From Liolophura sinensis (taxonomy: Eukaryota; Mollusca; Polyplacophora; Chitonida; Chitonidae), in contig NC_088295.1 in the NCBI RefSeq assembly GCF_032854445.1, positions 1,926,501-1,990,500 on the forward strand: a stretch of 64,000 bases of DNA, written 5' to 3'. Both the position numbers and the translations under genes were made by a program. The notes below the pieces were generated by a model, which was not told where the DNA came from, searched no databases, and saw only the letters and a program-made list of their open reading frames with translations. Positions 1 through 64,000 of the stretch are shown here, in pieces. Positions within the stretch are counted from its first letter, which is position 1. Every line of letters begins with the position of its first letter.

Positions 1-85
1 CCATACCATACACATTTTGATGTACTGTACACATTTTACCATAGTGTACATACTTTACCGTACCATACACATTTTACCATACCGG
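1..85. repeat. short degenerate tandem repeat
   Basis: The left edge shows loose copies of a motif of about 20 bp built on TACCATACACATTTT. It is cut by the window edge, so its full extent is unknown. Confidence 0.5.
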
Positions 86-246
86 ACAGCATCAATGACT
101 ACATCATGGTTATACTTTGGACAAACTCTTATTCCATGTCCATGAACATGTTATTCACATACAGTACAATGTACATGAAAATGCTTCCTGTCTCGTGGGG
201 TATCATCTTCACCTCTGCCTATCATACTCAACCTTCACTGTGCAGG

Positions 247-1710
247 TTCTCTATGTATTACATAACTGTGATATCATCCATGTGTATCCAAGATGTGAAG
301 GAACTGTAAGGTAGGATCAGCCTACACCATGACAATATTCTCTATGTATTACATAACGGTGATATCATCCATGTGTATCCAAGATGTGAGGGAACTGTAA
401 GGTAGGATCAGCCTACACCATGACAATATTCTCTATGTATTACATAACGGTGATATCATCCATGTGTATCCAAGATGTGAGGGAACTGTAAGGTAGGATC
501 AGCCTACACCATGACAATATTCTCTATGTATTACATAACTGTGATATCATCCATGTGTATCCAAGATGTGAAGGAACTGTAAGGCAGGATCAGCCTACAC
601 CATGACAATATTCTCTATGTATTACATAACTGTGATATCATCCATGTGTATCCAAGATGTGAGGGAACTGTAAGGTAGGATCAGCCTACGCCATGACAAT
701 ATTCTCTATGTATTACATAACGGTGATATCATCCATGTGTATCCAAGATGTGAGGGAACTGTAAAGTAGGATCAGCCTACGCCATGACAATATTCTCTAT
801 GCATTACATAACTGTGATATCATCCATGTGTATCCAAGATGTGAGGGAACTGTAAGGTAGGATCAGCCTACACCACGACAATATTCTCTATGTATTACAT
901 AACTGTGATATCATCCATGTGTATCCAAGATGTGAGGGAACTGTAAGGTAGGATCAACCTACACCATGACAATATTCTCTATGTATTACATAACTGTGAT
1001 ATCATCCATGTGTATCCAAGATGTGAGGGAACTGTAAGGTAGGATCAACCTACACCATGACAATATTCTCTATGTATTACATAACTGTGATATCATCCAT
1101 GTGTATCCAAGATGTGAGGGAACTGTAAGGTAGGATCAGCCTACACCACGACAATATTCTCTATGTATTACATAACTGTGATATCATCCATGTGTATCCA
1201 AGATGTGAGGGAACTGTAAGGTAGGATCAGCCTACACCATGACAATATTCTCTATGTATTACATAACGGTGATATCATCCATGTGTATCCAAGATGTGAG
1301 GGAACTGTAAGGTAGGATCAGCCTACGCCATTACAATATTCTCTATGTATTACATAACGGTGATATCATCCATGTGTATCCAAGATGTGAGGGAACTGTA
1401 AGGTAGGATCAGCCTACGCCATAACAATATTCTTTATGTATTACATAACGGTGATATCATCCATGTGTATCCAAGATGTGAGGGAACTGTAAGGTAGGAT
1501 CAGCCTACACCATGACAATATTCTCTATGTATTACATAACATTGATATCATCCATGTGTATCCAAGATGTGAGGGAACTGTAAGGTAGGATCAGCCTACA
1601 CCATGACAATATTCTCTATGTATTACATAACTGTGATATCATCCATGTGTATCCAAGATGTGAGGGAACTGTAAGGTAGGATCAGTCTACACCACGACAA
1701 TATTCTCTAT
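247..1710. repeat. 91-bp minisatellite, 16 full copies
   Basis: The start TTCTCTATG recurs exactly every 91 bp from 247 to 1703, with only a few substitutions between copies. A decayed last copy runs on to about 1768 and ends at the splice donor of the minus-strand transmembrane exon. The array therefore lies in the intron just downstream of that exon. Confidence 0.95.
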
Positions 1711-1770
1711 AACGCTATCATCCATCTGAGTGAGTGCTTGCCTACACCATGACAATCTTGCTTATCTTAC

Positions 1771-1891
1771 CGTTTTCTCTTAAGATGGAAGTGAACACAC
1801 AAACCGAGGATGACACAGAGCAGGATTCCCGCGGATACGCCGGCCACGATACCTATGATGATGTCAGAGAGGTCAGAAGGGCCGTCTATCT
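1771..1891 (-). CDS. transmembrane exon of a type I EGF/cysteine-rich membrane protein
   Basis: Seen: read on the minus strand, this 121-bp exon starts after an acceptor ending TACTGTTGTAG and ends at a donor GTAAGAT. It encodes a short polar stretch (IDGPSDLSD), then about 22 hydrophobic residues (IIIGIVAGVSAGILLCVILG), then a basic stop-transfer segment HLKRKR. That is the layout of a single-pass type I membrane segment with the cytoplasmic side following. The exon starts in phase 1, which fits the exon at 4100-4203, and ends in phase 2, so more cytoplasmic exons must lie left of the window. Inference: the gene is a cell-surface receptor or adhesion protein; no family is recognised. A plus-strand open frame across the same bases lacks any such pattern and is discarded. 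Confidence 0.8.
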
Positions 1892-2268
1892 CTACAACAG
1901 TAAATACACACAGAATGTACATTACACAGATTCAGTCACGATACAGGTAAAAAGTTGTTCTGAAGTGGAGAACGTGTATAAGAAAGAAATCTTTTCAAAT
2001 TTATAAATCGTTTCTTCAAGGTTTGCTTGTTTTTTTTCTTACACCATGAAGTACACACCCTGAATGTATACAGTACTCAGTATTTCAGTATATACAAAGC
2101 ATAAACATGCAGTTCATACAACTCCAGTATTTTATTTGATTGCCAGAAACTAGAGTGCCTAAGGGTAAACTACCAACTTTCGATGAGTTGAACTGATGGA
2201 ACTTTGTTACCCGTGACACACAGATAGGCTGAAGGTACACCAGACGTGGTCTGTAACAACATAAAAAT

Positions 2269-3925
2269 GGGCTCAAGATAGAGGGGACGAGGCCTTTGAC
2301 ACATACAAATAGGCTCAAGATAGAGGGGACGAGGCCTTTGACACATACAAATAGGCTCAAGATAGAGGGGACGAAGCCTTTGACACATACAAATAGGCCC
2401 AAGATAAAGGGGATGAGGCCTTTGACACATACAAATAGGCTCAAGATAGAGGAGATGAGGCCTTTGACACATACAAATGGCTCAAGATAGAGGGGATGAG
2501 GCCTTTGACATATAAATAGGCTCAAGATAGAGGAGACGAGGCCTTTGACACATACAAATAGGCTCAAGATAGAGGGGATGAGGCCTTTAACACATACAAA
2601 TAGGCTCAAGATAGGGGAGATGAGGCCTTTGACACATACAAATAGGCCCAAGATAGAGGGGATGAGGCCTTTGACACATATAAATAGGCTCAAGATAGAG
2701 GGGATGAGGCCTTTGACACATACAAATAGGCTCAAGATAGAGGGGATGAGGCCTTTGACACATACAAATAGGCTCAAGATAGAGGAGATGAGGCCTTTGA
2801 CACATACAAATGGCTCAAGATGGAGGGGATGAGGCCTTTGACACATACAAATAGGCCCAAGATAGAGGGGACGAGGCCTTTGACACATACAAATAGGCTC
2901 AAGATAGAGGAGACGAGGCCTTTGACACATACAAATAGGCTCAAGATAGAGGGGACGAGGCCTTTGACACATACAAATAGGCTCAAGATAGAGGAGATGA
3001 GGCCTTTAACACATACAAATGGCTCAAGATAGAGGGGATGAGGCCTTTGACATATAAATAGGCTCAAGATAGAGGAGACGAGGCCTTTGACACATACAAA
3101 TAGGCTCAAGATAGAGGGGATGAGGCCTTTAACACATACAAATAGGCTCAAGATAGGGGAGATGAGGCCTTTGACACATACAAATAGGCCCAAGATAGAG
3201 GGGATGAGGCCTTTGACACATATAAATAGGCTCAAGATAGAGGGGATGAGGCCTCTGACACATACAAATAGGCCCAAGATAGAGGGGATGAGGCCTTTGA
3301 CACATACAAATAGGCTCAAGATAGAGGAGATGAGGCCTTTGACACATACAAATGGCTCAAGATGGAGGGGATGAGGCCTTTGACACATACAAATAGGCCC
3401 AAGATAGAGGGGATGAGGCCTTTGACACATACAAATAGGCTCAAGATAGAGGAGACGAGGCCTTTGACACATACAAATAGGCTCAAGATAGAGGGGACGA
3501 GGCCTTTGACACATACAAATAGGCTCAAGATAGAGGGGACGAAGCCTTTGACACATACAAATAGGCTCAAGATAGAGGGGATGAGGCCTTTGACACATAC
3601 AAATAGGCTCAAGATAGAGGAGATGAGGCCTTTGACACATACAAATGGCTCAAGATGGAGGGGATGAGGCCTTTGACACATACAAATAGGCTCAAGATAG
3701 AGGGGATGAGAGCTTTGACACATACAAATAGGCTCAAGATAGAGGAGATGAGGCCTTTGACACATACAAATAGGCTCAAGATAGAGGAGATGAGGCCTTT
3801 GACACATACAAATAGGCTCAAGATAGAGGGGATGAGGCCTCTGACACATACAAATTGGCTCAAGATAGAGGGGATGAGGCCTTTGACACATACAAATAGG
3901 CCCAAGATAGAGGGGATGAGGCCTT
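2269..3925. repeat. 42-bp minisatellite, about 39 copies
   Basis: Consensus begins GGCTCAAGATAGAGGGGATG and ends in CACATACAAATA. A few units are 40 bp because of a TA deletion. The unit is a multiple of three and lacks stops in several frames on both strands, which creates long artificial open frames. A 542-bp block (13 units) is duplicated inside the array. It lies in the intron between the exons at 4100-4203 and 1771-1891. Confidence 0.95.
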
Positions 3926-4099
3926 CAAGACATGAAACTGCACAAATGACCACGCAATTATCAATGACTGCTTAAACTGTCATCCATGCCATCAAACACA
4001 GAGAGCAGGGGAATACACAAATTCCCGGCCTTAGGACAGGATTGAACTCACAAACACAGACATGAAATGGTATTATAAGCATAGACATTGCATACTTAC

Positions 4100-4203
4100 G
4101 AGTACAGACATTGCCCTGTATATTCCCAGTGTCTATGATTTCTGCCTTCCCTGTACATGCACGGAGGCATTCTCGTGTCTGCTTGTCAATAAAATGGACA
4201 CAT
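4100..4203 (-). CDS. cysteine-rich ectodomain exon of the membrane protein
   Basis: Seen: a 104-bp minus-strand exon between an acceptor ending TTTCTGATTTCAG and a strong donor GTAAGTATG. It encodes CVHFIDKQTRECLRAC followed by TGKAEIIDTGNIQGNVCT, with four cysteines. It enters in phase 2 and leaves in phase 1. The two bases left by the exon at 5612-5663 complete an Arg codon at its start, and the single base at its end completes a Gln codon with the transmembrane exon. Known: cysteines at such spacing are typical of disulphide-rich extracellular modules. Inference: this is the membrane-proximal part of the ectodomain. Identity beyond that is not recognised. Confidence 0.8.
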
Positions 4204-4253
4204 CTGAAATCAGAAATATGGCAATCTAAATCAAAATGTATAAAGAGTTGCAA

Positions 4254-5611
4254 ATACCCTCTAGGGGATTAGCCCATTCTCATCTGTAATACAGATGTGA
4301 AATTTCTGACGTGCTTCACTTATAACAACATGAATATACACAAATAAAATACGGGAACAGTTTAGAATCGCACTTATGACCACTTATTCAAACAGATTAA
4401 AGTGACCATTTAAAACAGCAGGCTTTCAATTTGAAAGGTAATTTATTCCGTTGAAATGGTCCTTTTGTTTTCCCATTAGTTTTATGGACTGGGAAATACT
4501 GACTTATTGAGGGCATTCCAGCATGATAACAATGGTATAAGGACTGCTGTTGTGAAATATGTTAAAAAGGAACTTAGCTGTGATAAAATAAACAAAAGGT
4601 GTATCAGTTAACTGTACAGTTTATCATCAACATTTTTGAAAACACAACCCATTAAGGGATGAATGAAGTTTTTGAGATTACATATGTAGGCTGAGATTAT
4701 CTGAAATATCACATACATGTACCACATATCTGCCTGAAGTTAACAGGTCATCAAAGCATATTTACATGGTATTATTCTTACTCAAACAATTAAAGGTTGA
4801 TGAGATAGTCATCATTTATCAACAACAAATACAGTAAGATCTGGAACCAGTTTGTTAAAAAAAAAAACCCAAAAAACAGAGCAGATGCATGAAAAGCCCT
4901 TGGGCAGCTTTAGCAAAGAAAAGAAGAAAGTGAAAACATCGCTATAACTTGATATGTATTTCCTGTTTACAGGGATCAATTGGTCTGCTAACAAAGAGCA
5001 CCCCAGACTGGGCTAGTTGTGCCCCACTCTAGCACTGTCACCATATGAATGTGTATTTACACTGTACTCAAGATTTTTTGTTTCATTTGTTCTCTCTCAT
5101 TCATGGATCAATTAACAGAGGTAGGTTAATCTCCTGTTAAACTAAGACCACGGAAATCCTGTGTGTTCACAAAGAAAATTTAAGATTGTTTGATGAATTG
5201 TTTACCAAATTAAAAAGCCAGGTAATTTATTTATAAAATAGAGAACTTTCACATCTCACATAGTGTTATTAAAAAAAACAAAAAAAAAAGTAACAATCTT
5301 AACAGCAGCAATGATTAAATACAATAAATATAAATGTACCAAACTTTCTTTTTCCGTCTCTACGAACTGTGACGGCATTAAAACTGAATGATATGACTGA
5401 ATTTAGGTTGTGTGGGTTATTTATAATTTGTAGGACATGTACATGTGGCAGTTGAGGTATGCCCGTCTTACAGTGATAATAAAGGTCCATATGTAATTAC
5501 ACTGATCACAGTGACAAATCATTTGTTAGAATAATGGGGTTGTTATGTTCAGGCGCTTGCTCCCTATTAAGACTGAGAGGTTGGCTGGGAGGTCACAGTA
5601 GATATACAAAC
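4254..5611. other. intron sequence, nothing recognised
   Basis: AT-rich single-copy-looking DNA between two minus-strand exons. Several A runs occur (4857-4867, 5270-5288). I see no array, no convincing exon and no recognisable mobile element. Confidence 0.5.
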
Positions 5612-5663
5612 CTCTGACAGGTGCCTTCCACACAACGCACACAGTCCGCGTTTGAGCAGCTCG
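5612..5663 (-). CDS. small cysteine-rich ectodomain exon of the membrane protein
   Basis: Seen: a 52-bp minus-strand exon after an acceptor ending TGTTTCTTGCAG and before a donor GTTTGTATAT. The donor is a little unusual (GTTTGT) but acceptable. It encodes SCSNADCVRCVEGTCQ, four cysteines in 16 residues. It begins in phase 1 and ends in phase 2. Phase agrees with the EGF-like exon at 18484-18624 upstream and the exon at 4100-4203 downstream, giving an uninterrupted frame across all four exons. Inference: part of a compact disulphide-rich module. The 12.8-kb intron upstream holds five minisatellites plus the SINE-like array at 17.7 kb. Confidence 0.75.
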
Positions 5664-6159
5664 CTGCAAGAAACAAACAGCACAGACAAATGAAATTCAC
5701 GCCCCACAGTTAAATAGGCTAATGACTGAGTTAATACACAAACAGAAATAAAACATGCATTTCAACCTTGGATATACATTTATCTTGAGCATATTTCAGC
5801 CTGTTATACCACCATAGACAAACAGGTGGGGGATAGGGCTGGGTCAGTCTAACCTACCTACCTGTAACTGTATATATGACCTGAGCAAATTACCTGCCTC
5901 CTGCCTAATGACTTCCTTAAACAGGTGGACAGAGTATATGCTGCATAAAACAGCAGGGTGGAGATTTTGTTTTCCTCACTACATGTATGCTTCATCAGTG
6001 ACTTGACACCCCAGCCCCACTCTTCCTCTTCCCCTCAGTCCACATATGTAAGTATTACTAACGCCAATACACTTGAATAGGCACCTCATATAAATTAATC
6101 ACTCAGGACAAAACAATTACTTCAATCTAGACAAGTATCACGTATATACAGACGTCAAA

Positions 6160-6805
6160 AAGAAGTCCATACAATAACAGGTACATATGTATTATGATGA
6201 ATAATTACAGGCCAGTATGTGAGCCCAGTATTGATACTGATGGTCTCCTCAATTCCAGGTGTTGAACCATACCTGTGTTTGTAAGCAGTCCATACAATCA
6301 CAGGTACATATGTATTATGATGAATAATTACAGGCCAGTATGTGAGCCCAGTATTGATACTGATGGTCTCCTCAATTCCAGGTGTTGAACCATACCTGTG
6401 TTTGTAAGCAGTCCATACAATCACAGGTACATATGTATTATGATGAATAATTACAGGCCAGTATGTGAGCCCAGTATTGATACTGATGGTCTCCTCAATT
6501 CCAGCTGTTGAACCATACCTGTGTTTGTAAGCAGTCCATACAATCACAGGTACATATGTATTATGATGAATAATTACAGGCCAGTATGTGAGCCCAGTAT
6601 TGATACTGATGGTCTCCTCAATTCCAGGTGTTGAACCATACCTGTGCCTGTAAGCAGTCCATACAATCACAGGTACATATGTATTACGATGAATAATTAC
6701 AGGCCAGTATGTGAGCCCAGTATTGATACTGATGATCTCCTCAATTCCAGCTGTTGAACCATACCACACAGGCTGTACCTGTGCCTGTAAGCAGTCCATA
6801 TATGG
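6160..6805. repeat. 123-bp tandem repeat, about 5 copies
   Basis: GTCCATACAATMACAGGTAC recurs at 6165, 6288 and 6411 and onward with a 123-bp period. Because 123 is a multiple of three, one minus-strand frame stays open for about 220 codons. Differences between copies change residues freely, so there is no sign of protein selection. Confidence 0.9.
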
Positions 6806-7159
6806 GCAACCGGTTCTCACCCTAGTTGGTCAAGCTCCTGCCACATTAATAGCTAAGGTGGCAAGAATTAAATACGTTTCACATCTTTCTTTCTTTCTCA
6901 AAGAAGTAAATTAATTTTGGGTGAAGATGTAAAGACACTAGCAGTGTGCATAGCAAATAAAGACTCAAACTATGGCCAAAGTTTTCATATGCAAACAATA
7001 TGCAAAAGTCTTAACCCAACACAGCAGTGATAAAAGATGCCTCTGATAAGACTTTATTCAAAGGCTGAAGTACCTTGCATATTTATGTGGAAACTTATAA
7101 ATTATACATATGTACCTTGACAAGAAGATATGGATAACAAAACATTATTAAAAAAAAAA
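6806..7159. other. intron sequence, nothing recognised
   Basis: AT-rich spacer between two arrays with a short A run near 7150. No exon, element or repeat is recognised. The 496-bp stretch 5664-6159 upstream is likewise featureless. Confidence 0.4.
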
Positions 7160-7164
7160 ACACA

Positions 7165-8605
7165 ACCAACATGACAATAACTAGGACCTAAGACAGGCCA
7201 CACCCCCAAAATGGTGACTAGGACCTAAGACAAGCTACACCACCAACATGATGATTAGGACCTAAGACAAACCACACAACCAACATGACAATCACTAGGA
7301 CCTAAGACAGGCCACACCACCAAAATGGTGACTAGGACCTAAGACAAGCTACACCACCATAATGGTGACTAGGACCTAAGACAAGCTACACCACCAACAC
7401 AGTGACTAGGACCTAAGACAACCCACACCCCCAACATGGTGACTAGGACCTAAGACAAACCACACAACCAACATGACAATAACTAGGACCTAAGACAACC
7501 CACACCCCCACATGGTAACTAGGACCTAAGACAAACCACACAACCAACATGACAATAACTAGGACCTAAGACAAACCACACAACCAACATGATGACTAGG
7601 ACCTAAGACAAACCACACAACCAACACAGTGACTAGGACCTAAGACAACCCACAACCCCAAAATGGTGACTAGGACCTTAAACAAGCCACACCCCCAACA
7701 TGGTGACTGGGACCTAAGACAAACCACACAACCAACACAGTGACTAGGACCTAAGACAAACCACACCCCCAACACGGTGGATAGGACCTAAGACAAACCA
7801 CACCACTAACACAGCAACTAGGACCTAAGATGAACCACACCGTCAACAGAGTAATTAGAACCTAAGACAAAGCACACAATCAACCCGGATAACTAGGACC
7901 TAAGACAAACCACACAGCCAACACAGTAACTAGGGCCTAGACAAACCACACAACCAACACAGCAACTAGGACCTAAGACAAACCACACAACCAACACAGC
8001 AACTAGGACCTAAGACAAAGCGCACAACCAACAAAGTAACTAGGACCTAAGACAAACCACACAACTAACACAGCAACTAGGACCTAAGACAAACCACACA
8101 ACCAACACAGCACCTAGGACCTAAGACAACCACACAAACAACATAGTAACTAGGGCCTAAGACAAACCACACAACCAACACAGCAACTAGGACCTAAGAC
8201 AAACCACACAACCAACACAGCAACTAGGACCTAAGACAAACCACACAACTAACACAGCAAACTAGGACCTACGACAAACCACACACCCAACACAGTAACT
8301 AGGACCTAAGACAAACCACACAGCCAACACAGCAACTAGGACCTAAGACAAAGTGCACAACCAACACAGCAACTAGGACCTAAGACAAACCACACAACTA
8401 ACACAGCAAACTAGGACCTACGACAAACCACACAACCAATACAGCAACTAGGACCTACGACAAATCACACAACCAATACAGCAACTAGGACCTAAGACAA
8501 ACCACACAACCAACACAGCAACTAGAACCTTAGACAAATCACACAAACAACACAGTAACTAGGACCTAAGACAAATGACACAACCAACATGGTAACTACG
8601 ATCTA
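7165..8605. repeat. about 37-bp minisatellite, about 39 copies
   Basis: Core ACTAGGACCTAAGACAAACC followed by ACACAACCAACACAGCA. The left third (to about 7760) carries ATGGTG-type variants and the right part CACAGCA-type variants. Unit length varies by 1-3 bp and divergence is moderate, so this array is older than the 40-bp one. Confidence 0.92.
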
Positions 8606-9574
8606 AGACCTCAGAAGTTTTCAAACTGGTGCAGAAAGAACTGTGCTAAATGCTATGAACTGTTCGTAAAATCATGTTTTTTATTAACCCCAAAATGTGT
8701 CACTGCTTGTCTGAACTATAAATAATGCTGACAGATATTTTTTTTATTTAAATTGACCAAAAGCTCTTATAGCTGTACATGAAGTGTGGACTATGGCCCA
8801 CTACACAGATAGCTCTGAAGTAAGGAGAAATAATTCATAGGAGTGATGACTGTAGAAATGTAGGCCCTAAAGCTATGGGCCATTCATACATGAGATATAC
8901 GGGTACTCCAGTCTATATTCAGCACTAAACTCTACAATTTATGATCATTCGTAAGGTCAACACTTTCACCGAAGCACTCTAGCCAGTGTTGTAATAGCTG
9001 ATATGCTTTAGACTGTTTCCTCTTTTAAAATCAGCCACTGTCTAATTCAAATATGCAGTACTTGTGAACAGACCCAGCTGAGTTATAACAATTACTTCTT
9101 TGATCAGTTTATAAGTACATGTCGACCTATGACCTGTGCCGACCCATGTGCAAAACTACTGATCTTACTGGAATTCAAAAATTGATCCCATCACTAACTT
9201 ACGCCAAAAAGCGAAAAGGCCGTAGCATGTTCATTTTGAAGACAACAAACATTCAACATTAAATCTCTAACTTTAACCGCTGACATTCATGCTGAGCTGA
9301 CATAATTTGAATTGATTACCATAGCAATTAATAGCGCTTTAGCAGACTTCTTTCATTTATTCATAGCAATATACATCAACTCACTCCAATTCAGCAAAGA
9401 TGTTTGAATTGGTTCAACACATTTATCTAGCCCTTTTAGAAAAATCAACATTTTGGAGTCAAAGTACAACCCACTCCCTATGCTGGCTGAGGTATCCCAG
9501 GATTTAAACAAATTAACAAATGCACAACAAGGGGCTAAGATTGACAGCTTGTATCACCTTTCCAACACTCATAT
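8606..9574. other. intron sequence, nothing recognised
   Basis: Single-copy-looking AT-rich DNA. No exon with convincing splice sites and no mobile element were found. Confidence 0.4.
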
Positions 9575-9985
9575 CAATCACACAGGTAACAGTCATTCAC
9601 CTGCTGTGGCTACCTGTACACCTGACATGATGCCTGTACACTGTTATCATGTTCATCCATCACACAGGTAACAGTCACTCACCTGTTCTGTCTACCTGTA
9701 CACCTGACATGATGCCTGTACACTGTAGTCATGTTCCTCAATCACACAGGTAACAGTCACTCACCTGTTCTGTCTACCTGTACACATGACATGATGCCTG
9801 TACACTGTAGTCATGCTCCTCAATCACACAGGTAACAGTCACTCACCTGCTGTGGTTACCTGTACACCTGACATGGTGCCTGTACACTGTAGTCATGTTC
9901 CTCAATCACACAGGTAACAGTCACTCACCTGTTCTGTCTACCTGTACACCTGACATGATGCCTGTACACTGTTATTCTCTTCCTT
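9575..9985. repeat. 82-bp tandem repeat, 5 copies
   Basis: CACAGGTAACAGTCACTCAC recurs at about 9581, 9663, 9745, 9827 and 9909. Each unit also holds CCTGTACACCTGACATGATG. On the minus strand each copy carries splice-donor-like GTGAGTGACTG. Confidence 0.92.
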
Positions 9986-10374
9986 TATTCTCCATCCATC
10001 TCAGACAGCCACTTGACATTCACCTGTGCCTCAAGCCCATTAAGCTGCCCCAACACACACTTGTGTGCACATCAGAGTTAATCAGCCAGCATCTTTTGAT
10101 GGCTGGAGTGCCCAAAATCATCCAAGTGCATCCAATAAAGTTGTGAGAGAAAGGAGCAGGGCTATCACGAGCGGCACAGAGAACTCAGGCTTGGTTATGA
10201 CCTGGTCTTCAGCCCTGAGAATTCCTTAATGTGAAGGCACCTGCCTCTAAGCTGAGCCGTAACATCCCTCCAGGCTCATGGGAAGTACAACAAACCAAAT
10301 ATCACCTGATCAATACATTCCTCTGCCTTCACCTGAACAAGTTTAAGCCAGACAGCTTCAGCTTTGTTCACATC

Positions 10375-13300
10375 TAATAGACAATAGCCTGAGGTGGCCA
10401 CTTTATTTCACCATGAACACATATCTAACACACAATAACCTGAGGTAGCCAGTTCATTTCACCATGAACACACATCTTACACCCAACAGCGTGGGGTAGA
10501 CAGTTTATTTCACCATGTACACACATTTAACAGCCAACAGCATGGGGTAGACAGTTTATTTCACCATGTACACACATTTAACACATAATAACCTTGGGTA
10601 GCCAGTTCATTTCAACATGAACACACATCTAACACACAATAACCTAGGGTAGCCAGTTTATTTCACCATGTACACACATTTAACACACAATAACCTAGGG
10701 TAGCCAGTTTACTTCACCATGTACACACATTTAACACACAATAACCTAGGGTAGCCAGTTTATTTCACCTTGTACACACATTTAACACACAATAACCTAG
10801 GGTAGCCAGTTTATTTCACCAACAACATGGGGTAGCCAGTTTATTTCACCATGTACACACATCTAACACACAACAGCCTGAGGTAGCCAGTTCATTTCAA
10901 CATGAACACACATCTAACACCCAACAGCGTGGGGTAGCCAGTTTATTTCACCATGTACACACATTTAACACAATAACCTGGGGTAGCCAGTTTATTTCAC
11001 CATGTACACACATCTAACACAATCACATGGGGTAGCCAGTTCATTTCAACATGAACACACATCTAACACCCAACAGCGTGGGGTAGCCAGTTTATTTCAC
11101 CTTGTACACACATCTAACACACAATAACCTGGGGTAGCCAGTTCATTTCAACATGAACACACATCTAACACCCAACAGCGTGGGGTAGCCAGTTTATTTC
11201 ACCTTGTACACACATTTAACACACAATAACCTGGGGTAGCCAGTTCATTTCAACATGAACACACATCTAACACCCAACAGCGTGGGGTAGCCAGTTTATT
11301 TCACCATGTACACACATTTAACACACAATAACCTGGGGTAGCCAGTTCATTTCAACATGAACACACATCTAACACACAACAGCATGGGGTAGCCAGTTCA
11401 TTTCACCTTGTACACACAATTAACACACCATAACCTAGGGCAGCCAGTTCATTTCAACATGAACACACATCTAACACACAATAACCTGGGGTAGCCAGTT
11501 TATTTCACCTTGTACACACAATTAACACACAATAACCTGGGGTAGCCAGTTTATTTCACCTTGTACACACATTTAACACACAATAACCTGGGGTAGCCAG
11601 TTCATTTCAACATGAACACACATCTAACACCCAACAGCGTGGGGTAGCCAGTTTATTTCACCATGTACACACATTTAACACACAATAACCTGGGGTAGCC
11701 AGTTCATTTCAACATGAACACACATCTAACACCCAACAGCGTGGGGTAGCCAGTTTATTTCACCATGTACACACATTTAACACACAATAACCTAGGGTAG
11801 CCAGTTTATTTCACCAACAACGTGGGGTAGCCAGTTTATTTCACCATGTACACACATCTAACACACAACAGCCTGGGGTAGCCAGTTCATTTCACCATGA
11901 ACACACATCTAACACCCAACAGCGTGGGGTAGCCAGTTCATTTCACCATGAACACACATCTAACACACAATAACCTGGGGTAGCCAGTTTATTTCACCTT
12001 GTACACACATTTAACACACAACAACCTGGGGTAGCCAGTTCATTTCAACATGAACACACATCTAACACCCAACAGCGTGGGGTAGCCAGTTCATTTCACC
12101 ATGAACACACATCTAACACACAATAACCTGGGGTAGCCAGTTTATTTCACCTTGTACACACAATTAACACACAATAACCTGGGGTAGCCAGTTTATTTCA
12201 CCTTGTACACACATTTAACACACAATAACCTGGGGTAGCCAGTTCATTTCAACATGAACACACATCTAACACCCAACAGCGTGGGGTAGCCAGTTTATTT
12301 CACCTTGTACACACATTTAACACAATAACCTGGGGTAGCCAGTTCATTTCAACATGAACACACATTTAACACACAATAACCTGGGGTAGCCAGTTCATTT
12401 CAACATGAACACACATCTAACACCCAACAGCGTGGGGTAGCCAGTTTATTTCACCTTGTACACACATTTAACACACAATAACCTGGGGTAGCCAGTTCAT
12501 TTCAACATGAGCACACATCTAACACCCAACAGCATGGGGTAGCCAGTTTATTTCACCTTGTACACATATCTAACAGCCAACAGCCAACAGCATGGGGTAG
12601 ACAGTTTATTTCACCATGAACACACATCTAACACCCAACAGCCTGGGGTAGACAGTTTATTTCACGTTGAACACACATTTAACACACAATAACCTAGGGT
12701 AGCCAGTTTATTTCACCATGTACACACATCTAACACACAATAACCTGGGGTAGCCAGTTTATTTCACCATGTACACACATTTAACACACAATAACCTAGG
12801 GTAGCCAGTTTATTTCACCATGTACACACATTTAACACACAATAACCTGGGGTAGCCAGTTCATTTCAACATGAACACACATCTAACACCCAACAACGTG
12901 GGGTAGCCAGTTTATTTCACCATGTACACACATCTAACACACAATAACCTGGGGTAGCCAGTTCATTTCAACATGAACACACATCTAACACCCAACAGCG
13001 TGGGGTAGCCAGTTTATTTCACCTTGTACACACATTTAACACACAATAACCTGGGGTAGCCAGTTCATTTCAACATGAACACACATCTAACACCCAACAA
13101 CGTGGGGTAGCCAGTTTATTTCACCTTGTACACACATTTAACACACAATAACCTGGGGTAGCCAGTTCATTTCAACATGAGCACACATCTAACACCCAAC
13201 AGCATGGGGTAGCCAGTTTATTTCACCTTGTACACACATTTAACACACAATAACCTGGGGTAGCCAGTTCATTTCAACATGAACACACATCTAACACCCA

Positions 13301-13598
13301 ACAGCGTGGGGTAGCCAGTTTATTTCACCTTGTACACACATCTAACACACAATAACCTGGGGTAGCCAGTTCATTTCACCATGTACACACATCTAACACA
13401 CAATAACCTGGGGTAGCCAGTTTATTTCACCATGTACACACATCTAACACACTATAACCTAGGGTAGCCAGTTCATTTCAACATGAACACACATCTAACA
13501 CCCAACAGCCTGGGGTAGACAGTTTATTTCACCTTGTACACACATTTAACACACAATAACCTAGGGTAGCCAGTATATTTCAACATGAACACACATTT
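10375..13598. repeat. 51-bp minisatellite, about 63 copies, with 102-bp dimer order
   Basis: GGTAGCCAG recurs every 51 bp (for example 10648, 10699, 10750). Two unit types alternate through much of the array. One has CCCAACAGCGTGGGGTAGCC with TTTATTTCACC and TGTACACAC. The other has CACAATAACCTGGGGTAGCC with TTCATTTCAACATGAACAC. It is the longest array of the window. Edges are more diverged than the centre. Confidence 0.95.
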
Positions 13599-14640
13599 CA
13601 GGATATGACCCAAACAGTCATTTTATATTTAAATTTCAATTTAGAACCCCTTAAATGCTTTATCTTCTCTTTGCATTATGCTAAATCTTTTCCTAACCTG
13701 GTCTTTTTTCCTTTTTTTCTCTCACCTGTGTATCTGTTTAATCATCACTATTTTTGGACTTAGTGTGAATTTCCATTTTCAGCATTCATTAACACCTAAT
13801 TTCTTTGTACAGCCAACCATAAAAACATCTTACCACAGCACTTCTCTGACTTCATAACAAGAAATACTAGGGTATAAAACTTGGGTTGACAGTGGTTTAG
13901 AGAGGCTCAAGTGGTGGCCATATACAAGTATCAGGTAAAGTCAGTTGTGTACAAATATCTTGGAGATAAGCCTTGGCCAGCCTACGCCGAGATTTACCGA
14001 GATGCCTTGTCAACCTGAGTGACGGGTCTCTTGTACCCAGGTGAACAGACTGATCCTACAATGTCAAGAGGCTGGAGATGTTTGCTCTATGTAGAGAAAC
14101 ATGTCACAACAACATGAGCTTATTGGCACACACCTAGGCCTACATGTAGACACATAGAACAGGACGTACATGTGCAAAAGCTCTACAACATACACATTTT
14201 AACAATTAAAATCTCTTTTATGAATACCTGATTGACAACTCTGATAGTGTGAAGTGATAGCAATTATGCGGCCTTTTCTACATGCCACTATGGACACAGG
14301 GGAACTTAAAAATATGCAAAATAATGAACAAGGTTTTGCTCCAGAAAAAAATGACGTACTATTTCTCCTAAAACACCAGAATGTATTTAGCTGAAGACAT
14401 TCAGAATATGCGGTGACCTTAAAGCCCTATTTAATATACATAAAAAAATGACAACTGTCAGTGCCAAAAAAAAAGTACAGAATACTAAACTAAGCTAATT
14501 GTACATTAGATATGTAAACTGATGTATAGACATGACTGTAATACAAAAGCAGGCCCCCTCTGACAGAGTGGGCCAACTACATGTACCTCCACATAGTGGT
14601 AGACATATATATGTAAGCATAGAGATGCGCTGTATTGTCA
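13599..14640. other. intron sequence, nothing recognised
   Basis: About 1 kb of AT-rich DNA between the two largest arrays of the left half. No exon, element or repeat is recognised. Confidence 0.4.
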
Positions 14641-17505
14641 GGTCCCTACACTACCTGTACCTATGTGTGCTGTGTCCACACGTCCCTACACTACCTGTAC
14701 CTATGTGTGCTGTGTCCACACGTCCCTACACTACCTGTACCTATGTGTGCTGTGTCCACACGTCCCTACACTACCTGTACCTATGTGTGCTGTGTCCACA
14801 CGTCCCTACACTACCTGTACCTATGTGTGCTGTGTCCACACGTCCCTACACTACCTATACCTACCTATGTGTGCTGTGTCCACACGTCCCTACACTACCT
14901 GTACCTATGTGTGCTGTGTCCACACGTCCCTACACTACCTGTACCTATGTGTGCTGTGTCCACACGTCCCTACACTACCTGTACCTATGTGTGCTGTATC
15001 CACACGTCCCTACACTACCTGTACCTATGTGTGCTGTGTCCACACGTCCCTACACTACCTGTACCTATGTGTGCTGTATCCACACGTCCCTACACTACCT
15101 GTACCTATGTGTGCTGTGTCCACACGTCCCTACACTACCTGTACCTATGTGTGCTGTGTCCACACGTCCCTACACTACCTGTACCTATGTGTGCTGTGTC
15201 CACACGTCCCTACACTACCTGTACCTATGTGTGCTGTATCCACACGTCCCTACACTACCTGTACCTATGTGTGCTGTGTCCACACGTCCCTACACTACCT
15301 GTACCTATGTGTGCTGTGTCCACACGTCCCTACACTACCTGTACCTATGTGTGCTGTGTCCACACGTCCCTACACTACCTGTACCTATGTGTGCTGTGTC
15401 CACACGTCCCTACACTACCTGTACCTATGTGTGCTGTGTCCACACGTCCCTACACTACCTGTACCTATGTGTGCTGTGTCCACACGTCCCTACACTACCT
15501 GTACCTATGTGTGCTGTGTCCACACGTCCCTACACTACCTGTACCTATGTGTGCTGTGTCCACACGTCCCTACACTACCTGTACCTATGTGTGCTGTATC
15601 CACACGTCCCTACACTACCTGTACCTATGTGTGCTGTATCCACACATCCCTACACTACCTGTACCTATGTGTGCTGTGTCCACACGTCCCTACACTACCT
15701 GTACCTATGTGTGCTGTATCCACACGTCCCTACACTACCTGTACCTATGTGTGCTGTATCCACACATCCCTACACTACCTGTACCTATGTGTGCTGTGTC
15801 CACACGTCCCTACACTACCTGTACCTATGTGTGCTGTGTCCACACGTCCCTACACTACCTGTACCTATGTGTGCTGTGTCCACACGTCCCTACACTACCT
15901 GTACCTATGTGTGCTGTATCCACACGTCCCTACACTACCTGTACCTATGTGTGCTTTATCCACACGTCCCTACACTACCTGTACCTATGTGTGCTGTATC
16001 CACACGTCCCTACACTACCTGTACCATGTGTTCTGTGTCCACAAGTCCCTACACTAACTGTACCTATGTGTGCTGTGTCCACACGTCCCTACACTACCTG
16101 CACCTATGTGTGCTGTATCCACACGTCCCTACACTACCTGTACCTATGTGCACTGTATCCGCAGGTCCCTACACTACCTGTACCTACATGCACTGTATCC
16201 AAAGGTCCCTACACTACCTGTACCTTCATGCACTGTAATCCACACATCCCTACACTACCTGTACCTATTTGCACTGCATCCGCAGGTCCCTACACTACCT
16301 GTACCTACACTACCTGTACCTCCATGCACTGTATCCACAGGTTCCTACACTACCTGTACCTACATGCAATGTATCCACACGTCCCTACACTACCTGTACC
16401 TACCTGCACTGTATCCACACGTCCCTACACTACCTGTACCTACGTGCACTGTATCCGCATATCCCTACACTACCTGTACCTACATGCACTGTATCCGCAC
16501 GTCCCTACACTACCTGTACCTATGTGCACTGTATCCGCATCTCCCTACACTACCTGTACCTATGTGCACTGTATCCGCACGTCCCTACACTACCTGTACC
16601 TATTTGCACTGTATCCACACGTCCCTACACTACCTGTACCTACGTGCACTGTTTCCACATGTCCCTACACTACCTGTACCTACAGGTACTGTATCCACAG
16701 GTCCCTACACTACCTGTACCTCTGTGCACTGTATCCACAGGTCCCTACACTACCTGTACCTACCTGCACTGTATCCATACGTCCCTACACTACCTGTACC
16801 TATGTGCACTGTATCAGCACGTCCCTACACTACCTGTACCTACATGCACTGTATCCACAGGTCCCTACACTACCTGTATCTATGTGCACTGTATCAGCAT
16901 ATCCCTACACTACCTGTACCTACGTGCACTGTATCCGCACTTCCCTCACTACCTGTGCCCACATGCACTGTATCCACAGGTTTCTACACTACCTGTACCT
17001 ATGTGCACTGTATCCGCATATCCCTACACTACCTGTACCTACGTGCACTGTATCCACACGTCCCTACACTACCTGTACCTACATGCATTGTATCCACACA
17101 TCCCTACACTACCTGTACCTACATGCACTGTATCCACAGGTCTCTACACTACCTATACCTACATGCATTGTATCCACACATCCCTACACTACCTGTACCT
17201 ATTTGCCCTGTATCCACAGGTCCCTACACTACCTATACCTACATGCACTGTATCCGCATGTCCCTGCACTACCTGTACCTACATGCACTGTATCCACACG
17301 TCCCTACACTACCTGTACCTATGTGTGCTGTATCCGCATATCCCTACACTACCTGTACCTACGTACACTGTATCCACATGTCCCTACACTACCTGTACCT
17401 ACGTGCACTGTATCCACATGTCCCTACACTACCTGTACCTATGTGCCCTGTATCCGCAGGTCCCTACACTACCTGTACCTATGTGTGCTGTACCCACATG
17501 TCTGT
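14641..17505. repeat. 40-bp minisatellite, about 72 copies, two domains
   Basis: The unit is GTCCCTACACTACCTGTACC followed by TATGTGTGCTGTGTCCACAC. From 14641 to about 16150 copies are nearly identical. From about 16150 to 17505 they are diverged, with CATGCACTGTATCCACAG-type variants. The unit has no stop codon in any plus-strand frame and 40 leaves remainder 1 on division by 3, so all three plus frames stay open for hundreds of codons (up to 966 residues). The minus strand has TAG in each frame. These open frames are a by-product of the unit, not evidence of a gene. Confidence 0.97.
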
Positions 17506-17699
17506 ACATTACATACATTTGTCACAGGAGAGTAGAGCTGAGGCATGTACAGATCGCTGTGATAACCCTGTGGCACAATGGTACCACCCACTGCTTATCA
17601 AACACTGGTTCTTGTGTCACCATACAATATCAGCATGATTGACACTTTCCTTTTACAATGAACATGTACACAGACTGCTATCAACATGCCAATAATTAC

Positions 17700-18200
17700 A
17701 TACATGTAAGGTCTGGCTTCAGTATACTATGACCAGATGAGGCGTCATGTCTTGTGTCAGTATGAATAGATGGGGACATCTTGTCTGGTGTCAGTGTACC
17801 ATGACTATGTGGGACGTCACACAGCAGTGTCATGTCTGGTGATTAGGAGGGTGATGTGCATGGTGTCAGTATACTGTGACTAGATGAGGCGTCATGTCTG
17901 GTGTCAGCATGAATAGATGGGACGTCTTGTCTGGTGTCAGTGTACCATGACTGTGGGACGTCACGCAGCGGAGTCATGTCTGGTGATTAGGAGGGGTGAC
18001 GTGCCTGGTGTCAGTATACTGTACCTAGGTGGAGTATCATGTCTGGTATTAGTGCACTATGATAGATAGGGTGTCAAGTCTGCTGTCAGTATAATGTGAC
18101 TAAGTGAGGTGTCATGTCTGGTGTCAGTATTTTGTGACCAGGGAGTGGGGGAAGGTCATAACTGGTGTCAGTACAGCTAGGCGTGCCAAGCCTTGGTATA
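17700..18200. repeat. degenerate tandem array resembling a SINE body
   Basis: Repeated segments such as GTGTCAGTATACTGTGACTA followed by GATGAGGCGTCATGTCTGG occur about eight times, with a larger period of about 150 bp seen as two long similar halves. The same words occur once in the tRNA-headed SINE at 61631-62002 (GTGTCAGTGTAATGTGAGTG, then GTCATGTCTGGTGTC). The array is probably derived from that SINE's body. Confidence 0.75.
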
Positions 18201-18483
18201 CTGTGACTATGGCATATAGTGTCTCTGGCATGCTATTTCAGTGAGACACTAGATAATATTGAAAGTATGAGGTCATATCTGCCTTATCCAATGTCACACT
18301 AAGCAATATTATTATGTCAAATTTTATGGACACGGATTTTGTTCTTCCGGACACTGATTTTGTTCTTCCAGACACTGATTTTTGTTGATGAGGACTCATG
18401 GGTCTACATGGGTCAAGTACCGATATTCATGGCCAATCATTTTAGACCATGATGTTAAATCTGGAGTAGCACTGTTCACTCAC

Positions 18484-18624
18484 CATTCACACAGTCCTTG
18501 AGGTTAGAGTGTAAGGTTAATCCTTCTTCACAGTCACATGTCTGGTTCACACACCCACTTCCAAAACCACAGTCTGATCGCTGCTCACAACCTCCAGACT
18601 CCCCAACCACAGGACACGCCAATA
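18484..18624 (-). CDS. EGF/EB-like domain exon of the membrane protein
   Basis: Seen: a 141-bp minus-strand exon between an acceptor ending AATTTTGTTGCAG and a donor GTGAGTG. It encodes one module with eight cysteines: LACPVVGESGGCEQ, RSDCGFGSGC, VNQTCDCEEGL, then KDCVN. It is flanked by phase-1 introns on both sides. Known: single EGF-like modules are often encoded by symmetrical phase-1 exons; the CDCEEG turn is EGF-like, while the spacing also recalls EB modules. It joins in frame to 5612-5663, forming an Ala codon across the junction. Inference: the most N-terminal confident part of the ectodomain in this window. The signal-peptide exon was not identified. Confidence 0.78.
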
Positions 18625-19040
18625 CTGCAACAAAATTGTGATCGTTGCTTTAATAATGCTGAACTCAAGAATTTTTCATTTACGTAAAGGCAGCCAGAGT
18701 CATTTTAGGGGAAGGGGAGGGAGGAAACCTGAATGCATGTTGTAAACCAATGGCCTCTGAAAAGTTAGTGACCAACTTTCTCACACATGCAATGAAGTAC
18801 GGATATACACACAACATTGGTCACGAACGAGTAGTTTGTAATGAACTATGAAAATGGGCACACAGAAGCATCACCAACCTCTCTTTGTCACCACGACCCC
18901 ACAGACAACCTTTGACCCTGCGCCTTATGTGTCATATCACCTGAAATCACTAGTATGTTTTATTTGCACATTTTGTGAATGTAAATAAACTATACATGCA
19001 TTCGTGTAGGCCCCCCTGCATTATACAACCCTTACAGAAC
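18625..19040. other. intron sequence, nothing recognised
   Basis: Spacer between the EGF-like exon and the SINE/LINE composite. No exon or repeat is supported. Confidence 0.4.
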
Positions 19041-19070
19041 AAAGACATAATTTGATTTATTTGATTCGTG
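19040..19070 (-). mobile_element. 3' tail piece of a SINE split by a LINE
   Basis: AATTTGATTTATTTGATTCG matches the reverse complement of the A/T-rich tail seen on other SINE copies here (CAATCAAATAAATAAA at about 35850). It continues at 20154 after the LINE. The last 13 bases (19058-19070) are one copy of the target-site duplication. Confidence 0.6.
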
Positions 19071-20153
19071 AGATCCAAAGTGGTTATGTCCTGAGCCTCA
19101 GGTTGATACCTCGCTCTCCTCCCTGAAGAAATGTTCCACCAACCCTTTAGTATACCAGCAGGAGTTTAGTAATATGTGTTCAAAGTATCCATTTTATCAC
19201 CGTATATTCACTGACGGTTCCAAGAATGATGATGGCGTGGCTTCTGCCGCTGTCCTTGGACCCAGAACCGTTTCAACTCGGTTTCCAAATTCCTGTTCTG
19301 TATTTACTGCGGAAGCCAAGGCAATTTTGTGCGCACTTCGGTCCATTCCAGAGCTAGGAGGTAGCAGATTTCTCATCTGCTCTGACTCCCTTTCCTGCCT
19401 CCAGGCAATTCGGGCTAGTTCGCCTGTACATCCAGACATTCTGTCTATCAGGGAGATGTTTAAATGACTTAATGAAGATTTTATCATTGTCTTTTGTTGG
19501 GTGCCCGGGCATATGGGTATCCCTGGGAATACTGCTGCAGATGAAGCCGCGAAGGCGGCTTTGCATTCCGTTACTACCCAAACTGGCGTTCCATATTCGG
19601 ACTTGCGTTCACTTATTTGCTCCTATATCAAGCACTTGTTTCAGGCTCAATGGGATGGCCAGACAACCAACAAACTGCATGATATTCGTCAGTTTGTTGG
19701 TCCAGCGCCTTCCCTTTCACGACATCGTGTCCGCTCTTGCATTTTGAGGAGGTGTCGTATCGGTCACACACGTGCTATGCATGGGTATTTGTTAAAAGGA
19801 GAAGATGCTCCTCATTGCTTTGCTTGTGATCAACGGTTCACAGTCAAGCACATATTGCTTGACTGTGGCGACTTTGCTCCTGTACGAGATTCCTTTTATC
19901 ACGTGAGCTTTCTTTCAGAACTTTTCAATTCTGTAGAAAGTGATACTATTTTTGACTTTCTCTCTGCCATTGGTATGGCAGGAAAGCTGTAATTTTAAAC
20001 TACCGTCTGTGTTTGTTATGTGACTTCTGGTGTCCTTTTTGACTGAATAGTAAATGAATTATCCGTAGAAGATCGACTATTTGACGTTGTATTGTCGCGA
20101 TAAAACTGAAATATTGTTGAAAGCGACGTTAAAACTTTCACTCACTCACTCAC
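19071..20153 (+). mobile_element. 5'-truncated non-LTR retrotransposon (LINE) with RNase H domain
   Basis: The insert is bounded by a 13-bp direct repeat TATTTGATTCGTG (19058-19070 and 20154-20166). It keeps only the 3' end of the element: an RNase H domain, a C-terminal cysteine/histidine motif, a 3' UTR with AAAGCGACGTTAAAACTTTC and a CACTCACTCACTC tail. Known: RNase H downstream of reverse transcriptase occurs in the I, Nimb, R1 and related LINE clades. 5' truncation with a target-site duplication is the usual result of target-primed reverse transcription. No reverse-transcriptase part remains here. Confidence 0.88.
19084..19992 (+). pseudogene. LINE ORF2 C-terminal fragment, RNase H, one nonsense codon
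   Basis: One frame runs from 19084 to the stop at 19992, broken only by TGA at 19465-19467. The RNase H acidic residues are visible in FTDGSKNDDG, TAEAKAILCAL, CSDSLSCLQ and GNTAADEAAK. After it comes a CFACDQRFTVKHILLDCGDF segment, the C-terminal CCHC-like motif common in such ORF2 proteins. The TGA sits where an Arg (CGA) would be a simple C-to-T decay. With its 5' part missing the copy cannot move by itself. The high intactness suggests a fairly recent insertion. Confidence 0.85.
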
Positions 20154-20390
20154 TATTTGATTCGTGTTATGTGCTGTGAAATAAGAATATTTCACTTATA
20201 TGATGGTGGCCAGCATTCTGGTGGGAGGAAACCGGGCAGAGCCCAGGGGAAACCCACAACCATCCGCAGGTTGGTGGCAGACCTTCTCACGTATGGCCAG
20301 TCAAGAAGACAGCATGAGCTGGGCTTGAAATCACTGCGACCCTCCTGAGTCGTTGCACCGTGCAGGCATGCTACGGAGGCCCCGAAAGAA
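20154..20390 (-). mobile_element. tRNA-headed SINE, minus orientation, interrupted by the LINE
   Basis: Read on the minus strand: a tRNA-like head with a box-B-like GTGATTTCAAGCCC, then a central block with GGTCTGCCACCAACCTGCGG and GGGTTTCCCCTGGGCTCTGC, then TATAAGTGAAATATTC and an A/T-rich tail. Related pieces occur at 35721-35870, 35872-36013 and 46370-46545. Similar central blocks are known from mollusc and other invertebrate SINE families; exact family assignment needs a library search. Confidence 0.75.
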
Positions 20391-20452
20391 ATAATTACTA
20401 CAGTGTATTATTACACCCAGTTGTCAAAACAACTGTAAACTACGTGCATGTA

Positions 20453-20790
20453 CGTGTATTTTCGTCATCATTCACAGTCAGGTGGACAGCAAGGGATGTT
20501 TCCAAGGAACACTACATGTGCACGTATTTCCATTGTCATTCACAGTCAGGCCACCGGACAGGGATGTTTCCACGGAAGACTACATGTGCACGTATTTCCA
20601 TTGTCATTCACAGTCAGGCCACCGGACAGGGATGTTTCCACGGAAGACTACATGTACACGTATTTCCATTGTCGTTCACAGTCAGGCCACCGGACAGGGA
20701 TGTTTCCACGGAAGACTACATGTACACGTATTTCCGTCCTCATTCATAGTCAGGCTGACAGATGTTTACAAAAAAGACTACGTGTACACA
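20453..20790. repeat. 68-bp tandem repeat, about 5 copies
   Basis: Unit begins CGTATTTCCATTGTCATTCA and contains CAGGCCACCGGACAGGGATG. The outer copies are diverged or shortened. All three plus frames are partly open, but only because of the repeat. Confidence 0.9.
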
Positions 20791-21729
20791 ACTGGTATAT
20801 GAACTTGTCTACGTGCTGTAGGATTATTGTGAGATTCGTGTTTTTTAACTCTTTTTTTCATATCTTTGTCTAAGTCCAAACCTTAAATCAAATATAGATC
20901 TGGGGATTCGTCTGGCAACACCTTGGAGTACACAATGGCACATATACCCAATGTTCTCAGTCAAACTGTGGGGACAGTGTGTGAACATAGATTGTTGTGG
21001 GAGCAAATCTCCAGACAGACAGCAGACACACAAGCTCTACACCACTTAGCGTATGAGTCACAGTTACGTATCAAAATATTTACTCAAGCTACAAAAAAAC
21101 GATGAAGACAGAAACATATGTACATTTGTATAAAGGAGGAGGAATACATACTGCATAGCAAGAGTAAGGGCATGGTCGTGAGGGTTGAGGCAGCCGGCTG
21201 AATGACCACCGTCGAGAGGTACTGCAGCATACTCCTCACAGCTTTGTTCTTCCAGGCTGTCAGAGACCTGACCCCTGGCTCATGTTATCATGTTGTCCCT
21301 CAGGTATTCACACAGACACGGTCTGAGCCCCAGCGTACATCCACGGCATTAGTTCGTCAACATGGCCCACTGAGGAAAGAACAGGAACAAATTACATGAA
21401 CTGTCAACAGTCTAGTTGCACTTGTTCTATTGATGAAAAGCCTTTAGACAACCTACATGTCACATTGGACAGGCCTAATGAGGAGCACTTTATCGTATTG
21501 CAACAATTCACAGCAGCATCTTTCATACAGTATTTTAATTCCACATGTGGCCTTCACAAAGGAAATGCCAATCTACATATATACACAGATACATTTAATC
21601 ATGCCGCATGCAGATGTAATATTACATGTACATGACATATTTAACAGGTATCACACACAAATGGAAACTTACCACAAATTAAAAAAAAACGTCCATCTTG
21701 GACATTACTTCCAGGTCAAACTAACCTAT
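20791..21729. other. about 940 bp without a supported feature
   Basis: Several short open frames exist on both strands, but none has a convincing pair of splice sites or a recognisable product. A minus-strand acceptor-like CTGTCCCCACAG lies at about 20980; no coding exon follows with confidence. Confidence 0.35.
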
Positions 21730-22060
21730 ACACACCTGTAAAGACAGTGTACAGGTTTGGATGGTGTGTACAGGTATGGATGGTGAGTACAGGTATTGAC
21801 AGTGTGTACAAGTATGGATAGCATGTACAAGTGTGGATAGAGTGTACAGGTATAGATAGTGTGTACAGGTATGGATAGCATGTACAGGTGTGGATGGTGT
21901 GCACAGGTACCAAATGGATAGTGTGTACAGGTATGGATAGCATGTACAGGTGTGGATGGTGTGCACAGGTACCATATCGATAGTGTGTACAGGTATAGAT
22001 AGCATGTACAGGTGTGGATGGTGTGCACAGGTACCATATGGATAGTGTGTACAGGTGTGG
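21730..22060. repeat. 19-bp minisatellite with larger-order copies
   Basis: Core TACAGGTATGGATAGTGTG. Towards the right a larger unit that includes GTGTGCACAGGTACCATATG is repeated three times. Confidence 0.88.
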
Positions 22061-22094
22061 ACAGCGAGGACCATTTCATTAACATGGATAACTA

Positions 22095-22420
22095 TAAATA
22101 CCACACTTAACACCTCACCTGTACAATGATGCTCACCCAAACACTCTATGTACTACCTGGTGGTCTCTGTACTGTTGTACAAGCTATGCTCCCACAATCA
22201 CTCTATAACCCAGCTGTCAGGTGAACATCAGAACATACCACACTTAACACCTCACCTGTACAATGATGCTCACCCAAACACTCTATGTAGTACCTGTTGG
22301 TCTCTATACTGTTGTACAAGCTATACTCCCACAATCATGCTATAACCCAGCCATCAGGTGAAGATGAGAACATACCCCACTTGACACCTCACCTGTACAA
22401 TGGTCACCTGAACACCCAGA
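22095..22420. repeat. 138-bp tandem repeat, about 2.4 copies
   Basis: CCACACTTAACACCTCACCT starts copies at 22101 and 22239, and a diverged third begins near 22376. Confidence 0.88.
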
Positions 22421-22492
22421 CTGTACCTGACTTGTTCTGCTACATGTAGATGTATAGGATACCTGTATGACAACATTAAACTTTGTATCAAT

Positions 22493-22582
22493 CGCATGGG
22501 TCCTCGGTCTATCATATCAGCTATTTTTGGTCCATATGCCATGGGTCCTCAGTCTATCATATCAGCTATTTTTGGTCCATGC
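22493..22582. repeat. 45-bp direct duplication
   Basis: CATGGGTCCTCGGTCTATCA and the following 25 bp occur twice in a row (from 22495 and 22540) with one main substitution (CGG versus CAG). Confidence 0.85.
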
Positions 22583-23860
22583 GCATGAGAGTATATGTTT
22601 TATATCCTGCATCACGGCAAATATATAACCAGGTCTCAAGCAGACAAAAAAAATACACTGCTTTATTAGCTGTACTGAGAACATAATAAGGACATGCACA
22701 TCTTGTAGGCACATGCATTATGTATGTCTGCTGTCAATACCACTCCAATTTACCTTAACAAATCTCTAAACTTACAGATGGAACAGGTGATGAGTGGTAT
22801 ATCCCAAAGTATATATTGAATTAAATGTCAGTTATTAAGCATGAATAAGATCTGTGACAAACTAAAAAGCATTTCAATTATATAAATACATGAATCTTGG
22901 TTGTTTGTTAATTACAATATAATCCCACATACTGATACAAGCTTCCTGAGCCTTAGCGGGGACGAGTTAGAAAATATCACACTGAATTTTCATGTAAATG
23001 TACCCACTTGACATTGCTTTTATACCAGTGAACAAAGCTTATAAGCCTCCTCACCTGGGCACAGCCCTCCATAAAGCTGCCAATAGTTAACTCTAGTTAA
23101 TGTGGCCTGATATGCCCTGAGGGGTTAGCCGGGGCACAGTCACCGAAGCATACACACGCACGTTTACATTGTACATGTATTTATACATTATTAACACTAC
23201 TGTTAGTACAGAACTGATGGAAGGCGTGAACAAATGCCACATGGTATCACACATCACTCTCCGCTCACTTCACTAATGACAGGTAATTATTGTGTTTATC
23301 TAATTCCATGAATGGTCACAGAGAGCTGTGTGTCTGTCACACGTCATCTATGTATATAACCTTATCATAAATATGTTAACACTAAATCTGATCACTACTG
23401 CCAGCATCCTCCAGCAAAATGACCATAACAATCTAAAGGGTATATGAACATTCATTTCTCATACATGGATGGTGGTTTAATAGTGGTGGAAGCATATGTG
23501 TAAAATTTGTCCACTCACAGTGACTAGGAGTTGTGTTAATAGTCTCTGTGTATACATGAACCAAGACTGAATGTAATACTGGCAGCATGATTGCTTACAT
23601 ATACATTCATGAAACCCCTGTTCTCATGCATTATTGCACCAGTAATGGTACATTCATCAGATCCCCCACTTATAAATACATGTTACAAATTTTACAAAGA
23701 CTGACTGCAACAAAATGCAATTCTGCGCACAGTTTAGAAGAGTGTTCTGTTTCAGCAAAGAAAAAAAAATTAATTAAATGAAATTTAATTTTCATTTACC
23801 ATATTTAGCCTAAAATTTTGCCTCCTACAAGTCACAGTCAAGAATGAAGTCTTAACATTA
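22583..23860. other. mostly featureless AT-rich sequence
   Basis: Apart from the weak exon candidate at 23055-23116, no repeat, element or gene is recognised. Confidence 0.35.
23055..23116 (-). CDS. weak candidate upstream exon of the membrane protein
   Basis: A 62-bp minus-strand stretch lies between an acceptor-like CTAACCCCTCAG and a good donor CAG/GTGAGG. In the frame that ends in phase 1, as the EGF-like exon at 18484-18624 requires, it reads AYQATLTRVNYWQLYGGLCP without a stop. The pyrimidine tract is poor and there is no signal peptide. Phase and donor are the only support. It could be chance. Confidence 0.22.
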
Positions 23861-23864
23861 GATA

Positions 23865-24600
23865 CCTCATATTTAAAACTAGGTACCCCAAACCTACCAC
23901 TAGGTTCCCCAAACCTAACACTAGGTACCCATTATATAACACTAGGTACCCAATATCTAACACCAGTTACCCCATATCTAACACTAGGCTCCCCATACCT
24001 AACACTAGGTACCTCAACCTAACACTAGGCACCCCAACCTAACACTAGGCACCCCAACCTAACACTAAGCACCCATATCTAACACAAGGTCCACATACCT
24101 AACACTGGGTACCCATTATACAACACTAGGTACCCATTATATAACACTAGGTACCCATTATATAACACTAGGCACCCCATATCTAACACCAGCTACTCCA
24201 TATCTAACACCAGGTACCCCATACCTAACACTAGGCACCCCAACCTAACACTAGGCACCCATATCTAACACAAGGCACACCATATCTAACACAAGGTACC
24301 ACATACCTAACACTAGGTACCCATTATACAACACTAGGTACCCATTATATAACACTAGATACCCTATTCCTAACACTAGGCACCTCATATCTAACACTAG
24401 GCGCCCTATGTCCAACACTAGGTACCCCATATCTAACACTAGGTACCCCATATCTAAAACCAGGCACCGCATGTCTAACACTAGGCACCCCATATCTAAC
24501 ACTAGGCACCCCATAACTTACACTAGGTACCCCATATCTAAAACAAGGCACCCCATAACTAACACTAGGTACCACATATTTAACACTAGGTATCCCCTGG
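23865..24600. repeat. 21-bp minisatellite, about 35 copies
   Basis: Unit AACACTAGGTACCCCATATC plus one base, with variants CCATTATAT and GGCACCCCAACCT. Runs of variants recur together (for example the ATTATA group near 23930, 24120 and 24330), showing block duplications. Seven codons per unit gives a long artificial minus-strand frame. Confidence 0.93.
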
Positions 24601-25404
24601 GACTAATACAACGTAAATCCCAACACTCAAATCTGATTGTTGTTTGATGTCATACTCAGGAATTGTTCACTCGTACAGTCAATTTTATGGGTAGAGTAAA
24701 CAAGTACCTTTGGTAAACCACCCACCATTGGCAAGGTACTGGCCAACTTTCCAATGTAAGGCACAGAGACATGCATACCATATTGGTGGAAGAGCCAGTC
24801 TAGTCAAATCTATCCAAACACAAATATGCGGTCAACACAACAATGGCTAACAATCTTAGCTTTTTTTTCAGAAGCGTGACACAGCCTTTATCATCCTGAC
24901 CACATTTATGTACATGTAATGTGTTCAACGAAGGTGTAAGAAAAATTTCATTTATCTTGTCTTTCCAAGCACAAGATATTACCACATACCTACAAGTCCT
25001 TAGGGCTACACATGAGGAATCACTAGGGAAAGATTTTTCTCAACAAAAAGTAGAAAGTCAGCCTTTTCTCATTTAATTTATTTTAATTAATTATGTAACT
25101 TATCAGTAAACTGATCTGCTAGCAAACTGAGGATGGTCAGGGTTTCCCAGAGCCCAGTTTCCTCCCAGCACAATGCAGAGTGCTGTTATATACTGCACTT
25201 CACCAAAAGCTTAACATTTTCTAATCTTGCTTGATTCTGATATTTTCATCCACCTTATAAGACCACTTAAAAGTTTATTTGTAACATTTGATTAATTTAT
25301 CAGAAAAACAGAAAGTGTTGGCACCAAAAGTATCATTAAAGGCCTTTACATGTTTCAGATAAAATGTTACACATACAAAAGTTTAGGTGAAATACAGGAA
25401 GTAA

Positions 25405-25470
25405 AATATTCTTGAGCGGGGTGTAAAACACCAAAGAAAAAAATAAATAAAATAATTAAATTGATACGAT
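25405..25470 (+). mobile_element. SINE 3'-end fragment
   Basis: GTAAAATATTCTTGAGCGGG, then GTGTAAAACACCAA and an A-rich AAATAAATAAA tail match the 3' ends of SINEs at about 35990 and 46490. A decayed GGTTTCCCAGAGCCC at about 25140 may be its central block, separated by later insertion or deletion. Confidence 0.5.
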
Positions 25471-25804
25471 AAATAGATTGATCATGACAACAACATTTTA
25501 TAGAGATATTAATCAATGTATTTATACAAGGATTCTGGAAATCGATATTTATGAGAGCAGCTATGATTATCTCTGTCGGATTAGTGCATTAGTGGAGCGG
25601 CCACACCCGCCCTATAGTTTGTAAATAAATCCCCCAATATGGCTGTTGTTGTTGTTTAAGAGCTTGGAGGCGTAGTTTATACTGAAAGTTCCCATGTCAC
25701 ATTTTACACCACAATGTAATGATGTAATCACAAAAGTAAATTCATACATTATAAATAAATAACTGGGGCTGGCTGACTTAACCAATAAAATTCCCATAAC
25801 ATAC

Positions 25805-25913
25805 CTGAGACGCTGTGTATGTTTTCGGGCAAAGACAAGCCACCCTGTTAACAGGCTGATCCTTGAGTGGTAACCAGCAGCAGTTGCGTCCCTTTGACTG
25901 TCATACGGGCGTT
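25805..25913 (-). other. possible 5' non-coding exon of the minus-strand gene
   Basis: A good donor (CTCAG/GTATGTTATGG) ends this minus-strand stretch, and an acceptor-like CTTGTTTGCAG lies near 25920. Its sequence is richer in CpG than its surroundings. The only ATG gives 18 codons before a stop, so if real it is 5' UTR. It would place the start of the membrane-protein gene near 26 kb, head-to-head with epsin. Confidence 0.25.
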
Positions 25914-25919
25914 TGCCGT

Positions 25920-26700
25920 TCCTGCAAACAAGTCTTTGTAGAATGACGGAGGATTTTTTTGTTCAGAGAAACTCTGAAAAAAACTTATGCGACAAGTGAT
26001 TGCCAAATTTAAAATGTAGTACTGATCTGAATTGTTCTGCCGGTTATTTTCTTCTCTGTGCAAACACGCAAGTGTCAGAAGCCGGATAAAAAACCCGGCT
26101 GTTCCATTTCACTCCCACCGGAAACTGAACAGGAAGAGGATCGGCCATATTTTTAGAAGGTGGTCGTCATTCCAGTTTGAGAGACTAAAGTTGTAGAGAG
26201 TTGTCAGATTTATGGTTATAGCTGACCAATCGGTTGTACCCGGGGCAGATTTCTGTGGAACGTATGTATGAAATTGTAATTTGTAACTTTTATATACCAC
26301 TTTGGCTATTGTATGTACAGAAAAAGATAAAATGTTTAATTGTTTCACACCGGCTTTCTGATTTACAATGTAACTATCGCTCAGGAATGACCTAGTAACT
26401 TTAAACACAAGAATTTGTTTATAGAAAATATTTTTCATCGATCGTGTTTTCACGAAGTCTATTTTCTTTTGTTATAACACTGTGATGTTCGTCAAATGTG
26501 TTGTGTGGAATATCAATGAATCACTTTTCGTCAGTCTGAACTACTGAGGTAAAGTTAGCCCACGACAACAATATATGTAAGTTCAAAGACTTATATATTG
26601 TCAAGCGTGTTGAATGACAGTTTGGTTGAGCGGTGCGATAAGTGGTAAATACATCCAAAATAATGGTGAACCATGATAAATGTGCCAGTTCCCACAGGTA
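25920..26700. promoter_or_regulatory. putative shared promoter region between divergent genes
   Basis: The region lies between a possible first exon of the minus-strand gene (about 25.9 kb) and splice donors that could end a non-coding first exon of epsin (GTAAGTTC at 26576; GTAATCTGG at 26698). No TATA box or CpG island is clear. This is inference from gene arrangement only. Confidence 0.25.
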
Positions 26701-28721
26701 ATCTGGGTGTGTGTTGTGTAACTGTTGGTCTTGTGCCTTAATTATGAATCATCAGGAGGATATTGACTGACAGTGTCATTGTATGTGACGACATTTTCTG
26801 ATGATTTTTACTCTTACTGCGCAGGTATTGACGCTTTATTAAAAATATGTAAGGTAAAGTATGAGACAGTGAACATCTGTTTAGATGAAACAAGACACAA
26901 ATAGTGTTACATTTGATTTGGGTTGTACAAGTAAATACTAACAATGTGGTTCTGTATTTTGAAATACTTCCACATTACATGTATGTGACTTCTGTTGCAG
27001 GTTCTGTCTTGGCTAGGTATTAGTCAGGTACCTATCGAAAGTTGGTGGTTTACGCCGGGTATTACAGTTTCCTCCACTCCAAAACCAGACTGCTATTAAA
27101 TTAATTCAAAGATTTAGCATGGCATTTTAACACCAATCAGATTAGTGTGAATGGTACAACAGTTACATGTATCTGTTCTTGGAGTGAAAGCGATATGATT
27201 AAATTGGCAATACAGGCAATTCAGCTCATTGTTTTATTATAAGTCATGTTGTCAGAATTAATGTCAGCAATAGTTATGATACAGCAGGGCTTTTTACCTT
27301 CAACAAGAAAGAGTTCAAACTCGAAGCTCATCTATTTATGCTGAAAATTATTTTAAGGATTGATTGGTAGTCCTTTGGTGTCACAAAAACTAAAGAAGAT
27401 TCTCACTTATATAATGATGGGTGATTTGATCAATGGCAGTGTGGTATTTTTTTCAATCTCAGAGACTCATGACTTGCAGGGCAATTCCGGCCATGGACAT
27501 GAAATTTGTGTGGCTCTTTGCACATTTGAATATTTGCTGAAGACCACCTGTCTTCCAGTAAGATGTGTACATGGCAGGCCAGTAGCTGTACTGTGCACCA
27601 TACTGCTACATGGGGAAACTCCTAGCTACATTTGTCTTCTGTTTCCTCTACCTATAAAACTGACTGTCATTGTGTATTTGAAAATTGTTTTATTATGCTG
27701 TTGAACTAGATTGAAATAATATAAATTAACATATAATAATGTGTGATGACAGTCAGTTTTAGGGGTACAGGAAGCTGAAATGTAGGCACTTACCATGACT
27801 CGTGGCTGTCAAGTGGTATTCCTAAATGGAAGACTTTTCAATTGATCCCATTAGGGTCGCTGAGCACGTGACTGCCTACTGTGTTAAAAGCACCATTACA
27901 CGTATGGTGAGGACAAGTATGTTTACATGTGTCTAGTAATTCTGTTTATCCAAGGCCAGGATTAAACCAGTACCTGGTTGGCAGAGGTTGGGAGAAGCGA
28001 ATATTACAGTATCACAGTGCCATGTCCCTCGTTTAAAGGAAACTGAAATATTGAATTTCATGTAGCGCTTTCACCATCTACAGTTTTCCCCTCCTATTGT
28101 TAGTACATGTATACAAGGTGTGTGACCTGGCCGAGTTTTACCTGCTCATTATCATAGTGGTCTGTCATCAGGATTTAAGTTAATCTAATCACCATCAGAC
28201 TAATAATAACTTCCCTATCAAGGCTAAAGTGGTTGTCTCTTTAGGAAGAACCTGTTAATAGCCTTTGTTAGAGCCCATCTTTCACCTCCCCCTGTCCTAC
28301 ATGTCCAGGTATTTTTGGCCTGACCAGTAGGGACACATTCCTTAGCACTTAGGCCAGGTAACCACAGGTCAGTTGGAACACTGTGAGTGTCCATGTCCAC
28401 ATCGGTCACTTATCAGGTAAAGGGAACTACCTGTGTGCTGGTTTAATTTTGTGTGACTGATACAACCTCTTGTCGACATCTTACTAATGTGGCTCCCCTT
28501 TAACAGTGTACATTATCATGTGAATGGCTTCAAATGAGGAAATGTACTAATCAGATTTAATCAAGCCGTTAGCACTCCATTACTGACTTAATGACGTGTA
28601 TGTTGACAGCGTAAGTACCTGCTATTAGTTAATGCTTCTTGAACTTGTACAGTTATAAGAGCTTTGTTTCACGTTACACCTTAGAGTTGATTTTAATATG
28701 ATGTTGTGTATCTGTTTTCAG
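26700..28721. other. putative first intron of epsin
   Basis: A possible small 5' UTR exon occurs at 27001-27028, between TTCTGTTGCAG and GTACCTATCG. A decayed SINE-like ACAGTTTCCTCCACTCC lies near 27070. Nothing else is recognised. Confidence 0.3.
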
Positions 28722-29350
28722 GATTTGATAAATCCGTATTCCAGTAGGTGGCGAAGGCTGTCACACACCCGGACATTCTACACGGCAGTACTTAGCATTC
28801 GAAGATTATCTGAGGGAACAGGAACTCCGCTGTGCGGCTTTTAATTTTTTTTTAGACAGAATGCCTCCAATACGAAGAACATTAAAAAATGTTGTGAAAA
28901 ATTTCTCTGACGCTCAAATTAAGGTGCGAGAAGCGACCTCCAATGATCCATGGGGTCCTTCCAGCACGCTTATGTCGGAGATTGCCGACCTGACTTACAA
29001 CGTGGTGGCTTTCACGGAAATCATGCAGATGTTGTGGAAGCGTCTGAATGACCATGGGAAGAACTGGAGGCATGTGTACAAGTCCCTTGTGTTGCTGGAC
29101 TACATCATTAAAACAGGCAGTGAAAAGGTCGCACAACAGTGTAAGGAAAACATATTTGCCATACAGACTTTGAAGGATTTTCAGCACATTGAGGAAAATA
29201 AGGACCAGGGAATGAATGTACGGGAGAAAGCAAAGCAACTGGTGTCTCTTCTAAAAGATGATGAAAGATTGAAAAAACGAGCGTGCTAAAGCATTGAAAG
29301 CCAAAGAACGATTTGCTCAGAGCTCAATAGGGGTTGGCAGCCAGGGTCAG
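28722..29350 (+). CDS. EPN: epsin exon with start codon and ENTH domain; frameshifted at 29272-29277
   Basis: Epsin is an endocytic adaptor: the ENTH domain binds PtdIns(4,5)P2 at the plasma membrane and bends it for clathrin-coated pit formation. The exon starts after an acceptor at 28721; ATG is at 28861 (AGACAGAATG context). Residues about 1-145 match the ENTH family closely: IKVREATSNDPWGPSS, IADLTYNVVAF, WKRLNDHGKNWRHVYK, GMNVREKAKQLVSLLKDDER. The lipid-contacting Arg/Asn in REATSN and the Arg and His in the WKRLND...WRHVYK stretch are present. The coding part is 490 nt: the frame stops at 29289 after a six-A run at 29272-29277. With one base fewer there, the family's KALKAKERFAQ segment follows and the exon ends in phase 0 at donor GTAGGTG. 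The indel is either a sequencing error or a real lesion. Confidence 0.93.
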
Positions 29351-32300
29351 GTAGGTGATGTCACAATTTACCTTCATGAATAAAAGTTCATAAGGCATAA
29401 ATTACTGGTTATGACTAAAATACATGCATACATATACAGGGGGGCAATTGTTGTTGGTGAAATGTGTAATAATATGGAAAATGTGGTATTAGTTTTTAAG
29501 AATATATATTGATGTTACATGTATCTTAGCTGTAAGGCGCAGGCAGAGATTCATGTACTGTACCCGTGGACATGTAGGTACATATACACACCTAGTCACT
29601 CATCCATTTTTATTCCCATGGCTGTTTACATTAAGGTAGGGTAAGAGCTATGGTGTCAGTATTTGTTCATAATATTGTGGCCTGTCCATTTAAAACTAGA
29701 ATGCTCAAGGCATATTATTCACTAAAATTAATTAAGGGAGATAAACCAGTGGCACTAACTCCCATGTTGATTTTGATCTTGTCTTTATTTCACAACATGT
29801 CACATTTATTCTTATACAAAACTGAGCTACATGTACTATGTAGATTGATAAAATATCTACATCTATGTATTCCCAGAATTAGTGACCTTGAAGGTACATG
29901 TAATGTGGCTAGATTCTGTACTATTGACTGTTAGTCACAGAGACGGATTGCTTAACTCAGATCAAACATACCTAATTTCTTAGGTAGTTGTGGCAGTTTC
30001 ACAGTTGTGACTGCATTCAGTTCAGAGAATCGAATCAAAACATTAGTGCCAGTGGTATGTTTTCATCCTCCGCCCGCCACAGTTAGGAAATCGTATTCAC
30101 AGAATACTCCATAAAAACTACAAGGGAGACTACTGCGGTGGTGTCGCTACTAAGATAACGACAGAAGCAGCATAAACAATCACCACCAGCATTAAACTTG
30201 ATTTGATCCTTCATACCAAGGGCTGTCAAGGTTGCGTGCAACAGTCTAAGTGGAGAAGGTGTATATGGGATTAGTTGGGTGGGTGTGTGGGTCTTTGTGG
30301 AAAGGGATAATTGCGCTAGACTTTTGATGAAAAGCTGTGCTTGATCCGAGTTAAGCAAGCAGTGCCTGTGGCCAACTAACTGGAAAACATGAAAAATTAT
30401 TGTTTGTGGCATTAAACAACAATCAAATAACTAAATAAATAGACTAATGAAAAGGAAAGTTTTGCATTCTATCATGTACAGTTCTAGTTTATTACATTAA
30501 CATGCCCTGGACAGGATTCAACCCTAAAATGTTGAATAGGATTCAAAATGGAAAATGGTGAAATGTGTATAAAATTTTACCCCTCATTATTTGTAAATCT
30601 GTGTTAAAATTTCTCAGCACAACTTTTCATGAGTATTGTTTTCACACTGGTTTCAGATTTGTTTATTCATGACTCTGTCTTCATGTACATATACTGTATA
30701 TAAATGTTATTAAGGACAAGCGTATGGTGATCCACAAGCATGTAAAACATTTTTTCTCTTACAAGCCAATGCCTTGCCTGGTTGTTAAACCACGAACGAG
30801 GGGTTTATATAGCCTGTAGAAATGATAAGCAGGTCAGTATTTTTGATGGTATTAGCAAGGCCACACAGGACATAATTTGGTCACACATGACATACTTTGT
30901 ATCGGTATGTTGTCTGTGAATGCATACAGTGTAGGTACTGTCTACATCCCGGCTTACTTCACCTACTGTCTACCGGATCTTGAGCAGTGTGTTAATGTAA
31001 AGTTTGACCGCAGGCTTCTGAGTTGTCCTCATACATGTACCATACAGAATAAGGCGGTGGTGTTGATTTCTCTGGCCTTTTGCCATATATTGGCTAGTTT
31101 GATGGAGAGATAGTAGGGCTTGAGACCACTGTGATCAGGGACCATTGACCAGTGCTTTAGCAACTTTTTAATCTGTGCATATTCAGGAAGAGGTAAATGC
31201 GACTTGACATACAAGTTGTCACAGCCAGCCTGTGTTAATTCTAAACTAGTCCACGATGAGCTGTAGTTATGATTCAGTTCTGTGCCGGGTACGTGTACAA
31301 ACTATAAACTGTCTTACAATAGTTCTTATCAAGGTGCTGATAGTTAAAAAAGGAAGAATAATTTAACAAGTTCCTCCGTATTATTGGTCATCATTCTTTT
31401 CCATTAGAAGTAGTTTATGCCTGGAGAGTTGGGGATGGGGTCAGCATTGTTTGCCATGATATCCCATAAACTCTGAGCTTTATGCGGCCTCATGAGGGTT
31501 AGCAGACATGGTCCAGCACACACTCAAGCATCCCCCACAGTGGGCCCTACATTTTCGGTGCAGAAATATTTGTAATTGAAATTGATTCAGAAAGTATTCA
31601 GGTCTTTTCCAGAGTAACTATTGGTGTTAAGCACTCGTTACTGTTATAATAATAGAAACAACAACCTTGATTTCATGAAAACCTAAATTAAAAGCGTTTA
31701 GGACATTACAGGAAAACTTTTAGTGATTAAATTCTAAATCGGCTTGCGCTGATGAGAGTGGGTTTATATAGCCCTGTATTCAAGTCTGGAGATGTGAGCA
31801 TATTTGTTTTTTTTTCTCTGTGGTTTTAGGAGATAGATGAACAAGATGCATACAGGTATGTGTATAAGGGGAATTAACCCAGGACAGTTAACTTTTAGCT
31901 TGTGTTCATTTTGTTCTCCCCAATGGCATGTCAGCATAAATGTACAAGCACTGGATGTAGGTCATATGTTACATATAATCCTTCATGACAACATGTGGGC
32001 ATTCTCAGCAGTTGGTATTCATTGGTTTGTTCTTAATTCAACGTAGGGGGATATGCCGAGATGAAGTGAGGTATTTGAGTGGTTACAATATGGCATTAAA
32101 CTGAATAATTTGGTCATGGTTAGGCCTTGTGAGTTTAGGTACAGTTACATTGGATGGGTTTTGGTGGGCAGGGAAAGGTTTTGGGTCTGCAGGAACGGCA
32201 ACTCTTGCCCAAAGAATACTGTAAATCTTCAACCTTTTCAGCCACTAAAGCACTTTTTACAGTGAAATTTATGCATTTAATTTATGTGAAAATTTTGCTA

Positions 32301-34239
32301 AAATGATTTGTTTGTGACATTAAACGTGAAGGCTTCATAAAACTATGCAAATTATTTCTCTACACCCCATAGTTCTCTCAGAATGTTTCAAAATATTGGG
32401 TGCAGAAGTGATTGAAAAGATTATGTGAAGTAGGTTGTATGTTGCTCTATAACAATGCTATGTAATTTCTGCTCCAGTCTATACAGGGTACCAAAGACAT
32501 GTACATGTATGTCACAAGTAAAATACTGATCCAAATCATTCGTATTTATTCATAACTGTGTATAACTACACAAGTTAAAGCTAGAGTAGCCATCATGGTT
32601 TTCACAAATAAAGTACAGTTATAAATTACTCAAATAACCAGCAAGAATTTTTGAATTTAATTTTTTTTCTGTCAACGAAAGCTCTTTATAAAATCGTAAA
32701 AGTGACACCATGAAAAAAAATTTTGAAGAGAAAAAATTAAAAAGTATCTCAGGGTTTCAATTTTTAAACTTGGGGTTAAAAAAATATATTTTCTGTTGTG
32801 TTTTATTTTTCTCTTGCCAAATAAATTGTGTTGTTCACATATTTCATCCTTGGGTGTCCTAAAATGGTTGAGAATTCATCTAGAGCAACCCAGGCGCACA
32901 GGCTTTCAGGATCTAGGTAGCTGCTGGACTACTGTCTAATACACTGGTTACTTACCTGTATTTGCCCCCTGGTCCTCTGTGGCCTGGTACATTGACCCAG
33001 GGGCCTGTTACCAATGCGAGCACTGAATTCAAGTCTGTGTTGTCTTTATGGTGTCATTTTGTCCTGGCCTTGCTAAAGATTGGTAATTCACCCTGGACAC
33101 TCCAGTTAGCCCATGAAAAATTAAGTTAAAATAGTCATGGTATAAGTGAAAAATGCTCAAGCCATTACATGTTACCAGCTATCAAGTAAATAGAGTGTAT
33201 GTCAAGGCCTTGTCCTCCTGCTCTATATATTCTCCAGATTTTCTGTTTCAGTGGTACATGGCTTTCTGTAGCACTTTCTTATTCTGACTTCATATGAGTG
33301 TATATAATTTGTGGCATCGCCTGAATTAAGGTGTAAAACAGTCTCTCTTGATATGTCTTTACTGACACCTGTGCTGATACACGTGCTGGCATGTCCAGCT
33401 GAACATAGAGGCAGCGTTGGTATTGGGCTAGTATCCACCCATTCGGTTTTATGTAAGCCGTGTTGATACATACTGTACTGTCCTCACATCCAATATTGTA
33501 CACAGCCTATAATGGGAAACTTGTATTATAGTTAATACATGATGTGGTGATATTTGTCTACTTGAATCCGACTGGCTCAGTCTTCTTTGCTTGTGCTGGC
33601 TGTTCAGGATGGATGTATTTATGAATCCTGTTCTAATGTAGGTCATCTCGTACACTGCTAAGTAGCTCTAATGAAAAAATTGATGTACACTTTATGTGAG
33701 AATGTGTAGCTGGGTTTTTCTATTCGGTTGTATACATGTACTTCATGCTTGTTAAAGGTGTTAATACATTACATCCATTACTGGCCTACATGTGGACCAA
33801 AATGAAATGTCTCCTTTAGGAGCAGAGCACTAAAACACTAAATAAGGTGAACTGTGCTGTACATCTGAACAATGTGAAGCCTGCTACCTGTGTACAGTAT
33901 GTGGGTAACACTGCTGATGTAGGGTGTAGGTTATCTTCTCTGCCACCTCTTGCCCAACTGGTAGCTTCTCTTGACACCTTTCGTCAATATCACAAACATT
34001 ATCCTTTAGGAGATTTTCCTCAAATCAGGATTCCTGTTGAGTGTCCTACTCACCACATATGGCAAAACCTAGTTCCACATACCATGGGATCATGCGAAAT
34101 TCGATGTATACAAATTTTGTTTTGGTGCAGCACAGATAGGGCCAATTAATGAGCTCAAAAGCTTGTTATCATTAACATTCTGTCAACGTGTGAGGATCAT
34201 CAAGACAATAAACATGGAGCAAAATATCACTAGATTGGG
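29351..34239. other. EPN: epsin intron, left part
   Basis: Mostly single-copy-looking DNA. It holds an inverted pair at 29946-29966 and 30340-30365 and a SINE-like tail CATTAAACAACAATCAAATA near 30405. Several open frames of 60-100 codons (for example 33847-34149) show no splice sites or known product. Confidence 0.45.
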
Positions 34240-35655
34240 CCTGCTTTGCCAGCCCCAGTTTTCCAGTTTGGATTCCGCTGCCGGTGACTCTTCCACCGCC
34301 ACAATCTAGGCCCTTTCTGCGCCAGCCCCAGTTTGCCAGTTTGGATTCCACTGCCGGTGACTCTTCCACCTCCACAGTCTAGGCCCTTTCTGCGCCAGCC
34401 CCAGTTTGCCAGTTTGGATTCCGCTGCCGGTGACTCTTCCACCTCCACGGTCTAGGCCCTTTCTGCGCCAGCCCCAGTTTGCCAGTTTGGATTCTACTGC
34501 CGGTGACTCTTCCACCTCCACAGTCTAGGCCCTTTCTGCGCCAGCCCCAGTTTGCCAGTTTGGATTCCGCTGCCGGTGACTCTTCCACCTCCACAGTCTA
34601 GGCCCTTTCTGCGCCAGCCCCAGTTTGCCAGTTTACATTCCGCTGCCGGTGACTCTTCCACCTCCACGGTCTAGGCCCTTTCTGCGCCAACCCCAGTTTG
34701 CCAGTTTGGATTCCGCTGCCGGTGACTCTTCCACCTCCACAGTCTAGGCCCTTTCTGCGCCAGCCCCAGTTTTGCAGTTTGGATTCGGCTGCCGGTGGCA
34801 GCTTCCACCTCCACAGTCTAGGCCCTTTCTGTGCCAGCCCCAGTTTGCCAGTTTGGATTGCGCTGCCCATGGCAGCTTCCACTTCCACAGTCTAGGCCCT
34901 TTCTGCGCCAACCCCAGTTTGCCAGTTTGGATTCGGCTGCCCATGGCAGCTTCCACCTCCACAGTCTAGGCCCTTTCTGCGCCAACCCCAGTTTGCCAGT
35001 TTGGATTGCGCTGCCCATGGCAGCTTCCACTTCCACAGTCTAGGCCCTTTCTGCGCCAACCCCAGTTTGCCAGTTTGGATTCGGCTGCCCATGGCAGCTT
35101 CCACCTCCACAGTCTAGGCCCTTTCTGCGCCAGCCCCAGTTTGCCAGTTTGGATTCCGCTGCCGGTGGCAGCTTCCACCTCCACAGTCTAGGCCCTTTCT
35201 GCGCCAACCCCAGTTTGCCAGTTTGGATTCGGCTGCCCATGGCAGCTTCCACCTCCACAGTCTAGGCCCTTTCTGCGCCAGCCCCAGTTTGCCAGTTTGG
35301 ATTCCGCTGCCGGTGGCAGCTTCCACCTCCACAGTCTAGGCCCTTTCTGCGCCAACCCCAGTTTGCCAGTTTGGATTCGGCTGCCGGTGGCAGCTTCCAC
35401 CTCCACAGTCTAGGCCCTTTCTGCGCCAACCCCAGTTTGCCAGTTTGGATTGCGCTGCCCATGGCAGCTTCCACTTCCACAGTCTAGGCCCTTTCTGCGC
35501 CAGCCCCAGTTTGCCAGTTTGGATTCTACTGCCGGTGACAGCTTCCACCTCCCACTGTCGAGGCCTTTACCTCGCCAGCCGAGGTTTGCCAAGTCGGGGT
35601 CTTCCAGTGACAGCTTCCACCTCCCACAATCAACGCCATTACGGCGCCAGTCGTT
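34240..35655. repeat. 73/74-bp GC-rich minisatellite, about 19 copies, in epsin intron
   Basis: Unit: GCCAGCCCCAGTTTGCCAGT, TTGGATTCCGCTGCC, a variable part, then CCACAGTCTAGGCCCTTTCTGC. From 34240 to about 34780 units are 73 bp with GGTGACTCTTCC. From about 34780 to 35560 they are 74 bp with GGTGGCAGCTTCC or CCATGGCAGCTTCC. Diverged copies run to 35655. It is clearly more GC- and CpG-rich than its surroundings. Confidence 0.95.
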
Positions 35656-35720
35656 CAGCTACTCTTGCCTTCCTAACAAATTATGATAACAGTTTTGAAG
35701 ATATTCACTTGTTGACATGA

Positions 35721-35870
35721 TCGTTAGTGTGCTAGCGCAGTACAGTAACTCTCCCAACCTGCATATGGTCGTGGGTTTCCCCCAGGTTCTGCCTGGTTTC
35801 CTCCCACCATAATACTGGCTCCCATCGTATATGACCACTGCATAAAACACCAATCAAATAAATAAATAAA
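35721..35870 (+). mobile_element. SINE copy with internal deletion
   Basis: GTGCTAGCGCAGTACAGTAA (head), GGTCGTGGGTTTCCCCCAGG and CTGGTTTCCTCCCACCATAA (central block), then CATAAAACACCAATCAAATA and an AAATAAATAAA tail. Same family as the element at 20154-20390, opposite orientation. Confidence 0.72.
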
Positions 35871-35871
35871 G

Positions 35872-36013
35872 CTTACCAATCCAGTGGCTGTGAGTCCATG
35901 CTGGATTCGTCTCTGGTTGTATGTGGGAAGGTTTGTCAGTAACCTGCAGATGACTTCCTCTCATCATATTGCTTGCGACCATCATATAAGTGAAATACTT
36001 TTGAGTACGATAA
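35872..36013 (+). mobile_element. second SINE fragment directly behind the first
   Basis: CCAGTGGCTGTGAGTCCATG, then GTGGGAAGGTTTGTCAGTAACC and CATATAAGTGAAATACTTTTGAGTACG follow the same family order as the minus-strand element at 20154-20390. The central proline-rich-looking C/T block is deleted. Confidence 0.6.
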
Positions 36014-36514
36014 CCTTTCAAATTCTAAGCATTTTCATACCAATATGTAAAGAGGTACTCGCTGATACTTAACATTTGTTTTATCAATGGTAACTACTAA
36101 TTATTTTCAGGTTTAACCACATGCATGTTTTCTGCTCCCCATTCCTTCAATATTTGACTTGCTTGATAGTGAACGGTCTATATGTAAATTTTGGAACATT
36201 TTGCCTGAGCTGTCAGAAAGATGTGATCAGTATCAGGTCTGTGCGAAGCATTGGAGGTGTAACAGCTCCTCTGGCCTCATTTCTTCATAACTTTCATAAT
36301 AGTTCAAAGCTGTTCAGGATAATAACTTTGTTTTTATTGCTGGTAGAGAGGGGATACAGAGTATTTACGTGGTGAGTCTGGAAAATAATAGCAATGCACA
36401 TTGTCATGTCAATACTTCGTATTCCCCTCCACCAACCATGATAACTAATACAATCAACCCTTTTCGTGTTCGGGTCATGATGATGTAAAATTATCCTGTT
36501 TGACTTGTGCAGCC
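36014..36514. other. epsin intron spacer, nothing recognised
   Basis: A plus-strand frame of 84 codons (36121-36375) has no coding signature or splice sites. No repeat is seen. Confidence 0.4.
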
Positions 36515-39082
36515 ATCTCCTCCTGTAGTATTAGCATGTGCAGGAATAGCACTCACCTCCTGTAATATGAGCACGTGTAGGAATAGCACTGTATATTGCA
36601 ATCACCTCCTGTAATATGAGCGTGTGTGGGAATAGCACTGTATATTGCAACCACCACCTGTAATATGAGCGCGTGCAGGAATAGCACTGTATGTTGCAAT
36701 CACCTCCTGTAATGTGAGCGCATGCAGGAATAGCACTGTATATTGCAATCACCTCCTGTAATATGAGCGTGTGCAGGAATAGCACTGTATATTACAATCA
36801 CCTCCTGTAATATAAGCGCCTGCAGGAATAGCACTGTATATTGCAATCACCTGTAATATGAGTATGTGCAGGAATAGTGCTGTATATTGCAATCACCTCC
36901 TGTAATCTGAGCATGTGCAGGAATAGCATTTTATATTGCAGTCACCTCCTGTAATATGAGCATGTGCAGGAATAGCACTGTATATTGCAATCACCTCCTG
37001 TAATATGAGCGTGTGTGGGAATAGCACTGTATATTGCAATCACCTGTAATATAAGCGCCTGCAGGAATAGCACTGTATATTGCAATCACCTGTAATATGA
37101 GCATGTGCAGGAATAGCACTGTATATTGCAATCACCTCCTGTAATATGAGCGTGTGTGGGAATAGCATTGTATATTGCAATCACCCCCTGTAATATGAGC
37201 ATGTGCAGGAATAGCATTGTATATTGCAATCACCTCCTGTATATGAGCATGTGCAGGAATAGCACTGTATATTGCAATCATCTCCTGTAATATGAGCGTG
37301 TGCAGGAATAGTGCTGTATATTGCAATCACCACATGTAATATGAGCGTGTGCAGGAATAGTGCTGTATATTGCAATCATCTCCTGTAATCTGAGCGTGTG
37401 CAGGAATAGCACTGTATATTGCAGTCACCTCCTGTAATATGAGCTTGTGCAGGAATAGCACTGTATATTGCAGTCACCTCCTGTAATATGAGCTTGTGCG
37501 GGAATAGCACTGTATATTGCAGTCACCTCCTGTAATATGAGCATGTGCAGGAATAGCAGTGTATTTGCAATCATCTCCTGTAATCTGAGCATGTGCAGGA
37601 ATAGCACTGTATATTGCAATCACCTGTAATATGAGCGTGTGCAGGAATAGTGCTGTATATTGGAATCACCTCCTGTAATATGAGTTGTGCGGGAATAGCA
37701 CTGTATATTGCAGTCACCTATAATATGAGCATGTGCAGGAATAGCATTGTATATTGCAATCATCTGTAATATGAGCATGTGCAGGAATAGCACTGTATAT
37801 TGCAATCACCTCCTGTAATATGAGCTTGTGCGGGAATAGCACTGTATATTGCAGTCACCTCCTGTAATATGAGCGTGTGCAGGAATAGCACTGTATATTG
37901 CAATCATCTCCTGTAATCTGAGCATGTGCAGGAATAGCACTGTATATTGCAGTCACCTCCTGTAATATGAGCATGTGCAGGAATAGCACTGTATATTGCA
38001 ATCACCTCCTGTAATATGAGCTTGTGCGGGAATAGCACTGTATATTGCAGTCACCTCCTGTAATATGAGCATGTGCGGGAATAGCACTGTATATTGCAGT
38101 CACCTCCTGTAATATGAGCATGTGCAGGAATAGTGCTGTATATTGCAATCACCTCCTGTAATATGAGCGTGTGCAGGAATAACATTGTATATTGCACTCA
38201 CCTCCTGTAATATGAGCGTGTGTGGGAATAGCACTGTATATTGCAATCACCTCCTGTAATATGAGCGTGTGCAGGAATAGCACTGTATATTGCAATTACC
38301 TCCTGTAATATGAGCGTGTGCAGGAATAGCACTGTATATTGCAATCACCTCCTGTAATATGAGCGTGTGCAGGAATAGCATTGTATATTGCAGTCACCTC
38401 CTGTAATATGAGCATGTGCAGGAATAGCGCTATATATTGCAGTCACCTCCTGTAATATGAGCATGTGCAGGAATAGTGCTGTATATTGCATTCACCTCCT
38501 GTAATATGAGCGTGTGCAGGAATATCATTGTATATTGCAGTCACCTCCTGTAATATGAGCATGTGCAGGAATAGCACTGTATATTGCAATCACCTCCTGT
38601 AATATGAGCGTGTGCAGGAATAGTGCTGTATATTGCAATCATCTCCTGTAATATGAGCATGTGCAGGAATAGCGCTGTATATTGCACTCACCTCCTGTAA
38701 TATGAGCGTGTGCAGGAATAGCACTGTATATTGCAATCACCTCCTGTAATATGAGCTTGTGCAGGAATAGCGCTATATATTGCAATCACCTCCTGTAATA
38801 TGAGCTTGTGCAGGAATAGCACTGTATATTGCAATCACCTCATGTAATATGAGCGTGTGCAGGAATAGTGCTGTATATTGCAGTCACCTCCTGTAATATG
38901 AGCTTGTGCAGGAATAGCGCTGTATATTGCAGTCACCTCCTGTAATATGAGTATGTGCAGGAATAGTGCTGTATATTGCAATCACCTATAATATGAGCAT
39001 GTGCAGGAATAACATTTTATATTGCAATCACCTCCTGTAATATGAGCGTGTGTGGGAATAGCGCTGTATATTGCAATCGTAA
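36515..39082. repeat. 49-bp minisatellite, about 53 copies, in epsin intron
   Basis: Unit CCTCCTGTAATATGAGCGTG followed by TGCAGGAATAGCACTGTATATTGCAATCA. Some units lack CTCCT (44 bp). Variants GTGCTG, CATTGT and CTTGTG are scattered, suggesting repeated local copying. Confidence 0.95.
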
Positions 39083-39204
39083 TTTATAAGAATTATATAT
39101 GTACATACATGTACATGATTTAAGACACTTGAGTGAAACCTGAATTCACGACTGTCAGAATCTAGCCCCACTGGTGTACCAATTGAGCCATCAAATCAGA
39201 TGGC

Positions 39205-39335
39205 CGATAGCAGGGTTCAAAAGGGTCTTGGAAACCCTGAAAAGTCATGCAGTTTGAGAATTTTAAATCCAGGCCTGGAAAACTGATATTTTAGGCTGAA
39301 AGGTCATGGAATTTTAAAATTGTAATGTCAACAAA
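39205..39335. repeat. interspersed repeat with TCATGGAATTTT words
   Basis: AAAAGGGTCTTGGAAACCCT, AAAGTCATGCAGTTTGAGAA and AGGTCATGGAATTTTAAAAT resemble stretches at 41150-41225, 48770-48900 and 49605-49670. It appears to be a dispersed element of unknown class. Confidence 0.45.
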
Positions 39336-39784
39336 AGGCAGAGGATGTTTTTTAAAGGAAAGTATCTAGTGAGGATAAAAATCAGCCCAATGACTGCGTC
39401 AGAGCCGTTTTGTATCTGGACATGAAGCAGACTTCTGTAATAACGTGGAAGCTTCATCAAAAGGCAATGTAAAGGGGGGTAGGCAGCATGTTACCGTTGT
39501 CGTGTGCCTTACTCAGTAATCTTGTTTTCCAGCTGGCAGAGATGTAAAAATTCTATGGGGTAAACATGGTGGTAGAGAAGAAAACAAAGCAGTCAGCTTC
39601 TGTGATGTTTATGAAGTGAGGAAAGGTGGACAGCAAATAAATTGTCTTCCTCTCCCCTCAGTACCAGTAGTCTGGTCCAAAAGCTTCCCGCATTATATAA
39701 GGAAAAGTCTGTGTTAACATTGGTGTAATGCGTTATCAAATTGTTTTTCTTCTGGCTTCAAAATGTTGTTAATTTGAAGGGATT

Positions 39785-39960
39785 AGAGCAGGGAAACATT
39801 AGTCTATCTAGATGGACTTAGTGTCCTGTATTAAAATTCCGACAGCTGGGAAACGTTAGTCTATCTAGATGGACTTAGTGTGCTGTATTAAAATTCCGAC
39901 AGCAGGGAAACGTTAGTCTATCTAGATGGACTTAAGTGTGCTGTATTAAAATTCCGACAT
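39785..39960. repeat. about 57-bp tandem triplication
   Basis: GGGAAACGTTAGTCTATCTA followed by GATGGACTTAGTGTGCTGTATTAAAATTCCGACAGC occurs three times with almost no change, so it is recent. Confidence 0.92.
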
Positions 39961-41411
39961 GCACCGCAACACTAGCTGAGTCGATCCCGCCTCTCAAAAA
40001 ACCGCTGCAGATTTCCAAACTCAAACTGGATGGAGCCGATCTCAATGAGGATCAAGTTCATAGCACCGCAACTTACCTGCACTAAAAACACTTTTCTTTT
40101 TTTATGCCTTCTGAGTTGAATTAAGAATACTGAACTTCTGCCTTTAGACGGTAATGGAAATATAATAGTTTTCTGGAGGATTTCAATGCAAGAACTCAGA
40201 AATAGGTCATGTGACGCATCAAAGAGGCACTCTATACTGTCAAAGTTCGGACAGTCAATGTGACCTCAAGGCAGTGAGTTAATAGGTGTCATCAGTGAGA
40301 AGAGTAAATTAAGTATTTGAGTTTCCATCGGGAAATTACATAGAAATGAGCTGAGGAGGTGAGTTAGATTTGCAGGCCTGAGATGGAGATGGGAGTGGTG
40401 ATTATTTTGAGAGGTGGTGATGGATTCAGTGTTACGATGAATGTCACAAGTTTACTCCATCTAGATGAACTAGCATACGAGACTGGTTGATCCAGTGTCA
40501 GTACAGTGTGACAGGACTTAATAGGCAGGTCTAAGGTGCCTGCTGATGAGATAACAATCCAAATACGATCTCCCTTGCTTTCAAATGTATTTTATAAAGT
40601 ATTCTTATTTCCCAACAGTCTAAACAGCACAACTGACGTTACATGGTAGGCCGCATAATTACAACACAATACCGTTTCTGACATTTCAAGTTAGCTGAAC
40701 CTCTCCTATTGTCTAAACATCAAGGGGAGATAACTGACTAAACAAAAGCATAAGGCTTTCTAAATTCTGCGACTTGAATCGAAGGGAAACCGTGAATAAA
40801 AGTGAACACTGGATTGTTCACTCAGAGATAGATAAGTGTCAGTAGACATTTGGAAGTCTCAACTTTATGTAGATGACGTCTAAAATAACACCACAGTTTT
40901 TTCGACATTGTCGGTATGTCCTATTACCCAAAACAGTAGCATACATGAGGCTTATATGCACTTGTGAGCATGGTATAATATGTAAATACTGACAAGCACA
41001 CAGCCAATCTGTTCCTGGTTTGAACCATTTAAATTTTAAAATGCAGTGTATAAACCGTGCTACCAAATGAATTTATAATCAGTTGTGCTTGACTGACTTG
41101 TTTGTGAAGTTGCCATAAATTCTCTAATGTTAAGTTGCCAAAAAGCCAAAGGGAACGGTCATGGAAATCTGTCACTTTAATCATGGATTGTTATGGAAAA
41201 GTCATGGAATTGAGCTTGGCTGTAGTTGTACAAACCCTGTGATGGGAATGAGTGAGGTGCACCAGTCGTTTGTACATGTACATGGACATGCTGTAAATGA
41301 TTTCCATCCATGGAGAAGTACAGGTACCATAGATCTGCGTACTGCCTTCAGCACCACATGTGTTGTGGTATGATGTGAGTATGACTTATACTCTCGCTTT
41401 TCTGTTTGTAG
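39961..41411. other. epsin intron sequence with a SINE-body fragment
   Basis: At about 40476-40530, GACTGGTTGATCCAGTGTCA and GTACAGTGTGACAGG resemble the body of the SINE at 61631-62002. The rest is not recognised. Confidence 0.4.
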
Positions 41412-41502
41412 GGTGGAGGTTTTGGTGCAGGCAGCCCCACCCTGCAGTCGGGATCTGGGGGATATCAAGACCCGTATGGCGGGGCAACAGGACAGGATGA
41501 CA
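41412..41502 (+). CDS. EPN: epsin linker exon, Gly-rich
   Basis: A 91-bp exon lies between an acceptor ending CTGTTTGTAG and a strong donor GTAAGTAC. It enters in phase 0, matching the end of the ENTH exon, and leaves in phase 1. It encodes GGGFGAGSPTLQSGSGGYQD followed by PYGGATGQDD. Known: the segment between the ENTH domain and the UIMs of epsins is variable and low in complexity, often Gly/Ser-rich. Inference: phase and position make it an epsin exon; the sequence itself is not diagnostic. The intron before it is 12 kb and holds three minisatellites. Confidence 0.72.
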
Positions 41503-41737
41503 GTAAGTACAGTGTAATTAACTTGTTTTACTTGACGGTACCTACTTGTATATAACGTTTGTAACATGTGGTCACATATTTGCATCATTGTTTTGCCATC
41601 CTTTGCAGATCATACCCTTTTCTAAAACTTGAGACACCTGGTCTGCTTGTTTTAGCTAATATGTATTATCCTAAAGTAGCCTGCAACATTTAATTGGCAG
41701 CTGTCAGTTAAATAACGGAGGAATCTTTCACACTGCA

Positions 41738-42538
41738 TATATGTCTGTATTAGTAGCACAGAACACATGTGCCTGTATTAGTAGCATAGAACATGTGTCT
41801 GTATTAGTAGCACAGAACACGTGTCTGTATTAGTAGCACAGAACACATATATGCCTGTATTAGTAGCACAGAACACATATATGCTTGTATTAGTAGCACA
41901 GAACACGTGTCTGTATTAGTAGCACAGAACACATATATGCCTGTATTAGTAGCATAGACCACATATATGCCTGTATTAGTAGCACAGAACACATGTGTCT
42001 GTATTAGTAGCACAGAACACATATATGCCTTGTATTAGTAGCACAGAACACATATATGCCTGTATTAGTAACACAGAACACATATATGCCTGTATTAGTA
42101 GCACAGAGCACATATATGCTTGTATTAGTAGCACAGAACACGTGTCTGTAGTAGTAGCACAGAACACATATATGCCTGTATTAGTTGCACAGAACACATA
42201 TATGCCTGTATTAGTAGCACAGAACACATGTGTCTGTATTAGTAGCACAGAACACATATATGCCTTGTATTAGTAGCACAGAACTCATATATGCCTGTAT
42301 TAGTAGCACAGAACACATATACATGTATGCCTGTATTTGTAGCACAGAACACATGTGTCTGTATTAGTAGCACAGAACACATATATGCCTGTATTAGTAG
42401 CACAGAACACATATATGCCTGTATTAGTTGCACAGAACACATATATGCCTTGTGTTAGTAACACAGAACACATATATGCTTGTATTAGTTGCACAGAACA
42501 CATATATGCCTGTATTTGTAGCACAGAACACATATGCA
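41738..42538. repeat. 30-bp minisatellite, about 26 copies, in epsin intron
   Basis: Unit TATATGCCTGTATTAGTAGC plus ACAGAACACA, with CGTGTCTG variants. Ten codons per unit gives artificial frames on both strands. Confidence 0.94.
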
Positions 42539-43270
42539 GATAATAAGCAGCATACATGTACGGTCAATGAGGTCTGATGTAGCTCTCGGTTTTGTTCCAT
42601 ATACACATTTAGTTTATATTCTTATAGATTGAAATGAGCATGAAAGTTTTTATCTCATTTGAATCTATTGAATGCCTTCATCCTATAAATTGTGTACAGT
42701 TCTAGTAGTCACATGATTGAAGTGTCCTGATTTATTTGCTGTAGGATAGATTTGTACCATGATTCATATCGAGCAACAGCTGTCTTAAGATAACACTTCC
42801 TAAAATACAAACTGCTCCTGAACATTCCAGCTGAAATGGAGCCATCTGTTCAAGTATTCAGTGTTTAGCTTAGTAATGCTGCTGTTACAACCCGAGAATT
42901 TAGTGGTTGAGGGTTATATAACCTAGAAGCTGCAACAAACAGGTCATTTCACAGGGTTTACCAAGCATTGTTATCACCTTGCTGGTAACCAGGTGTGTGA
43001 CGTTAGTGCCACCAGGTGTTAATGGTAAGGCCTAGTAGATAGATGTAGATATAGCTAAGAATATGCAGCACATGGATCTGACTGGGTATAGCCTGGCAAC
43101 AGTTGGAATGGTGCAGTGATAATGAGGTGTTTGTGAGTCAGAGCTGTTGTTCACACAGAGCTGAGTGCTAGCTGCATGACTGCCTGGCTGTGTGTGAGGT
43201 AGAGTGGAGAACACTGATAGCAGCCATATCAATAGCAGCGGCAGGCAGACTTCCCTGTCCCTGTACCTAG
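42539..43270. other. epsin intron, nothing recognised
   Basis: Single-copy-looking sequence. A strong polypyrimidine tract and acceptor (CTTCCCTGTCCCTGTACCTAG) end it at 43270. Confidence 0.4.
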
Positions 43271-43546
43271 CCGAGGCTGAGAATGGCAGTCCGCAGGTAT
43301 CATGCCCTAGAGGAGGACAATGACTATTTCACTGATCTCAATGTTCTTATAGCCTCCCCAAGTGGGCGACGTCTGTCCACAGACCTGGAGTCTGCTCGTC
43401 CATCGTCCGTCGGGGAAGAGGAACTGCAGCTTCAGCTGGCTCTGGCCATGAGCAAAGAGGAACACGAAGAGGAGCTGAAGAAACAGAAAAGTGATGACAT
43501 CAAATTGCAGTTGGCCATTGAGGAGAGCCAGAAAGATGATGATAAG
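43271..43546 (+). CDS. EPN: epsin UIM exon (two ubiquitin-interacting motifs); 5' boundary uncertain
   Basis: Two ubiquitin-interacting motifs are clear: EEELQLQLALAMSKEE and DDIKLQLAIEESQKD, each with the conserved Ala and Ser. Epsins use them to bind ubiquitinated cargo. The donor AAG/GTGAGC at 43547 leaves phase 0. Just upstream, ESARPSSVGEEEL resembles vertebrate epsin 2. Three 5' ends are possible. The best acceptor (43270) puts the UIM frame in phase 0, which does not fit the phase-1 end at 41502. Acceptors before 43311 or 43383 do fit phase 1. Alternatively, ATG at 43283 (MAVRRYHALEEDNDYF) could start a shorter isoform without ENTH from an internal promoter, or an unseen exon may intervene. 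Confidence 0.85.
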
Positions 43547-43589
43547 GTGAGCAGATAGATGTCACTGTTCCTTAGCGGGTGATATCAAA

Positions 43590-46160
43590 ATATATGCCCA
43601 AATACACTGTTGAGGATATCAGAATATACACCCAGATCCACTGTCAAGAATATAATAATATACACCCAGATAAACTTGCAAGGATATCAGAATATACATG
43701 TACATCCAGAAACACTTTCAAAGATTTCAGGTTATATACCCAGATAGACTGTCAAGGATATCAGAATATATGCCCAGATACACTGTCAAGGATATCATAA
43801 TATACACCCAGATACACCGTAAAGGATATCAGAATATATACCAGATACACTGTCAAGGATATCAGAGTATACACCCAAATACACCGTAAAGGATATCAGA
43901 ATATATACCAGATACACTGTCAAGGATATCAGAATGTACACTGAGATACACTGTCAAGGATATCAGAATATATACCAGATACACTGTCAAGGATATCAGA
44001 ATATACACCCAAATACACCGTAAAGGATATCAGAATATATACCAGATACACTGTCAAGGATATCAGAATATATGCCAGATACACTGTCAAGGATATCAGA
44101 ATATACACCCAAATACATCGTAAAGGATATCAGAATATATACCAGATACACTGTCAAGGATAGCACTAACCCAGATACACTTGCAAGGATATCATAATAT
44201 ACACCCAGATACACTCAAGGATAGCATAATATACACCCAGATACACTGTCAAGGATATCAGAATATATACCAGATACACTGTCAAGGATATCAGAATGTA
44301 CACTGAGATACACTGTCAAGGGTATCAGAATATATACCAGATACACTGTCAAGGATATCAGAATGTACACTGAGATACACTGTCAAGGGTATCAGAATAT
44401 ATAACCAGATACACTGTCAAGGATATCAGAATTTACGCCAGATACACTGTCAATGATATGAGAATATACACCCAAATACCCTGTAAAGGATATCAGAATA
44501 TACACCCAGATCCATTGTGACAGATAGCATAATATACACCCAGATACACTGTAAAGGATATCAAAATTTACACCCAGATACACTGTCAAGGATATCAGAA
44601 TATATAACCAGATACACTGTAAAGGATATCAGAATATACACCCAGATACTATATACCCAAATACACTGTCAAGGATATCAGAATGTACGCCGATACACTG
44701 TCAATGATATCAGAATATACACCAAATACACTGTAAAGGATATCAGAATATACACCCAGATCCACTGTCAAGAATATAATAATATACACCCAGATAAACT
44801 TGCAAGGATATCAGAATATACATGTACATCCAGAAACACTTTCAAAGATTTCAGGTTATATACCCAGATAGACTGTCAAGGATATCAGAATATATGCCCA
44901 GATAGACTGTCAAGGATATCAGAATGTATGCCCAGATACACTGTCAAGGATATCATAATATACACCCAGATACACCGTAAAGGATATCAGAATATATACC
45001 AGATACACTGTCAAGGATATCAGAGTATACACCCAAATACACCGTAAAGGATATCAGAATATATACCAAAATACCCTGTCAAGGATATCAGAATGTACAC
45101 TGAGATACACTGTCAAGGATATCAGAATATATACCAGATACACTGTCAAGGATATCAGAATATACACCCAAATACACCGTTAAGGATATCAGAATATATA
45201 CCAGATACACTGTCAAGGATATCAGAATATATGCCAGATACACTGTCAAGGATATCAGAATATACACCCAAATACATCGTAAAGGATATCAGAATATATA
45301 CCAGATACACTGTCAAGGATAGCACTAACCCAGATACACTTGCAAGGATATCATAATATACACCCAGATACACTCAAGGATAGCATAATATACACCCAGA
45401 TACACTGTCAAGGATGTCAGAATATATACCAGATACACTGTCAAGGATATCAGAATGTACACTGAGATACACTGTCAAGGGTATCAGAATATATACCCAG
45501 ATACACTGTCAAGGATATCAGAATTTACGCCAGATACACTGTCAATGATATGAGAATATACACCCAAATACACTGTAAAGGATATCAGAATATACACCCA
45601 GATCCATTGTGACAGATAGCATAATATACACCCAGATACACTGTAAAGGATATCAAAATTTACACCCAGATACACTGTCAAGGATATCAGAATATATAAC
45701 CAGATACACTGTTGAGGATATCAAAATATATACCCAGATACACTGTAAAGGATATCAGAATATACACCCAGATACTATATACCCAAATACACTGTCAAGG
45801 ATATCAGAATGTACGCCGATACACTGTCAATGATATCAGAATATACACCCAAATACACTGTAAAGGATATCAGAATATACACCTAGATCCATTGTGTCGA
45901 ATAGCATAATATACACCCAGATACACTGTAAAGGATATCAAAATTTACACCCAGATACACTGTCAAGGGATATCAGAATATACACCCAGATACACTTGCA
46001 AGGATAACATAATATACACCCAGATACACTGTCAAGGATATCAAAATTTACACCCAGATACACTGTCAAGGATATCAAAATATATACCCAGATACACTGT
46101 TGAGGATATCAGAATATACACCCAGATGCACTTGCAAAGATAGCATAATATACACCATGT
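43590..46160. repeat. about 34-bp minisatellite, about 76 copies, in epsin intron
   Basis: Unit GATACACTGTCAAGGATATC plus AGAATATACACCCA; the 32-bp variant lacks CC. A block of about 1.1 kb is duplicated (see findings). Each unit carries the palindrome GATATC. Confidence 0.95.
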
Positions 46161-46369
46161 TTACCCATAGATATGCCCTGTTTAGAAACTACTACAGGGG
46201 TGTAGGTTTATGCCTGACTTACTTTAAATCATAACTACATCAAAACCAGGGATGAAATACATGTATATGTAAAAAAAAAATTAAAATAAATAAGAAGAAG
46301 AAATGAAACGAAACCCATGTTGGTTACATGTGAGAGAATGTGAGCCCTTACAGTCTCTTGTGGCTCATG
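46161..46369. other. spacer after the 34-bp array
   Basis: A short A run lies at 46271-46280. No exon is recognised. Confidence 0.35.
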
Positions 46370-46545
46370 TGGTGTTCTCAGACTCTTATCCAGCTCTTGT
46401 TGGTTCTGGCTGGGATTCTGGCTGGCCAAGAGACTGTTTCCCCAGGGCTCTGCACAGTTTCCTCCATACTTCTCGCCACTTTCAAAGAAGTGAAATATTC
46501 TCGAGTACTGAGTAAAACAACAATCAGATAAATAAATAAATAAAG
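46370..46545 (+). mobile_element. diverged SINE copy
   Basis: GTTTCCCCAGGGCTCTGCAC, AGTTTCCTCCATACTTC, GAAGTGAAATATTCTCGAGT, then AAAACAACAATCAGATAAAT and an A/T-rich tail. Same family as the copies at 20 and 35.8 kb. Confidence 0.7.
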
Positions 46546-46753
46546 GTTCACTGCTCCCATAAACGTCTCCACAATTCACGAGTATGGCATAAGACACAGG
46601 TCAATGTATACATTAAATGTTAAAGGGACTATACCTGAGATTTTTGGCAAGTTATCCATACTGGCTAATCAAATAAAATTTTCTGCTTTATACCTAAAAT
46701 AGCTCAAAGTATTGCTTTTCGGTAATTATCAGACCAGAAGCTGTTTCTAGTGT

Positions 46754-47165
46754 TAACATGTTATTATATCTTGAACTGCTATCGATTTTGACCGATACAC
46801 AGACAAGGCTGATGTTTTGTGTGTTAACATGTTGTTATATCTTGAGAATTACTATCGATTTGACAGATACACATACAAGGCTGATGTTTTGTGCGTTAAC
46901 ATGTTATTATATCTTGAATTACTATCAATTTGACAGATACACATACAAGGCTGATGTTTTGTGTGTTAACATGTTGTTATATCTTGAGAACTACTATCGA
47001 TTTGACAGATACACATACAAGGCTGATGTTTTGTGTGTTAACATGTTGTTATATCTTGAGAACTGCTTATCGATTTGACAGATACACATACAAGGTGGTG
47101 TTATTATATCTTGAGAACTACCATTGATTTTGACAGATACACATACAAGTCTGGTGTTTAGTGAA
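46754..47165. repeat. about 72-bp tandem repeat, about 5.7 copies
   Basis: Unit GTTAACATGTTGTTATATCT, TGAGAACTACTATCGATTTG, then ACAGATACACATACAAGGCTGATGTTTTGTGT. The last copy is shortened. It ends 170 bp before the next epsin exon. Confidence 0.92.
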
Positions 47166-47335
47166 AGGTTAATGTTGTTACTTGAACTGTCCTTATATAA
47201 TACCAAAAATTCACTTGGATTGACAGTGATTGATTTTTGGTCAACAAAAATTGACGGGATGGCCTCTTTAACTTCACAACTGTGTGTATGGAGGAAATTT
47301 TTATCTATTTCAAATCGCACTGTGCCGTGTTTCAG

Positions 47336-47631
47336 CCCTCCAGTAACAACCTCTTCACTAGTGGATGTGTTTGACAGCGGCACACGAGGACAGCCTCTTC
47401 AGACGGACCCCTGGGGTGCCCCACTACAGCGGGTCCCTCCAACATCTCATCCTCCTGACCCCTGGGGTGCCCCATCAGCTAAACCTGCCTCGAACATGGG
47501 CCCCCAGACCCCTGGAACTCGCCTGTGGCTGCCTCTAAGGCTGCTCCTCAGCACCATACTCCCTTAGCAGACCCATGGGGGGTGCAGATGGGAGTCCAGC
47601 TAAGTCAGCAGCCCTCGTGGATCGACTCCAG
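47336..47631 (+). CDS. EPN: epsin DPW-motif exon with apparent frameshifts
   Basis: The exon reads SSLVDVFDSG, then TDPWGAP, PDPWGAP, PDPWNSP and ADPWGG: four DPW motifs, which bind the AP-2 alpha appendage. The first two lie in one frame. DPWNSP needs one extra base, best placed in the C run at 47501-47505. ADPWGG and what follows need a further change at the G run 47577-47582. The donor at 47632 (CAG/GTACTTG) is clear. The end phase agrees with the next exon only after another change, possibly at the CCC near 47613. The 5' end is either after CGTGTTTCAG (47335) or after CCCTCCAG (47343). Neither meets phase 0 of the UIM exon, so a small unseen exon may intervene. Confidence 0.82.
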
Positions 47632-48211
47632 GTACTTGTCTGACAACTTAAAACCCTGGTGCTAGCGTACTAAGCTTTTGTATGTCAAGGTCTTATCAGT
47701 GTCAGTCATAATTTATGTTGTTCTTTGGATCAAAGTGTGATAAAATGTGACAAAATGCAAATTAACCTTTTCAAGTCCTTTTGGAAATGTTTCAGTGAAA
47801 AGTGGGATTAGTTGAACATGTTTGTTTTTTTTTTTTGCCTAGTCATATGTCATAATAAACTGTAAATGCCTCTTACATGTAGCTGATTTTATGACAAAAC
47901 TACACATGAAAGGCATCGGTTTTGAAGGATGTTATAATTTGTTGACAGACATAAAGTATGTGTGCAAACTGTGAGAAAATAAACACATATTACTGATATA
48001 CCAAAGTACAATGACCTAAAGTAAGAATGTTGCCCTGATAGTCATATCTGTGAAACAAAGTACGATAAGGCAAGCACTGGAAACTGTGCCTGTGGAATTC
48101 CCATTCAGCTGAAAATGTTTTTCAGTAGTGATGATTTTAATTTAACTTTCACCTTATATCTGCTTATTTGTAACCTTGTGAAGATTGTAAACGGTGATCC
48201 CATTGTTTCAG
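47632..48211. other. epsin intron, nothing recognised
   Basis: AT-rich with a T run at 47826-47836; no array or element. Confidence 0.4.
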
Positions 48212-48454
48212 GTTCGCAGACTGACCCGTGGGGAGCTCCTGCCCCACAAGCAACCCCTTGGACAACATCTGCAGGTAATGCCGCGTCTCCAGGCGGGTTT
48301 GATTCATTTGGGCACAGCACAACAACAACTACCAATGGGACCTCTGGCAATATAGACGATGCATTTGACTTGCTTAGTTCACGGACTGACACAGTTTCTC
48401 CTTCGCAAGGAAAAACTAACAATGCAGCTATGGATGGATTTGACCCATTAACAG
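48212..48454 (+). CDS. EPN: epsin exon with DPW and FDLL motif
   Basis: A 243-bp exon with phase-1 introns on both sides lies between acceptor CATTGTTTCAG and donor GTACATAC. It encodes SQTDPWGAPAPQATPW, then GGFDSFG, IDDAFDLLSSRTD and MDGFDPLT. The TDPWGAP motif is an AP-2 ligand, and the acidic FDLL/FDPL segments resemble endocytic adaptor-binding motifs found in the middle of epsins. The frame is intact throughout. Confidence 0.9.
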
Positions 48455-49943
48455 GTACATACTGTCATTATTCGCCTATCATTGTCTGCTATAAAACATT
48501 CTCTCACTTCTGTCGTTTTTGGGGGGGGGTGGGGGATGATCTCCTCTTTTTGAACACACATTATGTAAGTACCCTTTGTCATTGCCAGACATAGTTTTGA
48601 ATCCTGGTGTGGATCCAAGAGTTTGATCACATAATCCACGATGGTATTAATGAGCAAGAAGGTGAGGTAATTCAAGGACTGTGTTGCCCTGGCATACATG
48701 TATATATGCATTGTGATGTATTTTCCCCTTGTAGAAGGATAAGCACAGATCTTTGAAAACCTGGACAGGAATTTTTTTTAGAAATTCCAGACCTTGAAAG
48801 TGCTTGAAATTGACTGTTTTTTTAGTAAAAGTCCTTGAAAGTGCTTGAAATTGACTGTTTTTTTAGTAAAGGTCCTTGAAAGTGCTTGAATTTTAGGAGG
48901 CTCAGTGAAGTAAATGTCACAGATGTGAAAAAGTAAAACAGTGTAAAATCTTTCATGTTTTATCGTATTTGTGTCTGGTTTACTTTCCAAACCATCTTTA
49001 GGGTCCTCTCCAGATCACAACTTGATTGACTCGTATCTTGCAGCCTCTTAGTGTTAAAGTGTCGTGTTAGCAGCCCTGGATCATGGACACATAGTGTAGC
49101 CACACACATTGCCATCATGATTGATACTTCCACCAACTCGGCTGTGTATGATAGAGAATTATTCTGACCCTTATTAGGTCCGGTACATGAACAAAAAAGT
49201 TTTGCAGCGAATGGCCATTATTGCAAGAATGTAAAGATTGGTTGAAGAGGGGCACAGATAAACACACGGCATGCCTTACGAATGAAAGTTAACGCGATCT
49301 ATATATTTGTGAAAGGAGAGGTAAATCTTGACAAACAGCCCAAGTTGCCAGGGTCAATATGGCAGGAGTGTACGTTATCATTGCAGGAAGATATGCTCAC
49401 CAACTGCTCACTGTTGTACACAAACTGAGTTTAGAGTTGCCAGCATGGTAGTTGGTCTTTCAAAAATGGTGAGGGATGACAATGTCATTCACACACATCG
49501 TTATGGATGGGGTTTCTGCCATGTCCAGGTGTGACTGGGGGCTCTGTGTGTGAGTGTGACATGCAACATACATCACTTTGATTTTGAATTATGGTAAATG
49601 GTTGAATTGAGTCTTTTGAGTCCTGGAAAGTCCTGGAATTGATTTTTGTATCACGTGTGTAAACCTGTCCTAGTTGTTTAGGGTACACTATCACTGGCTT
49701 TAGTCTGTGATCACATAAACCAGGCTGTGGTGGCCATGCCTAGATGGCATGTCATCATCTGTGTATTTTTGGCTTGACATTTCCTGTGATGCTGCAGTGT
49801 AAGTAGTTTGACATTGGGACTGGCCATCTTCAATGAGGCAGGCCTAATAATACCAAGATAACGTTGACGACATTACAACACAAACAAACAAATGGTCATT
49901 TCTGACAGGAATCGTTCATTCCTGAAACACTGCATGTTGACAG
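48455..49943. other. epsin intron with pieces of a dispersed repeat
   Basis: CCTTGAAAGTGCTTGAAATT is tandemly repeated about 2.6 times at 48790-48895 (40-bp unit). A related TCCTGGAAAGTCCTGGAATT occurs at 49620. Both resemble sequences at 39.2 and 41.2 kb. A G run (48522-48535) is present. Confidence 0.5.
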
Positions 49944-50099
49944 GTAGTACATCTAATAATGGAGTGGACCCATGGAACATGAGCTCTGTTGATCAAGCCT
50001 TAGGAGCGAATGCTCGCAAGAAGTCCCCACAGGAGTTTTTAGGAGCCAACGCAGGTTTAGTGAATCTAGATGACTTGGTATCAAGAGCTCCTCAAAAAG
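49944..50099 (+). CDS. EPN: epsin exon with DPW and clathrin-box-like segment
   Basis: A 156-bp exon in phase 1 on both sides lies between acceptor GTTGACAG and donor GTGAGTG. It encodes VDPWNMSS, then KKSPQEFLGANAGLVNLDDL and VSRAPQK. The ESFLGPNAALVDLDSLVS segment of vertebrate epsin 1 aligns with it directly and serves as a conserved clathrin-binding region. The frame is intact. Confidence 0.93.
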
Positions 50100-50845
50100 G
50101 TGAGTGCCTGGTCTGGCTGCTCAGCCTGGTCTGCCTGTCACAAACAAAGCAGTCAGCTGCCTATGACATTGTACTTGACAGCAGAGGGCAATGGTTTAGG
50201 TTTTGTTGTCGGACAAATATTGCAGAATGTCAGTGGAGAACAGTGAGTATGCTGAATCATTGGGTGTGATATTCTAGGTTGTGGGTAATGGCCTGGCTAA
50301 AAGGCTTTGTTGACACAACAGAAAAACAAATGATGAGCCGAGGACATGGCACAGTGAAGGCTGAATACCATAACCATTTTTGGAGTGATTGGTGGAAATG
50401 CATAACCTGAGAGACACTTCATGGCTCATTGCTATGTGACATAGGAATGTGGAAGTTACATGTATTGTGACATCATCCCTCTAAGCTCAGATTGGAACAC
50501 CCAGAAACAACAGGTTCCCTTTTCATCTTGGATCTGAAGGATCAAAATGTAATAATAACAGAAGTGATATCTAACTTTGTGAAATATCATTTATATCAGT
50601 GAAGGAAATCTTGACTTTTCACCATTATGAATAATAAATGAAGTTATATGTGTCATATGGAGTAAATATTTCAAATAATAATTAAAAATAATTAATATTT
50701 TAAAAAAGATTGGAAGGAAATCCTAGGGACATTCAATTTGAACCTATTCTAATAAAGTCAGAATGTCGTGTTAATGTACAGGGTCAGGGTAATGTACAGC
50801 TTTTTGTGATGCTTGGATTTTCTTTTATCTTCCTTTTGTATTCAG
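50100..50845. other. last epsin intron, nothing recognised
   Basis: AT-rich. No array or mobile element is seen. Confidence 0.4.
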
Positions 50846-51045
50846 GTACGAACCCTTTCACTGCGAGTGCCAGTAATCCTTTTGAACAGTCGAACCAGCG
50901 AGTACCATTAAATCAGCTGCAGAACACAAACGCGAGTGGATTTGCCCAACCAGGGGGAGCAACTCTGCTTCCCACCCCACTCATCCCTGTGAACACTTCA
51001 TCTCAACCTATGCAACCACAAGCCAGTTACAATCCCTTCCTCTGA
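50846..51045 (+). CDS. EPN: epsin last coding exon with three NPF motifs
   Basis: The acceptor CTTTTGTATTCAG precedes a phase-1 continuation. The exon reads TNPFTASASNPFEQSNQRV, PLNQL, then ends QASYNPFL and a TGA stop at 51043-51045. The three NPF motifs bind EH domains of Eps15/intersectin, and a terminal NPFL is typical of epsins. The frame is intact. Together with the upstream exons this gives six DPW and three NPF motifs, a full epsin architecture. Confidence 0.95.
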
Positions 51046-51319
51046 GACAGGCTAAGCTCTCTCGTCGGGACGGCTGTGATGTGACATATCATCTCAGCAG
51101 CTGTCCCTGGCGCAGATTACATACTGTGAGTGGCTCTCTATAGCACAGATTACACATTGTCAGTGACTGTTTGAAGGAGAGGTGATCATAATTAGACTTC
51201 TGAGATAAATTTCACAATGAACTCCAGGTATCACCTGAATTTTATTGGATTAATTGATATAATTCAAATTTTAATGTCCTTCCCCGGACTCCAAGGAGGC
51301 AGTGTTCAGGGGGCTGAGG

Positions 51320-51325
51320 AATAAA
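51320..51325 (+). terminator. candidate epsin polyadenylation signal
   Basis: The first AATAAA after the stop codon lies about 275 bp downstream in GAGGAATAAAGACC. Later signals are possible, so the 3' UTR length is not fixed. Confidence 0.4.
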
Positions 51326-53431
51326 GACCTCTTAGGTCGCAGATGGTCATCTGTATATTATGGAAGAGGAATTTCATTTACCCAGACAGCATACTACAGC
51401 TGATATCCTTGGTTACATAGAGGACAGTGTGGCACTTGTGTAATGATCGTCACAATGCCAGCAGATGTATGCACCTAGGCCAGGTACAAATTAGGACCTC
51501 CTGTGGACTGACCAAGGCTTTTCAATTATCTAGCAGTATAATGGATGACACAACTTGTGTGGTGTACATGTACTTGTTTGTTTTAGTGCTTTATTATAAT
51601 TCTTTCCTCATTTCTGAAAGCTGAAGGGAGCCAATGTACAGTTACCCTTCAGGATCAAAACCTTGTCTGTCTGTCTTAATCTAGAAGCTGTACTACCCAG
51701 TACTTCAGTACCCAATCTCCGTATCAATACCTGTGAAAGTATGCCATCAAGGATATACCTTTGTACATAGATACATATATGTATACATGCACACAGACAG
51801 ACATAAACACCAACACAGGTATATATATATATATACATGTATATGGTCTGTTTATGACAATATAAGTATCTAAATGAATGTCCTGGTGGCTAAAAGCTGT
51901 GCAGCATGACTATTTTTATTGTTATAAAGGGAGGTAATTGTAGCATCACAACGTAGTCACAGTATTACAGATTCCTATTTTGGCTTGGCCTGTTCTGTTC
52001 GGCCAGATCTTAACTTCATGACCTTCTTTTGGAACTTTCGTTTTGTGTATTGTAAATCTGAACACATTGTATGTAGACATTTTAATTAAAGGCTTATTTT
52101 ATACAAATCTGTATTTACTATCCTTTAGTAGTTATTATGTTTTTAATATTTGTTATTGTAGGGCATGCTTTTCTTGTTGCTTCTCTGTGTTACAGCCCAT
52201 TTGCATTGAAAATTGTGTGCTGATATGCCATGATAGCATATTAAGTGTTGCCAACAAAATCAGACTGCACGTTCTATCACAGTTAATATTATACAGGTAA
52301 CCAAAATGACTTGTTCATTTCATTCCATCAGTTTAGCATGTATAATGTGGCGCAAAATGCATGATTTTCTGAATATTAATACATTTCTGAAAGTGTCAGT
52401 CTGGAGTTATCTCCCTTGAAACAGGAATTGTCTCTTGATCTGTGATGCTAGAATGAATACAGACTTCCATACCCTGTATTTGGTGAAGGAAAAATGATAA
52501 GAGATTAAATCCCAAATCGTTTTACCTAAGGTGATATTTGATGGTATAAAACTCTGTGTGAGTGACATTATGTGTATTGTAAGTCACCGCCTGTTCACTC
52601 AGCTGTTAAGCTTATGGCTTAAGTTGCCGGGGACCACTTTCACAAAACTTTGTCATTTTTCTCGTAACTTTTCTTCGTATAAGACGTCTGGGTAATAGTA
52701 GCATAAGGCAAAGTCATTTATAATAAAAGTTAAGAAAAACTGATTTTTCAGGGTTACAGGGCTAACGTTCGCAAGGCCATTCACCGCATTTTTATGCAGA
52801 CGTGTGATTGACACTTTCTCCCCGATCCATGGTTACAGGTTGAGATATGATGACAAAGTCTGTAAATAGTGGATGGAATTGCTATGTGTTGGTACCATTG
52901 GCCTTACAGGGTGAAGTCAACACCGAGTCTAAGGGACTAAAGCCATACTTAACTGTTTAACCTGACCAAAAGCTAGGGCTACAGGTAGAAATACACTAAA
53001 CATTCAGCAGTCGGCAGGATTGGCCATTAGTGATGGCTATACCAGTGTATTGGCTCACCTTGTATTACCTTGGATCAGCCCTACCTGCCTTTTCTCACCT
53101 GACATTTACATTTACCTATACCAGCCTAACATTGTTTTCAAGCTTTTATTTTGTCTGTAAGAGAAGTGCCTCTCAATATGGAAGTTATTGGCAGTCTTAT
53201 CTGATACCATGGGTCCAGAATGAAATGTGGAGATTTTTCAGTGTGTGCTGTCCCTGTTACACCTTCATCAGTTTGCTCTACCAGCCTTTGCCAAACTTCA
53301 TTAACCCTTCATCCGTTAGATAGGTACAATGAAACTCTGACCCAGTATCACACCACATCAGCTCTAAGTACACTACTTGTTGTAGCAGTAACACAATCTC
53401 ATAGGACAAACTGATGTATGTGTAATCTATC
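51326..53431. other. epsin 3' region and intergenic DNA
   Basis: No gene is recognised. A (TA)n tract lies at 51822-51834. An imperfect inverted repeat lies at 52649-52748, preceded by GGGGACCACTTTCACAAAAC, and may be a small non-autonomous element. Confidence 0.4.
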
Positions 53432-53733
53432 TGCAGGCACTAATCTAGGTGATCACAGTGTCTGTGAGCACTAATCCAGGTGGTCACGGTGTCTGCGGGA
53501 ACTAATCCAGGTGATCACGGTGTCTGCGGGAACTAATCCAGGTGGTCACGGTGTCTGCGGGAACTAATGCAGGTGATCACAGTGTCTGCGGGCAGTAATC
53601 CAGGTGGTCACGGTGTCTGTGGGCACTAATCCAGGTGTCACGGTGTCTGCGGGCACTAATCCAGGTGATCATGGTGTCTGCGGGCACCAATCCAGGTGGT
53701 CACGGTGTCTGCGGGCACTAATCCATGTGATCA
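53432..53733. repeat. 31-bp minisatellite, about 10 copies
   Basis: Unit CACTAATCCAGGTGGTCACG plus GTGTCTGCGGG; period confirmed at 53441, 53472 and 53503. Confidence 0.93.
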
Positions 53734-54077
53734 AAAAATTGCAAAGTTGTCAGGACAGTCATTTTGCACGCATACATGTCCCAGAGTCTTTGTTGGCCAA
53801 GGTTATCAACTTGCCTTTAAGCCTTTTTTTTTTGCCTTTAAGACTCCGGCCAATAATGAAAGCTTATAAGCATTTAGCCAGGCTGGTGCTATCCAGTTTC
53901 GCAGGTGTATTTAGAGTTCTAACATTTTAAAAAAGAGCAATAAAGTTTCAGAAAAATCCACATCATTATTTACCTATATTCTCCAGCATGTCTGCACACA
54001 CATCCATAGCACTGACAGGGATGGCCAGTTACAGGGCATGCTAAAAACCTCAAATGGAAATGCCAGAACCTGCATCA

Positions 54078-54520
54078 GTTATTACAAACCACAGTGATGA
54101 AGAATCCAAGCATGGCATGCTTTTATTACAAACCACAGTGATGAAGGATCCAAGCATGGCATGCTTTTATTACAAACCACAATGATGAAGGATCCAAGCA
54201 TGGCATGCTTTTATTACAAACCACAATGATGAAGGATCCAAGCATGGCATGCTTTTATTACAAACCACAGTGATGAAGGATCCAAGCATGGTATGCTTTT
54301 ATTACAAACCACAGTGATGAAGGATCCAAGCATGGCATGCTTTTATTACAAACCACAATGATGAAGGATCCAAGCATGGCATGCTTTTATTACAAACCAC
54401 AATGATGAAGGATCCAAGCATGGCATGCTTTTATTACAAACCACAGTGATGAAGGATCCAAGCATGGTATGCTTTTATTACAAACCACAGTGATGAAGGA
54501 TCCAAGCATGGTATGCTTCT
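54078..54520. repeat. 44-bp minisatellite, 10 copies, with palindrome
   Basis: Unit ACAAACCACAGTGATGAAGG, ATCCAAGCATGGCATGCTTT, TATT. AAGCATG-G-CATGCTT is a perfect 7-bp inverted repeat in most units. Copies are almost identical. Confidence 0.95.
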
Positions 54521-56785
54521 AACTTCTTTATGACAAGATGGATACATGGAGTCTTTAGGTGATAGGAAGATTTGCTAGTTCAGTCAGTTCTGTTTGGCTA
54601 ATGGATTTTCATCTCCTTCTTTATTATTGAGTTTTATTTCATATTGGCATAAAGGTCCCAGTATGGTGAAGTTAACACCTCATTTACCAGTTTTGTACTT
54701 TTGGTGTCAAGTTGTATATTGTACAATTATAACCAAGTTTCTGTTCTGTTCTGTAGATGTATTAGTTTTGCTATTTGAGCTGGCCACAAGCTGGACATCT
54801 GCCTATCTGACAGCAGTCAGTAATTTACACATGCCATTCACCGTAAAGGCGTAACCTGTCCATCCGTGAAGGTAAAAAAAGGTCTGCTGCTGAATATATT
54901 TGAAAATATATATGTACTTCATGAAGTTTACAGCTTTTACATACGTTGACTAGTCTGTAGATAAAATTGCAGGAGTCAGATGCCTTTTTTATCTTTAAAT
55001 ATAGAGATTAGCAATTATTTGGTTTCTGTCAGGTGAATTATGGCCTGTTCTGATCTTGCCCTGGGGAGATGGCCCTTCCTGGCATGTGAGCATGCTGTAG
55101 ATAGAATCTCCTGTTTTACCACTGTGACAACTCGGCCATATTGTCAGAGAAAGGTTCAGAAATTCTCATTTACTTTCTCCATTAAACTGTAAAGCGTCAA
55201 AACTTGTGTGTAAGATGTCAGATTTGTTGTGCTTGCAGTCAGCTTGTCTCTTTTTGTACAAAAGAGACAAATGCTTCTGCGCTAGCTTCAGGTGATGCTG
55301 CCAAACTAGAGTTCTCTAAGTTTGATTACGTCGTATATTCCTTGGCAAATCCTCAGTTGAGGTGACATATTTACACCTGCCATTAATAACAGGTAATATT
55401 ATGGATTGGCTTTTTCCATCCGGCTGAAAACTTGTCAACGATAACACTGTATCTACAGAACTATTTGACTTTGAGCTTTTCAGCTTAAAAGGAGACAGAA
55501 TCGATTCTGATTGGCTGGTGTGAGAGATAGGAAAGTCCAGGCTCTGCCTTAGCTGAATTTTAGATACGGTACATTTATTCAATCACGACCAAGGCAGCAA
55601 GATTTATCCAGGGAAACAATATCTCAACTGTTAGCCCATCAACATTGATTCTGTATCCTTTTAATTTGCCTATTTATCTGCAAGGCACTTGCCAAGAAGC
55701 CTATTGACATTGCATCCCAAGAACAAAGAGTTATCCCCCTTTTTGTGAGATATTGGTATTTCATGTTGTCAGTGCTACATGTTAGGAACTGCAGCAGTTA
55801 TGTACCTACCATAGGTCAAGTCTATAGCAAATGGATCTAGATGGTTGTAGCGTGGATAGATCTGGTTTAGAGTGGGCTGAAATGTCCTGGTGACAAGGTG
55901 TATGTGAACTACTGTCTTTGTTTCTGTTAGCTACAAGTACATGCAGTCTGCACCGGCCACAGCAGTCCACCTGAGATCACTTGTGATCAGACTACCCTAA
56001 TGCCTCCAGTTTGAAGACAGATATTAGTAGTGCTGAAATTAAAGGTAGGAATATGTTGTTCATTAGATGAACAAACCATGCGACAAAAAGAATTCCTGAT
56101 AAAATGTCTATTGCCCAAAAAGGGCAGATCAGATGTCCCAAAAATGAGAAGAATTAGGTCTATACAGCCTATCAAGAGACCTATAGGCACTCACACTACA
56201 CAGATCCATATCATAGCTGCTGTGTTTTCAACTTTATAGACTTCACTGTCAAGAACTCCACTGTTTCACACCACCTGATGGTCAAAAGAGTGCTCACAGC
56301 TTCAGCTTAAAGTAAGCCATCCTATGTGTAACTGCCCCTGACAGTTGTTGCAAAAGCTAAACCAAGTCACTCACAAAGAAACTAACTTGTACCATCAATA
56401 TAGTGGATTTAATAGCCATGTGTAATAATTCCATTCAACAATAAAAACATGTTAAAAATTTACAAATTGAAGAGACTGTGATTGATGTACAACAGATAGA
56501 AATAACTATGTAACGACTTTGAGAAAGGAGGAATTAAGTAAACTTGTTTGAACGATCAATGTTCTTCCAACTCCTTACAAAAATGGACTGATGGTAATAC
56601 ATTAGTATGATCATGAAGCATCCACTGAATAGATCATTATGTTTACAAACAGCCCTCAGCACCTTACACAGGGTAAACGCGAGGCAATTCTCTCCTGTAC
56701 AAATGCATTTAAAAAATTGTCCAAAGACTGGCAAACAATATACTACATGTAAACTTGGCAATAAAAACTGGACATGTCCCGGAAC
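54521..56785. other. intergenic DNA, no supported gene
   Basis: A minus-strand open frame of 88 codons (55316-55582, Ser-rich) and a plus-strand one of 69 codons (56030-56239) have no recognisable product or splice context. Confidence 0.35.
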
Positions 56786-57190
56786 TAGTCCTGGAAAAGG
56801 AGACCATCTCTGTTCCTGGCATGGTAGACCCTATCTGTTCCTGGAAAGGGAGACCATCTCAGTTCCTGGAAAAGGAGACCATCTCTGTTCCTGGAAAGGG
56901 AGGCCATCTCTGTTCCTGGAAAGGTAGACCATCTCTGTGTTTCGGAAATGGTGGAGATCTCTGTTCCAGGAAACACTAACCACCTCTGGTCCTGGAAATG
57001 GTGATCTCAGTTTCAGGAAATGCTGATCACCCCGGGTCCTGGAATGGTGGAGATCTCTGTTCCAGGAAACACTAACCACCTCTGATCCTGGAAATGGTGA
57101 TCTCAGTTTCAGGAAATGCTGACCACCTCGGGTCCTGGAAATGGTGGAGATCTCTGTTCCAGGAAACACTAACCACCTCTGGTCTTGGGA
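56786..57190. repeat. 25-bp minisatellite passing into a 97-bp higher-order repeat
   Basis: Left: GTTCCTGGAAAGGGAGACCA plus TCTCT every 25 bp (56812, 56837 and on). Right: a group of four diverged units recurs at about 97 bp (GGTGGAGATCTCTG at 56950, 57046, 57143). Confidence 0.88.
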
Positions 57191-58021
57191 TTGCTGACTG
57201 CCTCTGGTCAGAAAAAAACTGACAACCTCATCAGGAAAATCTGTTTCATCTGTCCTGAACTACATGTGAAAGAAAATGCCCACAACAAAGAATGTGCATG
57301 GGCAATCACATTGTAGTATTGAATCAGCAGTATTCTCATCACATACCAATATTAGAATGCTGAAACTATCCAAATACAAAGTTTGGGACAGAAATATGTG
57401 CAAACAGCTGACTGTTTCACATTTATGCAGCCTAGTCAAAGATACCAGTTGGTATCCCACAATGCTTTGTCACTCTCACCAATCTAGCAGTTATCATACG
57501 ATTTCCTGGCGCCACATTCAAGGTCTCTCAAATCCAGAGATTGTGTAAAAGAAAAAAAAAGACAGTTCCACACAAACCAGTCTTAGATGTAAAGACAATC
57601 GCCTTAACTGTTATGGTGATCTTCCTGTTGAATAGTCCTACCAAAGCTGGTATTTCATCTGTATAATGTCTTGTTCAGTGATATACTCCACCTGTCCTGT
57701 CACTACCAAACAGGTATCCACTCTGCTAAATGTCTGTTCTAAACAGGTACTGCTTGCTGTGAAATGCCTGACCTTGGAGCTGGAACCATTGGTGAATCCA
57801 CAAGAGTGACTGCAGTCATGTCACTCCACACTGCTTGTGCCTTCATTTGTGTTTGTTCAGTCTTTCTCTTCTTCTGTTTTCACTGTCCATTTTGTGACAG
57901 AGGGGAATGGTGTTGTGTATCCCCAATCTTCTCTGAGTCACTGTGAGCCCTGCTTCCAAATGCTCCTCCTAGCACTGGGCCAAGCCAGACATGAAATCAA
58001 ACACTAAGTACTAGGCCACCA
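57191..58021 (-). other. probable 3' region of the rhomboid gene
   Basis: This stretch lies directly downstream of the minus-strand rhomboid stop codon and probably includes its 3' UTR. No clear polyadenylation signal was fixed. A 60-codon plus-strand frame at 57764 is not convincing. Confidence 0.35.
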
Positions 58022-58254
58022 TCAGTAGTAAAAAATATTCCAGAATATTGCAAATCCAGTGCAGCCCATATAAAGAGCCAAGGCAATCCACCACATATAC
58101 TGTTCATGGAGCCTTTGTTCGAAATTTTTTAACACAACCAATCCTATAGTAAGGCCGGCTAGTGCGCCCATGAGGTGAGCAGTGTAGCCAATGGGCGGGG
58201 TGTCATCCTCGCTGGAGTAGCGGTCCCAGATAGCAAACCCAACGTCTGCACTGG
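58022..58254 (-). CDS. rhomboid protease last coding exon with catalytic histidine
   Basis: Rhomboids are intramembrane serine proteases that cleave transmembrane substrates such as EGF-family precursors. This exon enters in phase 1 after acceptor CTCTACTTCACAG. It reads SADVGFAIWDRYSS, then PPIGYTAHLMGALAGLTIGL, KNFEQRLHEQ, a last hydrophobic helix (WWIALALYMG...FAIFWNIF) and a stop after YY. The His in TAHLMGALAG is the catalytic histidine of the sixth helix, followed by the GxxxG packing motif. The sequence is closest to Drosophila Rhomboid-1 and vertebrate RHBDL1-3 (secretase A group), by recollection of the family. A minisatellite begins only about 10 bp upstream of the acceptor. Confidence 0.95.
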
Positions 58255-58261
58255 CTGTGAA

Positions 58262-59275
58262 GTAGAGAGAAAAGGCATACAGGCATGGGGAATACAAAGG
58301 GAGGACAGGCATACAGGCATGTGGAATACAAAGAGAGGACAGGCATACAGGCATGGGGAATACAAAGAGAGCACAGGCATACAGGCATGTGGAATACAAA
58401 GAGAGCACAGGCATACAGGCATGGGGAATACAAAGAGAGCACAGGCATACAGGCATGGGGAATACAAAGAGAGCACAGGCATGGGGAATACAAAGAGAGG
58501 ACAGGCATACAGGCATGGGGAATACAAAGAGAGGACAGGCATACAGGCATGAGGAATACAAAGAGAGGACAGGCATGGGGAATACAAAGAGAGGACAGGC
58601 ATACAGGCATGAGGAATACAAAGAGAGCACAGGCATGGGGAATACAAAGAGAGGACAGGCATACAGGCATGAGGAATACAAAGAGAGCACAGGCATACAG
58701 GCATGTGGAATACAAAGAGAGCACAGGCATACAGGCATGGGGAATACAAAGAGAGCACAGGCATACAGGCATGGGGAATACAAAGAGAGCACAGGCATGG
58801 GGAATACAAAGAGAGCACAGGCATACAGGCATGAGGAATACAAAGAGAGGACGGGCATACAGGCATGTGGAATACAAAGAGAGGACAGGCATACAGGCAT
58901 GAGGAATACAAAGAGAGCACAGGCATGGGGAATACAAAGAGAGCACAGGCATACAGGCATGAGGAATACAAAGAGAGGACGGGCATACAGGCATGTGGAA
59001 TACAAAGAGAGGACAGGCATACAGGCATGGGGAATACAAAGAGAGCACAGGCATGGGGAATACAAAGAGAGCACAGGCATGGGGAATACAAAGAGAGGAC
59101 AGGCATACAGGCATGGGAATACAAAGAGAGGACAGGAATGGGGAATACAAAGGGAGGATAGGAATGGGGAATAAAAAGGGAGGACAGGCATGAGGAATAC
59201 AAAGCGAGGAAAGAGATACGGGCATGGGAAATACACAAAGAGGACAGACATACATGCATGGGGAATATAAAAGAC
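58262..59275. repeat. 34/26-bp minisatellite in the last rhomboid intron
   Basis: Long unit AGGCATACAGGCATGGGGAA plus TACAAAGAGAGGAC. The short unit lacks CATACAGG. About 33 units are present. Neither unit has a stop on the minus strand in any frame, so minus frames stay open for up to about 430 codons, and one runs into the last rhomboid exon in its coding frame. Confidence 0.95.
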
Positions 59276-59435
59276 AGCTTTAAATGTGGGGTGCTGGTAG
59301 AAATTAGTAGGCATTTCTGAATGATTAGGGTACTGTTATTGAAACTATCGAAGAAATCTGGCATGAAGATAGCCTTAATTACTAAGTGTTCACAAAGTTG
59401 ATTATCTGAGTTGCTACAGAAAATAGGACACTTAC

Positions 59436-59490
59436 CAACTATGAAAACACCTGCCAATTTTATAACACCCAGCTCCATTTCTGCAAAATT
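59436..59490 (-). CDS. rhomboid protease exon (fifth-helix region)
   Basis: A 55-bp exon lies after acceptor TTGTGTTCATAG and before donor GTAAGTG. It encodes NFAEMELGVIKLAGVFIV, aligning with the NWxEM...RL segment of RHBDL proteins after the catalytic serine helix. It enters in phase 0 and leaves in phase 1, fitting both neighbours. An alternative acceptor 13 bp further in (TTTTGCAG) would break the frame. Confidence 0.9.
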
Positions 59491-59812
59491 CTATGAACAC
59501 AACAAATAAAGAAAGTGTTTAATATTATATGTTTCATAAGACATCTGTTCATCTGTGGTGTAGGAAAGAGGCAAACCCTCAGCAAACCAACATTACAGAG
59601 GACATAACAGAAGACATGTCATTGGCATTTTATACATTTATTTGTTTGAGTCTCATTTAATGCCACACCAAGGCATACATTGGATTTGTTCTGTACAGAA
59701 GTGTTGAAGATAAGTACCGATAGGCACAAAGCTATCAACCTCGGGGGCGGAGCAACTTGAGGACAAAGCCATCAACCTGTGGGAGGCCGAGGCTTCACGA
59801 CAAAGAACTTAC

Positions 59813-59913
59813 TAGCAGTATATTTGCCAGGTGGGCTGCCAAAAGAGCGTAGACACCCCCAGATGCCCCCACCAGTAATGCCTCCATGTCAAACACTGAT
59901 GTGCCGAGAGAGC
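59813..59913 (-). CDS. rhomboid protease exon with catalytic serine
   Basis: A 101-bp exon lies between acceptor GATCTCTTCTCCAG and donor GTAAGTTC. It encodes [19 protein letters not shown] followed by [19 protein letters not shown] is the rhomboid active-site motif (GxSG) with the nucleophilic serine, and [11 protein letters not shown] is the typical continuation of the fourth helix. It enters in phase 1, completing a Gly codon with the exon at 61114-61226, and leaves in phase 0. With the His in 58022-58254 the catalytic dyad is complete, so the protein should be active. Confidence 0.96.
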
Positions 59914-59965
59914 CTGGAGAAGAGATCAGACATAAAACATACCGTCAAACGCAACAAACAAGGAC

Positions 59966-60087
59966 TCTGACTGTGATGAATCGCAAGACTTCATAACTGC
60001 TGCACACTACACGCTGGTAGCGTTACACTGATTGTGATGAATCGCAAGACTTCATAACTGCTGCACACTACATGCTGGTAGCGTTAC
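59966..60087. repeat. about 60-bp direct duplication in a rhomboid intron
   Basis: ACTGTGATGAATCGCAAGAC, TTCATAACTGCTGCACACTA, then CRTGCTGGTAGCGTTACA occurs twice in tandem, nearly identical. Confidence 0.88.
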
Positions 60088-60339
60088 ATGCAATTATCTA
60101 CCATGATAATGTTATGGCTTAACTACGGTCCCTGTGGTAGTTACATGTAGAATACACATGAAAAATCAGATTTTATCAAATATTTATATTTTTTCTCTGT
60201 TCTTTATTGTTCATCAGGTGAAAAACTACAAAAAGGTCAAGATTACATTTCCACTAATTTCCGTTCATACATTTAATACACTGAAATACAAGAATTTATT
60301 ATCATCAGCATGTATAAAGTTGAGGTAGTAAGATGCTTG

Positions 60340-61085
60340 TGGGATGTTTATCTTTACATGGAGCAAAGCTATCTGTACTGGCAGGTTAACATCTTTACAT
60401 GGAGCAAAGCTATCTGTATTGGCATGTTAACATCTTTACATGGAGCAAAGCTATCTGTACTGGCATGTTAACATCTTTACATGGAGCAAAGCTATCTGTA
60501 CTGGCATGTTAACATCTTTACATGGAGCAAAGCTATCTGTACTGGCATGTTAACATCTTTACATGGAGCAAAACTACCTGTACTGGCATGTTAATAACTT
60601 TACCTGGAGCAAAACTACATGTACTGGCATGTTAACATCTTTACCTGGAGCAAAACTACCTGTACTGGCATGTTAATAACTTTTTCTGGAGCAAAGCTAC
60701 CTGCACTGGCATGTTAACAACTTTACCTGGAGCAAAACTACCTGTACTTGTACTGGTATGTCAACAACTTTACTTGGAGCCACACCTACTGTTATGTTAA
60801 GCAATTTTAATACCTGAAACAAATCTACCTCTCTTGGTATGTCAATGACATTACCTGGAGCAAAGCTACCTGTGCTGGTATGTTAACAACTTTATCTGCA
60901 GCAAAACTACCTGTGCTGTTGTGTAACCAACTTTATCTGAAGCAAAACTACCTGCGCTGTTGTGTAACCAACTTTATCTGCAGCAAAACTACCTGTGCTG
61001 TTGTGTAACCAATTTTATCTGTCACAACTGATACGTTAACAACTTTACCTGCAGCAAAGCTACCTGTACTGGCATATTAATGACT
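60340..61085. repeat. about 41-bp minisatellite carrying splice-donor-like units
   Basis: Unit TCTTTACATGGAGCAAAGCT plus ATCTGTACTGGCATGTTAACA. It is homogeneous to about 60580, then diverges to CTTTACCTGCAGCAAAACTA-type units. The last copies end some 30 bp from the donor of the exon at 61114-61226, whose own junction (AACTTTACCTGC) matches the repeat. Confidence 0.92.
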
Positions 61086-61113
61086 TTAGCCAGAGCAACT
61101 TTAACAACTTTAC

Positions 61114-61226
61114 CTGCTAACACTCCTGCCAGGTAGATGGTACCCACTCTGACAGACCCATGGATCATCTCTAAAGGTAATCCCACCAAAATCTGAACCA
61201 GCAGATTGAAGAACAAGTGGACCCAT
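61114..61226 (-). CDS. rhomboid protease exon with HxxxN motif
   Basis: A 113-bp exon lies between acceptor TTCTCGTCACAG and donor GTAAAGTTG. It encodes [19 protein letters not shown], then [23 protein letters not shown] supplies the conserved His and Asn of the second helix, the Asn helping to form the oxyanion hole. GLPLEMIHG and the Arg before VGTIYLAGV are family signatures, and [11 protein letters not shown] is the third helix. It enters in phase 2 and leaves in phase 1, both matching neighbours. Confidence 0.96.
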
Positions 61227-61630
61227 CTGTGACGAGAACAAGACAAAGTTTGAGGAATACACCTGCATATACACCATCTCATTACCTTACCTGTAGAAAG
61301 TCATTCCAACCCTGAAAATAAAAGAGTCTGACATCTTGAATCAACAATACTATCTCTTATTTTGATATTGTTAAACCTAACAATACTATTGATGACATTT
61401 CAGATCAGCGTTTTCTTGCACTTTCTGTTTGTGATGAACATTATTCACTTCAGGTGGAACAAACAAAATATATATAAACATCTCTTAACTTGGCTGTGAT
61501 ATAATCCAGGAGGAATGTACCTGTTAAATCACTACTAAACTTATCAGCACACAGAGAGCACTGGAGAAAACTTGAGGTAGATTACTGATCTACGGCAGTT
61601 CTTGATGTTTAACAAGTACCAATGCAACCT
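61227..61630. other. rhomboid intron, nothing recognised
   Basis: AT-rich spacer between an exon and a SINE; no feature seen. Confidence 0.4.
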
Positions 61631-62002
61631 GACCACTTTGGTGGCTTAATGGTTAGAGCATCTGTCTCAAAGGCAGGAGACCCCGGATCAAACCCGGGTC
61701 AGACTTTAAAAATGGTACTTGTTGCTGCCTCGCTTGGCGCTCAGCACTGAGATGTTAGAACAAGGGAAGAGGACTGGTTGGCCCGGTGTCAGTGTAATGT
61801 GAGTGGGTGGGCTGTCATGTCTGGTGTCTTCAGCATAATACTTCAGTGGTGGTAGCACTTTGGCCGCATGGACTCGCCCTATCACAAGGAGACACAGTAT
61901 ATGTACACACACCTACTGACTCTTCACCATTACATGACAGAAAAATTGTTAAGTACGATGTTAAACCTCAATCATTCATTCATTCATTCATTCATTCATT
62001 CA
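61631..62002 (+). mobile_element. full-looking tRNA-derived SINE with (CATT)n tail
   Basis: The head has an A-box-like TGGCTTAATGGTTAGAGC and a B-box-like GGATCAAACCC, as in a pol III tRNA promoter. The body includes CTCGCTTGGCGCTCAGCACT, GACTGGTTGGCCCGGTGTCA and GCACTTTGGCCGCATGGACT. The end reads AAGTACGATGTTAAACCTCA followed by CATT repeats. The order head-body-simple tail is complete, so the copy is likely fairly recent. It lies in a rhomboid intron, antisense to that gene. A target duplication was not fixed. It should not be annotated as a tRNA gene. Confidence 0.85.
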
Positions 62003-62088
62003 CAAATGGAGAGACAGTGACTACTTGGAGGCTAACTTGTCCTGGTCCCACACATCAAAGTACACAACGTGACAAGATGATTACATAC

Positions 62089-62231
62089 CCAGCATGTATG
62101 AAGATATAGAAGAGGAATCTCCACACTTCAATACGACGATCTGGACGATAAATGAACAAGCTTTCCACGGGCACCGGCCCATTAGCTGTCAGGTCTCCAT
62201 TTTCCAGGCAGTAGTACACAAAGCAACCAAT
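62089..62231 (-). CDS. rhomboid protease exon (first loop and start of second helix)
   Basis: A 143-bp exon lies between acceptor CTTCTGGTTTCAG and donor GTATGTAATC. It encodes IGCFVYYCLENG, then GPVPVESLFIYRPDRRIEVW and RFLFYIFIHAG. The pattern matches the RHBDL family: end of the first helix, an extracellular loop with the YRPDRR segment, and W-R-F-x-x-Y-x-x-x-H-A-G leading to the active-site helices. It enters in phase 0 and leaves in phase 2. The N-terminal cytoplasmic part and first helix start must lie upstream, probably beyond the right edge. Confidence 0.95.
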
Positions 62232-63283
62232 CTGAAACCAGAAGACATCAGCGTTAATGGTGATGATGGTAATGACAGCTTTTGCTCACCAACCATTAGA
62301 TACTTTGTTGCTGATAAGGATTGGTCTGTATAGCTCTGTTCGGACTTGTTACCAGTACATTACATTTCATGTGTTGTCTCTGTTGTACTGGAATGCATTT
62401 CCATGCATCAACAATAATATATGAAGACATAAACTGTTACTATAAAGAGTCTGTCTTCTCCGGTCTTCTACAATTGTTTCCAGCCCAAGTACACTAAGAC
62501 TATGAACCAGGGCTCATTAACGAGTTTAGGCACACCTGAACACCAAAGCCATCTACCTGCACCGGAGCAGTCAGAAATATTGACACTTCAACAAAACAGC
62601 TGGTTGGTGGACAGTTTTGTCTATACACCAGTGTATATAAACACTAATCAGTTCTACTCCATGAATATAATATTTATACAGTGTAACTGTTCTGATAATC
62701 AGTAGAAAATTTGATAACAATTTGTTTTCTCTGACCAAATCATTCAATTATCAGCTAAGGATACATTGTTATGCATTTAGACAGCTTCCTTCAGCTTTGT
62801 ACAAGACTGAAGACTTCCCCATGCTTCCCCATGCTGCAGACTTCACCTGGGAACAGCCTGTCTTAGCTTTGGATTCTACACAGCATTTTTTGGCTAACCT
62901 GTGTCTATAGGACATTTGGAAGACAAACTGAAATTATGCCTTTTATGTTATGGGAAAAGTAAACAGAAAAGTGCAAGTGTTTCAGTGGCTGAGAAAGTCG
63001 CGGCCTGGGGCCAACAGAGTCTGTGGCTTCCCAGCGCTGAGGTGAGCGCAGGAGGGAAAGTCAACAGAGCTTTAAGCCAGGCTGTGTTAGCACATCTATG
63101 TTGTTTAACACAGCTTTGTTGTGTTGACAAGCCATCACCTCTGACATGGACCTTAGGCACAACCAACATTATCTCTGCACATCTAACATTCTGTACCAGT
63201 CCCAAGTCAATGACCACTGGTCAAGGATGACCATTTTGATTACTGACATGGCAGTATGTCACCAAAACAGCGGTGTGCATGGT
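62232..63283. other. rhomboid intron, no supported exon
   Basis: I looked on the minus strand for the exon encoding the start of the first helix and found none. Open frames here on both strands lack splice sites. CCCCATGCTT is duplicated at 62818-62836. Confidence 0.4.
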
Positions 63284-64000
63284 GTCATTGACTGCCTTTT
63301 AACACGACACAAACCTAGTGCATTTCCAGTACAGTCATTGACTGCCTTGTAACATGACACAAACCTAGTGCATTTCCAGTACAGTCATTGACTGCCTTGT
63401 AACATGACACAAACCTAGTGCATTTCCAGTACAGTCATTGACTGCCTTGTAACACGACACAAACCTAGTGCATTTCCAGTACAGTCATTGACTGCCTTGT
63501 AACGCGACACAAACCTAGTGCATTTCCAGTAGTCATTGACTGCCTTGTAACGCGACACAAACCTAGTGCATTTCCAGTACAGTCATTGACTGCCTTGTAA
63601 CACGACACAAACCTAGCGCATTTCCAGTACAGTCATTGACTGCCTTGTAACACGACACAAACCTAGCGCATTTCCAGTACAGTCATTGACTGCCTTGTAA
63701 CACGACACAAACCTAGTGCATTTCCAGTACAGTCATTGACTGCCTTGTAACACGACACAAACCTAGTGCATTTCCAGTACAGTCATTGACTGCCTTGTAA
63801 CACGACACAAACCTTGCACATTTCCAGTACAGTCATTGACTGCCTTGTAACACGACACAAACCTTCCGCATTTCCAGTACAGTCATTGACTGCCTTGTAA
63901 CACGACACAAACCTAGCGTATTTCCAGTATAGTCATTGACTGCCTTGTAACGCGACACAAACCTAGCGTATTTCCAGTACAATCATTGACTGCCTTATTA
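63284..64000. repeat. 50-bp minisatellite, at least 14 copies, cut by the window edge
   Basis: Unit GTCATTGACTGCCTTGTAAC, ACGACACAAACCTAGTGCAT, TTCCAGTACA; starts at 63284, 63334 and so on. Copies are highly alike. CpG sites (ACACGACAC versus ACGCGACAC, TAGTGC versus TAGCGC) vary between copies, as expected for methylated CpG decay. Confidence 0.95.

Follow-up and report, generated by a model that had tools for sequence, protein, structure and literature searches.

The described systems closest to the locus analysed here are the EB module proteins, the ErbB/EGFR receptors and the EGF-type ligands of EGFR. The EB arrangement comprises eight conserved cysteines. In EGFR, the sequence of which was confirmed against the PDB, the last module of domain IV is spaced C-x2-C-x8-C-x3-C-x21-C. 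EGF-type ligands are described in PMC4914847 as having an EGF domain alone together with zero to two transmembrane (TM) regions.

A four-exon fragment on the minus strand of a window of 64,000 nucleotides (the whole stretch of DNA that was analysed) partially resembles each of these. Like the EB module proteins, exon 1 encodes a cysteine-rich module with C-x-C, but its score lies below the family cut-off and the visible part holds a single module followed by a TM region. Exons 2 and 3 share with domain IV of ErbB/EGFR the spacing C-x2-C-x(8-10)-C-x3-C just outside the membrane (CQRCVHFIDKQTRECLRAC versus CIQCAHYIDGPHCVKTC in EGFR), whereas the place of the ErbB L and CR domains is taken by the EB-like module, and no kinase was seen in the fragment. 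With the EGF-type EGFR ligands, as defined in PMC4914847, it has in common an EGF-related module upstream of one TM region; the number and spacing of the cysteines are different and the fragment contains an extra Cys-rich stalk. We put the chances at about even that a single animal gene, coding for a receptor-like type I single-pass membrane protein, has these as middle exons that follow one another directly or nearly so. The gene is probably real, though the fragment lacks both of its ends.

Exon structure and reading frame

An earlier note on this DNA had proposed four minus-strand exons of 52–141 bp. Reading of the DNA located all of them, each between an AG acceptor and a GT donor and with lengths of 141, 52, 104 and 121 bp:

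18484..18624, minus strand: exon 1, 141 bp, seven cysteines, EB/EGF-like module, sequon NQT; acceptor at entry, one codon base left at exit
5612..5663, minus strand: exon 2, 52 bp, SCSNADCVRCVEGTCQ, four cysteines, weak donor (0.9)
4100..4203, minus strand: exon 3, 104 bp, CVHFIDKQTRECLRACTGKAEIIDTGNIQGNVCT, four cysteines
1771..1891, minus strand: exon 4, 121 bp, membrane-spanning helix and basic stop-transfer stretch KRK(R); donor end in mid-codon

The phases chain into a single open frame as claimed (offset/leftover 2/1, 2/2, 1/1 and 2/2), for a total of 138 open codons, followed by the first two bases of a codon that the last donor splits. No stop interrupts the 416 coding bases of the four exons, and eight of eight splice dinucleotides are present. 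Exons 1, 3 and 4 contain stops in both alternative frames; exon 2 lacks a stop in any frame and thus does not discriminate between them. Acceptor/donor scores from a generic animal matrix (log2) were 2.5/6.0, 6.8/0.9, 4.2/1.9 and 2.8/5.0 for exons 1–4, so that weak donors are found at exons 2 and 3. Judging from sequence, the four exons would be spliced together, with the following introns removed:

5664..18483, minus strand: intron 1, 12,820 bp, 69% tandem repeats
4204..5611, minus strand: intron 2, 1,408 bp, no tandem repeat found
1892..4099, minus strand: intron 3, 2,208 bp, 75% tandem repeats (42-bp unit)

The introns had been described as largely tandem repeats, which is correct for introns 1 and 3 but not for intron 2 (0%). 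Intron 1 also contains a candidate exon at 14228-14338 (minus strand) that is phase-compatible and encodes four cysteines; it is possibly an additional or alternative exon, chance being likelier.

The size of intron 1 bears on the possibility that two genes have been wrongly joined, exon 1 stemming from one and exons 2–4 from another, or that exons are missing between them. The two parts are separated by 12.8 kb, mostly tandem repeat, any junction has a one-in-three chance of agreeing in phase, and use of the candidate exon at 14228-14338 would change the protein. Conversely, the exon 1/2 join provides an eighth cysteine beside the EB-like module as well as an NAS sequon, and no other exon of the TM-plus-basic type flanked by splice sites was found on the minus strand. 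The sole TM-like resemblance after exon 1 (17646-17699, minus strand, E 2.0 to the TM exon) is located between two tandem arrays, lacks splice sites that are clear to the eye and was taken as chance. Wrong joining is considered rather unlikely.

Encoded protein

The joined frame has cysteines at positions 3, 12, 18, 24, 29, 31, 44, 49, 54, 57, 62, 65, 76, 80 and 97. These 15 precede the helix, and two more lie inside it; the odd count on the outer side implies missing exons or a free cysteine. Seven cysteines of the proposed eight-cysteine module are encoded by exon 1, whereas the eighth is the first cysteine of exon 2 and belongs to the module only if the two exons are joined. The same holds for the NAS sequon at residue 46, which, like the NQT sequon at residue 26, falls on the predicted outer side.

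The claimed hydrophobic helix is evident at about residues 108–132, with a Kyte-Doolittle value of 2.9 over residues 109–127. The “KRKR anchor” was accepted in part: HLKRK follows the helix, but the final Arg belongs to a codon that the donor interrupts after CG and is not a C-terminus. As CGn encodes Arg whatever base comes next, the frame runs past 1771 and leaves the window. The TM helix, the 15 preceding cysteines and the EB match of exon 1 agree with the earlier description as a single-pass, cysteine-rich, EGF-related membrane protein; a single TM region with a Cys-rich ectodomain, present in the visible part, is a trait common to many other proteins. Membrane topology and disulphides are predictions from the residue pattern.

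Comparison with known families

Exon 1 together with the first cysteine of exon 2 matched Pfam EB (PF01683) with E 0.0027 and 18.2 bits, below the curated cut-off of 24.3, and the joined frame scored 14.4 bits, short of the same gathering threshold. The alignment pairs residues 7–39 with profile positions 19–49 of 52 and includes five of the eight cysteines available upon joining exons 1 and 2 (3, 12, 18, 24, 29, 31, 44 and 49). No match to Pfam EGF was listed for the fragment. A structure model of exon 1 alone was poor (pLDDT 58.8) and contained two pairs of short strands; Foldseek returned 24 matches to it at E up to 10, but none with E 0.001 or below. The top match, to the EGF-like protein Pfs25 (E 1.5), is not significant and was not used as evidence.

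The cysteines of exons 2 and 3 are spaced C-x2-C-x10-C-x3-C-x16-C. Local alignment with the last domain IV module of EGFR scored 43, a value that 0.7% of shuffles with fixed cysteines and 0.2% of full shuffles attained (3000 each). For two further EGFR modules, the respective scores were reached by 43% and 45% (fixed cysteines) and by 24% and 29% (full) of the shuffles. Since one of the three modules chosen stands above the shuffles, the similarity is a lead and no more. Neither furin-like nor GF_recep_IV appeared among the Pfam matches listed (E up to 10 and 5), where HMMER’s filters drop most matches above about 0.1; the only Pfam match of exons 2 and 3, to a flagellar family (E 0.19), was rejected.

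Exon 4 alone matched Pfam TM_ErbB1 (E 0.0019, 18.3 bits, below the cut-off of 27.1) and, more weakly, an adenovirus E3 family, protocadherin, syndecan and Mid2 (E 0.038 to 0.27). As these four unrelated TM families match as well, the helix says little about family. The claim that no known family can be assigned holds for the joined protein, but exon 1 has EB as its nearest neighbour and exons 2 and 3 show a spacing like that of one EGFR cysteine module.

The collections covered by the searches, none of them derived from animal genomes, yielded no homologue; the PDB comprises solved chains only. Pattern searches gave seven matches in viral contigs and 49 in prokaryote genomes, none of them confirmed, as expected for an animal gene. 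PDB matches to F-box/WD-repeat proteins and WDR5 (best E 0.17 with 49 sequences listed, 0.015 with seven listed) were rejected, as no single WD stretch passed the threshold by itself and most cysteines were unmatched in the alignments shown. STIM1 in the PDB (E 1.4) and the EGF-containing coagulation factor VII light chain (E 0.35) were not significant, and two unrelated bacterial NCBIfam families (E 0.054 and 0.08) were likewise dismissed. Among the literature matches listed, in the portions consulted, no paper dealt with an EB-TM or an EB-kinase protein, and the consulted portion of PMC8662651 mentions neither molluscs nor lophotrochozoans.

The fragment may also be read as a membrane-anchored precursor of an EGF-family ligand with a short cytoplasmic tail, the module of which is cut free near the membrane, e.g. 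by a rhomboid protease. Two neighbouring genes are relevant here:

about 58022-61300, minus strand: rhomboid-family protease gene (Pfam Rhomboid E 6.8e-10, frame 61022-61300)
28861-29280, plus strand: ENTH domain (E 1.6e-53) of an epsin gene, exons probably to about 51 kb

The rhomboid protein is probably catalytically competent, with a GASGG serine motif encoded in 59600-59966 and GYTAHLMGA in the last exon (piece E 0.0047, below cut-off). A Gly/Ala/Ser-rich TM start favours rhomboid cleavage, and the TM region of the fragment begins with IIIGIVAGVSAG, which is of this composition. Moreover, the rhomboid gene is found at a distance of about 40 kb, and PMC4914847 gives this type of ligand an architecture of a lone EGF domain plus zero to two TM regions. 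Still, EGF ligands have six cysteines compared to the seven to eight of the module, whose inner six are spaced 5, 5, 4, 1 and 12 with an extra cysteine on each side, leaving only four residues between the inner third and fourth. In addition, a further Cys-rich stretch separates module and membrane, and the proximity of the rhomboid gene, with the epsin gene in between, is probably coincidence. A ligand precursor appears quite improbable. The distinction between receptor and ligand hinges on the cytoplasmic part, which is missing.

Ends of the fragment

What had been presented as a gene of four exons is a fragment: both ends are open splice sites. The 5′ end of exon 1 is an acceptor, with start codon and signal peptide absent, and the 3′ end of exon 4 is a donor in mid-codon. 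As the frame goes on after the basic stretch, a cytoplasmic part should exist. No recognisable coding was seen by eye in bases 1–300 of the minus strand, which, in combination with the exon 4 donor, places this part beyond the left edge of the window.

The search for Cys-rich exons upstream (about 18640-34200) gave nine phase-compatible readings with summed splice scores of at least 5, none of which was EGF/EB-patterned. The stretch 52785-52859 was rejected as the exon directly before exon 1 due to a wrong exit phase. Upstream on the minus strand, 11 readings resembled first exons with a signal peptide; seven of them lay in tandem arrays, one fell in a rhomboid exon, and not one was convincing.

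Chance control

Candidate internal exons were counted on both strands outside 23 tandem arrays and compared to 60 first-order Markov copies of the minus strand. Thresholds were set just under the values of the four exons after these had been seen, so that the result is supportive rather than a probability. The minus strand holds 68 candidates, seven start sites of Cys-rich exons and one TM-plus-basic exon; the plus strand holds 76, five (in two places) and none, respectively. In the Markov copies, means of 42.9 candidates, 1.1 Cys-rich start sites (sd 1.4, maximum 6) and 0.03 TM-plus-basic exons (maximum 1) were obtained. A TM-plus-basic exon with splice sites occurred twice in the 60 shuffled strands, and none of the 60 reached both minus-strand values. 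Given the post hoc thresholds and the nearly equal number of Cys-rich sites on the plus strand, the cysteine count alone proves little. The weight is carried by the TM exon and the chained phases, the Cys-rich exons by themselves being less exceptional.

Three of the seven minus-strand Cys-rich sites are exons of the fragment and one (61187-61290) overlaps a rhomboid exon; the three that start at 14338, 21551 and 52859 are unexplained. A pattern search in six frames detected EGF/EB-like cysteine patterns in three places, of which only 18491-18589 has an exon-like setting, those at 20404-20499 and 42451-42537 overlapping tandem arrays.

These counts also bear on the possibility that the fragment is a decayed relic, or that open pieces have come together by chance. 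Such an origin is suggested by the lack of a homologue in collections none of which was built from animal genomes, by the post hoc nature of the control and by a degenerate retroelement close to exon 1:

19072-19992, plus strand: retroelement remnant with RNase H / RVT_3 similarity (E 5e-05 and 0.0004, two open pieces), about 450 bases upstream of exon 1

This remnant is broken by an in-frame stop. Against such an origin, the fragment is free of stops over its four exons with a full set of splice dinucleotides, and the null counts in the Markov copies are low; we regard a relic or chance assembly as distinctly unlikely.

Proposed reading

The fragment is most likely part of a cell-surface receptor, although this is conjecture. 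Outside the cell, the protein would expose the EB/EGF-like module and a short growth-factor-receptor-like Cys-rich stalk; inside, the basic stop-transfer stretch would lead into a cytoplasmic part coded past the left edge of the window. A partner may be bound by the missing upstream domains plus the EB-like module, the disulphide-braced stalk would keep the binding domains off the membrane, and the cytoplasmic part may pass on a signal. The nature of this part is conjectural, a kinase being one possibility. An undescribed class of receptor kinases, with an EB module and a short ErbB-like stalk next to the membrane and the kinase coded beyond the window, is very unlikely.

The assignment to middle exons of a receptor-like gene is favoured by the chained phases and splice sites, the rarity of the TM-plus-basic exon, the two outer sequons, the EB match and the alignment with the EGFR module. 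Counted against it are the lack of a homologue in the collections searched, the sub-cut-off EB and TM_ErbB1 scores, the agreement with only one of three EGFR modules and the weak donors of exons 2 and 3, together with the five plus-strand Cys-rich sites, the 12.8 kb of intron 1, the odd cysteine count and the poor exon 1 model. On present evidence, and until the cytoplasmic part is seen, the gene is of an ordinary, receptor-like animal kind.

If real, it adds one more surface protein with small exons split by repeats, a type that gene finders can miss, and is a reminder that repeat-rich invertebrate genomes may encode more receptors than have been counted. The fragment by itself raises no new question; wider interest hinges on the cytoplasmic part.

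Other features of the window

Downstream in the epsin region, the frame 43271-43558 shows a weak ubiquitin-interaction-motif match (E 0.0023, below cut-off) and the frame 50704-51045 contains NPF; with the ENTH frame, these would form one epsin gene.

Minisatellite arrays with different units are numerous, e.g. of 42 bp (2259-3925), 51 bp (10369-13598), 40 bp (14642-17502), 74 bp (GC-rich, 34248-35591) and 49 bp (36549-39078). In certain arrays the repetition by itself keeps a long frame open; one of these, at 14623-17535 on the plus strand, runs to 970 codons.

A tRNA-like feature was noted as well:

61635-61706, plus strand: tRNA-like sequence (45.4 bits, above the Rfam gathering score)

It was not reported by ARAGORN in its bacterial setting and is either a tRNA gene or a tRNA-derived element. 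The motif TACATGTA, common in mollusc and lancelet DNA, occurs 35 times compared to about one expected at equal base frequencies, a value uncorrected for composition and tandem arrays.
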